Origin: Leifsonia xyli subsp. cynodontis DSM 46306
GTDB taxonomy: Bacteria; Actinomycetota; Actinomycetes; Actinomycetales; Microbacteriaceae
Direction of reading: 5' to 3'
DNA length: 64,000 nucleotides
Assembly: GCF_000470775.1 (NCBI RefSeq)
Contig: NC_022438.1
Coordinates: 1,550,001 to 1,614,000 of the forward strand
The notes below the pieces were generated by a model, which searched no databases, was not told the DNA's origin, and worked only from the letters and a program-made list of their open reading frames with translations. How positions within the stretch are numbered: the first letter of the stretch is position 1; each line of letters starts with the position of its first letter. Of the stretch, positions 1 to 64,000 are shown piece after piece. The translations under genes and the position numbers were made by a program.

Positions 1-834
<834 letters not shown>

Positions 835-913
835 TTCGTCTCCCAGCCTAGGGCTCCGCACCGACGGCCGTCTGTCCCCCACACCACCCGGAGGGATTCC
901 GCGCCAGACGACA

Positions 914-962
914 GGCTCCTCCCCTCTCTGCCGGTCCGGCTCGCGACGAAAAGGGAGGAGCC
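914..962. repeat. Inverted repeat with GGAGGAG core between rluD and dnaE
   Basis: GGCTCCTCCC (914-923) pairs with GGGAGGAGCC (953-962), giving a 10-bp stem. A second, imperfect pair lies just to the right: ACGGAGGAGT near 992 and ACTCCGCCGT near 1026. The rest of the 835-1067 gap holds no gene that I can support. Similar GGAGGAG-centred inverted repeats occur at 26339-26385 and 37973-38086. The position after rluD fits a transcription terminator, but no T tract follows, so the role is uncertain. Confidence 0.5.
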
Positions 963-1067
963 GGCGGACGACACGCCGGGGAGAGACAGGGAACGGAGGA
1001 GTCCGGAGCGAGCTGGGAGCAGAACTCCGCCGTTTCGCGCGGGCGGAAGCGGGAGAGGGGGCCGGGG

Positions 1068-1988
1068 TCAGGGGCCGCGGAGGATGTCGAGGGCGTTCCG
1101 GAAGTCGGCGGGGTAGGTGGTGGCGAAGCTGACCCACTCCCCCGTCGCCGGGTGGGCGAACGCGAGCTGGACCGCGTGGAGCCACTGACGGGTCAGGCCG
1201 AGCCGGGCCGAGAGGGTGGGGTCGGCGCCGTACATCGCGTCGCCGACACAGGGGTGGCGCTGCGCGGAGAGGTGGACGCGGATCTGGTGCGTCCGGCCCG
1301 TCTCCAGGTGGATCTCGAGCAGGCTCGCCGCCGGGAACGCCTCGATGGTCTCGTAGTGGGTCACAGAGGGCTTGCCGCCGGCGACGACCGCGAATCTCCA
1401 ATCGGACTTCGGATGCCGGCCGATCGGCGCGTCGATCGTCCCGGTCAGCGGGTCCGGATGCCCCTGCACCACCGCGTGATAGATCTTCTCAACTGTCCGA
1501 TCGTGGAAAGCCCGCTTCAGCACGGTGTAGGCGCGCTCGGACTTGGCGACGACCATGAGACCGCTCGTGCCCGCATCCAGCCGGTGTACAATCCCCGCGC
1601 GCTCGGCGGCCCCCGAGGTCGAGATACGGAACCCGGCGGCGGCCAGGGCACCGAGCACGGTGGGCCCGTCCCAGCCGACCGAAGGGTGCGCGGCCACACC
1701 GGCCGGCTTGTCGATGACGACGATGTGGTCGTCATCGTGAACGATGGTCAGCTCGGGCACAGCGATCGGCACGATTCGCGGCTCCTCGCGTGGCTGCCAG
1801 GTCACATCGAGCCAGGAGCCGGCGATGAGGCGGTCGGATTTGCCGGCCTCGCGGCCGTCCACGGTCACGCCGCCAGACTCGGCGACCTCCGCGGCGAAAC
1901 TGCGCGAGAAGCCGAGGAGCTTGGCGAGGCCGGCGTCGACGCGCACGCCGCCCAGACCGTCTGGGATGGGGAAGCTGCGGGACTCCAT
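1068..1988 (-). CDS. rluD: RluA/RluD-family 23S rRNA pseudouridine synthase
   Basis: Converts uridines to pseudouridine in large-subunit rRNA. The 306-residue protein has an N-terminal S4-like RNA-binding region (about residues 15-65), a KPAG motif near residue 94 and the catalytic HRLDAGTSG block at residues 135-143 with the nucleophilic Asp. GRTHQIRVH follows in the C-terminal half. Its ATG overlaps the lspA stop (ATGA at 1986-1990 read on the minus strand), so the two are translationally coupled; the lspA-rluD order is common in bacteria. Family assignment is firm. Which uridines it modifies cannot be read from sequence. Confidence 0.92.
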
Positions 1989-2638
1989 CAGGCAGACGGG
2001 TTCTCCGGCTTGTCCGCGGGGGACTCGTCACCGGCGGACACAGCGCTACTGGCATCGGCGCCCTCGTCCCGCTGCCGGCGGCCGTCGAGGCCGATCCCGC
2101 GCAGGGTCAGGACGAGGAATATCCCCATGCTGACGACGATCGCGACATCCGCGAGGTTGAAGATGGCCGGCAGCAGAGGGATCTGCAAGAAGTCGATCAC
2201 GTGTCCGACCCCGAACCCCGGCTCCCGGAAAAGCCGGTCGGTGAGGTTTCCGAGCAGTCCGCCAAGGAGGAGGCCGAACAAGACGGCCCAGGCTGTCGAG
2301 CGGATGCGCCGCGCGTACCAGATGACGAAGCCGAGCACGCCGACGCCCACGAGAGAGAAGATCCACGTGGAGCCGCTGCCGATCGAGAACGCGGCGCCCG
2401 GGTTCTTGACGAAGTGGAACTGAAGGAGCTGTCCCAGAACAGCGACCTGCTGACCCTCGGAGAGGTTCGAGACGACCAGCGCCTTGGCGATCTGGTCCAT
2501 GAGGTACACGCAGAGCGCGACCGCGGCCAGGATGGCCAAGGCCCCGACGCTGACCTTGGTCCGAGATGGACTAGCCTCCAAAGCCGGGGAAGACCGGAGG
2601 CTGGGCGCCCTGGTCCGAGCCGTTCGAGAGGTCGCCAT
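1988..2638 (-). CDS. lspA: Lipoprotein signal peptidase (signal peptidase II)
   Basis: Membrane aspartyl protease that cleaves the signal peptide of prolipoproteins. Four hydrophobic segments are visible, with the family blocks KNPGAAF (residues 78-84), GNLTDR with catalytic Asp134, and FNLADVAI with catalytic Asp164. The longest frame starts at 2638 and overlaps divIVA by 68 nt. Its first 30 residues are basic and not family-like, so a start nearer the first membrane segment (for example a TTG just past the divIVA stop) is possible. Cotranscribed with divIVA and rluD. Confidence 0.93.
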
Positions 2639-3377
2639 GGCTCGCGGGCACCGGAGCGGGGACGCCGGAGACGCGGTTCGAGGAACCGGACCCGCCGACC
2701 TGCTGGCTGTCGAGGTCGCGGAGCTGGTTCTCGATGTAGCTCTTCAGGCCCGAACGGTAGTCGCGCTCGAAACCACGCAGTTCCTCGATGCGGCGCTCGA
2801 GGCCGACGCGCTCCTGTTCGAGGGAGGTGATCTGCGCGCGCTGCTTCGACTCCGCCTCGGCGACGATGCGGGCGGCGGTCGCGTGTCCCTCGGCGATGAG
2901 CGCGTCACGCTTCTCGACGCCCTCGCGGACATGCTCCTCGTGGAGACGGCGCGCGAGCTGCAGGAGGTTGTTGGTGGCGTTGGGGTCGTTCGCGTCCGTG
3001 GCAGCGCCCGCAGCGAAACCGGCAGCGGCCAGCGGAGCGGCGGCGGCCTGCTGGCGAGCCTCGGCGGTCTCGCGCTGGGCGATGGCGAGGCGCTGCTGAA
3101 GCTCCTCGTTCTCACGCTGCAGGCGTTGGAACTCGCCATCGCCGGCACTCAGAGAAGCGGCGACCGGGCCGGAAACGCCGGCATTGCGCTGGAGCTCGGC
3201 GATGCGCGAGTCGGACGCCACGAGACGCTGCTTCAGCTCTTCGTTCTCCTGGGTCAGCCGACGCAGTTCGACGACGACCTCGTCAAGGAAATCGTCGACC
3301 TCGTCCTGGTCGTAGCCCTCGCGGAACTTCGTCGGTTGGAACCGCTTGTTGACAACGTCTTCCGGAGTCAGCGCCAT
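2571..3377 (-). CDS. divIVA: DivIVA/Wag31 polar-growth coiled-coil protein
   Basis: Cytoplasmic scaffold that marks curved membrane at the poles and directs polar wall growth in actinobacteria. The 268-residue protein begins with the DivIVA N-terminal signature (MALTPEDVVNKRFQPTKFRE, then a DQDEVDDFLDEV block). A heptad coiled coil and a long Ala/Gln-rich linker follow, then a second coiled coil (about 150-225) and a Gly/Pro-rich tail. It lies downstream of sepF and yggT as in other actinobacteria. An AT-rich stretch just upstream (about 3395-3420) may hold its own promoter. Confidence 0.93.
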   Translation of the reverse strand: MALTPEDVVNKRFQPTKFREGYDQDEVDDFLDEVVVELRRLTQENEELKQRLVASDSRIAELQRNAGVSGPVAASLSAGDGEFQRLQRENEELQQRLAIAQRETAEARQQAAAAPLAAAGFAAGAATDANDPNATNNLLQLARRLHEEHVREGVEKRDALIAEGHATAARIVAEAESKQRAQITSLEQERVGLERRIEELRGFERDYRSGLKSYIENQLRDLDSQQVGGSGSSNRVSGVPAPVPASHGDLSNGSDQGAQPPVFPGFGG

Positions 3378-3453
3378 GACTAGCCACCTTAGATCTTAAA
3401 AAGAGACGAACAATGAGTGCTTAGCCAACGCTAGCAAAGTGCGCCAGCGGTGC

Positions 3454-3485
3454 CCACTCCGCCGCGCCCGGGCGCGGCAGAGTGG
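3454..3485 (-). terminator. Strong hairpin between yggT and divIVA
   Basis: CCACTC (3454-3459) pairs with GAGTGG (3480-3485), and between them GCCGCGCC pairs with GGCGCGGC, giving a near-continuous stem with one mismatch and almost no loop. It begins 41 bp beyond the yggT stop. There is no T tract, so it may be an attenuator, a processing site or a Rho-type terminator separating yggT from divIVA transcription. Confidence 0.45.
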
Positions 3486-3525
3486 ACGTCGCCGCACCGG
3501 CGCTGGCGCCGGGCGGCGGCGAGCG

Positions 3526-3822
3526 TCAGGTGAAGCTCACGGTGACGTACAAACCGATGATGACGACGAGCATCGTGAGGCTCCAGCCGAAGTCGAGCGC
3601 GACCGGCCCCATCGACAGCGGCGGGATGACGCGGCGGAAGAAGCGGATAGGCGGGTCGGTCGCCACATAGGCCGACTCAGCGAGGACGAGCCCGAAACCG
3701 CGCGGCCGCCACTGGCGCGCGAAAGTGCGCACCAGATCCAGCACGAAGCGGGCCCAGAGCACGAAGAAATAGATCAGCAGGACGTAGTAGAGGACGTTCG
3801 CGATGACCGAGACGACTAGCAC
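3526..3822 (-). CDS. yggT: YggT-family membrane protein
   Basis: Small integral membrane protein of the division cluster, about 98 residues, with two hydrophobic segments (a VLYYVLLIYFFVLWARFVL-type segment at the start and a WSLTMLVVIIGLYV-type segment at the end) around an arginine- and proline-rich loop. The frame could start upstream at 3861, but GTG at 3822 puts the first membrane segment at the usual distance from the start. It lies between sepF and divIVA, the standard position. Function in actinobacteria is not established. Confidence 0.82.
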   Translation of the reverse strand: MLVVSVIANVLYYVLLIYFFVLWARFVLDLVRTFARQWRPRGFGLVLAESAYVATDPPIRFFRRVIPPLSMGPVALDFGWSLTMLVVIIGLYVTVSFT

Positions 3823-3906
3823 GCTTCCAGTATGGACGACAGAGCACGCAGAAGGGCGCATTCTCCCGACGGACAGTGCGCCCTTCTGCGAGGTGGGTGC
3901 GGCGGT

Positions 3907-4413
3907 TCAGGCCTGCGCGAAGAAGGAGGCGTCGACCTCGGCCTCCTGGCCCCCGTGCTCGCCGGAGACGACGATGTGCGACGGAGACAGCAGGAAGACT
4001 TTGGGAGTGACCCGTTCGATCTTGCCGTACAGACCCTGCGAGAGACCGCTGGCGAAGTCGATGAGACGGCGCGCGTCGCCCTCGCTCATCTGCGAGAGGT
4101 TGATGATGACCGGGATGCCCTCGCGGAACGACTCTGCGATCGCCTGGGCGTCGCGGTACTGGCGGGGGTGGACCGTGAGAATCTCATTCATTTCCTGTAC
4201 CGGAGTATTCCGTGCGGTGGACGATTTGCGCAGCGGAGTCACCGGCGCGCGGTTGGGCACGGGGGCGACCGCAGCGGGGTGCGGGACAGGCTGGACCGGC
4301 GCGGGAGCGGCGGCTTCGCGGCGGGGGTGATGCTGCGTCTGTTCCTCCTCGAACTCCAGCTCCTCGTCGGCGAGGCCCAGATAGACCATCGTCTTCTTCA
4401 GCGGGTTGGCCAT
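3907..4413 (-). CDS. sepF: SepF, cell-division membrane anchor for FtsZ
   Basis: Anchors FtsZ to the membrane at the division site in bacteria lacking FtsA. The 168-residue protein has an N-terminal amphipathic start ([18 protein letters not shown]), a proline-rich linker (about 30-65) and the C-terminal SepF fold (about 70-165) with a [14 protein letters not shown] block and [20 protein letters not shown]. It lies between yggS and yggT and is cotranscribed with the ftsZ region. Confidence 0.93.
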
Positions 4414-4477
4414 CGCTTCCTCCGTGTAGGCCGGGGCGCCCGGCGGCGCCGCACGCGAAATCTTCTTGCTTCCGAGA

Positions 4478-5182
4478 TTAACGAACGAGCGGCCGATTCC
4501 CGGTAATGGCCGTGCCGATCCGAAGGTGTGTCGCGCCGGCGGCGATGGCCTCCCGGTAGTCCTGGGACATCCCGGCGGAGATGGCTACCGCCTCCGGAGC
4601 GAGTGCGCGCACCCGTTCGCTCGCGGCCCGGACACGCTCGAAGGCGCGGGCCGGCTCCTCCTCCAGCGGGGCGACGGCCATCACGCCGAGGAGGCGCAGA
4701 CCGGGTGTGGCGAGGACGTGGTCGACCAGCGGCTCCAGGTCGCGATCAGCCACACCGCCGCGGGCGGGGTCGTCCGTCAGGTTGAGCTGGACGAAGGCGT
4801 CGAGGACGGTTCCGTCGTCGCTCCGGAGCGCATCCACCAGCGAGAGGCGGTCGATCGAGTGGACGACGCCGGCGTACCGCCGGGCCTGGCGCGCCTTCTT
4901 GCTCTGCAACTGCCCGACGAAATGCCAGGTGAGTTCCAGATCCGCGAGCCCGGCCGCCTTCTCCTGCGCTTCCTGGTGCCGGTTCTCCCCCACATCCCGC
5001 ACTCCGAGCGAAACCAGCTCGCGGACGAGGGACGCCGGGTGGAACTTCGTCACCACGATCGTCGTCAGTTCGCCGGGCGAGCGGCCAGCGGCCCGGGCGG
5101 CGACGGCGACGCTCTCCCTGACCGCGGCCAGCCGTTGCGCGAGCGGACTACTTGAGGAAGTCGGGGATGTCGAGGTCGTCAT
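4478..5182 (-). CDS. yggS: YggS-family pyridoxal-phosphate homeostasis protein
   Basis: PLP-binding protein of the alanine-racemase-like fold that buffers the cofactor and affects amino-acid homeostasis. The 234-residue protein has VVTKFHP (PLP-lysine region), [22 protein letters not shown] and the C-terminal [23 protein letters not shown] block. Its frame overlaps the end of ftsZ by 35 nt and so is probably coupled to it. It is a routine member of the ftsZ-yggS-sepF-yggT-divIVA cluster. Confidence 0.92.
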
Positions 5183-6323
5183 TCTCGTCGTCGAACGCCG
5201 GGTCTTTCTGGGCCGTCTCGGTCACGGGGGTCTCGCCAGTCGCGTGCCACGCCTCGGCCGAGGGAACGTCGGGCTCACCGGTCACGGCCGCCTGGGCCGC
5301 ACGGGCGGCCGCGTCCTCGCCACCGGCCTCCACGAAGCTGGAGCGACGCGAGTCGATCGCCGGTTTCGCGCTCGGCTCGCCACCGTCGAAGCCCGCGGCG
5401 ATCACGGTGACGCGCACCTCGTCGCCGAGGGTGTCGTCGATGACCGCGCCGAAGATGATGTTCGCCTCCGGATGCACCGCCTCCTGGACGAGCCGCGCCG
5501 CATCGTTGATCTCGAAGATGCCCAGGTTCGAGCCCCCCTGGATGGAGAGCAGCACACCGTGGGCGCCGTCGATGGACGCTTCCAGCAGCGGCGAGGCGAC
5601 GGCCAGCTCGGCCGCCTTGATCGCCCGGTCCGCGCCGCGCGAGGAGCCGATGCCCATGAGCGCGGAGCCCGCGCCCTGCATGACGGATTTGACGTCCGCG
5701 AAATCGAGGTTGATGAGACCGGGGGTGGTGATGAGGTCGGTGATGCCCTGCACACCGGCGAGGAGCACCTGGTCGGCGGTGGAGAACGCCTCGAGCATAC
5801 TGATGCCACGGTCGCTGATCTCCAGCAGCCGGTCGTTCGGCACGACGATGAGGGTGTCGACCTCTTCCTTCAAGCGCTGGACACCGGAGTCGGCCTGCTG
5901 CGAACGGCGTTTGCCCTCGAAGGAGAACGGCTTGGTGACGACGCCGATAGTGAGCGCGCCGATCGACTTCGCGATCCGCGCGACCACGGGAGCGCCCCCG
6001 GTGCCGGTGCCGCCACCCTCGCCCGCGGTCACGAAGACCATATCCGCGCCGGCGAGCGCTTCCTCGATCTCCTCCGCATGGTCTTCGGCGGCGCGGCGGC
6101 CGACCTCGGGGTCGGCGCCGGCTCCCAGGCCTCGGGTGATCTCACGGCCCACGTCGAGCTTCACATCGGCGTCGCTCATGAGCAGCGCCTGGGCGTCCGT
6201 GTTGATGGCGATGAACTCGACACCGCGCAGGCCGAGCTCGATCATGCGGTTGACGGCGTTGACGCCGCCTCCGCCGATGCCGACGACCTTGATCACGGCG
6301 AGGTAGTTCTGGTTTGCTGTCAC
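5148..6323 (-). CDS. ftsZ: Cell-division GTPase FtsZ
   Basis: Tubulin-like GTPase that forms the Z ring. The 391-residue protein shows the nucleotide-binding [13 protein letters not shown] start, the tubulin signature GGGTGTG at residues 103-109 and an [12 protein letters not shown]7-loop block with the catalytic Asp. A variable linker is followed by a C-terminal peptide ending [10 protein letters not shown], which binds SepF and FtsW. A GGAGG ribosome site precedes the ATG. The 155 bp gap to ftsQ contains an AT-rich inverted repeat, so ftsZ probably has its own promoter as well as operon read-through. Confidence 0.97.
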
Positions 6324-6346
6324 GTCCGGCCTCCACGGGAACCTTC

Positions 6347-6363
6347 AACCTCAAGTCGAGGTT
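6347..6363 (-). promoter_or_regulatory. Inverted repeat in the ftsZ upstream region
   Basis: AACCTC (6347-6352) and GAGGTT (6358-6363) form a 6-bp dyad with a 5-nt spacer, 24 bp before the ftsZ start. It lies beside an unusually AT-rich stretch (6361-6400) that is the only plausible promoter location in the ftsQ-ftsZ gap. I see no clean -35/-10 pair. It may be an operator or a structure in the ftsZ leader. Confidence 0.4.
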
Positions 6364-6478
6364 TAAAGTTATGCTGAGTATGCAATTTTCTCTTTCGACG
6401 GTAGAGGCGCGGAGCCGCCCGCCCCGGCAGCCACAAGGCGTGTCGGGAAACTCCCGGCGCATCCCGTCGTCATCGCGC

Positions 6479-7438
6479 TCAGCCCGTGGTCACGCTGTGC
6501 GGGGAGGAGACGTCGTAGCGGCTGTTCCCCGGGACGCTCTTCAGAAGGGCGGCGAGATCGGCAGCCTTCAGCGCGGAGTCGTCCGCGCTCCCCCACACCA
6601 CCGTCGCACCGCTGCCGCGCAGCGTGAACGAGACATCGTCCTTGGTCTTCGCGGTGATCGTGTCCACCTGCGCACGCACATCCGCGGGCAGCGCCGACAG
6701 CGCACCCGCAGCGGCGGCGAAGCCCGAGTCCGCGTTCGCGTCGGCGGCGGGGCCGCTGGCGGCGATGAGCGGCATGCCCTCCGGACGCGTCTGAGTGGAG
6801 GAGATCGGCACTTTGGCGGCATCCACCAGTGTGAAAGCGGAGCCTTGCTGGATCGCTCCGATCGGCTGGCGCTCCACCACGCGCACGACGATCGTGTCGG
6901 GCGGGCGGCTCTCGAGACTGTAGCTGCGGATGAGCGGGAAGGCGGCCAGATCCCTTGAGATCGCCGTCTGGTCGAGCAGCGGGAGAGGCCGCCCGAGCTG
7001 ATCATCGAGCTTCTGCCGGATGACCTTGGGGTCGAGGCGTTCCGTGTCGGTGACCTCGATGTTCTTCAACGCGAGCAGCGGGGAGAAGCCGACCAGCACC
7101 ACACCGAGCACGAGCGCCCCGACGACGGCGCCCGCGACCGTCCAGACCTGCTTGCGGCGGCGCGAGCGTCTGGTGAAACGCCGGACCTCCGCGCGCTCGA
7201 GGCGCCGACGCTCCTTGCGCGCAGCCCGGAGGGCCTTGCCGATCTCGCGATTGCTGGGGAGGCGGTCGTAGGGCGATGCCCCGGCGGGGAAAGCCTCGGG
7301 GGCCGCGCGCGGCGCGCGGCACTCCTGCGCCGGTGCGACCGGTTCCGGCTCCGTCCCCAGCGTGGCCGTTTCCTCCGCCCGCGGCACGGCCGCAGACGAC
7401 GCGGCGGCCGTCCGGTCGAATCCTTGCGGGCGCTTCAC
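6479..7438 (-). CDS. ftsQ: FtsQ/DivIB division protein
   Basis: Bitopic divisome protein linking FtsB/FtsL to the septal synthase. The 319 residues comprise a cytoplasmic Ala/Pro-rich region (1-100), a basic stretch (RRSRRRKQ), one membrane segment (about 117-138) and a POTRA domain beginning near LLALKNIEVTDTERLDP. The extracellular beta domain contains PLIRSYSLESRPPDTIVVRVVERQ-type family sequence. It starts 3 bp after the murC stop, within the operon. Confidence 0.9.
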   Translation of the reverse strand: MKRPQGFDRTAAASSAAVPRAEETATLGTEPEPVAPAQECRAPRAAPEAFPAGASPYDRLPSNREIGKALRAARKERRRLERAEVRRFTRRSRRRKQVWTVAGAVVGALVLGVVLVGFSPLLALKNIEVTDTERLDPKVIRQKLDDQLGRPLPLLDQTAISRDLAAFPLIRSYSLESRPPDTIVVRVVERQPIGAIQQGSAFTLVDAAKVPISSTQTRPEGMPLIAASGPAADANADSGFAAAAGALSALPADVRAQVDTITAKTKDDVSFTLRGSGATVVWGSADDSALKAADLAALLKSVPGNSRYDVSSPHSVTTG

Positions 7439-7441
7439 CGG

Positions 7442-8854
7442 CTACTCCCGCACGCGACGGAGCGAGTCGAGCAGCTGCGGAACGATGCGGTAGACATCGC
7501 CGCAGCCGAGTGTGATCACGAAATCGCCTTCGCGGGCGATCTCGGCCGTGTGATCGGCCGCGGCCTGCCAGTCCGCGATGAACGCGACACGCTCCGGGTG
7601 GGCGAACCGGTCCGCGACGAGCGCGCCGGTCACACCGGGTTCGGGGTCCTCGCGCGCGCCGTAGACATCCAGCACGACGGTCTCGTCCGCATAGGCCTCC
7701 AGCGTCTCCGCGAACTCTTTCGCGAACAGACGGGTGCGGCTGTACAGATGCGGCTGGTGGACCGCGATGATGCGGCCGTCGCCGACCACCGTTCGGGCGG
7801 CGGAGAGCGCGGCGGCAACCTCGGTGGGGTGGTGGGCGTAGTCGTCGTAGACGCTGACGCCCGCGACCGTTCCGTGGAGCTCGAAGCGGCGCTCCGTTCC
7901 CCCGAACTCGGCGATCTCCGCGAGAGAGGCGGCCGGCTCGAAGCCGAGACCGGTCAGCACAGCGAAAGCGCCGGCCGCGTTGATCGCGTTGTGCCGGCCG
8001 GGCACACGGAGGCGGGCGGAGTACACGTCGCCGCCCTGGCTCAGGGTGAAGGCGACCGGACCGTCCGTGACGATCGTGTCCACGCGGATGTCCGCGTCCT
8101 CCGCCTCGCCGAAGGTCAGCACGCGCTTGCCGGGCGCGGCCTCGCGCAGCCGGCGGGTGACATGCTGCGCGCCGGGGTCGTCGGAGGAGAGGACGACGAA
8201 CTCGGCGGACTCCTCGGCGAAGGCGACGAACGCGTCCTCGAACGCCTCCAGCGAGCCGTAGTGATCGAGGTGGTCGGGGTCGACGTTGGTGATGAGGGCG
8301 ACGGCCGTGTCGTACAGCAGGAAAGAACCGTCCGACTCATCCGCCTCGACCACGAACAGCTCACCGCTGCCGGCCCGGGAGCTCGTGCCGAGCGAGGCGA
8401 TGACGCCGCCGTTGACGAAGCTCGGGTCTTCGCCGAGTCCGAGCAAGCCGGTGACGATCATCCCGGTCGACGTCGTCTTGCCGTGGGCGCCGGCGACCGC
8501 GACGAGCCGCTTCCGGGCGATGAGCCACGCGAGCGCCTGCGAGCGGTGCAGCACGGGCAGGCCCTTCTCGAGCGCGAGCCGGTACTCCGGGTTGTCCAGC
8601 CAGAGCGCGCCGGTCACCACCAGCGTGTCGGCGTCGCCGACGTTCGCCGCGTCATGGCCGATCGCGATGTTCGCTCCGAGCGCGCGGAGGGCGTCCACAT
8701 TCGCCGAGTGGCGGACGTCGGAACCGGTCACGGTGTGCCCGGACTCGAGGAACAGCCGGGCGATGCCACTCATCCCCGACCCGCCGATGCCGACGAAGTG
8801 GAGCTTTCCCAGCTCGTCGGGGATGGTCAGGGCCAGGTCGGGTTTGATCGTCAC
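7442..8854 (-). CDS. murC: UDP-N-acetylmuramate--amino acid ligase MurC
   Basis: ATP-dependent ligase adding the first stem-peptide residue to UDP-MurNAc. The 470-residue protein has an N-terminal Rossmann-like domain with [15 protein letters not shown], the P-loop [11 protein letters not shown] near residue 118, the central Mur motif and a C-terminal domain with [10 protein letters not shown]. In Microbacteriaceae the first residue is often glycine rather than L-alanine; that cannot be read from the sequence. Cotranscribed with murG and ftsQ. Confidence 0.95.
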
Positions 8855-8895
8855 GCGCGCTGCTTTCGGTTTACGGAACTTCCACCATTATGACG

Positions 8896-9972
8896 CTAAG
8901 CCGCCGAGAGCCCGGTCCGGATGAGCGACACCACACGGTCGGAGCCGTCGCGGACGCCGACGCTCGCGGCGCGCTCCGCCATCCCGGCCACACGGGCACG
9001 GTCGGCCAGCAGCGGGAGCAGCTGCGCATCCACCCAGTCGGGCAGGAAACCTGCGTCGTCGACCAGGATGCCGCCGCCGGCCGCGACCACACCGGCCGCA
9101 TTGTGGCGCTGCTCCCCGTTGCCGATCGGAAACGGCACGTACACGGCGGGGATGCCCAGGGCCGCGAACTCGCACAGGGTCGCGGCGCCCGCCCGCGCGA
9201 CAGCGAAATCGGCGAGCGCGAGCGCCAGGTCCATCCGGTCGCAGTAGCCGAGCAGCCGGTAGTGCGGGAGGCCGGGGTCGCTCAGTTCCCCGCGCCCGCC
9301 CTGAATGTGCAGCACCTGCCAGCCGGCCTCCGTCAGCCGGGCGGCCCGCGCGGCGATCGTCTGATTGATCCGGCGCGCGCCGAGGGAACCGCCGGTGACG
9401 AGCAGGGTCGGCCGGTCGGCGGCGAGGCCGAAGTGGGCCAGCGCGGCCGGACGCGCGGCGACCCGGTCGAGCTCCTCGATCTCGGGGCGCAGCGGCATTC
9501 CGACGAACCGCGCGTGCGGAAGCCTCGTGCCCTCGAAGGCGACACCCACCCACGGCGTGTAGCGGGCGCCCAGGCGGCTGGCGAGACCGGGCCGGGCGTT
9601 GGCTTCGTGGAGGATGAGCGGCACGGCCGCTTTGCGCGCGGCAGAGTAGGCCGGCGCAGCCGCGTACCCGCCGAAGCCCACCACGGCGGCGATTCCGCGC
9701 GCGCGGATCAGGTCGCCGACCGCGCGGACCGAGCGCCGGTACTCGCCCGGGAAGCGCACCGCGGCGGCGTTGGGCCGGCGCGGGAACGGGAGCCTCGGGA
9801 TGGTCGCCAGCTCATAGCCGCGGGCAGGCACCAGGCGCGCCTCCAGGCCCTCCGCTGTCCCCAGCACGAGGATCTCGGCGGCGGGGTCGTCACGGCGCAG
9901 GCGGTCGGCGACGGCGAGCAGGGGGTTCACATGGCCGGCGGTGCCGCCGCCGGCCAGCAGGTAGGCGGTCAC
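8896..9972 (-). CDS. murG: MurG, lipid II synthase (GlcNAc transferase)
   Basis: Membrane-associated glycosyltransferase that adds GlcNAc to lipid I. The GTG at 9972 overlaps the expected ftsW stop (GTGA) and gives a 358-residue protein starting VTAYLLAGGGTAGHVNP, the conserved first G-loop. VVGFGGYAAAP, HEANARPGLASR, TGGSLGAR and the late AGAATLCEFAALGIP donor-binding block follow. Because of a +1 insertion in ftsW, the open frame extends upstream through ftsW, making an apparent 853-codon FtsW-MurG fusion. The separate start is far more likely to be the native one. Confidence 0.94.
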   Translation of the reverse strand: MTAYLLAGGGTAGHVNPLLAVADRLRRDDPAAEILVLGTAEGLEARLVPARGYELATIPRLPFPRRPNAAAVRFPGEYRRSVRAVGDLIRARGIAAVVGFGGYAAAPAYSAARKAAVPLILHEANARPGLASRLGARYTPWVGVAFEGTRLPHARFVGMPLRPEIEELDRVAARPAALAHFGLAADRPTLLVTGGSLGARRINQTIAARAARLTEAGWQVLHIQGGRGELSDPGLPHYRLLGYCDRMDLALALADFAVARAGAATLCEFAALGIPAVYVPFPIGNGEQRHNAAGVVAAGGGILVDDAGFLPDWVDAQLLPLLADRARVAGMAERAASVGVRDGSDRVVSLIRTGLSAA

Positions 9973-11193
9973 TCGGCCAGGCCCTTCGCGGCGCGGGCGT
10001 CGCGGGCGTTCTGGCGGGCGAAGGAGAGGACGATTCCGATCGCGATCATAGAACTGATCATGGCAGTCCCCCCCCGCGGAGATCAGTGGGAGCGGGACGC
10101 CGAGCACAGGGATCACGCCGAGGACCACCGCGATGTTCACGAACGCCTGCCCGATCAGCCAGACCATGATCGCCGCCGTGGTCACCCGAGCGAACGGTTC
10201 GGCGGAGGCCTGGATGATGCGCAGGAACACGAAGGCCAGCATCACGAAGAGCAGGAGGACGACGACAGCGCCGATGAGGCCCAGCTCCTCGCCGATGATC
10301 GCGAAGATGAAGTCGGTGTCGGCCGCCGGCAGCCAGGACCACTTCGAGTGCGAGTTTCCGAGGCCGACGCCGAAGACGCCGCCGGAGGCGAGCGCGTAGA
10401 AGCCGTTGTCGATCTGCCAGTTGACGTCGGGGTTCGCCGCGCTGGAACCGCCGAACAGGGCGGCGATGCGCCCGAGGCGGCTAGCGCTGGAGGTCGCGAC
10501 GAAGAACGCAAGGATTCCGATCCCCACCACCCCCACGAACAGGTACCGCAGCCGAACACCGGCGAAGTACATGCCCCCGAGCACGAACCCGGCCATGACC
10601 ATGGTCGTCCCGAGGTCGCCGCCGAGCACCACCAGCCCGATCGCACCGCCCGCGACGGGGAGGACCGGGATGGCGACGTGCCGCCAATCGCTCAGCCGAT
10701 CGGCTTTGCGGGCGAGCACCACCCCGAGCCAGACCACCAGGGCGAGTTTGATCGCCTCCGAAGGCTGCACGGTCTGCGAGCCGATGCGCAGCCAGTTGCG
10801 GTTGCCGCCGATCTCGACGCCGAGGGGCGTCACGAGGACGAGAAACTGCAGGAAGCAGGCCGCGGCCAGGAAGAACCAGATCGTCTTGCGCCAGAAGCGG
10901 GCCGGCAGCCGCGAGACGAGGAACATGAGCGGGAGCCCGATGAGCGCATACGCACCCTGCGACCAGAACCGCGAGAAGAAGTTGTCGGTGTCGTTGTGGG
11001 ACTCCACGGCCGACGAGGAGAGCACCATGACCAGGCCGAACACCACCATGAACAGGGTTGTGCCGAGCAGCAGGAAATAGTCGGCGGACTCGCTCGAGGC
11101 CGACCGTCCCAGGGAAATCCGGGAGGCGATGCCCGACAGCCGGGAAGCGGGTTCAGCCGCCGGAACTGGGACGCGAGGCGGAGCTGCCGTCAT
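9969..11193 (-). CDS. ftsW: FtsW lipid II polymerase, with an apparent +1 frameshift
   Basis: SEDS-family septal peptidoglycan polymerase. From the ATG at 11193 the frame encodes ten-helix SEDS sequence: ADYFLLLGTTLFMVVFGLVM, GGNRNWLRIG, QPSEAIKLALVVWLG, GGDLGTTMVMAGF, NSHSKWSWLPAADTDFIFA. It reaches the conserved PLISAGG near residue 370, where a run of eight C (10068-10075, G8 on the coding strand) shifts the frame. Removing one base restores TAMISSMIAIGIVLSFARQN and a stop at 9969-9971 overlapping murG. The gene is essential in most bacteria, so a base-calling error in the homopolymer is the first explanation. Confidence 0.88.
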
Positions 11194-12706
11194 CCGCCTC
11201 ACCTCCCAAGTATTCGTTGACGGCCGCCTGGAAGAGGCGCCCGCGCTCTGCATAGTCGGAGAACTGATCCATCGACGCCGCCGCCGGTGCGAGCAAGACC
11301 GTGTCCCCGTCTCGGGCGAGAGCAGCGGCCAGCCGGACCGCCGTCGGCATGACGTGCTCAGTCTCGTCGGCGTCCACCTCGACCACGGGGAGCCTGGGCG
11401 CGTGTCGCTGGAATACGGAGCGCAGCGGGTCTCGATCGGCGCCGATGAGCACAGCACCTCGAAGGCGCGCGGCGTGCCGCTTCACGAGGCCATCGAGGTC
11501 CACGCCCTTGAACAGCCCGCCGACCACCCAGACCACCGACGGGTAGGCCCGCAGCGATGCGTCCGCGGCGTGCGGATTGGTGGCTTTCGAATCGTCCACC
11601 CAGCTGACCCCGGCCTCGATGCGCACCAGCTCGATGCGGTGCGCGTCCAAGCGGAAGGCGGTGAGCACATCCCGCACCACCCACGGCTCAACACCGTAGG
11701 AGCGGGCGAGCGCGCTCGCGGCCAGAATGTTGGCCACGATGTGCGGGGCGGCGAGGCCGGCCTCGCGCAGCTCCTCGAGCGTGGTGAGCTCGATCGCGCT
11801 GTGGAGGCGATCGTCCAAGAAGGCACGATCGCACAGGATGCCGTCCACGATCCCGAAGTCGCTCGGGCCGGGCACATCGAGGCCGAAGCCGATCGCGCGG
11901 GCGCCCTCCACGACCTCCGCTTCCTCCACCATCCGCAGGGTGGCCTCATCCGCCCGGTTGTACACGCAGGCGACCTGCGCGTTCTCGTAGACCTTCGCCT
12001 TCGCGGCGACATACGCCTGGAGAGAGCCATGCCAGTCGAGGTGGTCGTCCGCGATGTTGAGGCAGGCGGCTGCGTACGGCGAGAGCTCGCCCCCGGCGTT
12101 GCGGTTGATCCAGTGCAGCTGATAGCTCGACAGCTCAACCACGAGGACATCGAAGCCCTGCGGATCGCGGATGGCGTCGAGCACGGGGACGCCGATGTTG
12201 CCGCACGGCGCGACCCGGGAGCCGCCCGCGAGCAGCATGGTCGCGGTGAGCTGCACGGTCGTGGTCTTGCCATTGGTGCCCGTGACGCAGATCCAGTCGG
12301 CCGGGCTGTTGCCGCTGCCCGGAGGAGCCGTCTTGTCGTGCAGCCGCCACGCCAGTTCGATGTCGCCCCAGACCGGGACGCCCCGCTGGTCCGCCCAGAG
12401 CAGCAGCGGGTGGTCCGCGTGGAAGCCCGGGGAGACCACGATCAGCTCGGGGCCGAACGCGCTCAGTCTCTCCGGCGGTGCGCTCAGATCGGCCTGCTCC
12501 AGCAGCTCCGCGCCGATGACGTCCAGGAGCATCGCACGCTCGGGGTCCGCCCGGGACGCGACGACGAGCACCGACGCGCCCAGCTCGGCCAGGGTGTCCG
12601 CGACGGAGAATCCGGTCACTCCGAGCCCGTACACCGCGACCCGCAGGCCCGACCAGTCGGCGTGCCAGCTGGTCAGAGCGGCGAGGCGCTCCTCCGCTGG
12701 GGTCAT
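11153..12706 (-). CDS. murD: UDP-MurNAc-peptide--D-glutamate ligase MurD
   Basis: Adds D-glutamate to the muropeptide precursor. The ATG at 12706 overlaps the mraY stop (ATGA) and gives 517 residues. The frame opens further upstream, but that part is antisense-like mraY shadow. Visible motifs are [10 protein letters not shown] (N-terminal Rossmann), the P-loop [11 protein letters not shown], the [18 protein letters not shown] region and [10 protein letters not shown], the MurD-specific block. The 3' end overlaps ftsW by 41 nt. Confidence 0.94.
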
Positions 12707-13818
12707 GTGGCGAGCCATTCGAGGTAGAAGGTGCCGACGCCGGCGGCCACAAGCAGTCCGCCCACGATCCAGAATCGGGCCACCACGGTGACCTCGGCCC
12801 AGCCCTTCAGCTCGAAGTGGTGGTGGATCGGGCTCATCAGGAAGATGCGCCGGCCGTGCGTGAGCTTGAAGTATGCCCGCTGGACGATCACCGAACCGGC
12901 CTCGATGACGAACAGGCCGCCGATCAGCACCAGCAGCAGCTCGGTGTGGCTCAGGATCGCCAGCGCGGCGACAGCGCCGCCGAGAGCCAGCGAGCCGGTG
13001 TCCCCGAGGAAGATCTGCGCGGGCGAGGTGTTCCACCACAGGAAGCCGACGACCGCGCCGACGATCGCGGTCGCGACCACCGCGAGGTCGAACGGATCAC
13101 GCACGTCATAGCACTTGGACAGATTCTCGGGGTTCAGCGTCGAGCTCGCGCAGGACTGGATGGACTGCCAGAAACCGATGATGATGTACGCGCCGATGGC
13201 GAGGATGCTCGCGCCGGAGGCGAGACCGTCCAGCCCGTCGGTCACGTTCACGCCGTTCGAGGCGGCAGCGACGATCAAATTGATCCAGATCAGATACAGC
13301 CCGTAGCCGACGATCAGGCCGATCGCACCGAAGCGGGTGATGTTGGCGAAGTCAAGACCAGGCAGGTCACGGATGAACGAGACGCTCATCGTGGCCGGTG
13401 TGGCACCACGCCCGTTCGGGAACATGATCACCAGGAGCGCCCACACGGTCGCGACGAACACCTGGCCGGCGACCTTCGCCCAGCCGGTGAGCCCCAGGCT
13501 CCGCTCGCGGCGGGTCTTCAAGAAGTCGTCGACGAAGCCGACGAAGCCGAGCCCGACCATGAGGAAGAGGACGAGCAGCGCCGACACGCTCGCCTCGTCG
13601 CCGGTGAGGAGAAGCGCGACGAAGTAGCCGAAGAGCGTGCCAAGGATCACAACGATGCCGCCCATCGTGGCGGTGCCGCGCTTGGCGTGGTGGCTCTGCG
13701 GGCCGTCGTCGCGGATGAACTGGCCCCACTGCAGACGGCGGAACAGCCGGATGAAGACCGGTGTCAGGAAAAGCGTGAACGCCATCGACAGTGCGCCGGA
13801 GGTCAGCAGGGCTCTCAC
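12703..13818 (-). CDS. mraY: MraY, phospho-MurNAc-pentapeptide translocase
   Basis: Integral membrane enzyme that transfers phospho-MurNAc-pentapeptide to undecaprenyl phosphate, making lipid I. The 371-residue protein has about ten membrane segments. Family motifs are GTATMGGIV (early loop), the VDDFLK aspartates, [15 protein letters not shown] and the C-terminal [15 protein letters not shown] histidine loop. GTG start at 13818 overlaps the murF stop (GTGA). Confidence 0.95.
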
Positions 13819-15242
13819 GAGAACAATTCTCCCAGTCGGTCGCCGAGGAAGCGCAAGCCCGCCGAGTTGGAGGATTTGACGAGCACGGTGTCCCCGGCGC
13901 GCAGCGTGTCCTTCAGATGGTCGTAGGCCGCGTCCTGGCTTTCACAGTAGAGCGACTCGCCATCCCAGGAGCCCTCGTTGATCGCCGTGATGTGCATCCG
14001 GCGCGCCGGGGGGCCGACGACGATGAGCTGGTCGATGCCGAGACGGACCGCGAGCAGTCCGATGCGGTCGTGCTCCTCGCCCGAGAGTTCGCCAAGCTCG
14101 CTCATCTCGCCGAGCACGGCGATGGTCCGCTCCCCCGGCCCGGCGATCTGCGCGAGCGTCTTCAGAGCGGCCGACATCGAATCAGGGCTGGCGTTGTAGG
14201 CGTCGTTGATCACGGTCACACCGCCCGCGCCACCCAGGACCTCCATCCGCCAGCGCTCGGCGCGCTGGACCGTCTCCAACCCTGCCACGATGCGGTCGAT
14301 GCCGATGCCGAGCGTGTGGGCCGCCGCCGCCGCCGCCAGCGCGTTCATGACGTGATGCTCCCCGAGCACGCGGAACCGGACCGGGCGCGAGACAGCGCCG
14401 CCCCCGTCCGCACCGGGCAAGCGCAGAACGAAGGACGTGCCGCGCGAGGTCGAGCGGATGTCGCTGGCCCGCACCGCGCCGCGGTCGTCCAGACCGAACC
14501 ACAGCACACGGGCCGCGGTCTTGTCCGCCATCGACGCCACCCGCGGATCGTCCCGGTTCAGGACGGCGACATCCGAGTCCAGTAGGTCGCTGACCATCTC
14601 CGTCTTCGCCGCGAGGGTCTTCTCGATCCCGCCGAACTCGCCGGCGTGCGCGAGGCCGACCGTGAGCACGATGCCGATGTCGGGCCGCGCCATGCGCACC
14701 AGCCGGGCGATCTCTCCGATGCCGCTCGCGCCCATCTCGGCGACGAGATACTGCGTCCTCTCGGAGACCTCGAGCATCGTCACCGGCGCACCGACCTCGT
14801 TGTTGAACGAGGCGCGCGGGGCGACGGTCGGGCCGCTCTGTTCCAGGATGGCGCGCAGCAGATTCTTGGTCGTGGTCTTGCCGTTCGAGCCGGTGATCCC
14901 GACGATCCGGAGGTTCCCGAGGGCGCGGACACGGGCGATCACCTCGGTCGCGAGATCGCCGAGGGCCACGACGGTGTCCTCCACCACCAGCTGGGGCCCG
15001 GCGACGTCGAGTTCGCGGTCCACCACGACGAGCGCGGCGCCGGCCTCGAGGGCCTGCGGCACGAACAGGTGGCCGTCGGTCGCCTCGCCGGGCTTCGCGA
15101 AGAAGATCGCGCCGGGGACGACCTCGCGCGAATCGGTGGTGGAGAGCCCGTCCACGACGGTACACGGTGTGGCATCCGTGCTCCCGAGGAGGAGACGCCC
15201 GCCGGTCGCGGCGGCGATCTCGGCCAGAGTGAGAGCGATCAT
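13815..15242 (-). CDS. murF: UDP-MurNAc-tripeptide--D-Ala-D-Ala ligase MurF
   Basis: Adds D-Ala-D-Ala to finish the pentapeptide. The 475-residue protein has the N-terminal UDP-binding domain ([20 protein letters not shown]), the P-loop [22 protein letters not shown], and the C-terminal [11 protein letters not shown] motif typical of MurF. ATG at 15242 is immediately adjacent to the murE stop. Its 3' end overlaps mraY by 4 nt. Confidence 0.94.
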
Positions 15243-16802
15243 CTACAGCCACCCGGCCTCTCGCAGCGCGAGACGGGCATCGTCCCGGGCGGAATAGGGG
15301 ATGCGCTCCCCCGCCGCTTCCTGGTAATCCTCGTGTCCGGGACCGGCGTACAGCACCACGTCCCCCTCGCCCGCGAGCGAAAGCGCGGTGCGGAAGGCGG
15401 TGCGCGGGTCGGGGACCTCGTACAGCTCGCGCTCCGGAACGGCGTTCCGCGCGCCCTCGAGAAGGGCGGCGCGGATCGCGGCCGGGTCCTCCCAGCGCGG
15501 GTGGAAGTCGGTGATCACCACGGCGTCCGCGCCGCGGGCCGCGATGGCGCCCATATCGGCGCGCTTGGTGGTGTCGCGGTCCCCGTCGGCGCCGAAGACC
15601 ATGACGATCCTGCCCGCGCTCACGCGGCGCAGCGCCGCGAGCGTCGAGGAGAAGGCGTCCGGGGTGTGGCCGTAGTCGATGAACACAACGGGACCGAGGT
15701 CGCCGGAGAGACGCTCGGCACGGCCCGGGATGTAGGCGTCGATGCCGCCGTCGCGCTCGAACGCAGCGCCGATGGCGTCGAGATCGTAGCCCGACTCCAC
15801 CAGCATCACGATCGCGAGCGCCGCGTTCGAGGCGTTGTAGGCGCCGAGGAGAGGAACGCTCGTCTCCAGCCGGCGTCCCCCGGGACCCTCCAGCGCGAAC
15901 GCGGTGCGGGCCAGGCTCTCCTCGAGGACGGTCACCGTCCAGTCGGCCTCCGCTTCCGCCGCGCTCGAGAGCGTCGTGACCGGGATGCGCGACTGCTCGA
16001 CGAGTGTGCGCCCCCACTCGGAGTCCACCGTCACGACGCCGCGACGGGCGCGGTCCGGCTGAAACAGCTCCAGCTTCGCGGCGAAGTAGTCCGGCATCGC
16101 CGTGTAGTCGTCGAGGTGGTCGTGGCTGAGGTTGGTGAAACCGACCACGTCGAATTCGATCCCATCGACGCGGTGGCGGCTGAGCGCCTGCGCCGAGACC
16201 TCGATCGCGGCGGCACGCACGCCTTCCTCCCGCATCCGGGCGAGCAGGGCGTGCAGTTCGGTGGCCTCGGGTGTGGTGAGTGTGCTCGTGATGGCGTGCT
16301 TGCCGATCCGGCGCTCGGCCGTCGAGGTGAGTCCAGCGACGACTCCGAGCTGGCCCAGGATCGCGTACAGCAGGTAGACGACGCTCGTCTTGCCGTTCGT
16401 GCCGGTGACGCCGAACAGCGTCGCCGCGTTGTCCTCGGTGCGGTGTATCCAGGCCGCGACGGCGCCGAGCGCCGCCCGAGGGTCGGCGGTGACGACGATC
16501 GGGAGGCCCGCAGCGGCGGCGAGGTCCGCGCCTTCCCCGTCGGTGAGCACGGCGATAGCGCCGGCCTCGGCGGCCTCGGCGGCGTAAGCCGCGCCGTGGG
16601 CGTTCCGGCCGGGGACGCCGACGTAGAGATCGCCGGGCTCGACGGCGGAACTCGCGAGAGCCGCCCCGGTCACCTCGACGCCGTCGAGGTCACCCCGGAC
16701 ATCCAACCCGAACAGCGCGACCAGCTGGGCGAGCGGGCGGGCGACGGGATGCTCGGGGCGCAGAGTGGAGGGCGCCGGTCCGGTCACGGGGCTCACTTTC
16801 AA
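15243..16802 (-). CDS. murE: MurE-type UDP-MurNAc-dipeptide ligase without the mDAP signature
   Basis: Adds the third stem-peptide residue. The 519-residue protein has the UDP-binding N-terminal domain, the P-loop [15 protein letters not shown], the NLSHDHLDDY block and the C-terminal GADGDRDTTKRADMG. The DNPR motif that marks diaminopimelate-adding enzymes is replaced by DFHPRWED at residues 432-439, and the usual GKGHE reads AGPGHE. This fits a host with another diamino acid (Microbacteriaceae use diaminobutyrate, ornithine or lysine). Start is a TTG at 16802 overlapping the ftsI stop; a GTG two codons later is also possible. Confidence 0.92.
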   Translation of the reverse strand: MKVSPVTGPAPSTLRPEHPVARPLAQLVALFGLDVRGDLDGVEVTGAALASSAVEPGDLYVGVPGRNAHGAAYAAEAAEAGAIAVLTDGEGADLAAAAGLPIVVTADPRAALGAVAAWIHRTEDNAATLFGVTGTNGKTSVVYLLYAILGQLGVVAGLTSTAERRIGKHAITSTLTTPEATELHALLARMREEGVRAAAIEVSAQALSRHRVDGIEFDVVGFTNLSHDHLDDYTAMPDYFAAKLELFQPDRARRGVVTVDSEWGRTLVEQSRIPVTTLSSAAEAEADWTVTVLEESLARTAFALEGPGGRRLETSVPLLGAYNASNAALAIVMLVESGYDLDAIGAAFERDGGIDAYIPGRAERLSGDLGPVVFIDYGHTPDAFSSTLAALRRVSAGRIVMVFGADGDRDTTKRADMGAIAARGADAVVITDFHPRWEDPAAIRAALLEGARNAVPERELYEVPDPRTAFRTALSLAGEGDVVLYAGPGHEDYQEAAGERIPYSARDDARLALREAGWL

Positions 16803-18565
16803 TAATACGGAGGATAGTCGGCCGAGCCCGACGTCGAGGGCTTCACCCGGTAAGTCTTCAGCACCTGGCTCATGATCGTGTGGAACAGCGGAGCGGCTGC
16901 TGCCGATGAAGTAATGGTAGTCGGGTATCCGAGGTTGACCGAAACCACGTACTGAGGATCGTCCAGCGGCGCGACGCCCATCACGGAGACGTAGTACGAG
17001 GGCAGGTAGCCCCCCTTCCCGTCCGGCTGCTGAGCGGTTCCCGTCTTCGCCGCGACGCGGTAACCGGGGATCTGGAGCTGTTTCTTGAGTTCGCCCTTGG
17101 TGACCACCGACTCCATCATCCCGAGCGTCGTGGCGGCCGCCTGGGGTGAGACGACCAGCACCGGCTGCGGCTTCGGGAGGGTCTTCTCTTTGCCGTCCGA
17201 CTGCGTGCAGCTCTCGACCATCGTGAGCGGGATACGGGTGCCACCGTTGGCGAGCGCCTGATACGCGCCGACCATCTGCAGCTGCGTAGCCGAGACACCC
17301 TGACCGAACATGGTGGCGTACTTGGTCTGGTCGTCCCAGTCCCCCACCGGGCGCAGGATGCCGTCCGACTGCCCGGGGTAGGGCAGGCCGGTGTCCTCGC
17401 CGATGCCGAACTTCTTGAGATAGTCGTAGCGGGTCTGGTCACTCAGCGCCCGGCCGAGCTGCGACATGCCGGTGTTCGAGGACATCATGAGCACGCCGGT
17501 CAGCGTCAGCCGAAGCGGAGCATGGTAGCCCGAGTCGTGCAGGTCCGCACCGTTGCCCGACTTCCATTCGTAGGGGGCGAGCACCTGCGAGGTGGGGCTG
17601 GCCTTGCCCTGGTCGATCAGCATCGCCGCGGTCAGCGCCTTGAACGTCGAACCCGGCTCGTAGGGGTCGGTGAACGGCAGCAGATTCCAGTACGACGGGT
17701 CCGTCGCCGAGATGTTGTTCGGGTCCAGCGACGGATACTGCGCGATCGCCTTGATCTTGCCGGTCTTCGCCTCTGCGACCGTGACGAAGCCGAACGTCGA
17801 GCCGGTGGCCCGCACCTGCTGGGCCAGCGTCTGCTCGGCGAACCACTCCAGATCGCTGTCGATCGTGAGTTTCACCGTTCCGCCGTCTTTGGCGGCCTTC
17901 TGCACCACGGTGCTGCCCGGGATAGCCACGCCGTCGGCGCCGCCCTGGTACGTCTGAACGCCGTTCTGCCCGGCGAGGCAGGAATTCTCGCTCGCTTCCA
18001 GGCCGCCGTTGCCACTCTGCGAGACATAGCCGAGCAGATTCCCCGCGACCGCGCCGTTCGGGTAGCTGCGGGCCTGCGTCTTGGTGAAGGTGAGCCACGG
18101 ATACGGGAGTTTGTCGAGCTTGTCGAAGGTGGTGACGCCCATCCCGCTCTTGATCAGGACGTACTTCGACTTCGGGTTCCCCTTGAGGGCGTCGTCGAAC
18201 AGGGCGACGACCGCGTCGCCGCCCTGGCCCGTGATCGCGCCGATCTTCGCGGCCGCCTGCACCATCTGCTCGCGGCCTTTGGCGACGGCGTCCGACGGGG
18301 AGGCCTGAGCCGTGTAGGTGTAGACCGTCGTGGCCAGGACCTTGCCGGAGTCGTCCACGATGTCCCCACGGTCGCCGTACAGCGTCGTCGAGTCCTCCTT
18401 GGCGCTCTCCGACTTCTTCTGCAGCGCCTCGGCGTTCACCACCTGGATGTCCACCAGCTTGCCGCCAAGGATCATCACCGACACGGCGACGCCGACAGCG
18501 GTGAGTGCGGTGCGGCGCCGGAGCGTCTTCTTGTCGGACATTCCGCGGCTACCGTTCTTCCCCAT
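16799..18565 (-). CDS. ftsI: FtsI/PBP3 septal peptidoglycan transpeptidase
   Basis: Class B penicillin-binding protein that cross-links septal wall as partner of FtsW. The 588 residues comprise a short basic cytoplasmic start, one membrane segment (about 20-42), a PBP dimerisation domain and a transpeptidase domain. The three active-site motifs are GSTFK (catalytic Ser), SSN and KTGTAQ. ATG at 18565 overlaps the ftsL stop (ATGA), and the stop overlaps murE. Confidence 0.94.
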   Translation of the reverse strand: MGKNGSRGMSDKKTLRRRTALTAVGVAVSVMILGGKLVDIQVVNAEALQKKSESAKEDSTTLYGDRGDIVDDSGKVLATTVYTYTAQASPSDAVAKGREQMVQAAAKIGAITGQGGDAVVALFDDALKGNPKSKYVLIKSGMGVTTFDKLDKLPYPWLTFTKTQARSYPNGAVAGNLLGYVSQSGNGGLEASENSCLAGQNGVQTYQGGADGVAIPGSTVVQKAAKDGGTVKLTIDSDLEWFAEQTLAQQVRATGSTFGFVTVAEAKTGKIKAIAQYPSLDPNNISATDPSYWNLLPFTDPYEPGSTFKALTAAMLIDQGKASPTSQVLAPYEWKSGNGADLHDSGYHAPLRLTLTGVLMMSSNTGMSQLGRALSDQTRYDYLKKFGIGEDTGLPYPGQSDGILRPVGDWDDQTKYATMFGQGVSATQLQMVGAYQALANGGTRIPLTMVESCTQSDGKEKTLPKPQPVLVVSPQAAATTLGMMESVVTKGELKKQLQIPGYRVAAKTGTAQQPDGKGGYLPSYYVSVMGVAPLDDPQYVVSVNLGYPTTITSSAAAAPLFHTIMSQVLKTYRVKPSTSGSADYPPYY

Positions 18566-19248
18566 CAGTGCGTCACCGGTGTCGGCAACGCTCCTTCCAA
18601 CGGTACGGACGGAGTCTCGGTCCGCTTGGACGCCGCACCCCCGCTTGCGGAATTCCCAGCTTGCGCCGTCGCGCTCTGCGGCGGGCCCTGAGCGGTCACC
18701 AGCGGAACGCCCTGCAGCTGCGCGTTCGAAACCAGATTGCCCTGAGCCCCGGTGACCGTGCCGGCCGCACCCGTCGCGGCGAGCGGCGCCCCGAGCACCG
18801 CCCCGTCCGACAGCCGGAGATAGGCCGGGTTGCTGTTGCTGACCATCCCGAGCGTGTTCGCGTTCGCGGCGAGGTTCTGCGGAGAGGTGAGCCGGCCGAG
18901 GTCCTCGGAGGCCGCCTGGTACGACCGTTGCAACTCCGTCTGCTTCGACTGCAACGAGCCCAGCTGGTACGCGCCCTGCGAGATCCCGATGCTGAGGAGC
19001 AACTGGACCACCACGATCGCGAGCAGCGCAGAGACCGCGATCACCGCGTACAGCGCGCGCGGCCGGGCCCGGCGCTGGCTCCGGGTGCTGACGATTTCGA
19101 GGTGGACCCGGCGATCCCGCCCGGCTCGTTCGTGCCGTTCCTCGCGCTCCGGCAGCACTGCCGCCGTCGCCGCCTGACTCGCGCCGACCGGCCCCCCGGT
19201 CCAGAGAGCGGTCGGCCGGCGGCGACTCCCCACCGCGTTCGTGCTCAT
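18565..19248 (-). CDS. ftsL: FtsL-like bitopic divisome protein
   Basis: Small division protein that with FtsQ and FtsB activates FtsWI. The 227-residue protein has a long cytoplasmic part (1-65), one membrane segment (about 67-90, [20 protein letters not shown]), a coiled coil with [14 protein letters not shown] heptads and a low-complexity Ala/Gly/Thr-rich tail. FtsL is poorly conserved, so the name rests mainly on its place between rsmH and ftsI plus the membrane-coiled-coil layout. Overlaps both neighbours by 4 nt or less. Confidence 0.83.
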
Positions 19249-20222
19249 GAGCCCCTCCGATCCTCAGATGCCCTGGTCCGCTCGGCCGCCCGCAGACGGA
19301 CGGGAGCGGCCCTCGGGTTGGCGGCCTTCTCGTCGTCGTCCGCCAGCTCGGCGCCGCGGATCAGCAGTCTCAGCTCGGGCCGGTGCTCCGGCAGCTCCAC
19401 CGGAAGCCCCGCGGGTGCGCTGGAACGGGAGCGAGTCTGCAACTCCCGCTTGACGATGCGGTCCTCCAGCGATTGGTACGACTCCACGACGAGGCGGCCA
19501 CCGACGGCCAGCGCGTCGATCGCCGCCGGGAGGGCACGCTCCAGCGCCGCGAGCTCCTGGTTCACCTCGATGCGCAGCGCCTGGAATACGCGCTTGGCCG
19601 GGTGGCCCTGCCGCGCAATCGCTGCCGGCGCCGCCCGCTGAAGGATGTCGACCAGTTCGCCCGAGCGGGTGATCGGCCCCTGCTGCCGCGCCGCCACGAT
19701 GCGCTGCGCATACCGGGCGGCCAACTTCTCCTCGCCGTAGTCGCGGAAGATGCGGCGCAGGGCGGCCTCGGAGTACTCGGCCAGCACCCGCTCGGCGGTC
19801 AGGTCGCTCGTGCCGTCCATCCGCATGTCGAGCGGCGCATCCTTCGAGTAGGAGAAACCGCGCTCCACCCGGTCGAGCTGCAACGAGGAGACGCCGAGGT
19901 CGAACAGCACTCCCTGCGCCTCGGGAATGCCGAGGCCGTCGAGCGCCTCTCGGATGCCGTCGTAGACCGTGTGGACGAGGTGGACGCGGTCGCCGAAGCG
20001 GGCCAGGCGCTCCGCCGCGATCGCAAGCGCTTCCGGATCGCGGTCGAGCCCGACGAGCGTCGCGTGCGGGAACCGAGCCAGGATGCCGGCGGAGTGGCCG
20101 CCCATCCCGAGCGTGGCGTCGACGATCACTGCGCCCGGCTCCCGCAGCGCGGGGGCGAGGAGTCCGATGCAGCGCTCGAGGAGCACCGGGAGGTGGATGC
20201 CGCCGTGGATGTCGTCGCTCAT
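19245..20222 (-). CDS. rsmH: RsmH (MraW), 16S rRNA C1402 N4-methyltransferase
   Basis: SAM-dependent methyltransferase of 16S rRNA. Starting at the ATG at 20222 (preceded by GGAGAAGG) the protein begins [18 protein letters not shown]. The SAM-binding [10 protein letters not shown], the [14 protein letters not shown] motif, RIFRDYGEE and the late [12 protein letters not shown] block follow. The frame extends upstream to 20264, but those residues are not family-like. First of the downstream genes after mraZ. Confidence 0.94.
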
Positions 20223-20269
20223 GGCCTTCTCCGGTCGAGCCCCTGGCGCCCGATCCCCATCCATCCCGA

Positions 20270-20295
20270 CCTGACACCGGGGAAGTGGTGTCAGG
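20270..20295. other. Stem-loop between mraZ and rsmH
   Basis: CCTGACACC (20270-20278) pairs perfectly with GGTGTCAGG (20287-20295), an 8-nt loop, inside the 102 bp gap between mraZ and rsmH. There is no T tract, so it is more likely an attenuator or mRNA-stability element than a terminator of this essential operon. Confidence 0.45.
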
Positions 20296-20324
20296 GCGTA
20301 TGGCTGGGAGTCCGGCGCCAGGCG

Positions 20325-20756
20325 CTAGAACAGTCCCGGAATCACCTCCTCCTCTGTGTTCGCGAATGCGGCTTCCTGCTCGGCCAGATAGGTCTCCCAC
20401 GCTTCGGCGTCCCAGATCTCCGCGCGGCTCCCTGCGCCGATCACGACCAGATCGCGATCGAGGCCCGCATAGGAGCGGAGCGCTGGCGGGACGGTCACCC
20501 GGTTCTGCTTGTCCGGGACCTCCGCGCTCGCCCCCGAGAGGAAGACGCGCAGATAGTCGCGGGCTTGTTTGCTCGTCACCGGCGCTTGCCGGATCTTCTC
20601 GTGGAGCGACTGGAACTCCGCTTGCGAGAAGACGTAGACGCAGTGCTCCTGACCGCGGGTGAGCACGAGTCCGGACGCGAGCTCCTCCCGGAACTTGGCC
20701 GGCAGGATGATGCGCCCCTTCTCGTCCAGCTTCGGGGCATAGGTACCGAGGAACAT
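20325..20756 (-). CDS. mraZ: MraZ, transcriptional regulator of the division/cell-wall operon
   Basis: DNA-binding AbrB-fold protein that autoregulates the dcw operon. The 143-residue protein starting at 20756 has two SpoVT/AbrB-like repeats: [15 protein letters not shown] in the first and [18 protein letters not shown] in the second. The frame opens at 21032, but the upstream part runs through the operator and is not coding. A GGGAGTGG ribosome site precedes the ATG. Confidence 0.94.
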
Positions 20757-20796
20757 CGGATTCCACTCCCCTCTCCCGGCCAAGGTTGCGGTGCGA

Positions 20797-20821
20797 CTCC
20801 ACTTTACTCCACTTTCATCCA
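20797..20821 (-). promoter_or_regulatory. MraZ-type operator: three TGGAG-like repeats at 10-bp spacing
   Basis: Read on the minus strand, TGGAT, TGGAG and TGGAG stand exactly 10 bp apart (20821-20817, 20811-20807, 20801-20797), separated by GAAAG and TAAAG. MraZ is known to bind short direct G-rich repeats with 10-bp spacing upstream of its own gene. An adjacent dyad, GGCAAT (20830-20835) with ATTGCC (20844-20849), lies where the promoter should be. Confidence 0.7.
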
Positions 20822-20948
20822 CAAATTTAGGCAATCTTGGAATATTGCCTCGTTTGGGGGGACTCATTCCCCGTAATTCCAAGGAGAAAAGTGGTGGAAG
20901 GAAATGGAGGAGCCTCCCCCGAAAGGACCGAGGAAGAGACGCGAAAAA

Positions 20949-20971
20949 GGACCGATCGGAAAGATCGGTCC
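20949..20971 (-). terminator. Rho-independent terminator downstream of the DUF3040 gene
   Basis: GGACCGATC (20949-20957) pairs perfectly with GATCGGTCC (20963-20971). Read on the minus strand the hairpin is followed by TTTTT. It lies 100 bp past the DUF3040 stop and would separate that gene from the mraZ promoter. A second, weaker hairpin (AGGCCC 21025-21030 with GGGCCT 21040-21045) lies between. Confidence 0.75.
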
Positions 20972-21070
20972 TGAGGCTGGACGGAAGGGGAGCGTTGTGG
21001 AGGAGAGCGGGGCGGACACGAGAAAGGCCCACCAGCGGCGGGCCTCACACAGGAAGTGCGGTCGTTCGGC

Positions 21071-21448
21071 TCAGCCCTGACCGTCGTTACGCTTGTCCCA
21101 GCGGTCGTTCATGCGCTCCATGAACCCGCTCTGATTGCGCACCGGCTTGCCCCGGGTCTGCGCGGGGGCATCCGGGTCGACGGCGATGCGCTTTCCGGGG
21201 GCGATGGCAAGAAGCACGCCCGCGAACATCACGACGAAGCCCAGAAGGCCGACGATGGGCTGCTGGACGAAGACGCCGGTGACCAGCACCATGACCCCGG
21301 CCACGGCCACGAGGACCCCGAGAACGATCGAACGGTAGGCGGGCCGAGCGCGCTTGCCGCCGACCTTCGCGACGAAATCGGCGTCGTTCTGGTAGAGACT
21401 GCGCTCCATCTCTTCGAGGAGGCGCTGCTCGTGTTCTGAAAGCGGCAT
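21071..21448 (-). CDS. DUF3040 membrane protein
   Basis: Actinobacterial protein of unknown function, 125 residues. It starts with the family signature PLSEHEQRLLEEMERSLYQND, has two adjacent membrane segments (about 42-62 and 65-85) and a charged C-terminal tail (GFMERMNDRWDKRNDGQG). DUF3040 proteins are regularly found just upstream of mraZ in actinobacteria. It is transcribed divergently from the polyprenyl synthase. Confidence 0.88.
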   Translation of the reverse strand: MPLSEHEQRLLEEMERSLYQNDADFVAKVGGKRARPAYRSIVLGVLVAVAGVMVLVTGVFVQQPIVGLLGFVVMFAGVLLAIAPGKRIAVDPDAPAQTRGKPVRNQSGFMERMNDRWDKRNDGQG

Positions 21449-21528
21449 CCGGAATCCCCCTCTTTCTGGCGGGTTCTAGGCGTTGTGTGGCCGATTGTAG
21501 CTGTACGGGGTCTGACTAGGCTAGGCGT

Positions 21529-22647
21529 GTGTCAGAAAGCATTCGATTCGTCGACCTCATTCAGTCCAGGCTCGATGGATTCTTCGATGCACGTGCGTCT
21601 ATTCTCATCTCCATCGCCGATGAGCTCTCGCCCATTGCAGAGTTTTCGAGGGACTTTCTCAGCGGCGGCAAGAGGTTCCGGGCGCTTTTCTGCTTCTGGG
21701 GCTGGCAAGCGGTGAGCGCATCGGGCGAAGACGCTGCCGACGGGACGGTGAAAGCCGGCGGGCCGCTGGATGCCGTCGTCTCCGTAGCGAGCGCCCTGGA
21801 GCTCTTCCACGCCGCCGCGCTGGTCCACGACGACCTCATCGACAACTCCGACACACGGCGCGGCGCGCCGAGCGCGCATCGGCGGTTCGAGAGCCTTCAC
21901 GACAGCGAAGGCTGGTCGGGGTCCGGGGAGCGTTTCGGCACGGGCGCCGCGACACTCCTCGGCGATCTCCTGCTCATCCTGAGCGACGAACTGTTCGAGG
22001 AGGGAATCGGGCAGACCGTGAGTCCGGCCGCACGCCGAGCGGCCCGCGCGGAGTTCAACCGGATGCGCCTCGACGTGACCGCCGGGCAGTACCTCGACCT
22101 CTTCGAGGAGATCGGCTGGGCCGGCCGGCCCGATGCTGACCAGCTCGCCCGCGCCGAGCGCGTGATCGTCTACAAATCGGCCAAGTACTCCATCGAGTCG
22201 CCGCTTCTCATCGGGGCCAGTCTCGCCGGGGCGAGCGCCGGTCAGCTCGACGCCCTGCGCGGCTTCGGGCTCCCTCTCGGGATCGCCTACCAGTTGCGGG
22301 ACGATCTCCTCGGCGTGTTCGGGGACGCCGCCGTCACCGGCAAGCCGAGCGGTGACGACCTCCGCGAGGGCAAGCGGACCGTCCTGATCGCCCTCACCCG
22401 CGAAGCGCTCCCGGCGGGCGCCCGTGCCACCCTCGACGAACTGCTCGGCGACCCGGACCTGACAGCGGGACAGATCGAGACCCTGCAGCTCACCATCCGC
22501 CAGTCCGGCGCGGTGGAGAAGGTGGAGCGAATGATCGCCGACAGTGTGGGGCGGGCGATCGCAGCGCTCGAGACGGCGCCGATTGGGGAGTCCGCGAAGG
22601 CTCAGCTGCGTGCCCTCGCCGTGACGGTCACCCGGCGCGCGGCCTGA
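21529..22647 (+). CDS. Polyprenyl diphosphate synthase (trans-isoprenyl family)
   Basis: Condenses isopentenyl diphosphate with allylic diphosphates to make C15-C20 or longer chains. The 372-residue protein has the first aspartate-rich motif DDLIDNSDTRRG (near residue 104), GGKRFRALF at the start and the second aspartate motif QLRDDLLGVFGD. In Mycobacterium tuberculosis the equivalent locus holds idsA2 beside Rv2175c and pknL, so synteny supports this family. Product chain length cannot be read. GTG start at 21529. Confidence 0.9.
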   Translation: MSESIRFVDLIQSRLDGFFDARASILISIADELSPIAEFSRDFLSGGKRFRALFCFWGWQAVSASGEDAADGTVKAGGPLDAVVSVASALELFHAAALVHDDLIDNSDTRRGAPSAHRRFESLHDSEGWSGSGERFGTGAATLLGDLLLILSDELFEEGIGQTVSPAARRAARAEFNRMRLDVTAGQYLDLFEEIGWAGRPDADQLARAERVIVYKSAKYSIESPLLIGASLAGASAGQLDALRGFGLPLGIAYQLRDDLLGVFGDAAVTGKPSGDDLREGKRTVLIALTREALPAGARATLDELLGDPDLTAGQIETLQLTIRQSGAVEKVERMIADSVGRAIAALETAPIGESAKAQLRALAVTVTRRAA

Positions 22648-22659
22648 GAGCCGAAGCCG

Positions 22660-23001
22660 CTACGCCAGCGCCTGCGCGACCCGGCGCACCTCGGCCTTGC
22701 GGCCAGCGCGCAGCGCCTCGATCGGCGAGGTGCCGAGGCTGTCTTCCTCGGACAGCAGCCAGTCGACGGCCTCCTCGTGGCCGAAGCCGTCGTCGCCGAG
22801 CAGGATGAGCGTCCCGCGCAGCTCGCGCAGCGGCTCCCCGTCGCGGAGGAAGACGGCGGGGACCTTCAGGACGCCGTCGATACGCTTGGCGCCGAGATGG
22901 TTGTCTTCGATGAGCCGGCGTACTCGGCTGACGCCGACCCCCAGCTGCTCGACGAGATCGGGGACGGTCAGCCACTCGATGGCCTGGGCTTGCTCGTTCA
23001 C
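22660..23001 (-). CDS. Rv2175c-like winged-helix DNA-binding protein
   Basis: Small DNA-binding protein (113 residues from the GTG at 23001). It has an N-terminal helix-turn-helix (WLTVPDLVEQLGVGVSRVRRLIED) and a C-terminal domain rich in acidic and hydrophobic residues ending EVRRVAQALA. In M. tuberculosis Rv2175c is a substrate of the neighbouring kinase PknL; here a kinase gene lies 1.3 kb away, so a similar pairing is inferred. Convergent with the polyprenyl synthase, 12 bp between stops. Confidence 0.82.
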   Translation of the reverse strand: MNEQAQAIEWLTVPDLVEQLGVGVSRVRRLIEDNHLGAKRIDGVLKVPAVFLRDGEPLRELRGTLILLGDDGFGHEEAVDWLLSEEDSLGTSPIEALRAGRKAEVRRVAQALA

Positions 23002-23059
23002 ACCACAAGCGTGCCACGCGCGGACGCTTCGCACGAAGCGCGCCCGATGTTACGGTTAT

Positions 23060-23076
23060 GTAAACGCGTTTCACAT
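23060..23076. promoter_or_regulatory. Palindrome in the divergent Rv2175c-like/LysM promoter region
   Basis: The 149 bp between the two divergent starts is AT-richer than its surroundings. It contains AAACGCGTTT, a perfect 10-bp palindrome within TGTAAACGCGTTTCACA. This is the sort of site used by LacI-like regulators. No regulator is identified, and the site may serve either gene. Confidence 0.3.
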
Positions 23077-23150
23077 CTGTCACAGTGTTTGACTCCCTGC
23101 TCAGCTTGTGCCAGCGTTGAAGCCGCCATGCCACTCTTCTGGGGGTCACG

Positions 23151-24272
23151 ATGTCGCCGACCGAGAACACAGCGAGCCACCTGCTCGGGCGCGTCTTGGG
23201 ACGTGTGCCGATCGCGGTGGCGGGGTCCATCGCCGTCACGGTGGGACTGATCGCCCCCGCGCAGGCTCTGCCCGCGCCGCCGGCCGAGCGGTCACGCGAC
23301 AAAGCGCCGCAGGAGGGTGAGGACGAACGCGACGGCACCGGCGCACACGACACGGTGACCTCTGTCGTCCCTGCGGCGGCAGCCCGCTCAGCAGCACCGG
23401 CCCAGACCGCCCTCGCCGCCGCGCCCTCGAGCTACCGTGTGCGAGAGGGCGACACGGTCTCCGGCATCGCCGCGCGCTTCGGCCTGTCGACGGCGAGTGT
23501 GCTCGCGCTCAACGGGCTCTCCTGGAAAAGCCTGATCTTCCCCGGCCAGCTGCTCGCGCTCAGCGGCGCCGCGGCGCCGACGACCGTGTCGACGCCGGAC
23601 CGCTCACCGGAAGCGACGAAGTACGAAGTCGTGCGCGGAGACACCATCAGCGGCATCGCCGCACGGTTCGGGGTGAAGACCGCGACCGTGCTCAGCGCGA
23701 ACGGACTCAGCTCCTCCAGCCTGATCTTCCCCGGCCAGCTGATCACCATCCCCGGTGGGTCCGCTGTTGCCGTCGCCGCACCGGCGCAGGCTCCGGCTGT
23801 GCCACCGGCGGTGAACCAGCCCAGCGCTCGGCCGAACGCCTCGGCGGAGACCGGCCCGGTCATCCCGCTCAGCGAGGAGATGCGCGCGAACGCACAGCTC
23901 ATCGTGCGGGTCGGCCGCGCCGAGGGGGTCAGCGACCAGGGCATCGTGATCGCGCTGGCCGCGGCCGCGCAGGAGTCGGGTCTGCGCAATATCCGCCATG
24001 GCGACCGCGACTCGCTCGGGCTGTTCCAACAGCGCCCGAGCACCGGCTGGGGCACCCCGGCCCAGGTGCTCGACGCCGACCGCGCCACCCGCGCCTTCTT
24101 CGGCGGCGGCGGGAACCCCAACACAGGGAAGACGCGCGGCCTGCTCGACATCCCCGGATGGACCTCGATGAGCGTCGCCCAGGCCGCACAGGCCGTGCAG
24201 CTCTCCGCCCACCCCGACGCCTACGCCAAATGGGAGGCGTCCGCACGGGCCTGGGTCGCCCAGCTCGGCTGA
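23151..24272 (+). CDS. Secreted protein with two LysM domains and a lysozyme-like C-terminal domain
   Basis: Probable cell-wall-binding protein or hydrolase, 373 residues. It has an N-terminal signal/membrane segment (about 18-42) and a low-complexity linker. Two LysM repeats (about 96-140 and 158-202) each contain a GDT(V/I)SGIAARFG motif and an LIFPGQL end. The C-terminal region (about 235-373) has AAAQESGLRN and SLGLFQQRPSTGWG, resembling lysozyme-like folds. It lies just ahead of the PASTA kinase, which fits wall surveillance. The catalytic Glu is probably in AQESGL; activity is inferred. Confidence 0.82.
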   Translation: MSPTENTASHLLGRVLGRVPIAVAGSIAVTVGLIAPAQALPAPPAERSRDKAPQEGEDERDGTGAHDTVTSVVPAAAARSAAPAQTALAAAPSSYRVREGDTVSGIAARFGLSTASVLALNGLSWKSLIFPGQLLALSGAAAPTTVSTPDRSPEATKYEVVRGDTISGIAARFGVKTATVLSANGLSSSSLIFPGQLITIPGGSAVAVAAPAQAPAVPPAVNQPSARPNASAETGPVIPLSEEMRANAQLIVRVGRAEGVSDQGIVIALAAAAQESGLRNIRHGDRDSLGLFQQRPSTGWGTPAQVLDADRATRAFFGGGGNPNTGKTRGLLDIPGWTSMSVAQAAQAVQLSAHPDAYAKWEASARAWVAQLG

Positions 24273-24357
24273 GCGGAATGTCACAGCCGGATCACGGCCC
24301 TCGCTTCCTCCGGTGTTTTGCAGGGCTCATGCATGCGCCGTTCCTTAGACTCGATCC

Positions 24358-26259
24358 GTGACCACGAGCCAGACCGATCCCCTGATCGGCCGTCTGATCG
24401 ACGGCCGCTATCAGGTGCGCTCGCGGATCGCGCGCGGCGGGATGGCCACGGTCTACCTCGCCACAGATCTGCGCCTCGAGCGCCGCGTGGCGATCAAGGT
24501 GATGCACGGCCACCTCGCCGACGACACCACCTTCAAGAACCGCTTCGTTCAGGAAGCCCGCTCGGCCGCGCGCCTCGCGCACCCGAACGTGGTCAATGTC
24601 TTCGACCAGGGCCAGGACTCCGACATGGCGTATCTGGTCATGGAGTACCTGCCCGGGATCACGCTCCGCGATCTGCTCAAGGACTACGGCAAACTCACGC
24701 CCGAGCAGACCATCGACATCATGGAGGCGGTGCTGAGCGGGCTCGCCGCCGCCCACAAGGCGGGCATCGTTCACCGCGACCTGAAACCCGAGAACGTGCT
24801 GCTCGCCGACGACGGACGCATCAAGATCGGCGACTTCGGCCTCGCCCGCGCCGCGAGCGCGAACACCGCCACCGGCCAGGCGCTCCTCGGCACGATCGCC
24901 TACCTCTCGCCCGAACTCGTCACCCGCGGCGTCGCGGACGCCCGCAGCGACATCTACGCGCTCGGCATCATGATGTACGAGATGCTGACCGGCGAGCAGC
25001 CCTTCCAGGGCGAACAGCCGATGCAGATCGCCTACCAGCACGCCAACGACGCGGTCCCGACGCCGAGCGGCAAGAACACGGCCGTGCCCGCCGAGCTCGA
25101 CGATCTCGTGCAGTGGGCGACCGAGAAGGACCCGGACCGCCGCCCCAAGGACGCTCGCGAGCTGTTCGACCGGCTCGTCGAGGCCGAGAAGTCCCTTCGC
25201 GGCGAAGCCGGCCTCCAGCCGACTATGGTGCTGCCGCCGGCGTTCGAGGCGGCGGAGGGCAACACCCAGATCATCAACCCGGCCATCCGCCAGCAGGTCG
25301 CCGCCAACACGCCCAGCGCCACCGAACGGCTGAGCGCCGCCTCCGCGCGCCGCCGAGCGAAGGGCTGGTGGCTGTTCGCGTTCGTCATCCTGCTCGCGGG
25401 ACTGGCCGGCGGCACCGGATGGTACTTCGGCGCCGGTCCCGGCTCGCTCGTCAGCGTCCCGAACGTGGTCAGCAAGACACCCGCCGCCGCCGCCGCGCAG
25501 CTCACGGAGCTCGGATTCCGGACCCGACAGACGCAGGAGTACAGCGTGACCGTGCCCGCCGGGCAGGTCTCGAGCACCGTTCCGGTGGCCGAGACATCGG
25601 CCGGGCGTGGCTCGACCGTGACGCTGCGCGTCTCCCAGGGCCCGAAGCCGGTCACCATCCCGCCGCTCGCCGGACACCCCCTCGACACAGCGAAGGCCGC
25701 GATCGCCGGCGTCGGGGCGAAGGTGGGGGCCGTCGCCGAGCAGTTCGACGGCAAGGTACACTCCGGAACCGTCATCTCCGCGACGAAGACCTCCGACGGG
25801 GGCGACATCTCCGGCGGCGGACCGTATTTCGAGGCGGCCTCCGTCGATCTCGTGGTGTCGGTCGGTCCCGTTCCGGATGTTGCGGGGAAGTCTGTGGAGA
25901 GCGCCACCGCGCTCCTGCGCAAGGCGGGCCTCGTAGTCACCGCCGGGCCGGAAAGCTACAGCGAGACCATCGCCAAGGGCGACGTGATCTCCGCACAACC
26001 GCAGTCCGCGGTGGTCCGTCCGGGCGACACCGTCGCCCTGACGACATCGAAAGGCCCCGAGCCGGTCCCTGTTCCGGACGTGGTCGGCCAAACCTGGGAC
26101 AAGGCCAAGAAGACCCTCACCGAGGCGGGCTTCGCTCTCAAGTACTCCTCTGCCGCCGATCTCCTCCCGGCCGCGTTCGTCGTCTCCAAGATCAGCCCCG
26201 GAGCCGGAACCCAGGCCGATAAGGGCTCCACCGTCACCGTCAACTTCGCCGGCTTCTAA
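24358..26259 (+). CDS. PASTA-domain Ser/Thr protein kinase
   Basis: Membrane receptor kinase of the PknB type, 633 residues. The kinase domain (about 1-275) has the P-loop IARGGMATVYLA, VAIKVM lysine, catalytic HRDLKPEN near residue 138 and GDFGLAR. One membrane segment lies near 340-360. The outside part has four PASTA repeats, the type that binds muropeptides or lipid II. GTG start at 24358. By synteny it corresponds to the PknL locus, though mycobacterial PknL lacks PASTA repeats. A strong terminator follows. Confidence 0.93.
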   Translation: MTTSQTDPLIGRLIDGRYQVRSRIARGGMATVYLATDLRLERRVAIKVMHGHLADDTTFKNRFVQEARSAARLAHPNVVNVFDQGQDSDMAYLVMEYLPGITLRDLLKDYGKLTPEQTIDIMEAVLSGLAAAHKAGIVHRDLKPENVLLADDGRIKIGDFGLARAASANTATGQALLGTIAYLSPELVTRGVADARSDIYALGIMMYEMLTGEQPFQGEQPMQIAYQHANDAVPTPSGKNTAVPAELDDLVQWATEKDPDRRPKDARELFDRLVEAEKSLRGEAGLQPTMVLPPAFEAAEGNTQIINPAIRQQVAANTPSATERLSAASARRRAKGWWLFAFVILLAGLAGGTGWYFGAGPGSLVSVPNVVSKTPAAAAAQLTELGFRTRQTQEYSVTVPAGQVSSTVPVAETSAGRGSTVTLRVSQGPKPVTIPPLAGHPLDTAKAAIAGVGAKVGAVAEQFDGKVHSGTVISATKTSDGGDISGGGPYFEAASVDLVVSVGPVPDVAGKSVESATALLRKAGLVVTAGPESYSETIAKGDVISAQPQSAVVRPGDTVALTTSKGPEPVPVPDVVGQTWDKAKKTLTEAGFALKYSSAADLLPAAFVVSKISPGAGTQADKGSTVTVNFAGF

Positions 26260-26338
26260 CTCTGCTCCCTCGCCCCTCCTCCCACAACGAGGTACGTGGA
26301 AAGGGAGGAGATATCAGCCGAGAGAAGCCGAAAAGCGG

Positions 26339-26385
26339 GAAAAGGAGGAGATCCGGACCTGGAGGGGCCGGATCTCCTCCTTTTC
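26339..26385. terminator. Bidirectional terminator between convergent kinase and DAHP synthase genes
   Basis: An 18-bp perfect inverted repeat: left arm 26339-26356 (core AAAAGGAGGAGATCCGG), right arm 26368-26385 (core CCGGATCTCCTCCTTTT), 11-nt loop. Both outer ends are A/T runs, so the transcript in either direction ends a long hairpin with a short U run. The GGAGGAG core matches repeats at 914-962 and 37973-38086. A lone AAAGGGAGGAGAT copy lies at about 26300. Confidence 0.8.
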
Positions 26386-26430
26386 GTGCGGGATAACGGG
26401 GGTGGGGACGGGCAGGGGTGCGGGAACAGG

Positions 26431-27801
26431 TCAGGGCTGGCTGAGCTCTTCCGCGACCAGGAAGGCCAGCTCGAGGGACTGCATGTGGTTGAGGCGGGGA
26501 TCGCAGAGCGACTCGTAGCGGGTGGCCAGGGTCGCCTCGTCGATGTGCTCGGAGCCGCCCAGGCACTCCGTGACATCGTCTCCCGTGAGTTCGACGTGGA
26601 TGCCGCCGGGGTTGGTCCCGGCCGCCCGGTGAGCCTCGAAGAAGCCTTTGACCTCATCCACGACGTCCTCGAAGCGGCGCGTCTTGTAGCCGGTCGGGGT
26701 GGTGAGGCCGTTGCCGTGCATCGGGTCGGTGACCCAGAGCGGGCGGGCTTCGGAGCGTTTGATGGCCTCGAGGAGTGGCGGAAACGCCTCCCGGACCTTG
26801 CCCGCTCCCATCCGTGTGATGAAGGTCAGGCGGCCGGGCTCGCGCTCCGGGTCGAGCTTGTCGATCAGGCGCAGCATATCGTCCGGCGACGTGGTCGGCC
26901 CGAGCTTGACGCCGATCGGGTTGCGGACGCGGGAGAGGAAGTCGACATGCGCGCCGTCCAGATCACGGGTGCGCTCACCGATCCACACGAAGTGCGCCGA
27001 GGTGTTGTACGGCGAACCGGTGCGGGAGTCGATGCGCGTCATCGGGCGCTCGTAGTCCATGAGGAGCGCCTCATGGCTGGAGTAGAACTCGACACGCTTG
27101 AGCTCGTCGAAATCCGCACCGGCGGCCTCCATGAACTTGATGGCGCGGTCGATCTCACGGGCCAGACCCTCGTAGCGCTGGTTGGCCGGGTTCGCCGCGA
27201 AACCTCTGTTCCAGCTGTGTACCTGACGCAAGTCGGCGAAACCCCCCTGCGTGAACGCGCGGATGAGGTTCAGCGTCGAGGCGGCCGTGTGGTAGCCCTG
27301 GACGAGCCGGCGTGGGTCGGCCTGGCGCGACTCCGGTGTGAAGTCGTACCCGTTGACGATGTCGCCACGGTAGGCGGGAAGCGTGACATCCCCGCGCGTC
27401 TCGGTGTCGCTGGAGCGCGGTTTGGCGAACTGCCCCGCCATGCGCCCCATCTTGATGACGGGCACAGACGCGCCGTAGGTGAGCACGACAGCCATCTGCA
27501 ACACCGTTTTCACCCGGTTGCGGATCTGGTCGGCGGTCGCGTCCGCGAAGGTCTCAGCGCAATCGCCGCCCTGGAGCAGGAAGGCGTTGCCTTCGGCCGC
27601 GCGCGCGAGCCGGGTGCGCAGCTGGTCCACCTCACCGGCGAAGACGAGCGGCGGCAGGGTGGCTAGTTCGGCCGAAACCGCCGTCACCGCGTCTTTGTCC
27701 GGCCACTCCGGCTGCTGTTCGATCGGCAGCGTGCGCCAATAGTCCAGGCCCTCCATCACGGACTCGTCCGGGACGATGACGGGGTCTGTGGTCTGCAGCA
27801 C
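26431..27801 (-). CDS. aroG: Class II 3-deoxy-D-arabino-heptulosonate-7-phosphate synthase
   Basis: First enzyme of the shikimate pathway, joining phosphoenolpyruvate and erythrose 4-phosphate. The 456-residue length and motifs are those of the plant/actinobacterial class II enzyme: LLQGGDCAETF, KMGRMAGQFAKPRS, the SSHEALLMDYE block, WIGERTRDLDGAHV and DPMHGN. In M. tuberculosis AroG is allosterically inhibited by aromatic amino acids and binds chorismate mutase; whether that holds here is unknown. Convergent with the kinase. Confidence 0.95.
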   Translation of the reverse strand: MLQTTDPVIVPDESVMEGLDYWRTLPIEQQPEWPDKDAVTAVSAELATLPPLVFAGEVDQLRTRLARAAEGNAFLLQGGDCAETFADATADQIRNRVKTVLQMAVVLTYGASVPVIKMGRMAGQFAKPRSSDTETRGDVTLPAYRGDIVNGYDFTPESRQADPRRLVQGYHTAASTLNLIRAFTQGGFADLRQVHSWNRGFAANPANQRYEGLAREIDRAIKFMEAAGADFDELKRVEFYSSHEALLMDYERPMTRIDSRTGSPYNTSAHFVWIGERTRDLDGAHVDFLSRVRNPIGVKLGPTTSPDDMLRLIDKLDPEREPGRLTFITRMGAGKVREAFPPLLEAIKRSEARPLWVTDPMHGNGLTTPTGYKTRRFEDVVDEVKGFFEAHRAAGTNPGGIHVELTGDDVTECLGGSEHIDEATLATRYESLCDPRLNHMQSLELAFLVAEELSQP

Positions 27802-27897
27802 TGTTTCTTCCGCTCAATAGACGTGGGATAGATTGACTACCGAGCCTATCGCGCCGAGGAGGGTGCGTGGTCCGCGTGACCGCGGAGGCCGCCACCC

Positions 27898-28587
27898 TCA
27901 GACGGAGGGAGCCGCGCGCCTCTCCTTCACGGTGCTGGCGTAGACATCCACGTACTCCTGGTCGCCGAGACCGTGCAACGCGTACATGATCTCGTCGGTG
28001 ACCGAGCGCAGGATGAAGCGGTCGCCCTCCATCCCATCGAAGCGCGAGAAGTCGAGCGGCTCGCCGATGACGATGCCGATGCGGCCGAGCTTGGGCAGCC
28101 GCTTGCCGATGGGCATGATCTCGGCAGTGTCCACCATCGCGACCGGGACGACCGGCACACCGGCCTCCAGGATCATCCGGGCCACGCCGGTGCGGCCACG
28201 GTAGAGCTTGCCGTCCGGGCTTCGCGTGCCCTCCGGGTAGATGCCGAGGATCTCGCCGCGCGCGAGGACGGCGAGGCCGGTGTTGAGGGAGGCTTCCGAA
28301 GCCTTGCCGCCGGAGCGGTCGATGGGGAGCTGGCCGGTGGCGGTCATGAACGCCTTCGTCGCCCACCCCTTGAGACCGCGGCGCGTGAAGTAGTCGCTCT
28401 TGGCGAGGAACGAGACGTGCCGGTCGACGACGATCGGCAGGAAGATCGAATCGATGAACGACAGATGGTTGCTCGCGAGGATCACCGCGCCGTCCTTCGG
28501 GACGTTCTCGAGCCCGACGACCCAGGGGCGGAAGACGCCGCGCAAGAGCGGCCCCGCTATGACGTACTTCATCAACCAGTAGAACAT
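27898..28587 (-). CDS. plsC: 1-acyl-sn-glycerol-3-phosphate acyltransferase (PlsC family)
   Basis: Membrane-associated acyltransferase for phosphatidic acid or related lipids, 229 residues. It has the catalytic NHLSFID (H-X4-D), the substrate-binding GIYPEGTRS and the VPVVPVAM block. An N-terminal hydrophobic segment anchors it. It lies between aroG and a glucokinase, in the same order as the M. tuberculosis aroG-Rv2182c region. Acceptor specificity is not readable. Confidence 0.9.
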   Translation of the reverse strand: MFYWLMKYVIAGPLLRGVFRPWVVGLENVPKDGAVILASNHLSFIDSIFLPIVVDRHVSFLAKSDYFTRRGLKGWATKAFMTATGQLPIDRSGGKASEASLNTGLAVLARGEILGIYPEGTRSPDGKLYRGRTGVARMILEAGVPVVPVAMVDTAEIMPIGKRLPKLGRIGIVIGEPLDFSRFDGMEGDRFILRSVTDEIMYALHGLGDQEYVDVYASTVKERRAAPSV

Positions 28588-28629
28588 CGATCGAAAGCCT
28601 AACCCGCGGAGCGCTCCCCCGCGACGTCG

Positions 28630-29580
28630 TCACAGCGAGGCGGCGTGCAGGCGGGCGAGGTCGGCGGCTCCGACCACACCGGCGTCGTTGACGAGCTCGG
28701 CGATGCGGAACTCGGGCTCCGGGTGGTAGCCGCGCGCGGGGAGATTCTCGAGGTAGGCCAGCCTGATCGGCTCGAGCAGCAGCTCCCCCGCCTGCGCGAC
28801 GCCGCCGCCGAAGGCGAAGAGCTGCGGGTCCAGGATGGCGCCGAGGCTGGCGCAGGCCTGGCCGAGCCAGTCGCCCAGCTGGCGGAGGGCCGCGAGAGCG
28901 CCCGCGTCGCCGGCCCCGATCAGCTCGGAGATGTCCGCTCCGCCGAGCGAGCCCTTGCGCTGGCGGACATCGGCGAGCGCCTGGCCGATGCCGCCGGCGT
29001 CGGCCAGCTCGCCCGCGATCCGTTGCAGAGCCCGGCCGGAGCCGTACTGCTCGATGCAGCCGCGCGCGCCGCAGCCGCAGGGCCGGCCACCCGGGACGAC
29101 GCGCATATGGCCGATCTCGGCGCCCGCGCCGAAGCCGCCGCGGAAGAGCCGGTCGTCGCTCACGATCGCACCGCCCACCCCGGTGCCGATGGTCAGAATC
29201 ACCATATCGCTCACCAGGCGGCCGGCCCCGTACCGGAACTCGGCCCATCCCGCCGCGTTCGCATCGTTCTCGATGATAACGGGGAGGTCGAGACGCTTCT
29301 CGAGCTTCTCCCGGACGGGCTCGGAGCGCCAGTTGATGTTGGGCGCGTAGTAGACGATCGACTGGCCGGCGTCGATGAAGCCGGCGGCGGCGACGCCCGC
29401 GCCGACGATCCGCTCCGGTCCGTCTGACAGGCGCTGGACCATCGCGACGACGGCGTTCTCGATCTCCTCGGGCCGGGTGGCGTCGGTGGCCACTCTGTCC
29501 TCGCGGACGATCGCGCCGAGTTCGTCGACGACAGCGCCCGCGATCTTGGTCCCGCCGATATCGATGCCGATCGCGTGCAT
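28630..29580 (-). CDS. glk: ROK-family glucokinase
   Basis: Phosphorylates glucose with ATP or polyphosphate. Starting at ATG 29580 the 316-residue protein has the phosphate-binding IGIDIGGTKIAGA, the TIGTGVGGAI block and the ROK zinc motif CGCGARGCIEQYGSG near residue 160. The frame opens five codons earlier at 29595. Divergent from the acyl-CoA synthetase gene. The absence of an N-terminal DNA-binding domain argues for enzyme rather than repressor. Confidence 0.88.
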   Translation of the reverse strand: MHAIGIDIGGTKIAGAVVDELGAIVREDRVATDATRPEEIENAVVAMVQRLSDGPERIVGAGVAAAGFIDAGQSIVYYAPNINWRSEPVREKLEKRLDLPVIIENDANAAGWAEFRYGAGRLVSDMVILTIGTGVGGAIVSDDRLFRGGFGAGAEIGHMRVVPGGRPCGCGARGCIEQYGSGRALQRIAGELADAGGIGQALADVRQRKGSLGGADISELIGAGDAGALAALRQLGDWLGQACASLGAILDPQLFAFGGGVAQAGELLLEPIRLAYLENLPARGYHPEPEFRIAELVNDAGVVGAADLARLHAASL

Positions 29581-29634
29581 AAGCGAGCACTCCAATTACA
29601 TTAGGGGAGGATGGGATGGGGCGGGCCAGTCACG

Positions 29635-29682
29635 AGAGACCAGCGCACCCTCTAGAGTAGAGACCAGCGCACCCTCTAGAGT
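29635..29682. repeat. Perfect 24-bp tandem duplication in the glk/acyl-CoA synthetase promoter region
   Basis: Positions 29635-29658 and 29659-29682 are identical, each ending in CTCTAGAGT. TAGAGT resembles a -10 element, so the duplication may have doubled a promoter of the downstream acyl-CoA synthetase gene. The rest of the 29581-29747 gap shows nothing further that I can support. Confidence 0.75.
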
Positions 29683-29747
29683 GTCATTAACCGTCCGTGG
29701 CCGAAGCCATTCGGCCGGAAAGCCCACCCGGTATCGAGGGAGCTGCC

Positions 29748-31574
29748 GTGAACCTGTCAGAGACATCCGCTCTCGTCCCCGCCGACCCCGAGGCCAACGC
29801 GACCGATCTGCTCGTGCAGCGAGTGCGGGCCACCCCGGACGCCGCGCTCTTCAGCCTGCCCGACGGTGCGAGCTGGACGGACGTGACGGCCGCCGAGTTC
29901 CACCGTCAGGTGGTCGAGCTGGCCAAAGGCCTCGCCGCCGCAGGCGTGCAGCCGGGCGACAAGATCGGCCTCATGTGCAGAACGCGCTACGAGTGGTCGC
30001 TCATCGACTTCGCTGTCTGGTTCGCCGGTGCCGTGCTGGTGCCGATCTACGAGACCTCCTCCCCCGCGCAGATCCAGTGGAACATGGCGGACTCGGGCGC
30101 GAACACCATCATCCTGGAGAACGCGGAGATGTTCTCCCGTTTCGACGAAGTACACGCCGACCTCCCCTTCGTCCAGAACGTCTGGCAGCTGCACCTCGGC
30201 GACCTCGGCAAGCTCGCCGCCGCCGGCGCGGCCGTCCCGGACGAGGAGATCGAGCGCCGCCGGAACCTCGCCCACGGCGAGGACATCGGGACGCTGATCT
30301 ACACCTCCGGCTCGACCGGCCGCCCGAAGGGGTGCGTGCTGACGCACTCGAACTTCGTGGAACTCGCGCGGAACTCGGCCGAGGCTCTGCAGGAGGTCGT
30401 GAAGCAGCCGGGCGCCTCCACTCTCCTCTTAATCACCACCGCTCACGTCTTCGCGCGGTTCATCTCCGTGCTCTGTGTGACCGCGGGGGTGAAGGTCGGG
30501 CACCAGGCGGACACGAAGCAGCTGCTGCCGGCGCTCGCGAGCTTCAGACCGACGTTCCTCCTGGCCGTGCCGCGCGTGTTCGAGAAGGTGTACAACTCGG
30601 CCGAGCAGAAAGCGGAGGCCGGCGGGCACGGCAAGATCTTCCGCGCCGCCGCTGAGGTCGCGGTCGAGCACTCCCGGGCGGTCGAGGCGGGGAGAGTGCC
30701 GTTCGGCCTCAAAGTCAGGTTCGCGCTGTACGACCGGCTCGTGTTCTCCAAACTGCGCGCTGCGATGGGCGGCCGCGTGGTCTACGCGGTGTCGGGATCG
30801 GCTCCGCTCGGCTCCCACCTCGGCCACTTCTTCCACAGTCTCGGCATCAAGATCCTGGAAGGCTACGGTCTCACCGAGACCACGGCCCCGGCCACCGTGA
30901 ACCGGCCCGACACGTTCAAGATCGGCACGGTCGGCCCCGCCCTCCCCGGCGTCGATCTGCGGCTCGCGGACGACGGCGAGATCCAGGTGCGCGGTGTCAA
31001 CGTCTTCAAGGAGTACTGGCAGAACCCGGAAGCAACGGCGGAAGCGTTCGAGGACGGCTGGTTCCGCACCGGCGATCTGGGCTCCTTCGACGCAGACGGT
31101 TTCCTGACGATCACCGGCCGCAAGAAAGAGATGATCGTCACTGCCGGCGGGAAGAATGTCTCCCCTGCCGCGCTCGAGGACCCGATCCGCGCATATCCCC
31201 TCGTCGGCCAGGTGGTCGTCGTCGGCGACCAGAAGCCGTTCATCTCAGCCCTGGTCACCCTCGACACCGAGATGCTCCCCGTCTGGCTGGCCAACAACGG
31301 CGAAGATAGGGACATGACCCTCGCCGAGGCGAGCGTCAATCCCGCCGTCAACGAGGAGATCCAGCGCGCCATCGACGCCGCCAACGCGCGCGTGTCCCGG
31401 GCGGAGAGCATCCGCAAGTTCGTCGTCCTCGCCACCGAGCTGACCGAGGCGAGCGGTCATCTGACGCCGAAGCTCAGCATCAAGCGCAGCGTGATCCTGG
31501 CGGACTTCGCAGATGTGATCGACAAGCTCTACAGCGACAACCCGAAGACCCAGGGGATTTCGCTGGCCCACTGA
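29748..31574 (+). CDS. Long-chain acyl-CoA synthetase (AMP-forming, FadD15-like)
   Basis: Activates fatty acids as acyl-CoA through an acyl-AMP intermediate. The protein is about 608 residues from the GTG at 29748, chosen for its GAGGGAG ribosome site five bases upstream; the frame also has a GTG at 29697. Motifs are the P-loop YTSGSTGRPKG, the GYGLTETTAP adenylate motif, GWFRTGDLG and GRKKEMIVTAGGKNVSP with the hinge and catalytic Lys region. In M. tuberculosis fadD15 also sits near the PlsC gene. Confidence 0.91.
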   Translation: MNLSETSALVPADPEANATDLLVQRVRATPDAALFSLPDGASWTDVTAAEFHRQVVELAKGLAAAGVQPGDKIGLMCRTRYEWSLIDFAVWFAGAVLVPIYETSSPAQIQWNMADSGANTIILENAEMFSRFDEVHADLPFVQNVWQLHLGDLGKLAAAGAAVPDEEIERRRNLAHGEDIGTLIYTSGSTGRPKGCVLTHSNFVELARNSAEALQEVVKQPGASTLLLITTAHVFARFISVLCVTAGVKVGHQADTKQLLPALASFRPTFLLAVPRVFEKVYNSAEQKAEAGGHGKIFRAAAEVAVEHSRAVEAGRVPFGLKVRFALYDRLVFSKLRAAMGGRVVYAVSGSAPLGSHLGHFFHSLGIKILEGYGLTETTAPATVNRPDTFKIGTVGPALPGVDLRLADDGEIQVRGVNVFKEYWQNPEATAEAFEDGWFRTGDLGSFDADGFLTITGRKKEMIVTAGGKNVSPAALEDPIRAYPLVGQVVVVGDQKPFISALVTLDTEMLPVWLANNGEDRDMTLAEASVNPAVNEEIQRAIDAANARVSRAESIRKFVVLATELTEASGHLTPKLSIKRSVILADFADVIDKLYSDNPKTQGISLAH

Positions 31575-31594
31575 GCACCTGGCCCACTGAGCAC
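31563..31594. repeat. Perfect 16-bp tandem duplication across the acyl-CoA synthetase stop codon
   Basis: CTGGCCCACTGAGCAC occurs at 31563-31578 and again at 31579-31594, so the TGA stop is present twice. The remaining gap to the next gene (31595-31718) holds no gene that I can support. Confidence 0.75.
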
Positions 31595-31718
31595 GCGGGG
31601 CTGGGCGACCGACAGCAGCACGGTCCGCCGAGGAGGCCGCTGTGCGTTCCCGCTTCCCCGCCTCCGGCGACCGCGGGAGGCCCAGGCGGTCATCCCGACA
31701 CCCCCGAGGGCGTCGAGT

Positions 31719-32210
31719 CTAGAACCAGTCGGACTCGCGGACCTGCTTCATGGCCTCGCGGCGCGAGTCCCTGTCCAGACGGTCGAGGTAGAGCTTCCCC
31801 TCGAGGTGATCGGTCTCGTGCTGGAGGGCCTGCGCCATGACCCCGGTGCCGGAGAGCTCGATCTCGGCGCCGTCCAGGTCGATGCCGCGCACACGAGCGA
31901 ACGGATACCGTGCGGTCTTGAAACACAGGCCGGGCACCGAGAGACACCCCTCGTCCACCAGCTCGGGCTCCCCGGAGACCTCGACCAGCTCGGGGTTGAG
32001 GATGTAGCCGACCTCGCCGTCCACGTTGTAGCTGAAAGCACGCAGGCTCACGCCGATCTGCGGGGCGGCGACCCCGGCGCGCCCCGGCGGGAGAACCGTG
32101 TCCACGAGATCCTCGACCAGGCTGCGGACACTCTCATCGAATTCGCCGACCGGCTCCGACAGGGTCTTCAGCACAGGGTCGCCGAACAAGCGGATCTGGC
32201 GTTCGGTCAC
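31719..32210 (-). CDS. def: Peptide deformylase
   Basis: Metalloenzyme removing the N-formyl group from nascent proteins. From the GTG at 32210 (AAGGGAG ribosome site) it has 163 residues with the three family motifs: [16 protein letters not shown] (metal Cys) and QHETDHLEG (HExxH). The open frame extends to 32348, but those residues are not family-like. Cotranscribed after the MinD-like gene with a 50 bp gap. Confidence 0.93.
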
Positions 32211-32260
32211 GGAGGTCTCCCTTGGAATGATGCTGTGGTGCGTGAGCGGCTGCGCGCCGC

Positions 32261-33571
32261 TCAGTCCCGCTCGGATGGCAGGCCCTCGACCACCAGCGCG
32301 GCGAGCGTGCGGGCCGAGAGCTTGGTGAGGGGTTTGAGGTCTTTCCACGACACGACCGAGCCGGCGGCCAGCTGCGAGTCGTACGGGATGCGAACGATCT
32401 CGCGGACGCGCGAACGGAAGTGCGATTCGATCTCCTCCAGCTTCACCAGGTTCGTTCCCTGGGTGGCCGTGTTCAAGGCGACGACGGCGTTGCGGACGAG
32501 GTCGCCGTAACCGTTCGCCTCCAGCCAGGTCAGCGTCTCGGAGGCGAGCCGCGCCTCGTCCACGCTGCCGCCGGAGACGATCACGAGCGAGTCTGCGCGC
32601 TGGAGAGTCGCCCGCATGACCGAGTGGACGATGCCGGTGCCGCAGTCGGTCAGCACGATCGAGTAGTACCGCGCCGCCAGATCGGCGACCACGTTGTAAT
32701 CGTTCTCGTCGAACGCCTCGGACAGCATCGGGTCCGTGTCCGAGGCGAGCACGTCGAGCCGCGTCTCATCGCGCGAGACCAGAGCGGAGAAATCGGTGAA
32801 GCCGGAAATGCTCGCGGCCTTGTGTACCACATCGCGGACGGTCGCCCGCGTCTGCTTGGGAACACGCTCGGAGAGCGTGCCGCGGTCGGGGTTGGCGTCG
32901 AGCGCGATGATCCTGTCCTCGCGGGCGTCCGCCAGCGCCATCCCGAGCAGGGTGGTCACGGTCGTCTTGCCGACGCCCCCCTTGCGGGTCAGCACCGGGA
33001 CGAACCGGGTGCCTCCCTCGAACTGCTTCTGGATGCGGTGGTCGAGCTCCTTGCGCGCCCGCACCCGGGCGGAGTCGCCGAGGTTCACGGCGCGGAAGGT
33101 CACCGCGTAGACGAAGCGCTGCCAGACGCCCTCGGGGCCCGGCCGGGTCTTGCGGTTGACTTCGAGCAGCCGGTCGGCGGTCAGCATGGTGGCGGGTTCC
33201 GGCTGCGGCGAGTGCTCGCCGCGCAGCCGGTCGCGCCGGGACTGCGCGAAGGCTCCCTGACGCAGCGCCTCGTGCGACGGGGTGTGCTCCCCCTCGCCCC
33301 CGGCGAGGTCGCCCTCAGCCGAGCGGGCCGCCAGACGCGATGCCAGGATCGCAACGGACGTCGTGGTGGGCTCGGTGGGCGACTGCACGAACCCGGGGTC
33401 GACGGGAACCTCGTCGATCGCGACAGCCGCTTCGTCCTCGGGGATCTCCCGAGGCGCGGTCGGCGGAAGGTCGAGGGCAATGCTCAGTGTGTCCGGGGTG
33501 CTGACGGTCAGCTCCTCGTCCTCCGCCGGCGCGAGGGCACCGCGCTCGGGTTCGTCCGGCTTGTCTGCCAC
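32261..33571 (-). CDS. MinD/ParA-like P-loop ATPase with a long N-terminal extension
   Basis: 436 residues from the GTG at 33571 (AAGGAGA ribosome site). The first 170 residues are acidic and of low complexity. The C-terminal half is a deviant Walker ATPase with [24 protein letters not shown] and LTDCGTG. This layout resembles actinobacterial MinD-like proteins and the EspI-type ATPases of type VII secretion loci; no other secretion gene is present here. The cargo is unknown. It lies between pyc and def. Confidence 0.8.
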
Positions 33572-33629
33572 GGGTGGTCTCCTTCTGCCGCCCACAGGAG
33601 GCGACTGCCACAGTTTACCGGGACAGGCC

Positions 33630-36600
33630 TCAGAGCGGAGTGACGACCACGAGCAGGTCGCCCGCACCCACTTGCTGGGTCTTCGGGATGGCGAGCCGCT
33701 CCACGACACCGGCGACCGGAGCGGTGATGGCCGCTTCCATCTTCATGGCCTCGATGGACGCGACCGCCTGCCCCGCCGCGACGGAGTCGCCGACGGCGAC
33801 GTGCAGAGTCACCACGCCGGAGAAGGGCGCTGCGACCTGGCCCGGCTTGGCCGTGTCCGCCTTCTCCGCCGCCTTCGCCTCCACGACGATGCTGCGATCG
33901 CGCACGAAGACGGGGCGCAGCTGGCCGTTGAGCGTGGTCATGACCGTGCGCATGCCCTTCTCGTCGGCCTCGCCGATGGCTTCCAGGCCGATGTACAGGC
34001 GCACACCCTTGCTGAACTCGATGACATGCTCGGCGCCGGGACGCAGACCGTACAGGTAGTCGAGCGAGTCGACCACCGAGAGGTCGCCGAACAGCTCGCG
34101 CATCTGCTCTTGGATGCGCGTGGGAGCGGGGAAGAGCAGACGGTTGAGGGTCGCGCGACGCTCTTCGCTGGAGCCCTCCAGCGCCCGCACATCGGCGGCG
34201 GACAGGTCCTCGACACCGACCTTCACCGTCTTGCCCGCCAGCACCTTGGTGCGGAAGGGCTCCGGCCAGCCGCCGGGCAGCTCGCCCAGCTCCCCGGCCA
34301 TGAAGCCGACGACCGAGTCCGGGATGTCGTACTTCTGCGGGTTCTCGGCGAAGTCCTCGGGGTCGGCGCGCACCGCCGCGAGGTGCAGCGCGAGGTCGCC
34401 GACCACCTTGGAGGACGGTGTCACCTTGGGGATGCGGCCGAGGATTCTGTTCGCTGCGGCGTACATGTCCTCCACCAGCTCGAAGTCCTCGGCGAGTCCG
34501 AGCGCCTTGGCCTGCTGACGCAGGTTGGAGAGCTGGCCGCCGGGGATCTCGTGCTTGTAGACCCGGCCCGTGGGGCCGGGGAGCCCGGACTCGAACGGCC
34601 GGTAGACGTGGCGCACGGCCTCCCAGTAGGGCTCGAGGTCCTGGACCGCCGTGAGGGAGATGCCGGTGTCCCGCTCGGTGTGGGCGAGTGCGGCGACCAG
34701 AGCCGAAGCGCTCGGCTGACTGGTCGTGCCCGCCATCGGCGCGCTCGCGACATCCACCGCGTCCGCCCCGGCCCGCGCAGCCGCCAGCAGCGTCCCGAGC
34801 TGGCCGCCCGGAGTGTCGTGCGTGTGGACATGCACCGGCAGATCGAAGCGCTCCCGGAAGGCGGCGACGAGCTTCTCGGCCGCCGCCGGACGCAGCAGAC
34901 CCGCCATGTCTTTGATCGCCAGGATGTGAGCGCCCGATTCCACGATCCGCTCGGCGAGCCTCAGATAGTAGTCGAGCGTGTACAGGTCCTCGGCCGGGTC
35001 GAGCAGATCGCCGGTGTAGCAGACCGCGACCTCGGCGACCGAGGAACCGGTCGCGAGCACCGACTCGATCGCCGGGCGCATCTGCGACACATCGTTGAGG
35101 GCGTCGAAGATGCGGAAGATGTCCACACCGGTGGTGGCGGCCTCGCGCACGAACGCGTCGGCGACCCGGGTAGGATACGGCGTGTAGCCGACCGTGTTGC
35201 GGCCGCGCAGCAGCATCTGGATGTTGACGTTGGGCAACGCCTCCCGGAGGGCCGCGAGCCGCTCCCAGGGGTCCTCGCCGAGGAAGCGCAGCGCGACGTC
35301 GTAGGTCGCGCCTCCCCACGCCTCCACCGAGAGCAGCTCGGGCGTCATGCGCGCGACATACGGCGCGACGGCGAGCAGATCCTTGGTGCGCACCCGCGTC
35401 GCGAGCAGCGACTGCTGGGCATCGCGGAACGTGGTCTCGGTGACGGCCAGGGCCGTCTGCGCGCGGAGGGCCTCGGCGAAGCCGCGAGGCCCCATCTCCC
35501 GGAGCCGCTGGCGCGAGCCGGCGGGCGCCGGGACGCTCAGGTCGAGACGCGGCAGCTTGTCGGCCGGGTCCGCGGTCTCGGGGAGAGCGCCGTTCGGCTG
35601 GTTGACGGTGACGTCGGCGAGCCAGTTGAGCACCTTGGTGCCGCGGTCCTTGGAGGGGCGGCCCTTGAACAGTTCCGGCCGCTCCTCGATGAAAGAGGTA
35701 GAGACGTCGCCGGCGAGGAAGTCGGGATCGTCGAGCACGGCCTGCAGGAACGGGATGTTGGTGGCGACACCGCGGATGCGGAACTCGGCCAGCGCCCGGC
35801 GCGCCCGCTGGATCGCGGCGCGGTAGTCGCGTCCGCGGCAGGTGAGCTTGGCGAGCAATGAGTCGAAGTGCGGACTGGTCTGCGCGCCCGGGTTGATCGT
35901 GCCGCCGTCGAGGCGGATGCCGCCGCCGCCGGGCGAGCGGTAGGTGGTGATCTTGCCGGTGTCCGGACGGAACCCGGCGGTGGGGTCCTCCGTGGTGATA
36001 CGGCACTGAAGCGCCGCGCCGCGGATGTACACCGTCTCCTGGCTGAGGCCCAGATCGGCGAGGGTCTCGCCCGCGGCGATGCGCATCTGCGACTGCACCA
36101 GGTCGACGTCGGTGATCTCCTCGGTGACCGTGTGCTCGACCTGGATGCGCGGGTTCATCTCGATGAAGACGTGCTCGCCCGCACGGTCGCCCGCGGTGTC
36201 GAGCAGGAACTCCACGGTCCCGGCGTTCTCGTAGCCGATCGAGCGGGCGAAGGCGACAGCGTCGCGGTAGAGGGACTGACGGATGTCCTCCGGCAGTTTC
36301 GGCGCCGGAGCGATCTCGATGACTTTCTGGTGGCGGCGCTGCACCGAGCAGTCGCGCTCGAAGAGGTGCATCGTCTCGCCAGCGCCGTCGGCCAGGATCT
36401 GAACCTCGATGTGACGGGGGCGCAGCACGGCCTGCTCAAGGAACATCGTCGGGTCGCCGAAGGCGCTGTCCGCCTCGCGCATGGCCTCGTCGAGAGCGGA
36501 GCGCAGCTCCTCCTCGGCGGCGACGCGGCGCATCCCGCGGCCGCCGCCGCCGGCGACGGCCTTGACGAAGAGGGGGAAGCCGATCTCGCCGGCCTGCGCG

Positions 36601-37034
36601 AGGAGGGCGTCGACGTCCTTCGACGGCGGGGTCGACTTCAGCACCGGGACGCCCGCGGCGATCGCGTGCTCCTTCGCGGTGACCTTGTTGCCGGCCATCT
36701 CCAGCACCTTCGCGGGCGGGCCGATGAAGGCGATGCCCGCCGCGCGGGCGGCCTCGGCCAGTTCAGGGTTCTCGGAGAGGAAACCGTAGCCCGGGTAGAT
36801 CGCGTCCGCCCCCGACTCCCTGGCGACGCGGATGATCTCCTGCACATCCAGGTACGCGCGCACCGGATGACCCGGCTCGCCGATCTGGTACGCCTCGTCC
36901 GCCTTCAGACGGTGCATCGAGTCACGGTCCTCATACGGGAAGACGGCCACCGTCTGAGCGCCCAGCTCATAAGCGGCCCGGAAGGCCCGGATAGCGATTT
37001 CACCGCGATTGGCAACGAGGATCTTACGGAACAT
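33630..37034 (-). CDS. pyc: Pyruvate carboxylase
   Basis: Biotin enzyme making oxaloacetate from pyruvate and bicarbonate (anaplerosis). The 1134-residue single chain starts MFRKILVANRGEIAIR at 37034 (the open frame begins 11 codons earlier). Order: biotin carboxylase (about 1-450, GGGGRGMR ATP loop), carboxyltransferase TIM barrel (about 530-800, with DAQQSLLATR and the metal HVHTHDTPGG), PYC_OADA region, and the biotinyl domain with EAMKMEA near the C terminus. Divergent from parA. Confidence 0.96.
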   Translation of the reverse strand: MFRKILVANRGEIAIRAFRAAYELGAQTVAVFPYEDRDSMHRLKADEAYQIGEPGHPVRAYLDVQEIIRVARESGADAIYPGYGFLSENPELAEAARAAGIAFIGPPAKVLEMAGNKVTAKEHAIAAGVPVLKSTPPSKDVDALLAQAGEIGFPLFVKAVAGGGGRGMRRVAAEEELRSALDEAMREADSAFGDPTMFLEQAVLRPRHIEVQILADGAGETMHLFERDCSVQRRHQKVIEIAPAPKLPEDIRQSLYRDAVAFARSIGYENAGTVEFLLDTAGDRAGEHVFIEMNPRIQVEHTVTEEITDVDLVQSQMRIAAGETLADLGLSQETVYIRGAALQCRITTEDPTAGFRPDTGKITTYRSPGGGGIRLDGGTINPGAQTSPHFDSLLAKLTCRGRDYRAAIQRARRALAEFRIRGVATNIPFLQAVLDDPDFLAGDVSTSFIEERPELFKGRPSKDRGTKVLNWLADVTVNQPNGALPETADPADKLPRLDLSVPAPAGSRQRLREMGPRGFAEALRAQTALAVTETTFRDAQQSLLATRVRTKDLLAVAPYVARMTPELLSVEAWGGATYDVALRFLGEDPWERLAALREALPNVNIQMLLRGRNTVGYTPYPTRVADAFVREAATTGVDIFRIFDALNDVSQMRPAIESVLATGSSVAEVAVCYTGDLLDPAEDLYTLDYYLRLAERIVESGAHILAIKDMAGLLRPAAAEKLVAAFRERFDLPVHVHTHDTPGGQLGTLLAAARAGADAVDVASAPMAGTTSQPSASALVAALAHTERDTGISLTAVQDLEPYWEAVRHVYRPFESGLPGPTGRVYKHEIPGGQLSNLRQQAKALGLAEDFELVEDMYAAANRILGRIPKVTPSSKVVGDLALHLAAVRADPEDFAENPQKYDIPDSVVGFMAGELGELPGGWPEPFRTKVLAGKTVKVGVEDLSAADVRALEGSSEERRATLNRLLFPAPTRIQEQMRELFGDLSVVDSLDYLYGLRPGAEHVIEFSKGVRLYIGLEAIGEADEKGMRTVMTTLNGQLRPVFVRDRSIVVEAKAAEKADTAKPGQVAAPFSGVVTLHVAVGDSVAAGQAVASIEAMKMEAAITAPVAGVVERLAIPKTQQVGAGDLLVVVTPL

Positions 37035-37105
37035 TGGGAACCTTTCGAGCAGGGGTTCGCACCACATAGCAAACGGTTAGGTAGTCCAAGACTAGTGAAG
37101 GTAAC

Positions 37106-37924
37106 GTGGCTGTCGTGCATGTACTCAGCGTTAGCTCCCTCAAGGGCGGTGTCGGCAAGACCACGGTAACGCTCGGTCTGGTCTCGGCGGCGTTCGCGAA
37201 AGGTCTGCGGACGCTCGTCGTCGACCTCGATCCGCAGTCCGATGTCTCGACAGGGATGGACATCCAGATCGCCGGTCATCTGAACGTCGCCGACGTGCTC
37301 GCCTCCCCCAAGGAGAAGATCGTGCGCGCGGCGATCGCGCCGTCTGGCTGGGCCAAGGGTTGCGCGGCCACGATCGACCTCATGATCGGCAGCCCGTCCG
37401 CCATCAACTTCGACGGACCGCACCCCAGCATCCACGACATCTGGAAGCTGGAGGAGGCGCTCGCCAATGTCGAGCACGACTACGATCTCGTGCTCATCGA
37501 CTGCGCCCCGTCCCTCAACGCTCTGACCCGCACCGCCTGGGCCGCGAGCGACCGGGTGGCCGTCGTCACCGAGCCTGGCCTGTTCTCGGTCGCCGCCGCT
37601 GACCGCGCGCTGCGCGCCATCGAGGAGATCCGCCGCGGGCTCTCGCCGCGCCTCCAGCCCCTCGGCATCATCGTGAACCGCACCCGGGTGCAATCGCTGG
37701 AGCACCAGTTCCGGATCAAGGAACTGCGCGACATGTTCGGCCCGCTGGTGCTCTCGCCTCAGCTCCCCGAGCGCACCTCGCTGCAACAGGCCCAGGGCGC
37801 GGCCAAACCCCTCCATGTCTGGCCCGGAGAGAGCGCTCAGGAGATGGCCCACAACTTCGACCTGCTCCTCGAGCGGGTCCTCCGCACCGCCCGCATCGGC
37901 GAGTACGCCACCGCTGGCGCCTGA
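37106..37924 (+). CDS. parA: ParA-family ATPase
   Basis: Walker-type ATPase of the Soj/ParA group, 272 residues from the GTG at 37106. It has [13 protein letters not shown] (P-loop), VVDLDPQSDVSTG (Walker A') and VLIDCAPSLNALTRTA (Walker B). No ParB gene is adjacent, so it is an orphan ParA that may position another cargo rather than the chromosome. It is the last chromosomal gene before the prophage. Confidence 0.85.
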   Translation: MAVVHVLSVSSLKGGVGKTTVTLGLVSAAFAKGLRTLVVDLDPQSDVSTGMDIQIAGHLNVADVLASPKEKIVRAAIAPSGWAKGCAATIDLMIGSPSAINFDGPHPSIHDIWKLEEALANVEHDYDLVLIDCAPSLNALTRTAWAASDRVAVVTEPGLFSVAAADRALRAIEEIRRGLSPRLQPLGIIVNRTRVQSLEHQFRIKELRDMFGPLVLSPQLPERTSLQQAQGAAKPLHVWPGESAQEMAHNFDLLLERVLRTARIGEYATAGA

Positions 37925-37972
37925 CCCAGCCCCTCCCCCTTCTTCGTCCCCCGCTGCCCGCCCCCGGCCGCT

Positions 37973-38086
37973 GGAAACGGAGGAGACTCACCCCCATCCC
38001 GCCCGAATCTCCTCCTTTTCCTGCGGCACGCCGAGGTACGCGGGCAGGTCTCCTCCCTTTTCGACGGCATCGAAGAGGGAGGAGAC
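37973..38086. repeat. Two GGAGGAG-core inverted repeats downstream of parA
   Basis: First pair: GGAAACGGAGGAGA (37973-37986) with TCTCCTCCTTTTCC (38008-38021), one mismatch. Second pair: GTCTCCTCCCTTTTCGA (38048-38064) with TCGAAGAGGGAGGAGAC (38070-38086), 17-bp arms, one mismatch, 5-nt loop. Both look like terminators for parA and belong to the same family as 914-962 and 26339-26385. From about 38110 to 38290 base composition turns AT-richer, which is probably the prophage edge; I see no tRNA and no clear attachment core there. Confidence 0.6.
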
Positions 38087-38293
38087 TTCGCGCGATCCCG
38101 GGAGAGATGTCCTCCGTTTACTGGGAACGTAAATGGTAGGGTGTTTTGTGGGGTGGGGGCGTGTTAGTTAATGGGTCTGAGATCCCCGGATTTATGCGGA
38201 AGTGATGGTCTTCGGGGGGTGCATCTGCAAACATAGTTTTTGCGGTTGTATGTGGGGACTTATGTGGGTACCTGGTGAGAATGGTGGGGAGTG

Positions 38294-39600
38294 ATGCCGA
38301 AGAAGCGGTCGCCGGGTGAGGGCGGTCTGCACTATGACAGGGCAAAGGGCCTGTGGCGTGGGCGGTATGACGACGGCTTCCACCCTGATGGTCGCCGCCG
38401 GCAGCGTGAGGTGTCGGCGCGGACGCAAACTGTCGCGCGTGAGAGGTTGAAGCAGAAGCTTGCGGAGATCGCGGAGTACGGTACGACCTTGGATCGCACG
38501 GTGACTGTTGCGGCATGGGCTGAGCACTATGTCGAGACCGATTGTCGGATGAGGCTGAAGCCGAACTCACTCGCGACTACAGAGTCTCTGATGCGCAACT
38601 GGATCGTTCCTCTCCTTGGTCGTCGCCGGATCTCGGAGCTGAAACCGTCGGATGTTCGCCTGGTGCATAAGGCCGTCTTCGATGCTGGCCTCGCGACGAG
38701 CACCGCGCGTAAGGCGCATGAGATTCTCATGCGGCATGCTCAGCGCCGCGAAGGCCGACGGGCTTGTGACGCGCAACGTCGTGGACGACGTGAAGCCTCC
38801 GGAGGTCATCGCGAAGAACCCTCGCGGTAGCCTGACCACCGAGCAGGCGCTCGCCGTGCTCGCCGCATCCGCGAACGTGGAGGGCACCCGCTGGTGGGTG
38901 GCGGTGCTCGATGGCATCCGTCAGTCCGAACGACTCGGAGCCCTGATCGAGGGCCTGGATCTTGACGCGGGGACTCTGCGCGTGGACTGGCAGCTTGAGG
39001 AGCTGCGCTCCGAGCACGGTTGCGAGCCACTCGCGGACGGACGGTGGTCGTGTCTGACCAAGCGCGGCTCGTCATGCCCCCAACGCCGGTTCAAGGTGAA
39101 ACCCTCCCTGGAGTACATCCACCTGTATGGGAGGCTGGCTCTGATCCGACCGAAGTCGGGAAAATCGCGCACGGTTCCTCTCATCCCGCCCGTGGTCGCG
39201 GTCCTACGTGAATACCTTGAGGCGACGAAAGACCGCCCGAACCCCTACGGCCTGCTATGGCGGCACGAAGACGGGCGCCCCTACCTCCCGCACGAGGATC
39301 AGCAGCTGTGGCGCGACTTGCTGTTCCGAGCTGGTGTCATCAGCCAGGAACAGACGAAACCACCGAAAGACCGAGCACCCGGGACACCCGGTATCCCAAC
39401 CACACACTGGGCGCGACACACCACCGCGACCGCGCTAATGGAACTCGGCATCGACGCGAAAATCGTGGGAGAGATCGTCGGCCACGTCGACGAGAAAACC
39501 CACCCGCCGCTACCAACACGTCTCCTCCCCCGCCGCCCGCGACGCAATGGAACGCCTAGGCACCCACTTCAAAGACGCACTCCACCCGCCCACAAATTGA
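38294..39600 (+). pseudogene. int: Phage tyrosine integrase, broken by two +1 frameshifts
   Basis: Site-specific recombinase that would integrate the prophage. An AP2-like N-terminal arm region (KGLWRGRYDDGFHPDGRRRQ) and SAM-like core-binding domain run in the first frame to 38731. A +1 at about 38732-38735 moves to the second frame (LSAAKADGLVTRNVVDDV through HWARHTTATALMELG, with GHVDEKT). A second +1 at 39499-39501 restores the third frame with the catalytic Tyr in RRYQHVSS (Tyr codon 39511-39513). Correcting both gives about 434 residues. Either the gene is dead or two bases are sequencing errors. Confidence 0.85.
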
Positions 39601-39745
39601 CAGCCCGACCACGAAACAACACAAGCCAGCATGTCCAAGAAGCGGCTATGCGGTCGGGTGAGTAGTAGCCGAAAACCTCATCGTCGAGGTAGGTGCCGTG
39701 GACCTGCACCCCCATCCCTGCCGAGAGGAGCATGAGTTGCCGCAT
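39569..39745 (-). pseudogene. Possible 5' remnant of an ImmA/IrrE-type metallopeptidase
   Basis: Immediately downstream of the repressor, an ATG at 39745 (AGGAAAG upstream) opens a 58-codon frame. Its first 33 residues (MGVQVHGTYLDDEVFGYYSP region) look like the start of ImmA-type phage peptidases, which cleave repressors and normally follow the cI gene. The expected HExxH part is absent and the frame ends inside the 3' end of the integrase. I infer a deletion that fused integrase and a truncated immA. The family call is weak. Confidence 0.35.
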
Positions 39746-39754
39746 GGTCTTTCC

Positions 39755-40249
39755 TCACTCGGCGTAGGGCTGATCCGCCTTGCGTCTTCCACGCTTCGCC
39801 ACGAGCGGCAGGCTCTTCGCCGACGGGTCCTCATATGAAACCTGAAAATCCCCATCCACGTGGCCTTTGAAATGTTCTGTATGCATATTCATGCGAGCGA
39901 GGGTGGACCTTCCCCACGCATCAAGCATGTCATTGGTCCAGGTGCGGGGCTTCGGTAGCTTGCGCTGCTCGTCGACATAGGAGATTGGCGAACTGTACTC
40001 GTCAGAAGTCATAAGGAATGAGTCGATCTCCATCATGAAGGCACCGAAATCCTGGCCCAGGGCTTCAAGAACCACGGCAACTTGGTCAATGCTCATTGGG
40101 CGCACGCCGCGGATCAATTTGGAGAACTGGCTCTGGGAGACATTGCAAATGAGCGCTAATTCTTCTTGGTTGATGTCGTACCGAGCAATCAGACCGCGCA
40201 ACCGGGATGTGATCTCAATTGCATACTGAGTCGGGGAATAGTCAGCCAT
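39755..40249 (-). CDS. cI-type XRE-family phage repressor
   Basis: 164 residues with an N-terminal helix-turn-helix (about 14-70: YDINQEELALICNVSQSQFS, then KLIRGVRPMSIDQVAVVLEALG) and a C-terminal region of unknown fold ending RRKADQPYAE. It is divergent from the 86-residue HTH gene at 40327 and next to the integrase, the standard place for the lysogeny repressor. The spacer between the two carries dyads. This is the leftmost of five divergent HTH pairs. Confidence 0.82.
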   Translation of the reverse strand: MADYSPTQYAIEITSRLRGLIARYDINQEELALICNVSQSQFSKLIRGVRPMSIDQVAVVLEALGQDFGAFMMEIDSFLMTSDEYSSPISYVDEQRKLPKPRTWTNDMLDAWGRSTLARMNMHTEHFKGHVDGDFQVSYEDPSAKSLPLVAKRGRRKADQPYAE

Positions 40250-40263
40250 AGCTCCATGGTGTC

Positions 40264-40326
40264 AGATTTGAACCGAAATCTCGAAATCTATTGCTCCTAC
40301 AGTTCTCTTGAACTAATTTAGACCGT
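40264..40326 (+). promoter_or_regulatory. Divergent operator/promoter region, pair 1
   Basis: Dyad AGATTT (40264-40269) with AAATCT (40276-40281), a second AAATCT just after, and dyad AGTTC (40301-40305) with GAACT (40310-40314). Rightward promoter TTGCTC (40291-40296), 17-bp spacer, TAATTT (40314-40319), then 7 nt to the ATG at 40327, so a leaderless transcript is likely. The second dyad lies within the promoter spacer, as expected for a repressor site. Confidence 0.6.
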
Positions 40327-40587
40327 ATGAACTACGAAGCTTGGAGCAGCAAGGCCATTCGCGCCATTCGCGCCATTCGCGCCATTCTCGCCGAACGAAA
40401 CGAGTCGATCGAGAGCCTGTCCGAGAACACGGGAATAGCTCTTTCGACCTTGAAGCGGAGGCTCAAGGGAACCACTCCTTTCACTGTCGACGAAATCGGC
40501 ATGATCGCAGACTACTTCACCCTGCCGTTCACCGCGGTGCTCACGCCGATTACCGAACGCCCTCTGGCAAACCGGTACGCGGCCTAG
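40327..40587 (+). CDS. Small Cro-like HTH protein, pair 1
   Basis: 86 residues with a helix-turn-helix (ESIESLSENTGIALSTLKRR) followed by the block PFTVDEIGMIADYFTLP that recurs, diverged, in the other small HTH proteins of this region. The N-terminal segment contains AIRAIRAIRAIL, coded by a 9-bp DNA repeat. Divergent from cI and followed by an antirepressor gene, so a Cro-like role is inferred. Confidence 0.75.
   Translation: MNYEAWSSKAIRAIRAIRAILAERNESIESLSENTGIALSTLKRRLKGTTPFTVDEIGMIADYFTLPFTAVLTPITERPLANRYAA
40354..40389 (+). repeat. Four 9-bp tandem repeats inside the Cro-like gene
   Basis: GCCATTCGC three times and GCCATTCTC once, in frame, encoding Ala-Ile-Arg repeats. In-frame 9-bp units allow slippage without frameshift. 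Confidence 0.8.
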
Positions 40588-40620
40588 CGGCGATCTCTTG
40601 TGAGGCAGAGAGAAGGAAGC

Positions 40621-41397
40621 ATGACGGAGCTGGTCCGTGTCCCCTTTCGCGGCGGAGAAGTACTTGCTGTTGACATTGATGGTAAGCCATTCGTCGCGCT
40701 GCGGCCGGCGTTCGAAGTGATCGGGCTCGACCCCGACAAGCAGATCAAGAAGATACAAGCGCGTTCATGGGCCTGCACCTCCGTTACGGCCGTACAGCTC
40801 CCCGGAAGCAGCCAGCACCGGAACATAGTCGTAAGCGACGTGCGAACCTTCCTGATGGCACTGGCGGCAATCCCGGATTCTCGCGTGAAGCCTGAGGTGC
40901 GTGACCTCCTGATCGCCTATCAGGCGGAGGTAGCGGATGTTATCGAAGCGTACTGGACCAATGGTGGCGCTGTGAATCCGCGTGCTTCCCAGGAGCAGCT
41001 TTCAAGCCTGGTGTCGCTCGCGAAGGGCCAAATGGCTGTTCTGGAATTGGGGCGAAATATCCTCCCCCGTGAATGGCTGGAGGCAAAGGCGAAGATCGTT
41101 GCGGCGCGAGCCCTGGGTGAGACACCTCAGATCAGTTCTGACGACCTTCCGCTCTATGTTGAGGACTTCCTGCGTCAGCGTGGACTGGACGCTACACGAG
41201 TCAAGGCGATTCGATCCCCGTTCGGGCGGCGTCTCTCGACAAAGTACCGCGAGAAGCACGGTCGCCCGCCCGAGAAGACACCGGCGGAAGTTGGCGGCCG
41301 TCCGAGGCAGGTGAACGTGTATTACGGCCGGGATCGGCCGCTTTTCGAGGTGACGTGGGCCGAGCACTTTGCCCCAGTTTTCGAGGATGCGTCATGA
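40621..41397 (+). CDS. Phage antirepressor with P22 Ant-like N-terminal domain
   Basis: Binds and inactivates repressors in related phages. From the ATG at 40621 (AGAAGGA ribosome site) there are 258 residues. The N-terminal domain has the antirepressor pattern (VLAVDIDGKPFVALRPAFEV, then GLDPDKQIKKIQARSWACTS and VVSDVRTFLMAL), with PEVRDLLIAYQAEVADVI following. The C-terminal part carries a basic stretch near PFGRRLSTKYREKHGRPP. The stop overlaps the next gene (ATGA). Confidence 0.8.
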   Translation: MTELVRVPFRGGEVLAVDIDGKPFVALRPAFEVIGLDPDKQIKKIQARSWACTSVTAVQLPGSSQHRNIVVSDVRTFLMALAAIPDSRVKPEVRDLLIAYQAEVADVIEAYWTNGGAVNPRASQEQLSSLVSLAKGQMAVLELGRNILPREWLEAKAKIVAARALGETPQISSDDLPLYVEDFLRQRGLDATRVKAIRSPFGRRLSTKYREKHGRPPEKTPAEVGGRPRQVNVYYGRDRPLFEVTWAEHFAPVFEDAS

Positions 41398-41609
41398 CGC
41401 TTCGTATCGAGTTCGCGCCCGCGTTGATGACGCGGGAGATCGCCGCGTACTACATCGACGGCACCCTTCGAGACATCGACGACCTACGAGCAAAAGGCGA
41501 ACTGACCCCCGTCGGTGGCCAGAAACGGATCAAGTTCCGCAAGACCGACTTAGACCATTACATCGCAGCTCTTGAAGAACGCGACCTCATCAAAGAACGG
41601 TCGCACTAA
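41394..41609 (+). CDS. xis: Excisionase-like small HTH protein
   Basis: 71 residues from the ATG overlapping the antirepressor stop. It has a MerR/excisionase-like layout: MTREIAAYYIDGTLRDID helix-turn-helix, then RIKFRKTDLDHYIAALEE, the wing and following helix seen in phage Xis-like proteins. The placement with the early rightward genes supports a recombination-directionality or regulatory role. A helicase-loader or other HTH function cannot be excluded. Confidence 0.65.
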   Translation: MTLRIEFAPALMTREIAAYYIDGTLRDIDDLRAKGELTPVGGQKRIKFRKTDLDHYIAALEERDLIKERSH

Positions 41610-41728
41610 GCCACACCCGACCCGCCTCACCCCCTCACATCAGCCCCCCGGCCTGTTGGGCCGATTAAGGAAGGAGCAGCAATGCATACAGCTGACAGGC
41701 AGCGGTCTCAGTGAAGGGGCTCCAGTAG
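41610..41728 (+). other. Gap with a hairpin and a 10-codon minigene
   Basis: A small stem (CGGCC at 41649 with GGCCG at 41659) is followed by AAGGAAGGAG and ATG at 41682. The ATG opens a 10-codon frame ending TGA at 41712-41714. The ribosome site is stronger than those of most neighbours, so a leader peptide is conceivable, but a decayed gene start is equally likely. Nothing else is seen in this stretch. Confidence 0.25.
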
Positions 41729-41977
41729 TCAGTGGGGCTGATCTACTCGACGACTTGCCCTGTCCATGACTTCTTGAGGCTCTACGCCTAGAGCTTTCGA
41801 GATGTGATAGAGGGCCGGGATGGGGATTTCCCGCTGCCCGTTGAGGTATCGGAGCAGCGTTCCTTTGACCATTCCGGCGTTGTTGGCGAGTTGGTCCACG
41901 GTGAGACGTTTGGCCCCTCGTTCGGCGCGGAGTTCCGCCGCCACGGCGTCGTTGAACTCATTTCCAATGGTTACCAT
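41729..41977 (-). CDS. XRE-family HTH repressor-like protein, pair 2
   Basis: 82 residues from the ATG at 41977 (a TTG three codons earlier is possible). Clear XRE helix-turn-helix: KRLTVDQLANNAGMVKGTLLRYLNG, then IPIPALYHISKALGVEPQEVM. Divergent from the HTH gene at 42072. No ribosome site is visible, but TAGATT lies 7 nt before the ATG, which suggests a leaderless message. Confidence 0.78.
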   Translation of the reverse strand: MVTIGNEFNDAVAAELRAERGAKRLTVDQLANNAGMVKGTLLRYLNGQREIPIPALYHISKALGVEPQEVMDRASRRVDQPH

Positions 41978-42036
41978 ACGATCCAATCTAGTACACTATC
42001 GGTCTCTATTGGTAGCCAAATTGATTCTTTTCCACA

Positions 42037-42071
42037 TTGACAATCTCCAAATGGAGACCTAGGGTAGGCAC
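42037..42071 (+). promoter_or_regulatory. Leaderless promoter with operator palindrome, pair 2
   Basis: TTGACA (42037-42042), 17-bp spacer, TAGGGT (42060-42065), then 6 nt to the ATG at 42072. Inside the spacer is TCTCCA-aa-TGGAGA (42044-42057), a perfect 6-bp dyad placed to block RNA polymerase. Further left are TAGT-ac-ACTA and TTGG-tag-CCAA dyads within the same 94 bp divergent spacer. Confidence 0.7.
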
Positions 42072-42305
42072 ATGGTTACTATATCGATCACTGAAGAGGT
42101 CGCGTACAGAGTGGCCGCGATGATCACCAGACAGGGGATGAAGAAGAACTACATCGCCAAAGCGGTAGGGATCCCGCCGACCACCTTCAAACGAAAGATA
42201 GACGGCTTCACCGACTTCACCGTGTCTGAAATCGACCGCATAGCGCGTGTTCTGGGAATCGCGCCGGCAGAGTTGCTACCTCAGTCGATGAGGACGGCCG
42301 CGTGA
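42072..42305 (+). CDS. Small Cro-like HTH protein, pair 2
   Basis: 77 residues with KKNYIAKAVGIPPTTFKRKI (helix-turn-helix), then FTVSEIDRIARVLGIAPAELL, clearly related to the 40327, 42709 and 44382 products. It ends RTAA, and its coding end is GGCCGCGTGA, the same 10 bp that ends the other plus-strand partners. Convergent with the minus-strand HTH gene at 42328. Confidence 0.75.
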   Translation: MVTISITEEVAYRVAAMITRQGMKKNYIAKAVGIPPTTFKRKIDGFTDFTVSEIDRIARVLGIAPAELLPQSMRTAA

Positions 42306-42327
42306 CTGGGAAGGAACGCGTTATGAA

Positions 42328-42621
42328 TCACATCCTATTCGGTGTGTCAGTGGGCGGTGGTGCCAAGTCGCCTCTAGGGGCTGAGGCAGCTCGACGCATC
42401 AGTTCGAACGGGTTCATGTGGAGAACGTCCGCAAGTTGTCCGATGTCGTTTGTATTGAACGGCATCTCTCCGCGAAGACGTTTGTAGTAATAGTTCCGAG
42501 ACATGCCTGCTGCACCGTAGATAGCGGATGCGGTCCGCGAATCCATCCCGATAGCACGATCGATCTCCTCTGCGACTCTCCTGCTGAAATCGTTAGCTTC
42601 GCCGACTGCCCTCTTGACCAC
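42328..42621 (-). CDS. Small HTH repressor-like protein, pair 3
   Basis: 97 residues (GTG start at 42621). The helix-turn-helix is SAIYGAAGMSRNYYYKRLRG, followed by PFNTNDIGQLADVLHMNPFELM and a proline-rich tail. The tail is encoded by the 26-bp repeat 42337-42362. Divergent from 42709. The GTG lies 6 nt from a TACTAT -10 box, so it is probably leaderless. Confidence 0.75.
   Translation of the reverse strand: MVKRAVGEANDFSRRVAEEIDRAIGMDSRTASAIYGAAGMSRNYYYKRLRGEMPFNTNDIGQLADVLHMNPFELMRRAASAPRGDLAPPPTDTPNRM
42337..42362. repeat. 26-bp module-boundary repeat, copy A (copy C at 44001-44026)
   Basis: The sequence beginning ATTCGGTGTGTCAGTGGGCG and ending GTGGTG is identical at 42337-42362 and 44001-44026, and diverged at 42992-43017. 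Each copy lies just after the shared GGCCGCGTGA end of a plus-strand HTH gene and covers the 3' end of the facing minus-strand gene. It therefore marks the joint between neighbouring modules. Confidence 0.75.
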
Positions 42622-42636
42622 GGGTACATAGTACCC
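42622..42636 (-). promoter_or_regulatory. Operator palindrome over the leftward promoter, pair 3
   Basis: GGGTAC-ata-GTACCC, a perfect 15-bp dyad that begins at the base next to the GTG start of the 42328-42621 gene. Read leftward it contains TACTAT (42633-42628), then 6 nt to the GTG, so the operator, -10 box and start codon are superimposed. Confidence 0.65.
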
Positions 42637-42673
42637 ATCTGAGGGAAGATTACAAAATTTGTATCCAACTAGG

Positions 42674-42708
42674 TTGCATTATTGGCCCCGACTAGGTACT
42701 CTCATCGC
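42674..42708 (+). promoter_or_regulatory. Leaderless rightward promoter, pair 3
   Basis: TTGCAT (42674-42679), 17-bp spacer, TACTCT (42697-42702), then 6 nt to the ATG at 42709. A direct repeat ACTAGGT occurs at 42668-42674 and 42691-42697, overlapping the -35 and -10 boxes, and is a candidate operator. Confidence 0.65.
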
Positions 42709-42987
42709 ATGGAACCGGACATTACAGAGCAGATTACGCGGGCAGTCAAAGCCGAGTTAGCCCGTCGTGACCTCGATGGTGTGGATCTTGTCCCAGTGCT
42801 CGGGATGGGGAGGAACGCCGTGTACTCGAGGCTCCGACACGAGCGAGCTTTCGACATGGCTGAGCTTTCGAAGATCACGGTTTTCATGGGAATAACGATG
42901 AATGATCTGCTCGATTCCGCCCAGTACGGACTCCGGATCGCGGAGCGTGCGACGGGAGAGTACGTGCGGACGGAGATGGCCGCGTGA
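42709..42987 (+). CDS. Small Cro-like HTH protein, pair 3
   Basis: 92 residues. Helix-turn-helix region around LDGVDLVPVLGMGRNAVYSR, then FDMAELSKITVFMGITMNDLL. The last 14 residues, ERATGEYVRTEMAA, are identical to the end of the 43646 product, and the DNA identity continues past the stop, indicating recombination. The start is fixed by the promoter 6 nt upstream. Confidence 0.75.
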   Translation: MEPDITEQITRAVKAELARRDLDGVDLVPVLGMGRNAVYSRLRHERAFDMAELSKITVFMGITMNDLLDSAQYGLRIAERATGEYVRTEMAA

Positions 42988-43019
42988 TCCCGTTTGGTGT
43001 TTCAGCGAGCGGCGGCGTG
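42940..43019 (+). repeat. 80-bp direct repeat, copy 1 (copy 2 at 43949-44028)
   Basis: The 3' end of the pair-3 plus gene and the following noncoding DNA match 43949-44028 at about 72 of 80 positions, the first 53 with a single mismatch. The copies are 1009 bp apart and enclose exactly one module (43002-44028). This is the size expected for gain or loss of a module by homologous recombination. Confidence 0.8.
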
Positions 43020-43166
43020 TCTTGTTTCGGCCGCGAATCTCTCCTCGGCTCGTGCCACCACGACGTGAGGGTCGATTCCGAAGCTCTCGCAGACCCTATA
43101 GGCGATGGGGAGTTCCCTCGGATTAGTCAGGGTTGCCTGCGGGGACTTGTCCGATTGGTCCGGTTA
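43002..43166 (-). pseudogene. Decayed C-terminal fragment of a minus-strand HTH gene
   Basis: A stop-to-stop frame with no start codon reads LPIAYRVCESFGIDPHVVVA, then RAEERFAAETRHAAAR, the typical tail of a small phage HTH protein. Its stop lies in the module-boundary repeat, at the same relative place as the stop of the 44011 gene. It overlaps the end of the 43123 gene in another frame. I infer that the N-terminal part of an older repressor was replaced. Confidence 0.45.
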
Positions 43167-43500
43167 GATTGGGGTGGTTATGCTCGGCGGCGCGAACGCG
43201 CCGCAGGATTTCCTCAGCGAGTTCGCGGTCACTCGCCTTCTCGATGCCTGCGAGGGTGGCCATGTTGGATGCCTCATCGGCGGTTATGAACCCCGCGGCA
43301 ACGAACGCCTGAAGCAGACTGCCACCATAAGCGCGCGTGATCGACACTACGGCTTGGACCTTCAGCTCTCCTTTTAGCTGACGAGTAAGCGTACTTGGTT
43401 CGATTTGGGCGCGTTGAGCAATCGTGCGGTAGCTGGCGTTGTTGGTAAGTCGCTTCAGGTACTCGTCGAAGGTTTCATCCACGATTCCATTTTGATGCAT
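43123..43500 (-). CDS. HTH repressor-like protein, pair 4
   Basis: 125 residues from the ATG at 43500. A GTG at 43482 is equally plausible because it lies 6 nt from CAAAAT with TTGACA 18 bp further up. Helix-turn-helix: ASYRTIAQRAQIEPSTLTRQ, then a long C-terminal part with an acidic helix (KASDRELAEEILRRVRAAE). Divergent from 43646. Confidence 0.7.
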   Translation of the reverse strand: MHQNGIVDETFDEYLKRLTNNASYRTIAQRAQIEPSTLTRQLKGELKVQAVVSITRAYGGSLLQAFVAAGFITADEASNMATLAGIEKASDRELAEEILRRVRAAEHNHPNLTGPIGQVPAGNPD

Positions 43501-43618
43501 GTTTGCATCATCTGTCAACCGGATCGCCCAGTGATCTGGAGGTGATGCTGTGCGGAATCGCATCATCTAGATTATTACCATTGCAATTTTGTACCAAACT
43601 GGTGCATACTCGCATCAT
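43494..43618. promoter_or_regulatory. Operator repeats in the divergent spacer, pair 4
   Basis: Dyad GATGCA-tgtt-TGCATC (43494-43509) and three copies of GCATCAT at 43505-43511, 43560-43566 and 43612-43618. ACCA-aac-TGGT lies within the rightward promoter. Rightward promoter candidate: TTGCAA near 43581, 18-bp spacer, CATACT ending near 43610. Different sites from those of the other pairs, so each pair should recognise its own DNA. Confidence 0.55.
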
Positions 43619-43645
43619 TCAAGTTTGTGAAGAGGGGGTGCCAGG

Positions 43646-43996
43646 ATGGCATCGAGAGTACGGATCAAGCCGGGACTGCTCAAGCGGCTTCGCGATATTA
43701 GGGAGATCCCAAGCGAGGATCACCAGGCCCGCTTGATGGGGTTCGACCGCACAACGCTTCGCCGTATCGACGCCGGTGGTGTCCCGTCCGCCGCATTCAT
43801 GGCAGCCATGTGGGAAACCTTCGGCCTCGGTCTCGGCGAGGCATTCGAGTTCGTCGAGAACGAGTCGCTGTGCAAAACAGAGCGGGACGTTGAGACCGGG
43901 ATGGTAGCTACTGAGCTGGGGATGACGGCATCCGAGATCGTGGCGCGGGCGGAGCGCGCGACGGGAGAGTACGTGCGGACGGAGATGGCCGCGTGA
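43646..43996 (+). CDS. HTH protein, pair 4 (chimeric C-terminus)
   Basis: 116 residues preceded by GAGGGGG. The N-terminal half (LLKRLRDIREIPSEDHQARL, then MGFDRTTLRRIDAGG) is a helix-turn-helix. The C-terminal half ends SEIVARAERATGEYVRTEMAA-like sequence, identical in its last 14 residues to the 42709 product. The N-terminal part differs from the other plus-strand partners, so this looks like a different repressor family captured onto a shared tail. Confidence 0.7.
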   Translation: MASRVRIKPGLLKRLRDIREIPSEDHQARLMGFDRTTLRRIDAGGVPSAAFMAAMWETFGLGLGEAFEFVENESLCKTERDVETGMVATELGMTASEIVARAERATGEYVRTEMAA

Positions 43997-44028
43997 TCCC
44001 ATTCGGTGTGTCAGTGGGCGGTGGTGTT
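43949..44028 (+). repeat. 80-bp direct repeat, copy 2
   Basis: Counterpart of 42940-43019. It covers the end of the 43646 gene, the stop and the joint sequence that also encodes the end of the 44011 gene on the other strand. Confidence 0.8.
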
Positions 44029-44331
44029 CCATTCATCGGAAGCGGCGAGAGCATGGTCGGCTCGCGCGTCTCGAACGAACTGATAGGGACTCACGTTGAA
44101 GACTTCCGCAGCGATCGCTATGTCATTGGTGTTCATCGCTACCTCGCCGGCGATGATCGATGCCCAGTAACCCTTACCGCGGTCTGTGCGTGCGGCGAGC
44201 CACCGTCCGGACGAATCGCCTCCGGCGCGCAGCACCAGGAGCTCGAGGTGTTCACTGAGTTCACGGGCGAAGGCGCCGGCGGGTCGGTTCACGCTTGCGG
44301 ACACAGCATCAGAGTACACAAGTGTGGGCAT
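44011..44331 (-). CDS. Small HTH repressor-like protein, pair 5
   Basis: 106 residues from the ATG at 44331, or 97 from a GTG at 44304 that lies 6 nt from TACTCT with CTTACA 17 bp further up. The region DSSGRWLAARTDRGKGYWAS followed by AMNTNDIAIAAEVFNVSPYQFV matches the pattern of the 42328 product (NTNDI shared). Divergent from 44382; its stop is in the module-boundary repeat. Confidence 0.7.
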   Translation of the reverse strand: MPTLVYSDAVSASVNRPAGAFARELSEHLELLVLRAGGDSSGRWLAARTDRGKGYWASIIAGEVAMNTNDIAIAAEVFNVSPYQFVRDARADHALAASDEWNTTAH

Positions 44332-44346
44332 GTTGTAAGAACCGAC

Positions 44347-44400
44347 TTGACACTGACCACAACTATGGACATCATGGGGGTATGACCACAGTTATGGACA
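44347..44400 (+). promoter_or_regulatory. Leaderless promoter and operator direct repeat, pair 5
   Basis: TTGACA (44347-44352), 17-bp spacer, CATCAT (44370-44375), then 6 nt to the ATG at 44382. ACCACAACTATGGACA (44356-44371) recurs as ACCACAGTTATGGACA (44385-44400), one copy in the promoter and one over the first codons, with 29 bp between equivalent positions. An ACAC-aa-GTGT dyad lies near 44317-44326. Confidence 0.65.
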
Positions 44401-44654
44401 CATATAGCTCCACTATTGCCGGAGCGGTTCGGGCCGTGCTTGGTCACTCGAAGAAGAGCATCTCCGGGCTGGCGATGTTCCTCGACTTGAGCCGAGAGAC
44501 AGCATCGTCTCGCGTAAACGGGTCGTCGGTGTTCAACGTCAACGAACTGGAGATGACGGCGCGTTTTCTCGGAATCACCGTTGACGACCTGAATGAGCTC
44601 GCCGATCTGTTCCACCGCATTGAATGCCGCAATGAGAAGAGGGTGGCCGCGTGA
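44382..44654 (+). CDS. Small Cro-like HTH protein, pair 5
   Basis: 90 residues: KKSISGLAMFLDLSRETASS helix-turn-helix, then FNVNELEMTARFLGITVDDLN, the same family as the 40327, 42072 and 42709 products. It ends RVAA with the coding end GGCCGCGTGA shared by the other modules. The start is fixed by the promoter 6 nt upstream. Confidence 0.75.
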   Translation: MTTVMDTYSSTIAGAVRAVLGHSKKSISGLAMFLDLSRETASSRVNGSSVFNVNELEMTARFLGITVDDLNELADLFHRIECRNEKRVAA

Positions 44655-44668
44655 GTGTCGTGGTGGGG

Positions 44669-45286
44669 TCAGTTGACGTCGATGTGGAGTTCGCGGGTGT
44701 GTGGGAGGCCGAGGCTGCTCTTGCAGCGGACGGTGACTTTCAGGCTGGTGTGGAAACCGCTGCCGAAATAGGTGAAGCCGGCGTTGCGGAGTTGCTCGCG
44801 GGCGGCGAGCTGCTCGGCGGCGTGCCTCGAACGTTGATCCGGGATCTGCGGAAGCGGGACGCTGATCTGCTCGCCGGGAGGGATGTCGTGGTGCCCGTCG
44901 ACACGGTTGTGAAGATCGTTACCCGCAACAGTGACGGACGGTTCCAGAGCCGGGTGGCTGCCCGTGTTCTTGAGGGTGAGGACAGCTTTCTCTTCGTCCC
45001 ATTGGGGATCCCAATCTACGAACCAGTCCTCTTCCTGCTGCGCCACACTGCGCCCGGTGATCGTGTTCGCCTGCTCGCTGAGCTGGTTCGCGTGTTCGGC
45101 GATGTCGTTCGCTTTGCGCGCCTCCCCGAGAGCGTCCACGGCAATGCGGTTCGCGGTCTCGGCTTTCTCGTCGGCCTCCTTCGCACGGCGGTTGCCCTTC
45201 ACACCGAAAACCACACCCGTCACACCAGCCATGAGAGCGACGACGACACCGGCCCAGGCTGCGATGTCACCAAACCCGACCGTCAT
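44669..45286 (-). CDS. Membrane-anchored coiled-coil protein of unknown function
   Basis: 205 residues: one N-terminal membrane segment (about 8-29, AAWAGVVVALMAGVTGVVFG), a basic stop (KGNRRAKE), a coiled coil (about 34-80) and a beta-rich C-terminal domain (about 88-205) with WFVDWDPQWDEEKAVLTLKN. No family recognised. It is a lone leftward gene at the end of the HTH array. TAGGCT lies 6 nt before the ATG, so it is probably leaderless and expressed separately from the lytic operon, as lysogenic-conversion or superinfection-exclusion genes are. Confidence 0.7.
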   Translation of the reverse strand: MTVGFGDIAAWAGVVVALMAGVTGVVFGVKGNRRAKEADEKAETANRIAVDALGEARKANDIAEHANQLSEQANTITGRSVAQQEEDWFVDWDPQWDEEKAVLTLKNTGSHPALEPSVTVAGNDLHNRVDGHHDIPPGEQISVPLPQIPDQRSRHAAEQLAAREQLRNAGFTYFGSGFHTSLKVTVRCKSSLGLPHTRELHIDVN

Positions 45287-45338
45287 CCAGGCAGCCTATC
45301 TACTCGCCCCGCTCCCACCAGATAACCCCCACCAAGAA

Positions 45339-45368
45339 GAGACGCCCCGGTGGCACCCAGGGCGTCTC
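45339..45368 (+). terminator. Hairpin before the second antirepressor gene
   Basis: GAGACGCCC (45339-45347) pairs with GGGCGTCTC (45360-45368), a 9-bp stem with a 12-nt loop, ending 18 bp before the ATG at 45387. No T tract. It may be a terminator for the array transcript or an attenuator of the antirepressor. Confidence 0.5.
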
Positions 45369-45386
45369 AGGAAGGAACGAAGTCCT

Positions 45387-46167
45387 ATGAACAACACAGA
45401 CATTAGCATCTTCCGTCGCGAGGGGGTAGATCTCCGCGTGATCGTGATCGATGACGAGCCCTGGTTCGTCGCGGCCCGACGTTGCCTGCCTGTTGGGCTA
45501 TCGCGACGCCTACAATCTCACGCGCCGTCTGGAGCCTTCCGAGAAGGGTACTCACCAGATGAGGACCCCTGGCGGACTACAACCGGTCACTCTCATCTCG
45601 GAACCCGGGCTGTACCGCGCCGTCATGCGCAGCGACTCCGCGGCCGCGCTCGACTTCCAGATGTGGGTCCTGCACGATGTCCTCCCCTCGATCCGTCGGA
45701 CGGGTTCGTATGGTGCCCCGGCCGACGATCTCGCTTTGCCGGGTAATTATGTGGAGGCGTTGGAGGCGCTCCTTGTCCGGGAGCGGGCGAATCAGGCGCT
45801 CACGGTGGAGAACGCCCGGTTGGTTCCGCGTGCGGGCGCGTGGGATGCGATCGCGTCGGCGGTGGGTGACTACAGCGTGGGGGATGCGGCGAAGATCCTG
45901 TCCCGGGCGGGGGTTCCGACCGGCCTGCAACGCTTGTTCGCCCAGTTGGAGGACATCCGGTGGGTGTATCGCGGCATGGATGGGAAGTGGCGCGCCTACG
46001 CGGAGCGTGTGGAGAAGGGGTTCCTGGCGGAGAAGGCCCAGTTCCACCACCATCCCGCAACCGGGGAACTGGTGTTGGACGCCCCGCAGGTGCGGGTCAC
46101 CGTGAAAGGCGTGAACAAACTGCGGCAACGTCTCCATGTTGGGGCGCTCACGGCGGTGACCGCATGA
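45387..46167 (+). CDS. Second antirepressor, Bro-N plus KilA-C layout, with a +1 frameshift
   Basis: The first frame gives MNNTDISIFRREGVDLRVIV and DDEPWFVA, a Bro-N start. An extra G at 45473-45474 shifts the frame. Corrected, it continues PDVACLLGYRDAYNLTRRLE, GLYRAVMRSDSAAALDFQMW and VLPSIRRTG (Bro-N), then AWDAIASAVGDYSVGDAAKI and RWVYRGMDGKWRAYAERVEKG (KilA-C/ANT). The corrected length is about 259 residues. Unlike the antirepressor at 40621, this is the Bro/ANT type. Confidence 0.8.
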
Positions 46168-46319
46168 ACGGGCACAGGTTCCCGCTGGGTGTCGATGGTG
46201 ACGCCCGTGTGGGGGAACCAGCAGGCCGGGGGCAAACCCCCTGCCCCCGGCCTGCCCATCGTGCGACACCGGTCAATGGTGACGGCATCGCCCGCGTTCG
46301 CAAAGGGATGCGCTCGTGA
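46164..46319 (+). CDS. Small ORF overlapping the antirepressor stop
   Basis: 51 codons, starting in an ATGA overlap and ending in a GTGA overlap. No family recognised. It contains a perfect 14-bp hairpin (46221-46234 with 46242-46255), unusual inside a coding region, so the stretch could instead be a noncoding spacer with a terminator-like structure. The codon-overlap chain favours coding. Confidence 0.4.
   Translation: MNGHRFPLGVDGDARVGEPAGRGQTPCPRPAHRATPVNGDGIARVRKGMRS
46221..46255 (+). terminator. Perfect 14-bp GC hairpin
   Basis: GCAGGCCGGGGGCA (46221-46234) and TGCCCCCGGCCTGC (46242-46255), 7-nt loop. No T tract follows. It may limit read-through from the antirepressor into the small-gene operon. 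Confidence 0.5.
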
Positions 46320-46450
46320 GGCGGCGGGACGGGTTCACCCCCGCGCACCCGCTGCCGGTGGTGGCGTGGCTGCGTGCGGTGCAGGCGATGCGGGCGATGG
46401 AGGTAATCGCCGCCGAGAACGACGAAGACGAGCTGGAGGCGTGCGCATGA
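46316..46450 (+). CDS. Small phage protein of unknown function
   Basis: 44 residues from the GTG overlapping the previous stop: a basic start (RRRDGFTPAHPLP), a helix (VVAWLRAVQAMRAMEVIAAE) and an acidic end. No family recognised. The next plus-strand ATG overlaps its stop, but that frame is antisense to the gene at 46456-46737 and is not supported. Confidence 0.45.
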   Translation: MRRRDGFTPAHPLPVVAWLRAVQAMRAMEVIAAENDEDELEACA

Positions 46451-46455
46451 GACGC

Positions 46456-46737
46456 CTATTGCTGTGCCTCATGGGTTGGTGGGATGAAGCGGTCGATGCG
46501 GCGCTGCGCTCGCTTCCGCGCCCGGGCCGCGGTCGCTCTTCGCGAGCCCTCCAAGAAATAGTCATGAACGACCACATCATCCCCATCGACCATTTGTGCG
46601 ATGACCTCAACCGCCGCCCAGAGCGCGTCGAGTTCGGCGCGAATCATCAGGAAGTGAGTATCGCCACCCCGGCTGAGGATTGCGTGTTGATCCTCAAGGC
46701 GGGACTTGATCGCACGCACTATGTCGAGAGCTGTCAT
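46456..46737 (-). CDS. Leftward small helical protein inside the rightward operon
   Basis: 93 residues: TALDIVRAIKSRLEDQHAIL, then IRAELDALWAAVEVIAQMVD and a basic C-terminal helix (RRATAARARKRAQRRIDRF). No family recognised. TACATT lies 6 nt before the ATG, the same leaderless spacing as in the HTH array. It is the only leftward gene between 45.3 and 64 kb, so it is likely under its own control and may act in lysogeny. Confidence 0.55.
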   Translation of the reverse strand: MTALDIVRAIKSRLEDQHAILSRGGDTHFLMIRAELDALWAAVEVIAQMVDGDDVVVHDYFLEGSRRATAARARKRAQRRIDRFIPPTHEAQQ

Positions 46738-46770
46738 CGCCCCAATGTACCTGCCGGCATATCGGAAGGC

Positions 46771-46878
46771 ATGGCGGGGGTGCTGGTCCTGGCTGTCGTT
46801 TTCGTCCTGGGGCTGGCGATGACCGCGCTGCTGTGCGGGTGGGTTTTCCTGCCGGTGGGGGTTCGGTCATGGGGATGA
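46771..46878 (+). CDS. Tiny membrane protein
   Basis: 35 residues with GGAAGG just ahead of the ATG. Almost the whole chain is one membrane segment (VLVLAVVFVLGLAMTALLCG). The stop overlaps the next start. Function unknown. Confidence 0.45.
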   Translation: MAGVLVLAVVFVLGLAMTALLCGWVFLPVGVRSWG

Positions 46879-47081
46879 TCAACCTGCGAGCCCCTGTAAC
46901 GGTGCCGGAGTGTGACCCGGTGGTGATGGTGGCCTCGTGTCGGTGGTGCGGTTTCGATGGGGAGGTCACCGCGACCGTTCTGGGCGTGGAGCGGGGGTGG
47001 TCGGCTTGCACGGTCACCTATGGGTTCACCTGCCCGAACGGGTGTGTCAACGAGATCCGCGACGACGGGGGTGGACGGTGA
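46875..47081 (+). CDS. Zinc-ribbon-like small protein
   Basis: 68 residues from the ATGA overlap at 46875 (ATG at 46869 is the alternative). CRWC near residue 22 and CPNGC near residue 58 make a two-knuckle zinc ribbon around a beta segment. Many phage early operons carry such proteins; its partner is unknown. Confidence 0.55.
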   Translation: MINLRAPVTVPECDPVVMVASCRWCGFDGEVTATVLGVERGWSACTVTYGFTCPNGCVNEIRDDGGGR

Positions 47082-47269
47082 ACCGGTGGACCGTGTTCGT
47101 GACCGGTGTTTTCCTCACCGCCGTGGTCCTGGCTTTCACTGCCGCGGTGGCGGGCCTGACCCTGCTGCGCCTGCTGGGCACCGTGATCGCGATCGGCGTG
47201 TTCACTGCCGCGTGCTGGGCGTATGAGGCCCACACGGGAACACGAGAGAGGAGGGAAACCGATGAGTAG
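47078..47269 (+). CDS. Small two-segment membrane protein
   Basis: 63 residues from a GTG overlapping the previous stop. Two hydrophobic stretches (VFVTGVFLTAVVLAFTAAVA and LGTVIAIGVFTAACWAY) with a charged C-terminal tail. Function unknown. Confidence 0.55.
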   Translation: MNRWTVFVTGVFLTAVVLAFTAAVAGLTLLRLLGTVIAIGVFTAACWAYEAHTGTRERRETDE

Positions 47270-47651
47270 CCCAGATGACTATGACGGCAGATACAGCTTT
47301 TTCACGGGCGGGGACGCGGTACAGCGCTGGTTCTCTGATGTGGCTGTTGATCTGCGTTCCTTAGCGGATGTGATCGAGAGGATCAGCGGGTATGACGATG
47401 ACGCCACCCGCACCCGCCGTTACGCCGATATCAGCGTTGATCTCGCGGCAGACACCTGTGGCACCCTCCCGCTCCTTGTCGATCACCTGTACCGACTCCG
47501 CGATGCCCTCTACCGGGACGCGCCGTTGAAGGAGTCCGAGGTCACCGCGGCCGGCGGGGTCTTCGACCTCGCCTTCGGCGGGCGGAATGAGCGTGTTCGC
47601 GCTGGACGCATAACACCCACACCCGTGAACTCAGAGAAGGAAAACCCATGA
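47262..47651 (+). CDS. Phage protein of unknown function
   Basis: 129 residues. The ATG at 47262 follows GGAGGG and overlaps the previous gene by 8 nt. It is helical, with VAVDLRSLADVIERISGYDD and LLVDHLYRLRDALYRDAPLK, and a Gly/Arg-rich end. No family recognised. The stop overlaps the next start (ATGA). Confidence 0.6.
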   Translation: MSSPDDYDGRYSFFTGGDAVQRWFSDVAVDLRSLADVIERISGYDDDATRTRRYADISVDLAADTCGTLPLLVDHLYRLRDALYRDAPLKESEVTAAGGVFDLAFGGRNERVRAGRITPTPVNSEKENP

Positions 47652-47923
47652 TCACGAAATACCTGACCCGGAATAAGAGGATCAACACTCGTGACCACGA
47701 CATCGTGGTCACGGTCAACTGTCGCACGGACTCCTTCGGGCACACATTCCACACCATCGACCTGGCCTTCGACGAGGAGCTGAGCGTCGGCTATGTCTCC
47801 CGGGTCCTGGCTGAACTCGCCGCCCGCCTGTTGGACACCACGGACACAATCCCGCCCGGCCACACGGCCTTCTGTCATGCGCCTGCCGCCCACACCCGTG
47901 AATCAGAGAAGGAGCCGGGATGA
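47648..47923 (+). CDS. Phage protein of unknown function
   Basis: 91 residues, ATGA overlaps at both ends. Mixed alpha/beta composition (IVVTVNCRTDSFGHTFHTID, SVGYVSRVLAELAARLLD) with a short tail PAAHTRESEKEPG. No family recognised. Confidence 0.6.
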   Translation: MITKYLTRNKRINTRDHDIVVTVNCRTDSFGHTFHTIDLAFDEELSVGYVSRVLAELAARLLDTTDTIPPGHTAFCHAPAAHTRESEKEPG

Positions 47924-48015
47924 TCGTGTTCGCGTGTGTGGTCGGGTGGGGTATCGCTGTGGTGTGGGGTGCCGCCGTGGTGTGGGACTGGTTCAGCGGT
48001 CGCGGGGTGGGCTGA
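47920..48015 (+). CDS. Tiny membrane peptide
   Basis: 31 residues, one membrane segment (VFACVVGWGIAVVWGAAVVW). Preceded by GGAGCCGGG, and its ATG and TGA both overlap neighbours. Too short for a family call; supported by context only. Confidence 0.4.
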   Translation: MIVFACVVGWGIAVVWGAAVVWDWFSGRGVG

Positions 48016-48200
48016 TGGACGATGTGATGCGGACGGTTGTGGGCATTGTCTATGGGCCACGGTTCACCGGCCGTGACCTTCCACCACGACCCGGCGGCCG
48101 TAACGACAGTGTGGCTGCTGCTGGTGGTGATCATCGCCGTGACCAGTGGGATGTCGACAACCTCGTCCGCGGGGACGGGATGCCGGAGGGCGCGGCGTGA
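48015..48200 (+). CDS. Small phage protein of unknown function
   Basis: 61 residues, starting in a TGATG overlap and ending in a GTGA overlap with the exonuclease gene. Polar C-terminal half (DHRRDQWDVDNLVRGDGM). An alternative frame over the same DNA has a hydrophobic stretch, but this frame fits the overlap chain. Confidence 0.4.
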   Translation: MDDVMRTVVGIVYGPRFTGRDLPPRPGGRNDSVAAAGGDHRRDQWDVDNLVRGDGMPEGAA

Positions 48201-48796
48201 CTTACTTCGATCGTATCCTCGACGATGGCACGATGCGCGAGCGGTGGCAGGAGGCGCGCTGGCCGGTGGTTGGCGCGTCCGATGCCGCGAAGCTGTCGAA
48301 AGCGTCCTCGCTCCCGTCCTACCTGCGGGGCAAGCTTTCCCGGACGGGCTTCCATGGCAACGACTACACCGCCTCCGGCCACCGGTGGGAGCCGATGATG
48401 CTCGCCTGGGCCGGTATCCCGCAGAACGTCGCGCTCGTCCACGCACCCGACGAGCCCGGGTTCGCTGCGACGCCGGACGGGATCCTTGAGCTGCCAGGCG
48501 GGCGGCTACGGCTGGCGGAGTGTAAGGCGAAGCACGGGCGGATCGTGAACGGTCCGACGCTGCCCGAGTGGCGGCAGCTCGCGTGGCAGTTCCTCGTGTT
48601 TCCCGAGGCCGAGGAGATCGAGTTCGTCTGGGCCGAGATCGTGGGCGGTGAGCTGCGCACGGCCGAGCCGAAGCACCTGACGATCCCGCGGGACCACCCG
48701 AAGATCACGGACCTGACCGCCCATCTCCTCCCTATCGCGACCGAGCTGCTGGCGCAGCTGCGCATCGCGCTCGACTTCGAAAGGCAGCTCGCATGA
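48197..48796 (+). CDS. YqaJ-type viral recombinase exonuclease
   Basis: Lambda-exonuclease-like nuclease that resects DNA ends for annealing. 199 residues from the GTG at 48197. Motifs: VVGASDAAKL (substrate entry), ASGHRWEPMMLAWAG (catalytic Glu), FAATPDGILE (Asp) and LAECKAKHG (E-x-K). The RecT-like gene follows with an ATGA overlap, completing a two-component recombination system. Confidence 0.85.
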   Translation: MTYFDRILDDGTMRERWQEARWPVVGASDAAKLSKASSLPSYLRGKLSRTGFHGNDYTASGHRWEPMMLAWAGIPQNVALVHAPDEPGFAATPDGILELPGGRLRLAECKAKHGRIVNGPTLPEWRQLAWQFLVFPEAEEIEFVWAEIVGGELRTAEPKHLTIPRDHPKITDLTAHLLPIATELLAQLRIALDFERQLA

Positions 48797-49674
48797 CCAG
48801 CACCGCTCTCAAGCCGTATGACTCGGCGTCGCTTCCCGAGCGGCAGCAGTACGCGCAGACCCTCGCAACGGGCGGTGACCTGATCCCGAGGGGTCTGTGG
48901 GCGCAGGTTCGCCAGCCCGACGGCTCGGTGACCCAGGCGCCGTCGCCGGGGAAGGTGCTCCTGGTGATGGAGACCGGCGCGATGCTCGGCCTCCACCCGG
49001 TGGCAGCACTGCAGGGCGTCCACATCATTGAGGGGAAGGCGACGCTCTCACCGGCGCTGATGAGCGCGGTCGTGCGCAAGGCCGGCCACCGCCTCCGGGT
49101 GCGGACGAGTGGGAGCATCGCGGGCGGAGACTTCGCCGCGACCGCATCGCTCACACGCTCCGACGACCCCGACTTCACCTACGAGGCCACCTGGACGACT
49201 GAGCGCGCGACCCGCGCCGGCCTGATGGGCAAGGACGTGTGGAAGAAGTACGCGGAGGCGATGTGCAAGGCCCGTGCGATCTCGGAGGTGTGCCGCGAGG
49301 GCGCGGAGGACGCACTCATGGGCGTGCATTACACCCCGGAGGAGCTCGACACCCCCGTGACCCAGAACGGTGAGGCCGACGTGATCGAGGGCGTACTGGA
49401 GCCGACCGAGGACTGGGCGGCGATGATCAAGGACGCGCAGACGAAGGAAGCCGTCGAGGAGATCGTCGCGAGGGCGAAAGCCGTGGGCGAGTTCACCGAC
49501 CCGGTGCGGACCCTGGCGCTCGCCCGGTACGGCGCGATCGGCCGCGCCGAGGAGAAGACCGTCGAAGCTGAGCCCGTAGCGAACGAGGGCGAGGAGGTCT
49601 CTGAGGAAGAGTACCTGCGTCGCGAGGCAGCAGAGTACGAGGCGGCGGTTGCGCGCGGTGAGGTGCAGCCGTGA
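48793..49674 (+). CDS. recT: RecT-family single-strand annealing protein
   Basis: Pairs with the upstream exonuclease for phage recombination. 293 residues. Family features: ALMSAVVRKAGHRLRV, DFTYEATWTTERATRAGLMG, WKKYAEAMCKARAISEVCRE and the acidic C-terminal tail (GEEVSEEEYLRREAAEYEAA). Starts in an ATGA overlap. Confidence 0.85.
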   Translation: MTSTALKPYDSASLPERQQYAQTLATGGDLIPRGLWAQVRQPDGSVTQAPSPGKVLLVMETGAMLGLHPVAALQGVHIIEGKATLSPALMSAVVRKAGHRLRVRTSGSIAGGDFAATASLTRSDDPDFTYEATWTTERATRAGLMGKDVWKKYAEAMCKARAISEVCREGAEDALMGVHYTPEELDTPVTQNGEADVIEGVLEPTEDWAAMIKDAQTKEAVEEIVARAKAVGEFTDPVRTLALARYGAIGRAEEKTVEAEPVANEGEEVSEEEYLRREAAEYEAAVARGEVQP

Positions 49675-50060
49675 CCGAGCTTGTGCATGCCACGACCGGC
49701 GAGCTGATCGACTACCAGCCGGTCTCGCCGATGGAGATCGAGTTCATCATCCGCGAGATCGGCGAACGGTTGGAGACGGCAGTACCGGTCCTCAAGCAGA
49801 TGTGGCGCGACCGCTACGAAGCCGAACGGGAACTGATCAAAGCGCGCGCGACCGCGATGCTCAACTCCAAGGCCGACTCCGTGACAGAGAAGCGCGCCGA
49901 GGCTGACCTTGCCGCCCTGCCGCACCGGTTGGAGTTCGACCTCAAGAAAGAGGCTCTCCACGCGGCCGAGGAGTTGCAGAAGGCTCTCACGGCGAAGCTC
50001 TACGGCTACCTCAACCTCAACAAGGCGCTCGCGTCGTCGTACAACGCGACCGGCCGCTGA
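49671..50060 (+). CDS. Helical phage protein of unknown function
   Basis: 129 residues from a GTG overlapping the recT stop. Mostly alpha-helical and charged (EIEFIIREIGERLETAVPVL, AERELIKARATAMLN, KKEALHAAEELQKALTAKLY). It always follows the recombination genes in related actinophages as far as I can tell from layout; function unknown. Confidence 0.6.
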   Translation: MTELVHATTGELIDYQPVSPMEIEFIIREIGERLETAVPVLKQMWRDRYEAERELIKARATAMLNSKADSVTEKRAEADLAALPHRLEFDLKKEALHAAEELQKALTAKLYGYLNLNKALASSYNATGR

Positions 50061-50085
50061 AAACCCACCCAGAGAAGGGAACACC

Positions 50086-50532
50086 GTGTCCGATTACCTT
50101 GGCACCCTGGACGGTGCGGTCGCCGATCAGGTCCAGACTGAGGATCTCCGCGAGCTGCCACAGCCGCGTCGCACCCACCGTTCGGCGAGGAAAGCCGGAA
50201 CCGCGTTCGAGTCATCCGTCGCCGCGTATCTCGCCGCCGAGCTCGACGACGACCGGATCGAACGGCGCGCGAAGAACGGTGTCAAAGACCGCGGCGACAT
50301 CACCGGGGTGAAGACGATCCGCGGCGGGCGGGTCGTGATCGAGTGCAAAAACGTGGCCACCCTCGCCCTGCCCGCCTGGCTGCGGGAGGCCGAGACCGAG
50401 GCCGGCAACGACGACGCTGTAATCGGGGTTGTCGTCCACAAACGCCGCGGCGTCGCCGACCCAGCCGAGCAGTTCGTGACCATGACCCTGAACACCCTCG
50501 CCCGTCTCCTGAACGGCGGGGCCGAACTATGA
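50086..50532 (+). CDS. PDDEXK-type nuclease, possible Holliday junction resolvase
   Basis: 148 residues from the GTG at 50086 (GAGAAGGG upstream). The nuclease core is visible as AGTAFESSVAAYLAAE (Glu), KDRGDITGV (Asp), VVIECKNVATL (E-x-K). This pattern fits the restriction-endonuclease fold; similar actinophage proteins are annotated as Holliday junction resolvases. Activity is inferred. Confidence 0.7.
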   Translation: MSDYLGTLDGAVADQVQTEDLRELPQPRRTHRSARKAGTAFESSVAAYLAAELDDDRIERRAKNGVKDRGDITGVKTIRGGRVVIECKNVATLALPAWLREAETEAGNDDAVIGVVVHKRRGVADPAEQFVTMTLNTLARLLNGGAEL

Positions 50533-50852
50533 GCCCCGACACGATTCCCGTCCTCATCGACATCACGGGCAACGAGATCCACATCCTTGAGCTGATCAAT
50601 ACCCCCGTCGGCCTCGCACTCAACGACCGCGGCGTCTACTCGCTGCTCGGCACCGTCCGTGAGGCACAGATCGCCGGGGCGCGCGAGGGGTCGCTGATCA
50701 ACAGCTGGCGGTGGGACTCCGAAGGCTACTCGGGTGAAGCGAAGACGAAAGCCGCCGCCATCGCCGCGATGCTCACCGACACCGGCTATGTCCAAGCGAC
50801 CCTGACCGACACGATCCCCGACCTCCTCGACCACTGGGATGGTGCCGGATGA
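50529..50852 (+). CDS. Phage protein of unknown function
   Basis: 107 residues, ATGA overlaps at both ends. LALNDRGVYSLLGTVREAQI and SLINSWRWDSEGYSGEAKTK are the most distinctive stretches. No family recognised. Confidence 0.55.
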   Translation: MSPDTIPVLIDITGNEIHILELINTPVGLALNDRGVYSLLGTVREAQIAGAREGSLINSWRWDSEGYSGEAKTKAAAIAAMLTDTGYVQATLTDTIPDLLDHWDGAG

Positions 50853-51265
50853 TCCCCGCGACGGTGAAGAAGGCGGTCCTGACCCGCGACGGTGGTGTAT
50901 GCGTTCTGGCGTCGTTCGGGTGTCTCGGTGAGGCGACGGCGTGCGATCACCGCATCGGGCGTGGGATGGGCGGTGGCCGCGGGTTGGATGTGCCGGTGAA
51001 CCTGGTGGCCGCGTGTGTGCTGTGCAACGGCCTGAAAGAGGACGACACCCAGTTCCAACGGGAGTGCGCACGCCGGGGTTTGAAAATCCGCCGCACCCAG
51101 ACCACCACCCAAGACCTGGAGAACGCCGCGCGTATCCCCGTGCAATACCCCGACGGCACCTGGTGGACCCTCACCGGCACCACCAAGCGCCCGCTGCGAG
51201 CGGACGAAGCGAACACCCTGATTACCCGGCACGGGCTCGATCAGAACAGAAGGAAGGCGAGCTGA
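50849..51265 (+). CDS. HNH endonuclease
   Basis: 138 residues. TRDGGVCVLASFGCLGE, ACDHRIGRGMGGG (H-N-H first His) and NLVAACVLCNGLKEDD (Asn and zinc Cys pair) make an HNH finger. It sits in the replication operon rather than by the terminase, so a DNA-processing or homing role is possible. The stop overlaps the next start (TGATG). Confidence 0.8.
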   Translation: MIPATVKKAVLTRDGGVCVLASFGCLGEATACDHRIGRGMGGGRGLDVPVNLVAACVLCNGLKEDDTQFQRECARRGLKIRRTQTTTQDLENAARIPVQYPDGTWWTLTGTTKRPLRADEANTLITRHGLDQNRRKAS

Positions 51266-52035
51266 TGGCGTGGTTCAAGGTTGATGACGGTTTCTGGTCA
51301 CACCCTAAAACCCTGAGGCTGTCGACGGCGGCGGTGGCTTTGTGGGTGCGGGCCGGGTCGTGGTCTTCTCAGCAGTTGACGGACGGCGTCATTGAGCATC
51401 ATGTGCTCGGAATGTTCGGTGCGACGGCTAAAGTAGCGCGGGAGCTCGTGGATGTCGGGTACTGGGAGATCGATGCTCGCGGCTATGTTTTCCACGATTG
51501 GCAGGACTATCAAGAGGAATCCGAGAAGGTCAAGGCCCGCCGAGAGGCTGCGCGTGAACGTATGCGCACTGTTCGCGCGAACAGAACCCGAACAGAACCC
51601 GAACATGCCAACGAACGTTCCGACGAACATGCGGAGAAGTTCGCGGGAAGTTCGGAAGAAGTTCGCCTAACCCCGACCCGACCCGACCCGACCTACTTAA
51701 CAACACCTGACGGTGTTGTTGCCCGCACTCGTGGGACCCGCATCCCGGAGCCGTTCGTCGTGACCGGGCAGATGCGGGCCTGGGCGGCCAGCGAGGTCCC
51801 GGCGGTCGATGTGGACGCGGCGACCCGGAAGTTCGTGGATCACTGGCGGGCGAAGTCCGGCCGTGACGGGACGAAGCGGGACTGGACGGCCGCGTGGCGC
51901 AACTGGCTGAGAACCGACGCCGAACGCAAACCGCAGGCCCGACCGGACAAGGACGAGCGTGCTTTGTCCGTTATCGAGATGGGTCAACGCATGGCGGCGG
52001 CGGACGCCGGAGCGCGCCGGGAGGTGACGGCGTGA
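51265..52035 (+). CDS. Phage replication initiation-type protein
   Basis: 256 residues. The N-terminal part (MAWFKVDDGFWSHPKTLRLS through GYVFHDWQDYQ) is the winged-helix type common at the start of phage replication proteins. A charged linker follows (KARREAARERMRTVRANR), with a C-terminal domain (FVDHWRAKSGRDGTKRDWTA, WRNWLRTDAE) like DnaD/primosome-associated tails. Followed directly by a small helicase-loader-like gene. Confidence 0.65.
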   Translation: MAWFKVDDGFWSHPKTLRLSTAAVALWVRAGSWSSQQLTDGVIEHHVLGMFGATAKVARELVDVGYWEIDARGYVFHDWQDYQEESEKVKARREAARERMRTVRANRTRTEPEHANERSDEHAEKFAGSSEEVRLTPTRPDPTYLTTPDGVVARTRGTRIPEPFVVTGQMRAWAASEVPAVDVDAATRKFVDHWRAKSGRDGTKRDWTAAWRNWLRTDAERKPQARPDKDERALSVIEMGQRMAAADAGARREVTA

Positions 52036-52400
52036 ACATTGATGAGACCGCGAAGGTGTTGGCGAAGATCCAGCTCGGCGACAACCGCCAGATCACTTCG
52101 TTGGTGATCCAGGAGTGGCACGACACCATCGGGGACCTGCCCTATACGGACGCCGTGGAGGCGGTCAGGATGCACCGCCGTGACACGATCGCGTATCTGA
52201 TGCCTGCCCACATTCGAGCCAACGCTCGCGTCCTCCAGCATCGACGCGAACGGGCGCAGCGTATCGCCCGCCCGGGCCTGCCCCGACCGGAGATCACCCT
52301 CGACCGGGAAACATTCGAGGCCGAGACACGGAAGTGGATCGAGCACTACCGCAGGCAGCGAGCAAACGAACCCATCGAGACGGAGGAGGCCACAGCGTGA
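52032..52400 (+). CDS. Possible helicase-loader-like replication protein
   Basis: 122 residues from a GTG overlapping the previous stop. Helical: VLAKIQLGDNRQITSLVIQE, DAVEAVRMHRRDTIAYLMPA and HIRANARVLQHRRERAQRIA. Position after the replication initiator matches phage genes that recruit the host DnaB helicase, but no decisive motif is seen. Confidence 0.5.
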   Translation: MNIDETAKVLAKIQLGDNRQITSLVIQEWHDTIGDLPYTDAVEAVRMHRRDTIAYLMPAHIRANARVLQHRRERAQRIARPGLPRPEITLDRETFEAETRKWIEHYRRQRANEPIETEEATA

Positions 52401-52732
52401 CCCAGATTGTGAAGTTCCCAGACGCCGTGTGGGGGCGGTTGGCGTCCCTGGCGGAAACGCGGGAGGTGTCCATCGCGGACCTGATCGTGGAGGCGGCGGA
52501 GCACCTGCTCGCGCAGGCTGGTAGCCGGCGGCGCGGCCGCCGGGTGTTGGACGGGGAGGACCCGGCGATCGCGGCGCGGATCCGCGACCTGGTGGAAACC
52601 CACCACACCACCGCGGGCATCGCCCGCGAGCTGGGCGTATCCGTGGACTCCGTGCGCACCGTGCTACGCCACCTTGGCATGCCCACCGACAACCGTTACC
52701 ACGCCGCCCGGACACGGACCCAGGAACGATAG
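52397..52732 (+). CDS. DNA-binding protein with C-terminal HTH
   Basis: 111 residues from a GTGA overlap. The N-terminal part resembles a ribbon-helix-helix start (IVKFPDAVWGRLASLAETRE). The C-terminal half has HHTTAGIARELGVSVDSVRT, a clear helix-turn-helix like those in resolvases. Probably a regulator of the early operon. Confidence 0.65.
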   Translation: MTQIVKFPDAVWGRLASLAETREVSIADLIVEAAEHLLAQAGSRRRGRRVLDGEDPAIAARIRDLVETHHTTAGIARELGVSVDSVRTVLRHLGMPTDNRYHAARTRTQER

Positions 52733-52743
52733 GAGAACACCCC

Positions 52744-53172
52744 ATGACCGACCCCACCACCCCGACCAACCGCGCCACCCCGACCACCGTTGAGGCTCTG
52801 GCGGCGGAGCGGGACACGTACGCGCAGGCGCTCTGGGACGTGTACGGCATCCTCGGCTTCGACCGCGACGGTGACCCGACACCGGCCGCGTGCCTGACCT
52901 CCGGTGCTGAGGATTTCGCGAACTCGATGGTCGCCGCCGCCTGGGAGGCCCGCGAAAACACTGAGGAGGCTGTGCGTGAGGAGCGCCGCGACGCCCTCGA
53001 AGAGGTCCGCGCCCACCGGATCAAACACGTCTTCCAAGAACGCCCGAACGAGTACAGCTACCGGTGTTCCTGCGGATTCCTCGTCAAACACATCCCATTC
53101 GGCGGCCCAGCGGAGTGCCCGGAACTGTCCAACCTGATCCGCGGAACAACCGACGAGGAAACCCCCGCATGA
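52744..53172 (+). CDS. Phage protein with a zinc-binding tail
   Basis: 142 residues, AGGAG ahead of the ATG. Helical middle (EARENTEEAVREERRDALEE) and a CSCGF knuckle near residue 108, with a second Cys at PAECPELSN. No family recognised. Overlaps the next minigene (ATGA). Confidence 0.55.
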   Translation: MTDPTTPTNRATPTTVEALAAERDTYAQALWDVYGILGFDRDGDPTPAACLTSGAEDFANSMVAAAWEARENTEEAVREERRDALEEVRAHRIKHVFQERPNEYSYRCSCGFLVKHIPFGGPAECPELSNLIRGTTDEETPA

Positions 53173-53228
53173 CAGACACCGACCCGCTCCTGGCAGCCGT
53201 CGAGGCGCTGACGAGGGAGACCCGATGA
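53169..53228 (+). CDS. 19-residue minigene
   Basis: MTDTDPLLAAVEALTRETR, overlapping ATGA at both ends. It may be a real micropeptide, or only a translational-coupling bridge to the next gene. Confidence 0.3.
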   Translation: MTDTDPLLAAVEALTRETR

Positions 53229-53890
53229 CGTTGCTCTGCGTCACGAACGACATGGATGACTGGAGATCCTGCACTATCCGGGACGCCCACACCGTCCGTT
53301 GCGGGAACCCCGGCACCTGCACCGGCTGCCTGCCACGCCTGGCGCAGGTCGGGCTGCTCTGCTACCCGTGCTGGGATCGCGTGGAACACGCCTTCGCCGA
53401 CTGGACCGCCGAACGCGCCCACCTGATGGGGTCGATCGACCGGGCCGTGCAACGCGACACCGGTGGCCGCACCTGCGGCCCGGAGGGATACGTCCCCATC
53501 CCCGGCACCCGCCTCGCCGTCGACGAGGTCGAGTCCTACCTCCGCTCCTCGAACGGGTTCCAGGCAGCGGAGGCGTGGGTGTCCACGGTGGCGGGCGCGG
53601 CGGACGCGGTCCGGTTCGCCGCCGCCGCCCACCGGGCGCTGCGCACCCATGAGCTCGAAGAACGCGCCCGCCCGCTACGCCGAACCCGCTGCCCCGAATG
53701 CGGGCAGCTGTCCTTCGTCCGCAACCCACCCGCCACCGCCGGTGCCCCCGTCACCGTCGTCTGCCAGAACGAAACATGCCGCACCGTCATCCGCGAAGGC
53801 GACCGCACCCCGAAGAAATTCGGTGACGAGGAGAAACTCGCCATCATCGCCCGCATCGAGAAAACCCGACCAAAGGAACGTAGCGCATGA
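53225..53890 (+). CDS. Cys-rich (zinc finger) phage protein
   Basis: 221 residues. Two Cys clusters: CGNPGTCTGCLPRL with CYPC in the first 60 residues, and CPECGQLSFV with CQNETC in the last third, giving two probable zinc-binding units around a helical middle. No family recognised; a nucleic-acid-binding role is inferred. Confidence 0.6.
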   Translation: MTLLCVTNDMDDWRSCTIRDAHTVRCGNPGTCTGCLPRLAQVGLLCYPCWDRVEHAFADWTAERAHLMGSIDRAVQRDTGGRTCGPEGYVPIPGTRLAVDEVESYLRSSNGFQAAEAWVSTVAGAADAVRFAAAAHRALRTHELEERARPLRRTRCPECGQLSFVRNPPATAGAPVTVVCQNETCRTVIREGDRTPKKFGDEEKLAIIARIEKTRPKERSA

Positions 53891-53901
53891 CAGGAGGACG
53901 C

Positions 53902-54150
53902 ATGATCACGTTCGAGGACAGCGCAGACCCCAAGTACATCGATGTGGACCTAGCCGCACAGCTCGTGAACCGGAAGCAGCGCACGATCTACGAATGGATC
54001 AAGTTCGAGTCCGTCCGCACCCTCAAGCGACCGAACATGGCAGTGCTCGTACATATGGACGACATTCGCAAGATCGACGGCGAAAGGGCACACGGCAGAC
54101 GCAGAAAACCCCGCCCACCATGGGAACGACTCGCCGGAAGGGATGCTTGA
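53902..54150 (+). CDS. Small MerR/excisionase-like HTH protein
   Basis: 82 residues from the ATG at 53902, which has AGGAGG 4 nt upstream (ATG at 53887 overlaps the previous stop and is the alternative). YIDVDLAAQLVNRKQRTIYE is a helix-turn-helix, followed by a basic tail (RAHGRRRKPRPPWERLAGRD). Possibly the last gene of the early operon and a late-gene regulator. Confidence 0.6.
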   Translation: MITFEDSADPKYIDVDLAAQLVNRKQRTIYEWIKFESVRTLKRPNMAVLVHMDDIRKIDGERAHGRRRKPRPPWERLAGRDA

Positions 54151-54204
54151 CACTAAGCCGCACTGCCCGCAATCTCGAAGAAGAGGATGGAGAACTCCAC
54201 CCAA

Positions 54205-54247
54205 GAAGGCCCCGCAAGCGAATCCCCGCATCGCTCGCAGGGCCTTC
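54205..54247 (+). terminator. Bulged hairpin after the early operon
   Basis: GAAGGCCC (54205-54212) pairs with GGGCCTTC (54240-54247), with an inner AGCGA/TCGCT stem. It lies in the 131 bp gap 54151-54281 and is a good candidate for the end of the early transcript, though no T tract is present. Confidence 0.5.
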
Positions 54248-54281
54248 GTGATTCTCTGGGTCCGACTCCTGGAGGTCTCTC

Positions 54282-54476
54282 ATGGCTGTGTCGTTGGGTC
54301 TCGGGACCGATTTCGAAGCAGAAGTCGCCACGCTGGCCGGGGTCACCAGCTACGACCCCGGCAGTCTGGAGATCACGCTCCTCAACCCGACCGGCGACAC
54401 AACAATCAGGTTCACCATCGCAGTAAACGTCGACACCCCCACCCTGAAGATCATCCTCGGGAAGCACATATCATGA
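54282..54476 (+). CDS. Small phage protein of unknown function
   Basis: 64 residues, GGAGG upstream of the ATG. Beta-rich (SLEITLLNPTGDTTIRFTIA). No family recognised. ATGA overlap with the next small gene. Confidence 0.5.
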   Translation: MAVSLGLGTDFEAEVATLAGVTSYDPGSLEITLLNPTGDTTIRFTIAVNVDTPTLKIILGKHIS

Positions 54477-54556
54477 GCGCCATCCAGTGGTGGAACGGCG
54501 GACACGACAGCCCCCTCAGCACCATCGGCTTCGTCCCGAATGAGCACCGCCGATGA
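54473..54556 (+). CDS. 27-residue minigene
   Basis: Starts MSAIQWWNGGHDSPLSTIGF and overlaps ATGA at both ends. Too small for a family call. Confidence 0.35.
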   Translation: MSAIQWWNGGHDSPLSTIGFVPNEHRR

Positions 54557-54885
54557 GCATGCGGGTGTGCACCGTAAGCGGATGCCCCACCATCTTCGAC
54601 GCAACCGAAGGCACGCGCTGCAGCGGGCACCGCAAGCAGACAGACCGAGCACGCGGCAGTCGCAAGCAACGAGGCTACGACGCCAACCACGACCGACTCC
54701 GCCGGCAATGGGCACCACGAGTAGCAGCAGGCACCATCCGCTGCGCACGCTGCGGCCTATACATCGGCACCGGCGAACCGTGGGCACTCGACCACACCGA
54801 CACGCGTGACGGCTACCTCGGCCCATCACACTCGCGCTGCAACAACAGCGCAGGAGGCAAAGCCTCACACCGATTCGCGGATTGA
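54553..54885 (+). CDS. HNH endonuclease (first of two beside the terminase)
   Basis: 110 residues. CTVSGCPTIFDATEGTRCSG zinc start, then IRCARCGLYIGTGEPWALDH and GPSHSRCNNSAGG, a standard HNH finger with two CxxC pairs. HNH proteins next to terminase assist cos cleavage in HK97-like phages. Followed by a strong hairpin. Confidence 0.78.
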   Translation: MSMRVCTVSGCPTIFDATEGTRCSGHRKQTDRARGSRKQRGYDANHDRLRRQWAPRVAAGTIRCARCGLYIGTGEPWALDHTDTRDGYLGPSHSRCNNSAGGKASHRFAD

Positions 54886-54897
54886 TCCCCCGCGACA

Positions 54898-54930
54898 GAG
54901 AAGCCCAGCGTCCTGAGCGCTGGGCTTCTC
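54898..54930 (+). terminator. Perfect 13-bp hairpin between the two HNH genes
   Basis: GAGAAGCCCAGCG (54898-54910) with CGCTGGGCTTCTC (54918-54930), 7-nt loop. It lies 13 bp past the first HNH stop; a few T residues follow (GCGTTCCTC). Likely a terminator or attenuator. Confidence 0.65.
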
Positions 54931-54950
54931 GCGTTCCTCAGGAGAATGAC

Positions 54951-55472
54951 ATGGCACAAGATAGCCCAACCAAGACGTGCGCCCAATGCGACCGGCCAGT
55001 CCGAGCGAGGGGCCTCTGCTCAACGCACTATAACCAGACGCAGAGCAACCGACACCGCAAGACGACGGTCGCCTGCGCAGTATGCGGCAACGCGGTCGCC
55101 AGGGCCACACACAGCGACCGCGCTCACGTCTGCTCAGCACCCTGCCGCGCCGCGCTCGCAGGACGTACCAGTGGCACAGGCAAGTACGACTGGGCGCGCG
55201 ACGCAGCCAACCGAGCAAGGCAAGCCGGGGCCCACATCATCGAGGTCTTCACCGATATCGAGATCCACGAGCGTTACGGATGGATGTGCTACCTGTGCGG
55301 CACAGCAGTGGACCGCAGAGTTGATCCGCTCCACCCCGACGCGCCGAGCATCGACCACATGGTGCCACTGTCCAAGGGCGGACAGCACACCCGCAGCAAC
55401 GTGGCCCGTGCTCACCTGCACTGCAACAGCAGCAAGCAGGACCGACCCGCACCCATGCCGCACGCCGTGTGA
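54951..55472 (+). CDS. HNH endonuclease (second, larger)
   Basis: 173 residues from the ATG at 54951 (AGGAGAA upstream). N-terminal zinc ribbon (CAQCDRPVRARGLCSTHYN), a second Cys pair (CAVCGNAV), then the HNH domain: RYGWMCYLCGTAVDRRVDPL, SIDHMVPLSKGGQHTRSNVA, HLHCNSSKQ. It directly precedes the cos/terminase region, so a packaging role is likely. Confidence 0.82.
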   Translation: MAQDSPTKTCAQCDRPVRARGLCSTHYNQTQSNRHRKTTVACAVCGNAVARATHSDRAHVCSAPCRAALAGRTSGTGKYDWARDAANRARQAGAHIIEVFTDIEIHERYGWMCYLCGTAVDRRVDPLHPDAPSIDHMVPLSKGGQHTRSNVARAHLHCNSSKQDRPAPMPHAV

Positions 55473-55699
55473 CTCTCACGCAAGGCAAGGCGAACACAGA
55501 TTCGAAGGTCGAGTTAGCCGAGTCGAACACAGACCCAGGGGGTAGGGGTCAAGCAGCCCCCACGCCGACCCGCCGGGGAGGTCGGCCGTTGGTGCGGAGG
55601 GTTCAAAAGTTTCGCTCCACCCCCTTTTTCGAACGTTGATTCGAATGTCCGTCGGTTCTGAGCGATTCGGAACTGCAGCGCGACGCTGAGGAGAAGCAC
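55473..55699 (+). other. Noncoding region before the small terminase, putative cos region
   Basis: 227 bp without a supportable gene. It holds G- and C-runs (GGGGGTAGGGG near 55540, CCCCC near 55557), a dyad CCGACC (55565-55570) with GGTCGG (55580-55585), and TTCGAA repeats near 55628-55644. In HK97-like phages cos lies here, between HNH and small terminase. The exact cut site cannot be read. Confidence 0.4.
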
Positions 55700-56239
55700 A
55701 TGCCTAGTGGTGGCGCTCGTAATAGGTCCGGTCCGCAGGCTGACCTGTCGTCTGGTCGGTCTGAGCAGCGTGGAATCAAGCTGGCTGCGCTCCCCGCGGG
55801 TGGTTTCACGGGCGAGATCCCAGAGTTTCCCCTGCCGATCGCGTCGGCGATCGTGTGGACGACCGATGAGGATGGGCGCCGTGCCAAGCGTGTCGATGAG
55901 GACGCCACTGAGGAGCAGCGTTCGCGCGAGCTTGAGGTGTGGTGTGAGGCATGGCGGACTCCGCAGGCGATCGCTTGGAAGCGTGAGTCGTGGCGGTGGC
56001 CGGTCATCGGCGAGTACTGCCGCCTTAAGACGATCGTGGAGCGGGACCCTGGTGCGAACGCGACTCTCGTTGGTCAGCTCCACCGTTTCCGTGACCAGAT
56101 CGGCTTGACGCCGGCCGGGATGCGCGAGAACGGGTGGGCGATCGCGGTCGACGTGGTGGCGGAGAAGCGCGAGGAGCGATCGGAGACTCCGACCGCGGCG
56201 CCGGCGCGGCGGTTGAGGGCCGTCAATGGCGGACGGTGA
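55700..56239 (+). CDS. terS: Small terminase subunit
   Basis: Recognises the packaging site. 179 residues: PSGGARNRSGPQADLSSGRS start typical of actinophage small terminases, EVWCEAWRTPQAIAWKRESW helix region and ANATLVGQLHRFRDQIGLTP (oligomerisation helices). The stop overlaps the large terminase by 14 nt. Confidence 0.8.
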   Translation: MPSGGARNRSGPQADLSSGRSEQRGIKLAALPAGGFTGEIPEFPLPIASAIVWTTDEDGRRAKRVDEDATEEQRSRELEVWCEAWRTPQAIAWKRESWRWPVIGEYCRLKTIVERDPGANATLVGQLHRFRDQIGLTPAGMRENGWAIAVDVVAEKREERSETPTAAPARRLRAVNGGR

Positions 56240-57929
56240 GTTCGTCGTCGACTTCCCTACCCTCGGTGATCTTGGTGATGCGTGGATCACGCAGCACTGT
56301 CGCGTGCCTGATGGGTTCGCGCGTGGGAAGCCGCTGCAGATGTCGGACTGGCAGTTCTGGTGCCATGCGAACCGGTATCGGATTCGACCGGACGCGGTGT
56401 TCGTGCCGCCGGAGGAGGTCGGACCGGATAACCCGGCGACGCTGAACCAGGCGTTCGTTTACCGGCAGACGCTGATCGTTGGGCCGCAGAAGACGGGCAA
56501 GGGTCCGTGGAGTGCGGGTCAGACGGCGTTCGAGGCGTGTGGTCCGTCCGTGTTCGCGGGCTGGGCTGAGGCTGGCGATGTCTACAGGTGCGAGGACAAC
56601 GGCTGCCCGTGTGGCTGGACGTACGAGTACTTGCCGGGTGAGCCGATGGGGATGCGGCATCCGTCGCCGCTGATTCAGATCACGGCGACGTCGGAGGATC
56701 AGGCGGACAACATCTACCGTCCGCTGCGGTCGATGATCAAGCTGGGGCCGTTGAAGGAGCTCCTCGCGGTCCGTGAGGGCTTCATCCGCATCCTCGGGTT
56801 GTCTGGTGATGATGACCTCGACCGGATCGACGTCGTGACGGCGTCCGCGAACTCGCGACTTGGTAACCCGATCTCGGACGCTGAGCAGGACGAGGTCGGC
56901 TTGTACACGAAGTCGAACAAGATGATCGCGGTGGCGGAGACTCAGCGTCGCGGTGCTGCCGGTATGGGCGGCCGGACTCATGCGACTACGAACGCGTGGG
57001 ACCCGGCGATGAACTCGTACGCGCAGCAGGTGTTCGAGTCGGGGTCGGACGACATCTTCGTTTTCTACCGGGAACCGGACCTCGAGCTTCGCGGGAAGGA
57101 CGGCAAGCCGCTGTCCTACCGGCGCAAGGATGACCGGCGCCGCATTCACGAGTACGTCTACCGGGGGTCCTGGTGGGTGAACCTCGATTCGATCGAGGCT
57201 GAAGCGGTCGAGTTGATGAAGACGGACGCTGCGCAGGCGGAACGGTTCTTCGGTAACCGGATCGTGTCTGGTTCGGGTTCATGGATCTCCGACATGGGCA
57301 TGTGGGATGTGAAGTCGGCCCCGATCACCGTGGAGCCGCGCACGCAGCTCTGCGGCGGCTTCGATGGGTCGGACAACAACGACCACACCGGTATCCGGCT
57401 TGAAACCTTCGACCAGTACCAGTTCACGCCGTCGTACACGCTCGCGGATGTCGAGCGGAAGGCGTACTGGAAGCCGGCCGAGTGGGGTGGCCGCATCCCG
57501 CGGTCTGAGGTCATGGCCACGTTCGAGTGGATCGAGAACAACTTCACCGTGGTCCGGTTCTACCTCGACCCGATGTTCTGGGAGACCGAAGCGGATTCGC
57601 TGGCGTCCCGTTTCGGGGAGAAGAAGTACATCAAGTGGCCGACGAACCAGGTGGGCCGCATTCACGGCGCGCTCGAGCGGCTACGTGGCGACATCGGCAA
57701 CGACGAAGCCGCGTTCCGGCACGACGGCGACAAGGACACCCGCCTGCACGTGCAGAACGCGATCGTGCGGGCCCGACCGGGTGAGAAGTACATCATCGGC
57801 AAGCCGTCCGAGCACCAGAAGATCGACCTCGCCATGTCGGGTGTCCTCGCTCACGAAGCGACCATGGACGCCATCGCGGCCGGTGAGTTCAAGACCCCGA
57901 CAGATAACCGGATGTTTGTGTTCCGCTGA
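56226..57929 (+). CDS. terL: Large terminase subunit
   Basis: DNA-packaging motor ATPase and nuclease, 567 residues. ATPase domain with Walker A-like GPQKTGKGPW near residue 86, and DEVGLYTKSNK after the Walker B acidic cluster (SDAEQDEVG). The nuclease domain has GGFDGSDNNDHTGIR near residue 378 (metal Asp) and late acidic residues. Starts within the small terminase gene. Confidence 0.88.
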   Translation: MADGEFVVDFPTLGDLGDAWITQHCRVPDGFARGKPLQMSDWQFWCHANRYRIRPDAVFVPPEEVGPDNPATLNQAFVYRQTLIVGPQKTGKGPWSAGQTAFEACGPSVFAGWAEAGDVYRCEDNGCPCGWTYEYLPGEPMGMRHPSPLIQITATSEDQADNIYRPLRSMIKLGPLKELLAVREGFIRILGLSGDDDLDRIDVVTASANSRLGNPISDAEQDEVGLYTKSNKMIAVAETQRRGAAGMGGRTHATTNAWDPAMNSYAQQVFESGSDDIFVFYREPDLELRGKDGKPLSYRRKDDRRRIHEYVYRGSWWVNLDSIEAEAVELMKTDAAQAERFFGNRIVSGSGSWISDMGMWDVKSAPITVEPRTQLCGGFDGSDNNDHTGIRLETFDQYQFTPSYTLADVERKAYWKPAEWGGRIPRSEVMATFEWIENNFTVVRFYLDPMFWETEADSLASRFGEKKYIKWPTNQVGRIHGALERLRGDIGNDEAAFRHDGDKDTRLHVQNAIVRARPGEKYIIGKPSEHQKIDLAMSGVLAHEATMDAIAAGEFKTPTDNRMFVFR

Positions 57930-57951
57930 CCTCATCGATTGGAGCAACCGC

Positions 57952-59400
57952 ATGGCTGCAGCCGATGAGTTCCCGAAGCTTCAGGACATTCCCGAGTTCA
58001 CACAGTTGCGGAATACGCTGCAGATCAGCCGGCAGCAGACGCGCCTGTACAACGACTACTACGAGGGCTGGCACAAGCTCGCCCAGCTCGGCCTGGCGAT
58101 CCCGGAGGAACTGAAGCAGTTCACGGTGATGGTGAACTGGCCGCGCCTGGTGGTGGATTCGGTGGAGCAGCGGCTGGATGTGACCGGGTTCCGGATGCCC
58201 GGCACCGACTCCGCGGATTCGGCCCTGTGGGATGTGTGGCAGTACAACAACATGGACGAGCTCGCCGGGTTCGCTCACACGGACGCGCTCGCGATCGGCC
58301 GCTCTTACGTGTGCGTCGGCACGAACGATGACGACTCGGAGTTCCCGCTGCTGACGGTGGAGTCGCCGTACGAGATGGTCGCGATTCGTGACCCGCGCAC
58401 CCACCGGGTGATCGCGGGTATGCGCATGTACGGGGAAGCGGACGTCAACGGGACGATCGTCGACAACCGGGTGACCCTGTACCTGCCGAACATGACCCGC
58501 TGGCTCGTCCTCCAGGACGGCGTCTGGGTGGATGAGGTCGACCCGGACGTGCATAACCTCGGCGTCCCGCCGATCGTGCCGTTCATCAACCGCAACCGGG
58601 CTTCCCGGGGTTTCGGTCTGACCCGGAACATCCTCGAGGGCGTGTCGGAAATGTTCGACATCATCCCGATCGCGGACTCCGCGGCACGGGCGTTGACGAA
58701 CGCGCAGCTTGCGCAGGAGACCGTCGCGGTGCCGCAGAAGTTCGCCCTCGGCATGTCCAAAGGCGACTTCGTCGACGTCGACGGGAATCCGCTGCCGATA
58801 TGGGCGTCATATTTCGGGTCGATTTGGGCGAACGCGAACAAGGACGCGAAGGTCGGCCAACTCCCGTCCGCCGACCTCAGCAACTTCGAGACGATGATCA
58901 ACATGTACGCCCGGCTCGCGTCGGGTATCGCGTCCCTCCCGATCGAGTACTTCGGGTTGAACACGCAGAACCCGCCGTCCGCGGACGGTCAGCGTGCCGG
59001 TGAGACACGGCTGATCAAGAAGGCGGAGCGTCGGCAGACGACGTTCGGGCATTCGTGGGAGCAGGTCAACCAGCTTGTCCTCCGCTTCCGGGATGGTGAG
59101 TGGAACACGGACGCGACCCGCATGGAGACGCTGTGGCGTGACGCTGGCACCCCCACGATCGCGCAGGTGACGGACGCGGTGGTGAAGGAGTACACGTCCG
59201 GTCTGACCGATTGGGAGACCGCGCAGGAGACCCTGGGGCGGTCCCCGGAGACCATCAAGCGGATGAAGCAGCGTCGGCAGGCTGAGCAGGCCGCCGCGAT
59301 CGGGTTCGGTGTGCAGCAGGCAGCCGACCTGCAGCAGCTCGGCGCGCACGTGCAGGTCACCGACCAGATCGGTAGCGACCAGGCGGCGAGCGGGGCATGA
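57952..59400 (+). CDS. Portal protein (SPP1 gp6-like)
   Basis: 482 residues from the ATG at 57952 (TTGGAG upstream). Forms the dodecameric portal ring. Portal features: YYEGWHKLAQLG, MVNWPRLVVDSVEQRLDVTG, DALAIGRSYVCVG and EYFGLNTQNPPSADGQRAGE (crown-proximal loop). The end overlaps the MuF-like gene (ATGA). Confidence 0.87.
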   Translation: MAAADEFPKLQDIPEFTQLRNTLQISRQQTRLYNDYYEGWHKLAQLGLAIPEELKQFTVMVNWPRLVVDSVEQRLDVTGFRMPGTDSADSALWDVWQYNNMDELAGFAHTDALAIGRSYVCVGTNDDDSEFPLLTVESPYEMVAIRDPRTHRVIAGMRMYGEADVNGTIVDNRVTLYLPNMTRWLVLQDGVWVDEVDPDVHNLGVPPIVPFINRNRASRGFGLTRNILEGVSEMFDIIPIADSAARALTNAQLAQETVAVPQKFALGMSKGDFVDVDGNPLPIWASYFGSIWANANKDAKVGQLPSADLSNFETMINMYARLASGIASLPIEYFGLNTQNPPSADGQRAGETRLIKKAERRQTTFGHSWEQVNQLVLRFRDGEWNTDATRMETLWRDAGTPTIAQVTDAVVKEYTSGLTDWETAQETLGRSPETIKRMKQRRQAEQAAAIGFGVQQAADLQQLGAHVQVTDQIGSDQAASGA

Positions 59401-60566
59401 CCGTCGCGTCGGTCGCCCTCGACCGGCAGCGGCGGATGATCCAGGTCACCGACCGCACCCGCAACAAGGCCATGCAGGCGTGGCGGGGAATGAACTTCCA
59501 GGACCTCGATGGGTCTTGGGCGACGATCGGGCCGGACATCACCCAGCAGGTCGCCGCGGCACAGTACACGCTCGCTGCTGGCGCTGACCGGTTCACGAAC
59601 CAGGTGGCCGCGCAGACCGGGTTCAGCCAGGACCCGTCCGCGATCGTCCCGGAAGCGTTAGCCGGTGTCGATGGGATGGGCCGTGAGCTCTCCGACACCC
59701 TGTACGGGTCGGTGACGGCGACGAAGAAAGCGATCGGGTCCGGACGGTTCGGTGCGGGCGGTTCAATGATGATCGGCCAGTCCTACCTGGGCGCGATCGT
59801 GAAGACCCTCATCACCGACGCATCCCGCGACGCCGACAAAGTCTCGGGGACGGGCAAGGGGTACACGCACTACGTGCGCGTCTGCTCGGGGCAGGCCTGC
59901 TCGAGGTGCGCGGTCCTCTCCGGGATACACTCCGGCCCGGACGCATTCGCCCGGCACACGTGCTGCCAATGCACCGCCGCCCCCGTCCACGTCGACGGGA
60001 AAGTCGTGAAGGAGCTGTCCTCGTTGAAGGGCATCCCCACCACCCCGGAGGAGTACTTCGACTCCCTGTCGAAGTCGGAACAGGACCGTGTCTTCACGAA
60101 GGCCGGCGCGGAGGCGATCCGGAACGGCGCCAACGTCACCACGGTCGTGAACGCACGCCGTGGCGCTGACGGGATCGGGTACGCATCCCACGGTGGCGCG
60201 AAGACCGGCCCAGGCCCCCGCGGGGTCTTCACCAAGACCACGATCGGATACCGCCCCAACGGCACACCGGTTCAGGTGTACACCACGTCAGAGGGCACAA
60301 CCCGCCGCGGCGGGTTCGGGCGTCAGCAGATCCGGATGGGCTCCACCGGCCGGGTCCGGCTGATGCCGGAGTCCATTCTGGAGATCGCCGGCAACGACAA
60401 AGAGTTGGCGCAGGCGTTCCTCCGTGACGCCGGCTACCTCGACTACGTGCCGCCGAACGGCTACACGACCGACTGGGTCATCAATGGCCTCCCGGCGCAG
60501 CAGCGCGCCGACCGTGTCCTCGTAGACCAGGCGACCCTCCGCTACGGAAACTTCACCCTCGGCTGA
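59397..60566 (+). CDS. MuF-like capsid maturation/minor head protein
   Basis: 389 residues. Helical N-terminal half, then the MuF-type Cys/His module (CSGQACSRCAVLSG with HTCCQC near residue 200). The C-terminal extension holds IGYRPNGTPVQVYTTSEGTT. Follows the portal as in most siphophages; it is packaged in small numbers in the head. An ADP-ribosyltransferase or toxin tail, common in MuF fusions, is not evident. Confidence 0.8.
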   Translation: MTVASVALDRQRRMIQVTDRTRNKAMQAWRGMNFQDLDGSWATIGPDITQQVAAAQYTLAAGADRFTNQVAAQTGFSQDPSAIVPEALAGVDGMGRELSDTLYGSVTATKKAIGSGRFGAGGSMMIGQSYLGAIVKTLITDASRDADKVSGTGKGYTHYVRVCSGQACSRCAVLSGIHSGPDAFARHTCCQCTAAPVHVDGKVVKELSSLKGIPTTPEEYFDSLSKSEQDRVFTKAGAEAIRNGANVTTVVNARRGADGIGYASHGGAKTGPGPRGVFTKTTIGYRPNGTPVQVYTTSEGTTRRGGFGRQQIRMGSTGRVRLMPESILEIAGNDKELAQAFLRDAGYLDYVPPNGYTTDWVINGLPAQQRADRVLVDQATLRYGNFTLG

Positions 60567-60637
60567 CCACAGCCCTTCATGCCCCCGGCAGACGCGATGT
60601 CTGACGGTTCATTCCAAGCGATTTGGAGACAACCAGA

Positions 60638-61132
60638 ATGCCCGACCCGACCGAACCCGTCGTCGAGAACAACGAGCCCGTCGTCGAGAACGACGGCGAG
60701 CTCGGAGACGCCGGCAAGCGAGCAATCGCAGCCGAGCGGAAACGCGCGGAGATCGCCGAGAAGTCCCTGAAGGCCCTTCAGGAGGAGATCACCAAGCGGG
60801 AGAACGCCGAACTCTCGGAACTTGAGCGATTCAAGAAAGAGAACGAGGAACTCCGCAACAACAACTCGACCTCGAGCCTCGAAGCGACTCGCTACAAGGT
60901 CGCACTCGAGAAGGGCATCCCAGTAGACCTGGCCGGACGGCTCCAGGGAAGCAACTACGAGGAGCTCGCCGCGGACGCGGATACTCTCGTCTCCCTGCTC
61001 CCGGCGGCCGGCGCCCCGGTCAAGCAAACCCCACGTCCAGACCCGTCCCAGGGCGCGAAACGGCAGCACGCTGCCGCGTCGCCTCGGGAAGCGTTCGGCG
61101 ACGCTCTCAAATCCGCTCTCGGCCGCAGCTAG
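60638..61132 (+). CDS. Capsid scaffolding protein
   Basis: 164 residues from the ATG at 60638 (GGAGA upstream). Acidic N terminus, long charged coiled coil (KRAEIAEKSLKALQEEITKR, ELERFKKENEELRNNN) and a basic C-terminal capsid-binding end. Placement between MuF and the major capsid protein confirms the role. Confidence 0.85.
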   Translation: MPDPTEPVVENNEPVVENDGELGDAGKRAIAAERKRAEIAEKSLKALQEEITKRENAELSELERFKKENEELRNNNSTSSLEATRYKVALEKGIPVDLAGRLQGSNYEELAADADTLVSLLPAAGAPVKQTPRPDPSQGAKRQHAAASPREAFGDALKSALGRS

Positions 61133-61155
61133 CGGCCTAACCTCTAGGAGTCCTC

Positions 61156-62385
61156 GTGGCTATCAACCCCACAGCGCTCGCGAACGTCAACGGCACCCTG
61201 CTGCCGCCGACGATCACCGGGCCCATCTTCAACAAGGCTGCCGAGCAGTCGGCCGTCATGTCCCTCGCGCGGCGTGTCCCGCTCTCCATCAACGCCCAGA
61301 CGGCGATCCCCGTCCCCATGGACATCCCGGTCGCTGACTGGGTCGGAGAGGGTGGCGCCAAGACCGGCGGCCAGGCCGGCGTCGGCGTCAAGACCATGAC
61401 CGGCAAGAAGATCGCCCTTCTGGTGCCGGTCTCCGACGAGGTCGCGTCCACGAACCCGGGCGGTCTGTACGACCAGCTCGAGCAGGACCTCCCGACCGCG
61501 ATCTCCCGCGCGTTCGACTTCGCGGCGATCAACGGCAAGTCCCTGAAGACCGGCGGCGCGGGTCCCTTCAGCGACTACCTGGCGCTCACGAGCTCCACGG
61601 TCGCGCTCGGCACCGGCGCACAGTCGAACGGTGGTCTGTACAACGACATCGTGACCGGCGCGGGCAAGGTCGTCGACAAGAACTACGACTTCACCGGCAT
61701 CGCCGCTGACCCGCGGTTCAAGATCGACGCCCAGCTCCAGACGGACACGCAGGGTCACCCGCTGTTCAACGACGAGGCCGGCACGCTCGCCGGGTTCCAG
61801 ACGTTCTTCAACAAGGGCGTCTCGGGCAAGTACTGGCGCGCGGGTGACTCGGTGCAGACCATCACCATCGCCGGCACCCCGACCGGTGGCACGTTCATCG
61901 TGTCCTCGGGCGGCAATTCCTACACGGCCGCGTACAACGTCTCCGCGGCGACGCTGCAGTCCGCGATCCAGGCATGGGGCGGCGTGTACGCCACCGTCAC
62001 CGTCACCGGCACCGCGGGCTCCTCGTACGTGATCACCTTCCCGGCGGTCTCGACGAACATCGCCAGTGCGGCCGCCCCGGTCACCGTCAACGGCAAGGCC
62101 CTCACCGGCGGCACCAACGTGACCGCCACCGTGGCCGCGTCCGGCGCCGGCGGCACCGACTCCCTCCTCCGCGGCATCGGCGGTGACTGGTCCCAGGCGG
62201 CGTACGGCGTCGGCATGGACATCACCATCAAGGTGTCCCAGGAGGCGTCGTACTACGACGGCTCGACCTGGCACTCCGCGTTCCAGGAGAACCTCACCCT
62301 GCTCCTCGTCGAGGCCTACTTCGGCTTCGTGATGGGCTCCCCGGACGCCTTCGTGGCGTACACGAAGGGCACCGCCGCCTTCTAA
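61156..62385 (+). CDS. Major capsid protein, HK97 fold, with an inserted beta domain
   Basis: 409 residues from the GTG at 61156 (TAGGAG upstream). HK97-type start: ITGPIFNKAAEQSAVMSLAR, then AIPVPMDIPVADWVGEGGAK and KKIALLVPVSDEVASTNPGG. Between about residues 234 and 330 sits a Thr/Ser/Gly-rich beta domain (TIAGTPTGGTFIVSSGG, YATVTVTGTAGSSYVITFP), inserted before the last capsid strand (EAYFGFVMGSPDAFVAYTKG). Such insertions decorate the capsid surface. Confidence 0.87.
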   Translation: MAINPTALANVNGTLLPPTITGPIFNKAAEQSAVMSLARRVPLSINAQTAIPVPMDIPVADWVGEGGAKTGGQAGVGVKTMTGKKIALLVPVSDEVASTNPGGLYDQLEQDLPTAISRAFDFAAINGKSLKTGGAGPFSDYLALTSSTVALGTGAQSNGGLYNDIVTGAGKVVDKNYDFTGIAADPRFKIDAQLQTDTQGHPLFNDEAGTLAGFQTFFNKGVSGKYWRAGDSVQTITIAGTPTGGTFIVSSGGNSYTAAYNVSAATLQSAIQAWGGVYATVTVTGTAGSSYVITFPAVSTNIASAAAPVTVNGKALTGGTNVTATVAASGAGGTDSLLRGIGGDWSQAAYGVGMDITIKVSQEASYYDGSTWHSAFQENLTLLLVEAYFGFVMGSPDAFVAYTKGTAAF

Positions 62386-62432
62386 GCCGCCGCCCCTTCC
62401 GATAACCGAGCAACGACGAGAGAGGGTGCGCG

Positions 62433-62879
62433 ATGGCTACCAACCCTGCAACCGTGACGGACCTGCAGAACAGGGCCCTCCGCACCCTCTCCACCGTCGA
62501 AACCACTGTCGCCCAGCAGTGGCTGAACGACGCGTTCAACAACCTCACCACCCGCCTCCCCTCCATCACCACCCGCCTCCCCTCCGACGGAACAGGCCCC
62601 GACGACACACCGTCGACCGGGTTCCAGGAGCTCGTCGTGCAGACGGTGTGCGCGATGGTCATGCGGGTGTTCAATAACCCCAACGGTCTCCTCGACGAGA
62701 CCGTGGACGACTACACGTCCCGCCGAGACGCCACCCAGTCGACCGGTCTGCTGTACGCGACCGATGACGAGCTGGCGCTGCTCGCGGAGTCGGGGTCTTC
62801 GGCGAACTCGTTCACGATCAGCCCGCTAGGACGCAGCCCGGACGCGACGTGGACTCCTGACCGGGTGATGTCCTGGTGA
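62433..62879 (+). CDS. Head-tail connector (adaptor) protein
   Basis: 148 residues, GAGAGGG before the ATG. Helical N terminus (TVTDLQNRALRTLSTVETTV) and QELVVQTVCAMVMRVFNNPN fit the adaptor that docks under the portal. The duplicated SITTRLPS/TTRLPS segment is a small in-frame repeat. The end overlaps the next gene (GTGA). Confidence 0.7.
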   Translation: MATNPATVTDLQNRALRTLSTVETTVAQQWLNDAFNNLTTRLPSITTRLPSDGTGPDDTPSTGFQELVVQTVCAMVMRVFNNPNGLLDETVDDYTSRRDATQSTGLLYATDDELALLAESGSSANSFTISPLGRSPDATWTPDRVMSW

Positions 62880-63277
62880 GCGCATCTTCCACGCTCGCGC
62901 ACGGCCGCGCGTTGGCGGAAGCGCTGATGGAGTCCACCTGCGTGATCACCCGCGCCGGCACCCCGACCGTGGATCACTCCACCGGGGCCACGACAAGCGC
63001 TGACGCGACGATCTACACGGGCCCGTGTCGTCTCCGGTTCCCGTTCGTGCGGCCGGAGCAGGCGGACGCTGCCGGGCAGGTGGTGGAGAAGACGCGCGGG
63101 ATTCTGTCGTTGCCGATCTTGGACCCGTCCACGGCGAGTGTGCGGACGGGCGATGTGGTGACAATCACGGTGAACCCGTCCGACCCGGGCATTGTCGGCA
63201 TCACACTCCGCGTGGAGGGGCCGTTCCCGGAGACACACCCGACCGCGCGCCGGCTGCCGGTGGAGGTGGTCTCGTGA
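62876..63277 (+). CDS. Head-tail stopper-like protein (DUF6093 type)
   Basis: 133 residues from a GTG overlap. Beta-rich with TCVITRAGTPTVDHSTGATT, YTGPCRLRF and GDVVTITVNPSDPGIVGITL, the pattern of actinophage stopper proteins. Position between adaptor and tail-completion protein supports this. Confidence 0.7.
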   Translation: MSASSTLAHGRALAEALMESTCVITRAGTPTVDHSTGATTSADATIYTGPCRLRFPFVRPEQADAAGQVVEKTRGILSLPILDPSTASVRTGDVVTITVNPSDPGIVGITLRVEGPFPETHPTARRLPVEVVS

Positions 63278-63696
63278 GCGACGGTTTCGAAGTCGACTTC
63301 TCCGACGTGATGAAGCTCGCCGCCGACATGGGTCACGTGGATGAGACGCTGGCCCCGCTTGTGCGGAAGGCGATCGAGGTTACCGCGCGGAAGGTGAAGG
63401 ACAGCGCGAAGGCGAAGGTGGCCGCGGGTTCGTCGTCATGGTCAGGTCTGCCGAACACGATCGACTACGACCTCCACGGCACCACCGGCGCGCGCCTGGG
63501 CGGGATTTCCGCCGAGGTTGGGTACAACAAGTCCCGCGGGGGCGGCAAGCTTGGCAACATCCGCGAATTCGGTGCGCCGGCCAAGAACCGCGGGCCGCAC
63601 AACGACCTCGCGAACGCCCTGGAGGAGAACCAGGACGACTTTCAGCGTGGGCTGGAGATCGCAGCCTCGGATGCTGAGAAGGCGGCCGGCCTGTGA
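63274..63696 (+). CDS. HK97 gp10-like tail completion protein
   Basis: 140 residues from a GTG overlap. VRKAIEVTARKVKDSAKAKV, then IDYDLHGTTGARLGGISAEV and REFGAPAKNRGPHNDLANAL match the gp10 family. The stop overlaps the next gene. Confidence 0.78.
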   Translation: MSDGFEVDFSDVMKLAADMGHVDETLAPLVRKAIEVTARKVKDSAKAKVAAGSSSWSGLPNTIDYDLHGTTGARLGGISAEVGYNKSRGGGKLGNIREFGAPAKNRGPHNDLANALEENQDDFQRGLEIAASDAEKAAGL

Positions 63697-64000
63697 GGTG
63701 GGCTGATGTGGAGGCGGCGCGGGCGCTGGTTGAGCAGGTGCCGATCCTGACGGGTGCGACGTTCATCTCGAAGGCGCCAGAAGACCCGGCGAACCCGGAT
63801 CGGATGCAGCCGTTGCCGTACGCGCTCATGCACCCCATCGGTGGAACCCCGACCGCCGAGCGTGAGACGGGCCCAGCGGTGACCGAACACCCATCGATCA
63901 CCTTGCACCTGGTGGGTTCGTCGGCGGAGCAGGTGATCGCGCTGACGGATCTCCTCCGTCCGGTCTTGACGCCGGAAACGGTGCCTGTGGTCGCCGGCCG
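63693..64000 (+). CDS. Tail terminator-like protein (cut by window edge)
   Basis: At least 102 residues from the GTG at 63693, running off the right edge. ADVEAARALVEQVPILTGAT, then LPYALMHPIGGTPTAERETG and HLVGSSAEQVIALTDLLRPV resemble the tail-terminator protein expected after gp10. Incomplete, so the call rests on order and general pattern. Confidence 0.6.
   Translation, partial: MRWADVEAARALVEQVPILTGATFISKAPEDPANPDRMQPLPYALMHPIGGTPTAERETGPAVTEHPSITLHLVGSSAEQVIALTDLLRPVLTPETVPVVAG

Follow-up and report, generated by a model that had tools for sequence, protein, structure and literature searches.

A prophage within the window, the 64,000-nt stretch of DNA analysed here, carries an array of ten small genes arranged as five divergent repressor/Cro-like pairs that alternate between the minus and the plus strand. 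Pair 1 is the prophage's own lysogeny switch. The best reading of pairs 2-5 is that they are probably switches captured from other phages and stacked, which would broaden superinfection immunity. More tentatively, as a proposal we favor somewhat less than its opposite, the prophage family may maintain a dedicated slot for exchangeable cassettes from rival temperate phages, and with it an additive, heritable store of heteroimmunity that is altered by recombination.

The five pairs and their surroundings

All ten frames are open at the coordinates given by the earlier note, and each pair consists of two divergent HTH genes, as in a CI/Cro-type switch. An HTH or phage-repressor model of Pfam or PHROGs is matched by all ten proteins at E≤1e-3, with Pfam's own cut-off reached by P1C, P2R and P2C only (R, repressor; C, Cro-like; numbered by pair). 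The gene caller was home-made and missed short genes, and the E-values of the annotation BLAST are generous because it was run without composition correction. The main switch comprises P1R (39755..40249, minus strand; best model phrog_3, 6e-7) and P1C (40327..40587, plus; phrog_4583, 2e-12). Cassette 2 is formed by P2R (41729..41977, minus, with an upstream start extending it to 41986; HTH_31, 3e-8) and P2C (42072..42305, plus, with a C-terminal RTAA; phrog_4583, 1e-12), and cassette 3 by P3R (42328..42621, minus; phrog_4583, 6e-5) and P3C (42709..42987, plus; phrog_4583, 2e-7). Cassette 4 holds P4R (43123..43500, minus, upstream start extending to 43566; phrog_16278, 8e-22) and P4C (43646..43996, plus; phrog_9103, 1e-8), and cassette 5 holds P5R (44011..44331, minus) and P5C (44382..44654, plus; phrog_4583, 2e-10). 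P5R is the weakest HTH assignment (phrog_4583, 3.5e-4); its AlphaFold model has a mean pLDDT of 82, for which Foldseek ranks ClgR and the lambda CI N-domain highest, with no match reaching E 0.001. The five divergent HTH pairs described in the earlier note are thus confirmed, while the motif it saw as shared holds loosely, with a good fit in P2C and P5C and a partial one in P1C, P3R and P3C.

As also described there, pair 1 is set apart from pairs 2-5 by two genes, a P22-type antirepressor (40621..41397, plus; PF10547, 1e-24; phrog_524, 1.5e-32) and a short excisionase-like HTH gene (41394..41609, plus; HTH_17 at E 3e-4, below the Pfam cut-off), a putative xis named from its position and a 62% match to the xis-position gene of L084. 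The prophage's tyrosine integrase gene lies outside the array (38291..39585, plus) and is split over three reading frames, which two intact relatives match in the succession 3, 1, 2 by tblastn; the integrase copy of L016 has identical breaks. Adjoining pair 1 is a remnant of an ImmA-type gene (39569..39745, minus), where 32 residues (39656-39745) are 44% identical to an ImmA-like protein of L089 (E 1.6e-6); four further ImmA-like queries and Pfam gave no significant match in this region. With a split integrase and an ImmA remnant, the element may be decaying. The order of an actinophage main switch, int - ImmA - R|C - xis, is found for pair 1 only, with ImmA as the remnant, and pairs 2-5 sit beyond xis without ImmA, outside the main-switch position. 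The slot is closed by a membrane/coiled-coil-like gene (44669..45286, minus), labelled mainly by eye and with weak matches to Alanine_zipper (E 0.01) and holin phrog_4237 (E 0.001), and is followed by a BRO/Ant-type antirepressor (45451..46167, plus; phrog_130, 4e-51). A reading of the array as a defence system was also considered and rejected: a PADLOC scan of seven proteins returned weak, mostly HTH-type matches, the best of which (3e-5) was to a control protein.

Predicted operators

Each of the five spacers contains its own dyad or repeat, congruent with the earlier note, and close matches to these motifs in the window are confined to each pair's own spacer. All operators are predicted from sequence. 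The pair-1 dyad, AGATTTGAACCGAAATCT (40264..40281), has no second occurrence in the window when up to 2 mismatches are allowed. Pair 2 has an operator-like dyad, TCTCCAAATGGAGA (42044..42057), similar but not identical to the operators of its relatives. The operator-like sites of pair 3, GGTACATAGTACC, CCAACTAGGTTGC and CCGACTAGGTAC (42623..42700), are common to the same-genus prophage L017 and in part to L048; searched genome-wide with 1 mismatch, the pair-3 pattern stayed under the control level except for the exact cassette site (12 hits vs 23 for the control in G000, 10 vs 13 in G018). Pair 5 has operator-like repeats, TGACCACAACTATGGACA / TGACCACAGTTATGGACA (44354..44400); at ≤1 mismatch they occur genome-wide in the cassette only, and no match to Footloose-type relatives was found.

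The predicted pair-4 operator, TGATGCATGTTTGCATCA (43493..43510), is accompanied by a second site with 2 mismatches (43600..43617), so that 64 kb contain two sites at ≤2 mismatches, where 0.08 would be expected. Its dyad, TGATGCA-N4-TGCATCA, is found again upstream of the repressor in other loci: among 18 P4-type loci (the window included, L075 left out as the same prophage as L045), 0, 1, 2, 3 and 4 mismatches were counted in 6, 2, 3, 6 and 1, respectively, with 7/18 carrying another version of the site (3-4 mismatches). The L079 site is no better than shuffles (p 0.067; C start taken 3 bp short in the operator table), the L078 site lies 157 bp from the C start, and in L051 the dyad that fits best is 95 bp away from the C start, and a copy with 1 mismatch occupies the usual position. 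A narrow pattern, TGATGCANNTTTGCATCA, occurs in one of 398 family genomes, Leifsonia xyli subsp. cynodontis. This pattern fixes two middle bases and therefore misses L051 in G147, a genome included among the 398, where the exact dyad has a different middle; since variants are missed, the site-sharing loci were found via the protein, not the site. Operators kept in relatives are those of pairs 3 and 4.

Relatives, cassette slot and recurrence

For all four cassette types of pairs 2-5, relatives are found in other actinophages next to integrase or ImmA, where they form the main switch, and this bears out the view of the earlier note that these pairs look like switches stored from other phages; the agreement of operators with relatives (pairs 3 and 4; resemblance for pair 2) and the presence of single cassettes in other elements, both of which it had proposed to look for, point the same way. 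P2R and the immunity repressor of Propionibacterium phage E1 are 52% identical across 67 aa, P3R has main-switch relatives in L017 (64%) and L048, and P4C reaches 68-72% to its main-switch relatives; against named phages, P4C gave no tblastn match. Among the 27 viral loci mapped, out of 28 (L085 is listed without labels), there were no stacks of more than two repressor genes. In L065, a third repressor gene, P4R/Faja52-like, is located on the integrase's far side. Scanning genome_contigs for P3R relatives returned five loci (L093-L097) and no array: L094 is a main switch, L095 combines a P3R-like gene with one C-like and one xis-like gene, L097 has a lone P3R-like gene, and L096 has nothing labelled. 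L093 is the contig and place of L048, and together with L062 they are one prophage, counted once.

Pairs 2-5 occupy a slot after xis, behind a common leader hairpin with a Shine-Dalgarno sequence (41649..41672, plus), and have end sequences in common. The hairpin has three copies in G000 and two in G018, with none for a reversed-pattern control. The cassette joins differ from one another and truncate small downstream frames: at junction 2/3 (42306..42362) the start of such a frame is fused to the leader/left end of cassette 3, junction 3/4 (42985..43017) reads GTGATCCCGTTTGG, and junction 4/5 lies at 43994..44026. For a comparison with integron-like cassette arrays, the common ends are to be weighed together with the differing joins, which resemble short-homology recombination. 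A direct search for the left-end sequence found none in viral_contigs or genome_contigs, sets that may omit near genomes. Judged by its sequence, pair 4 was grafted into a different cassette. On its left lies what remains of a repressor gene from another cassette, namely the 3' end (43005..43112, minus), 36 residues with 86% identity to residues 67-102 of xBR of L014, and on its right P4C combines a foreign-type body with a tail of the resident-cassette type from about 43904.

Single cassettes recur elsewhere. In the sister species G018, cassette 3 is present in one element (677 bp, 98.7% identical) and cassette 5 in another (672 bp, 96.1%), while the flanking chromosome is 93% identical between the species over 9.9 kb; to the right of the slot, the prophage shares 87-94% identity with L014. 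Five elements of the slot type occur in the two genomes, with 4, 2, 1, 1 and 1 cassettes and differing cores, and not the one fixed, conserved gene set that the earlier note had named as speaking against its reading. Twin prophages that are 99.6-100% identical over 27.5 kb have different immunity regions. Pair 5 shows the signature of purifying selection, with 11 synonymous changes in 146.7 sites and 7 nonsynonymous in 441.3 (Fisher p 0.001); the changes in pair 3, 0 synonymous and 4 nonsynonymous, are uninformative on selection. In G000, the related cassette L058 is interrupted by an insertion and a stop, and hence such cassettes can be lost.

Origin and meaning of the stack

That one ancestral pair was duplicated in tandem and then diverged would account for the common cassette ends and the weak similarity of some members (for instance 29% for P3R-P5R, 31% for P3C-P5C). 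We reject this as very improbable because the cores are nearer to main switches elsewhere, as with P3R and P4C, than to each other; P4R and P4C (the P4C tail excepted) match no other pair at E 0.01, and cassette 4 bears graft scars. A nested circuit, with the cassettes in series over the prophage's own early operon, so that lysis needs the release of several repressors or is induced by foreign antirepressors, finds some agreement in the position of the array, which lies within the rightward early region, after xis and before the BRO antirepressor, and is flanked by two antirepressor genes. Other prophage promoters in the window, however, lack close operator-like matches, against the staged circuit offered by the earlier note, a twin prophage without the array keeps the same downstream genes, and cassette number and type vary, making such a circuit rather improbable. 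Illegitimate recombination between co-resident prophages may also have piled switch modules behind xis as passive debris, leaving an array without present function. Differing joins and shortened downstream frames, the broken integrase and ImmA remnant and the interrupted sister cassette L058 are congruent with this, but all ten frames are open, pair 5 is under apparent purifying selection and the pair-3 and pair-4 operators are kept; we consider debris unlikely, if the least so of the three.

Precedent exists for two pairs, and the earlier statement that a temperate phage normally carries one needs softening, as phages with two pairs have been published or deposited in GenBank. Propionibacterium freudenreichii phage E6 (PMC5831693; NC_041894), whose main repressor is of the P2R type, has a main repressor|Cro, an antirepressor and then a second divergent pair; it has one extra pair as opposed to four here, and common cassette ends are unmentioned in the accessible part of its description. 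Similarly, in Arthrobacter phages Maja, Zucker and Shoya a repressor resembling P2R is adjacent to another repressor-like HTH gene, which in Maja and Zucker resembles P3R, and HTH partners are present; theirs are two repressors in recurring order beside the integrase, in contrast to a post-xis slot of varying content. In P22 (immC/immI) and P1, immunity is bipartite, and the second region governs an antirepressor encoded by that same phage; there too, superinfection is touched by more than one regulatory region, whereas the stack described here consists of complete foreign repressor|Cro switches. For Cluster A mycobacteriophages, repressor and operator specificities likewise set the immunity groups (PMC6550527), and the terms 'two repressors' and 'additional repressor' are absent from that text. 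In the open-access literature searched we found neither more than two stacked pairs, beyond two-pair cases such as E6 and Maja, nor a description of a five-switch stack with exchangeable units.

Returning to captured switches, four cassettes that were once main switches of other phages, each bringing its own promoters and operators, would have come to fill the slot that follows xis and precedes the next early genes. If expressed in the lysogen, each repressor would therefore hold down its own Cro-like promoter and, presuming binding, would also repress in trans the early promoters of any infecting phage whose operators are of the type it recognizes, so that the immunities of the prophage would add up across several immunity groups. 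Recombination, either within the conserved ends of the cassettes or in short common sequences, would bring in new units. Superinfection immunity is usually viewed as one repressor per phage. If the present reading is true, one prophage would belong to several immunity groups simultaneously, repressor|operator modules would be a unit of exchange among phages, and the operator of each cassette would name the phages to be blocked.

Anatomy of the immunity region

The window lies at 1.55-1.61 Mb in a 2.69-Mb single-contig genome, and the earlier note had described five divergent pairs of small HTH genes in its prophage region 39755..44654. That description holds: ten open frames of alternating direction lie between a split tyrosine integrase and the early recombination genes, and all ten proteins hit HTH or phage-repressor models at E<=1e-3. 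We name the leftward member of each pair R and the rightward member C. P5R is the weakest model match of the ten; its predicted structure is similar to those of ClgR and the lambda CI N-domain, no structural hit falling below E 0.001. Pair 1, the main switch, is indeed set apart, being followed by a P22-type antirepressor (40621..41397) and then an excisionase-like gene, xis (41394..41609). Within P1C, the 9-bp unit GCCATTCGC is repeated in frame at 40354-40389, giving the run IRAIRAIRAI, a possible slippage site.

Right of xis come pairs 2-5 (hereafter cassettes), a leftward membrane/coiled-coil-like gene that closes the slot (44669-45286; labelled mainly by eye) and a BRO-type antirepressor. 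The slot-closing gene has counterpart regions in two loci of the sister-species genome G018, L014:11811-12543 and L015:8128-8860, and its role, as a guess, may lie in exclusion or lysogenic conversion. This region, the 733 bp right of the slot, is 100% identical between L014 and L015.

Two repressor-like genes in tandem occur in the Arthrobacter phages Maja, Zucker and Shoya, and PMC11582879 states that experimental lysogeny data were never reported for Maja. In the open-access literature searched, we found no report of more than two stacked repressor/Cro pairs. In the Arthrobacter-type viral contig L065, which has a stack of two repressors, a third repressor-like gene lies on the other side of the integrase (7026-7331; 73% to Faja gp52).

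Slot, cassette ends and recurrence

The slot opens directly behind xis with a leader hairpin that carries a Shine-Dalgarno sequence. This leader is present in three copies in G000, the genome holding the window, and in two in G018, and the reversed control pattern gave 0 matches. A divergent HTH cassette lies downstream in 5/5 places, with four cassettes in the window, two at L014 and one each at L015, L016 and L058, the last with an interrupted C gene. The left end ATCCYRTTYGGTKTNTCAGYG occurs in seven of nine cassettes, window cassette 2 and L058 having the leader and a different left end; the right end GGCCGCGTGA occurs in 7/8 cassettes tabulated (L058 left out), L016 differing by one base. 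Behind the cassette stop codon begins one of several small downstream frames. Joins 3/4 and 4/5 read GTGATCCCRTTYGG, and there a downstream-frame start, as seen in L014, and the cassette left end have sequence in common; join 2/3 and the L014 join deviate from these. From these joins we infer that the array probably grew by accretion where neighbours had short stretches in common, and not through a single site-specific enzyme.

Single cassettes recur elsewhere. One L014 cassette matches cassette 3 (677 bp) at 98.7% identity, and the L015 cassette matches cassette 5 (672 bp) at 96.1%, both alignments ending at, or <=13 bases from, the cassette ends. By contrast, identity to the sister genome is 93% across 9.9 kb of chromosome next to the window, and L014 shares 87-94% identity with pieces of the prophage to the right of the slot. 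L014 lies at 2.45 Mb and L015 at 0.90 Mb in G018, and by blastn cores 2, 4 and 5 are absent from L014 and cores 2-4 from L015. L016, elsewhere in G000, has the integrase (98.9%), xis and both cassette ends in common with the window, around a different core.

Cassette 4 is a graft into another cassette: its left side holds 36 residues of another cassette's repressor 3' end, 86% identical to L014 xBR, and on its right P4C runs on into the tail of the resident cassette. The 17 P4C relatives, as read, stop earlier, at 78-89 residues. Separately, a 906-bp element, judged transposase-like by eye, lies 99.9% identical inside two different G000 repressor pairs (L058:6851-7756 and L060:8054-8959).

Relatives and operator-like sites

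Relatives of the cassette cores serve as main switches. In the same-genus prophage L017 the main switch consists of P3R and P3C relatives (64% and 68%), as it does in L048 (53% and 54%). P4R/P4C relatives adjoin the integrase, an ImmA-like gene or xis in the family prophages L045, L046, L047, L018 and L051, and in L084 a P4-type switch lies between an integrase (52%) and a xis (62%) of the window's own type. Twelve P4-type loci were found in IMG/VR; in the 11 mapped with labels, an ImmA-like gene adjoins the pair in 10, and an integrase is labelled in six and P4R in seven. P2R matches the immunity repressors of Propionibacterium E1 and E6 at 52% and those of Maja, Zucker and Shoya at 40-44%; an exception is L049, whose P2-type pair (60%/41%) is without a labelled integrase nearby. 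P5R and P5C match a pair in Footloose, L088 and L089 (35-37% and 40-45%), which an ImmA-like gene adjoins, with an integrase near it in Footloose and L089; Footloose gp34 is annotated as an HTH protein only.

For pair 4, the candidate operator TGATGCATGTTTGCATCA lies at the P4R start. In each of 18 loci, the 220 bp preceding the C start were searched for the closest fit to TGATGCA-N4-TGCATCA, with 300 shuffles as control. Six loci have no mismatch (the window, L051, L076, L078, L082 and L084), two have one, three have two, six have three and one has four; the best score was reached by <=4% of shuffles for 17/18 loci and by 6.7% for L079. In 16/18 loci the distance between best site and C start is 153-161 bp, the outliers being L051 (95) and L086 (176). 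The seven loci with three or four mismatches carry a TGTAGCA version (six) or TGTTGCA (one), and the dyad thus looks like a single site of two or more specificities, with the window's copy in the TGATGCA group. For pair 3, GGTACANAGTACC, TTGTAYYCAACTAGGTTGCA and CCNACTAGGTAC are common to L017, and CCNACTAGGTAC also to L048. For pair 2, TCTCCAAATGGAGA is similar to ATCCCCAAAYGGGGAT, which occurs in Zucker and L064. Footloose-type relatives lack a match to the pair-5 repeat.

Scanning the 64 kb of the window gave two matches to the pair-4 dyad at <=2 mismatches, both in its own spacer (0.08 expected). Allowing three mismatches adds two sites outside the spacer (four in total vs 0.95 expected); for pair 2, a looser pattern likewise has two outside its spacer (four vs 0.82). 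The remaining operator-like motifs have no window matches outside their own spacers. A genome-wide search of G000 and G018 placed every pair-5 site of 0-1 mismatch in the cassette, the other matches, all with three mismatches, numbering six in G000 (control 2) and five in G018 (control 1); pair-3 matches outside the cassette are at or below control in both.

Possible decay and exchange, and the proposed working of the array

The strongest doubt is that the element is decaying: the integrase is broken alike in the window prophage and L016, the ImmA gene is a remnant (39569..39745), and another G000 cassette, L058, is interrupted. Pair 5, compared between the window and L015, has 11 synonymous changes per 146.7 sites and seven nonsynonymous per 441.3 (dN/dS ~0.2, Fisher p 0.001); pair 3, with 0 and 4 respectively, is too similar to judge selection. 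In the window (38291-39585) and in L016 (12885-14179) alike, the integrase gene runs through the same three frames, either through a shared old break or by unusual frame use.

A second prophage on the same chromosome (G000:C1:2138082-2165526) matches window positions 46876-64000 at 99.988% and continues for 10.3 kb past the window at 99.6-100%, 27.5 kb in all. Its immunity region holds one HTH pair followed by BRO-related sequence, split into two frames by the gene caller, and the cassette array is absent from it. The unlike immunity regions of these near-twins fit an exchange of immunity as a block. A repeat-assembly error may also be involved.

All five C proteins (40327-40587, 42072-42305, 42709-42987, 43646-43996 and 44382-44654), and 0/5 R proteins, end in Ala-Ala, as do 13/17 P4C-type relatives and 5/15 other C relatives. 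In P3C and P4C the tail is due to common descent. The Ala-Ala ending resembles a degradation tag of the ssrA kind, which would make Cro short-lived; such tags have been described for mycobacteriophage repressors.

The anatomy, the relatives as main switches and the operator agreement for two pairs are established steps, as are the recurrence of single cassettes and the selection on one pair; we infer cassette capture, expression, binding and immunity. Most likely, each R in a lysogen would shut off the C promoter of its own pair as well as promoters of incoming phages that have the same operator, and the immunities of the stacked cassettes would therefore add up.
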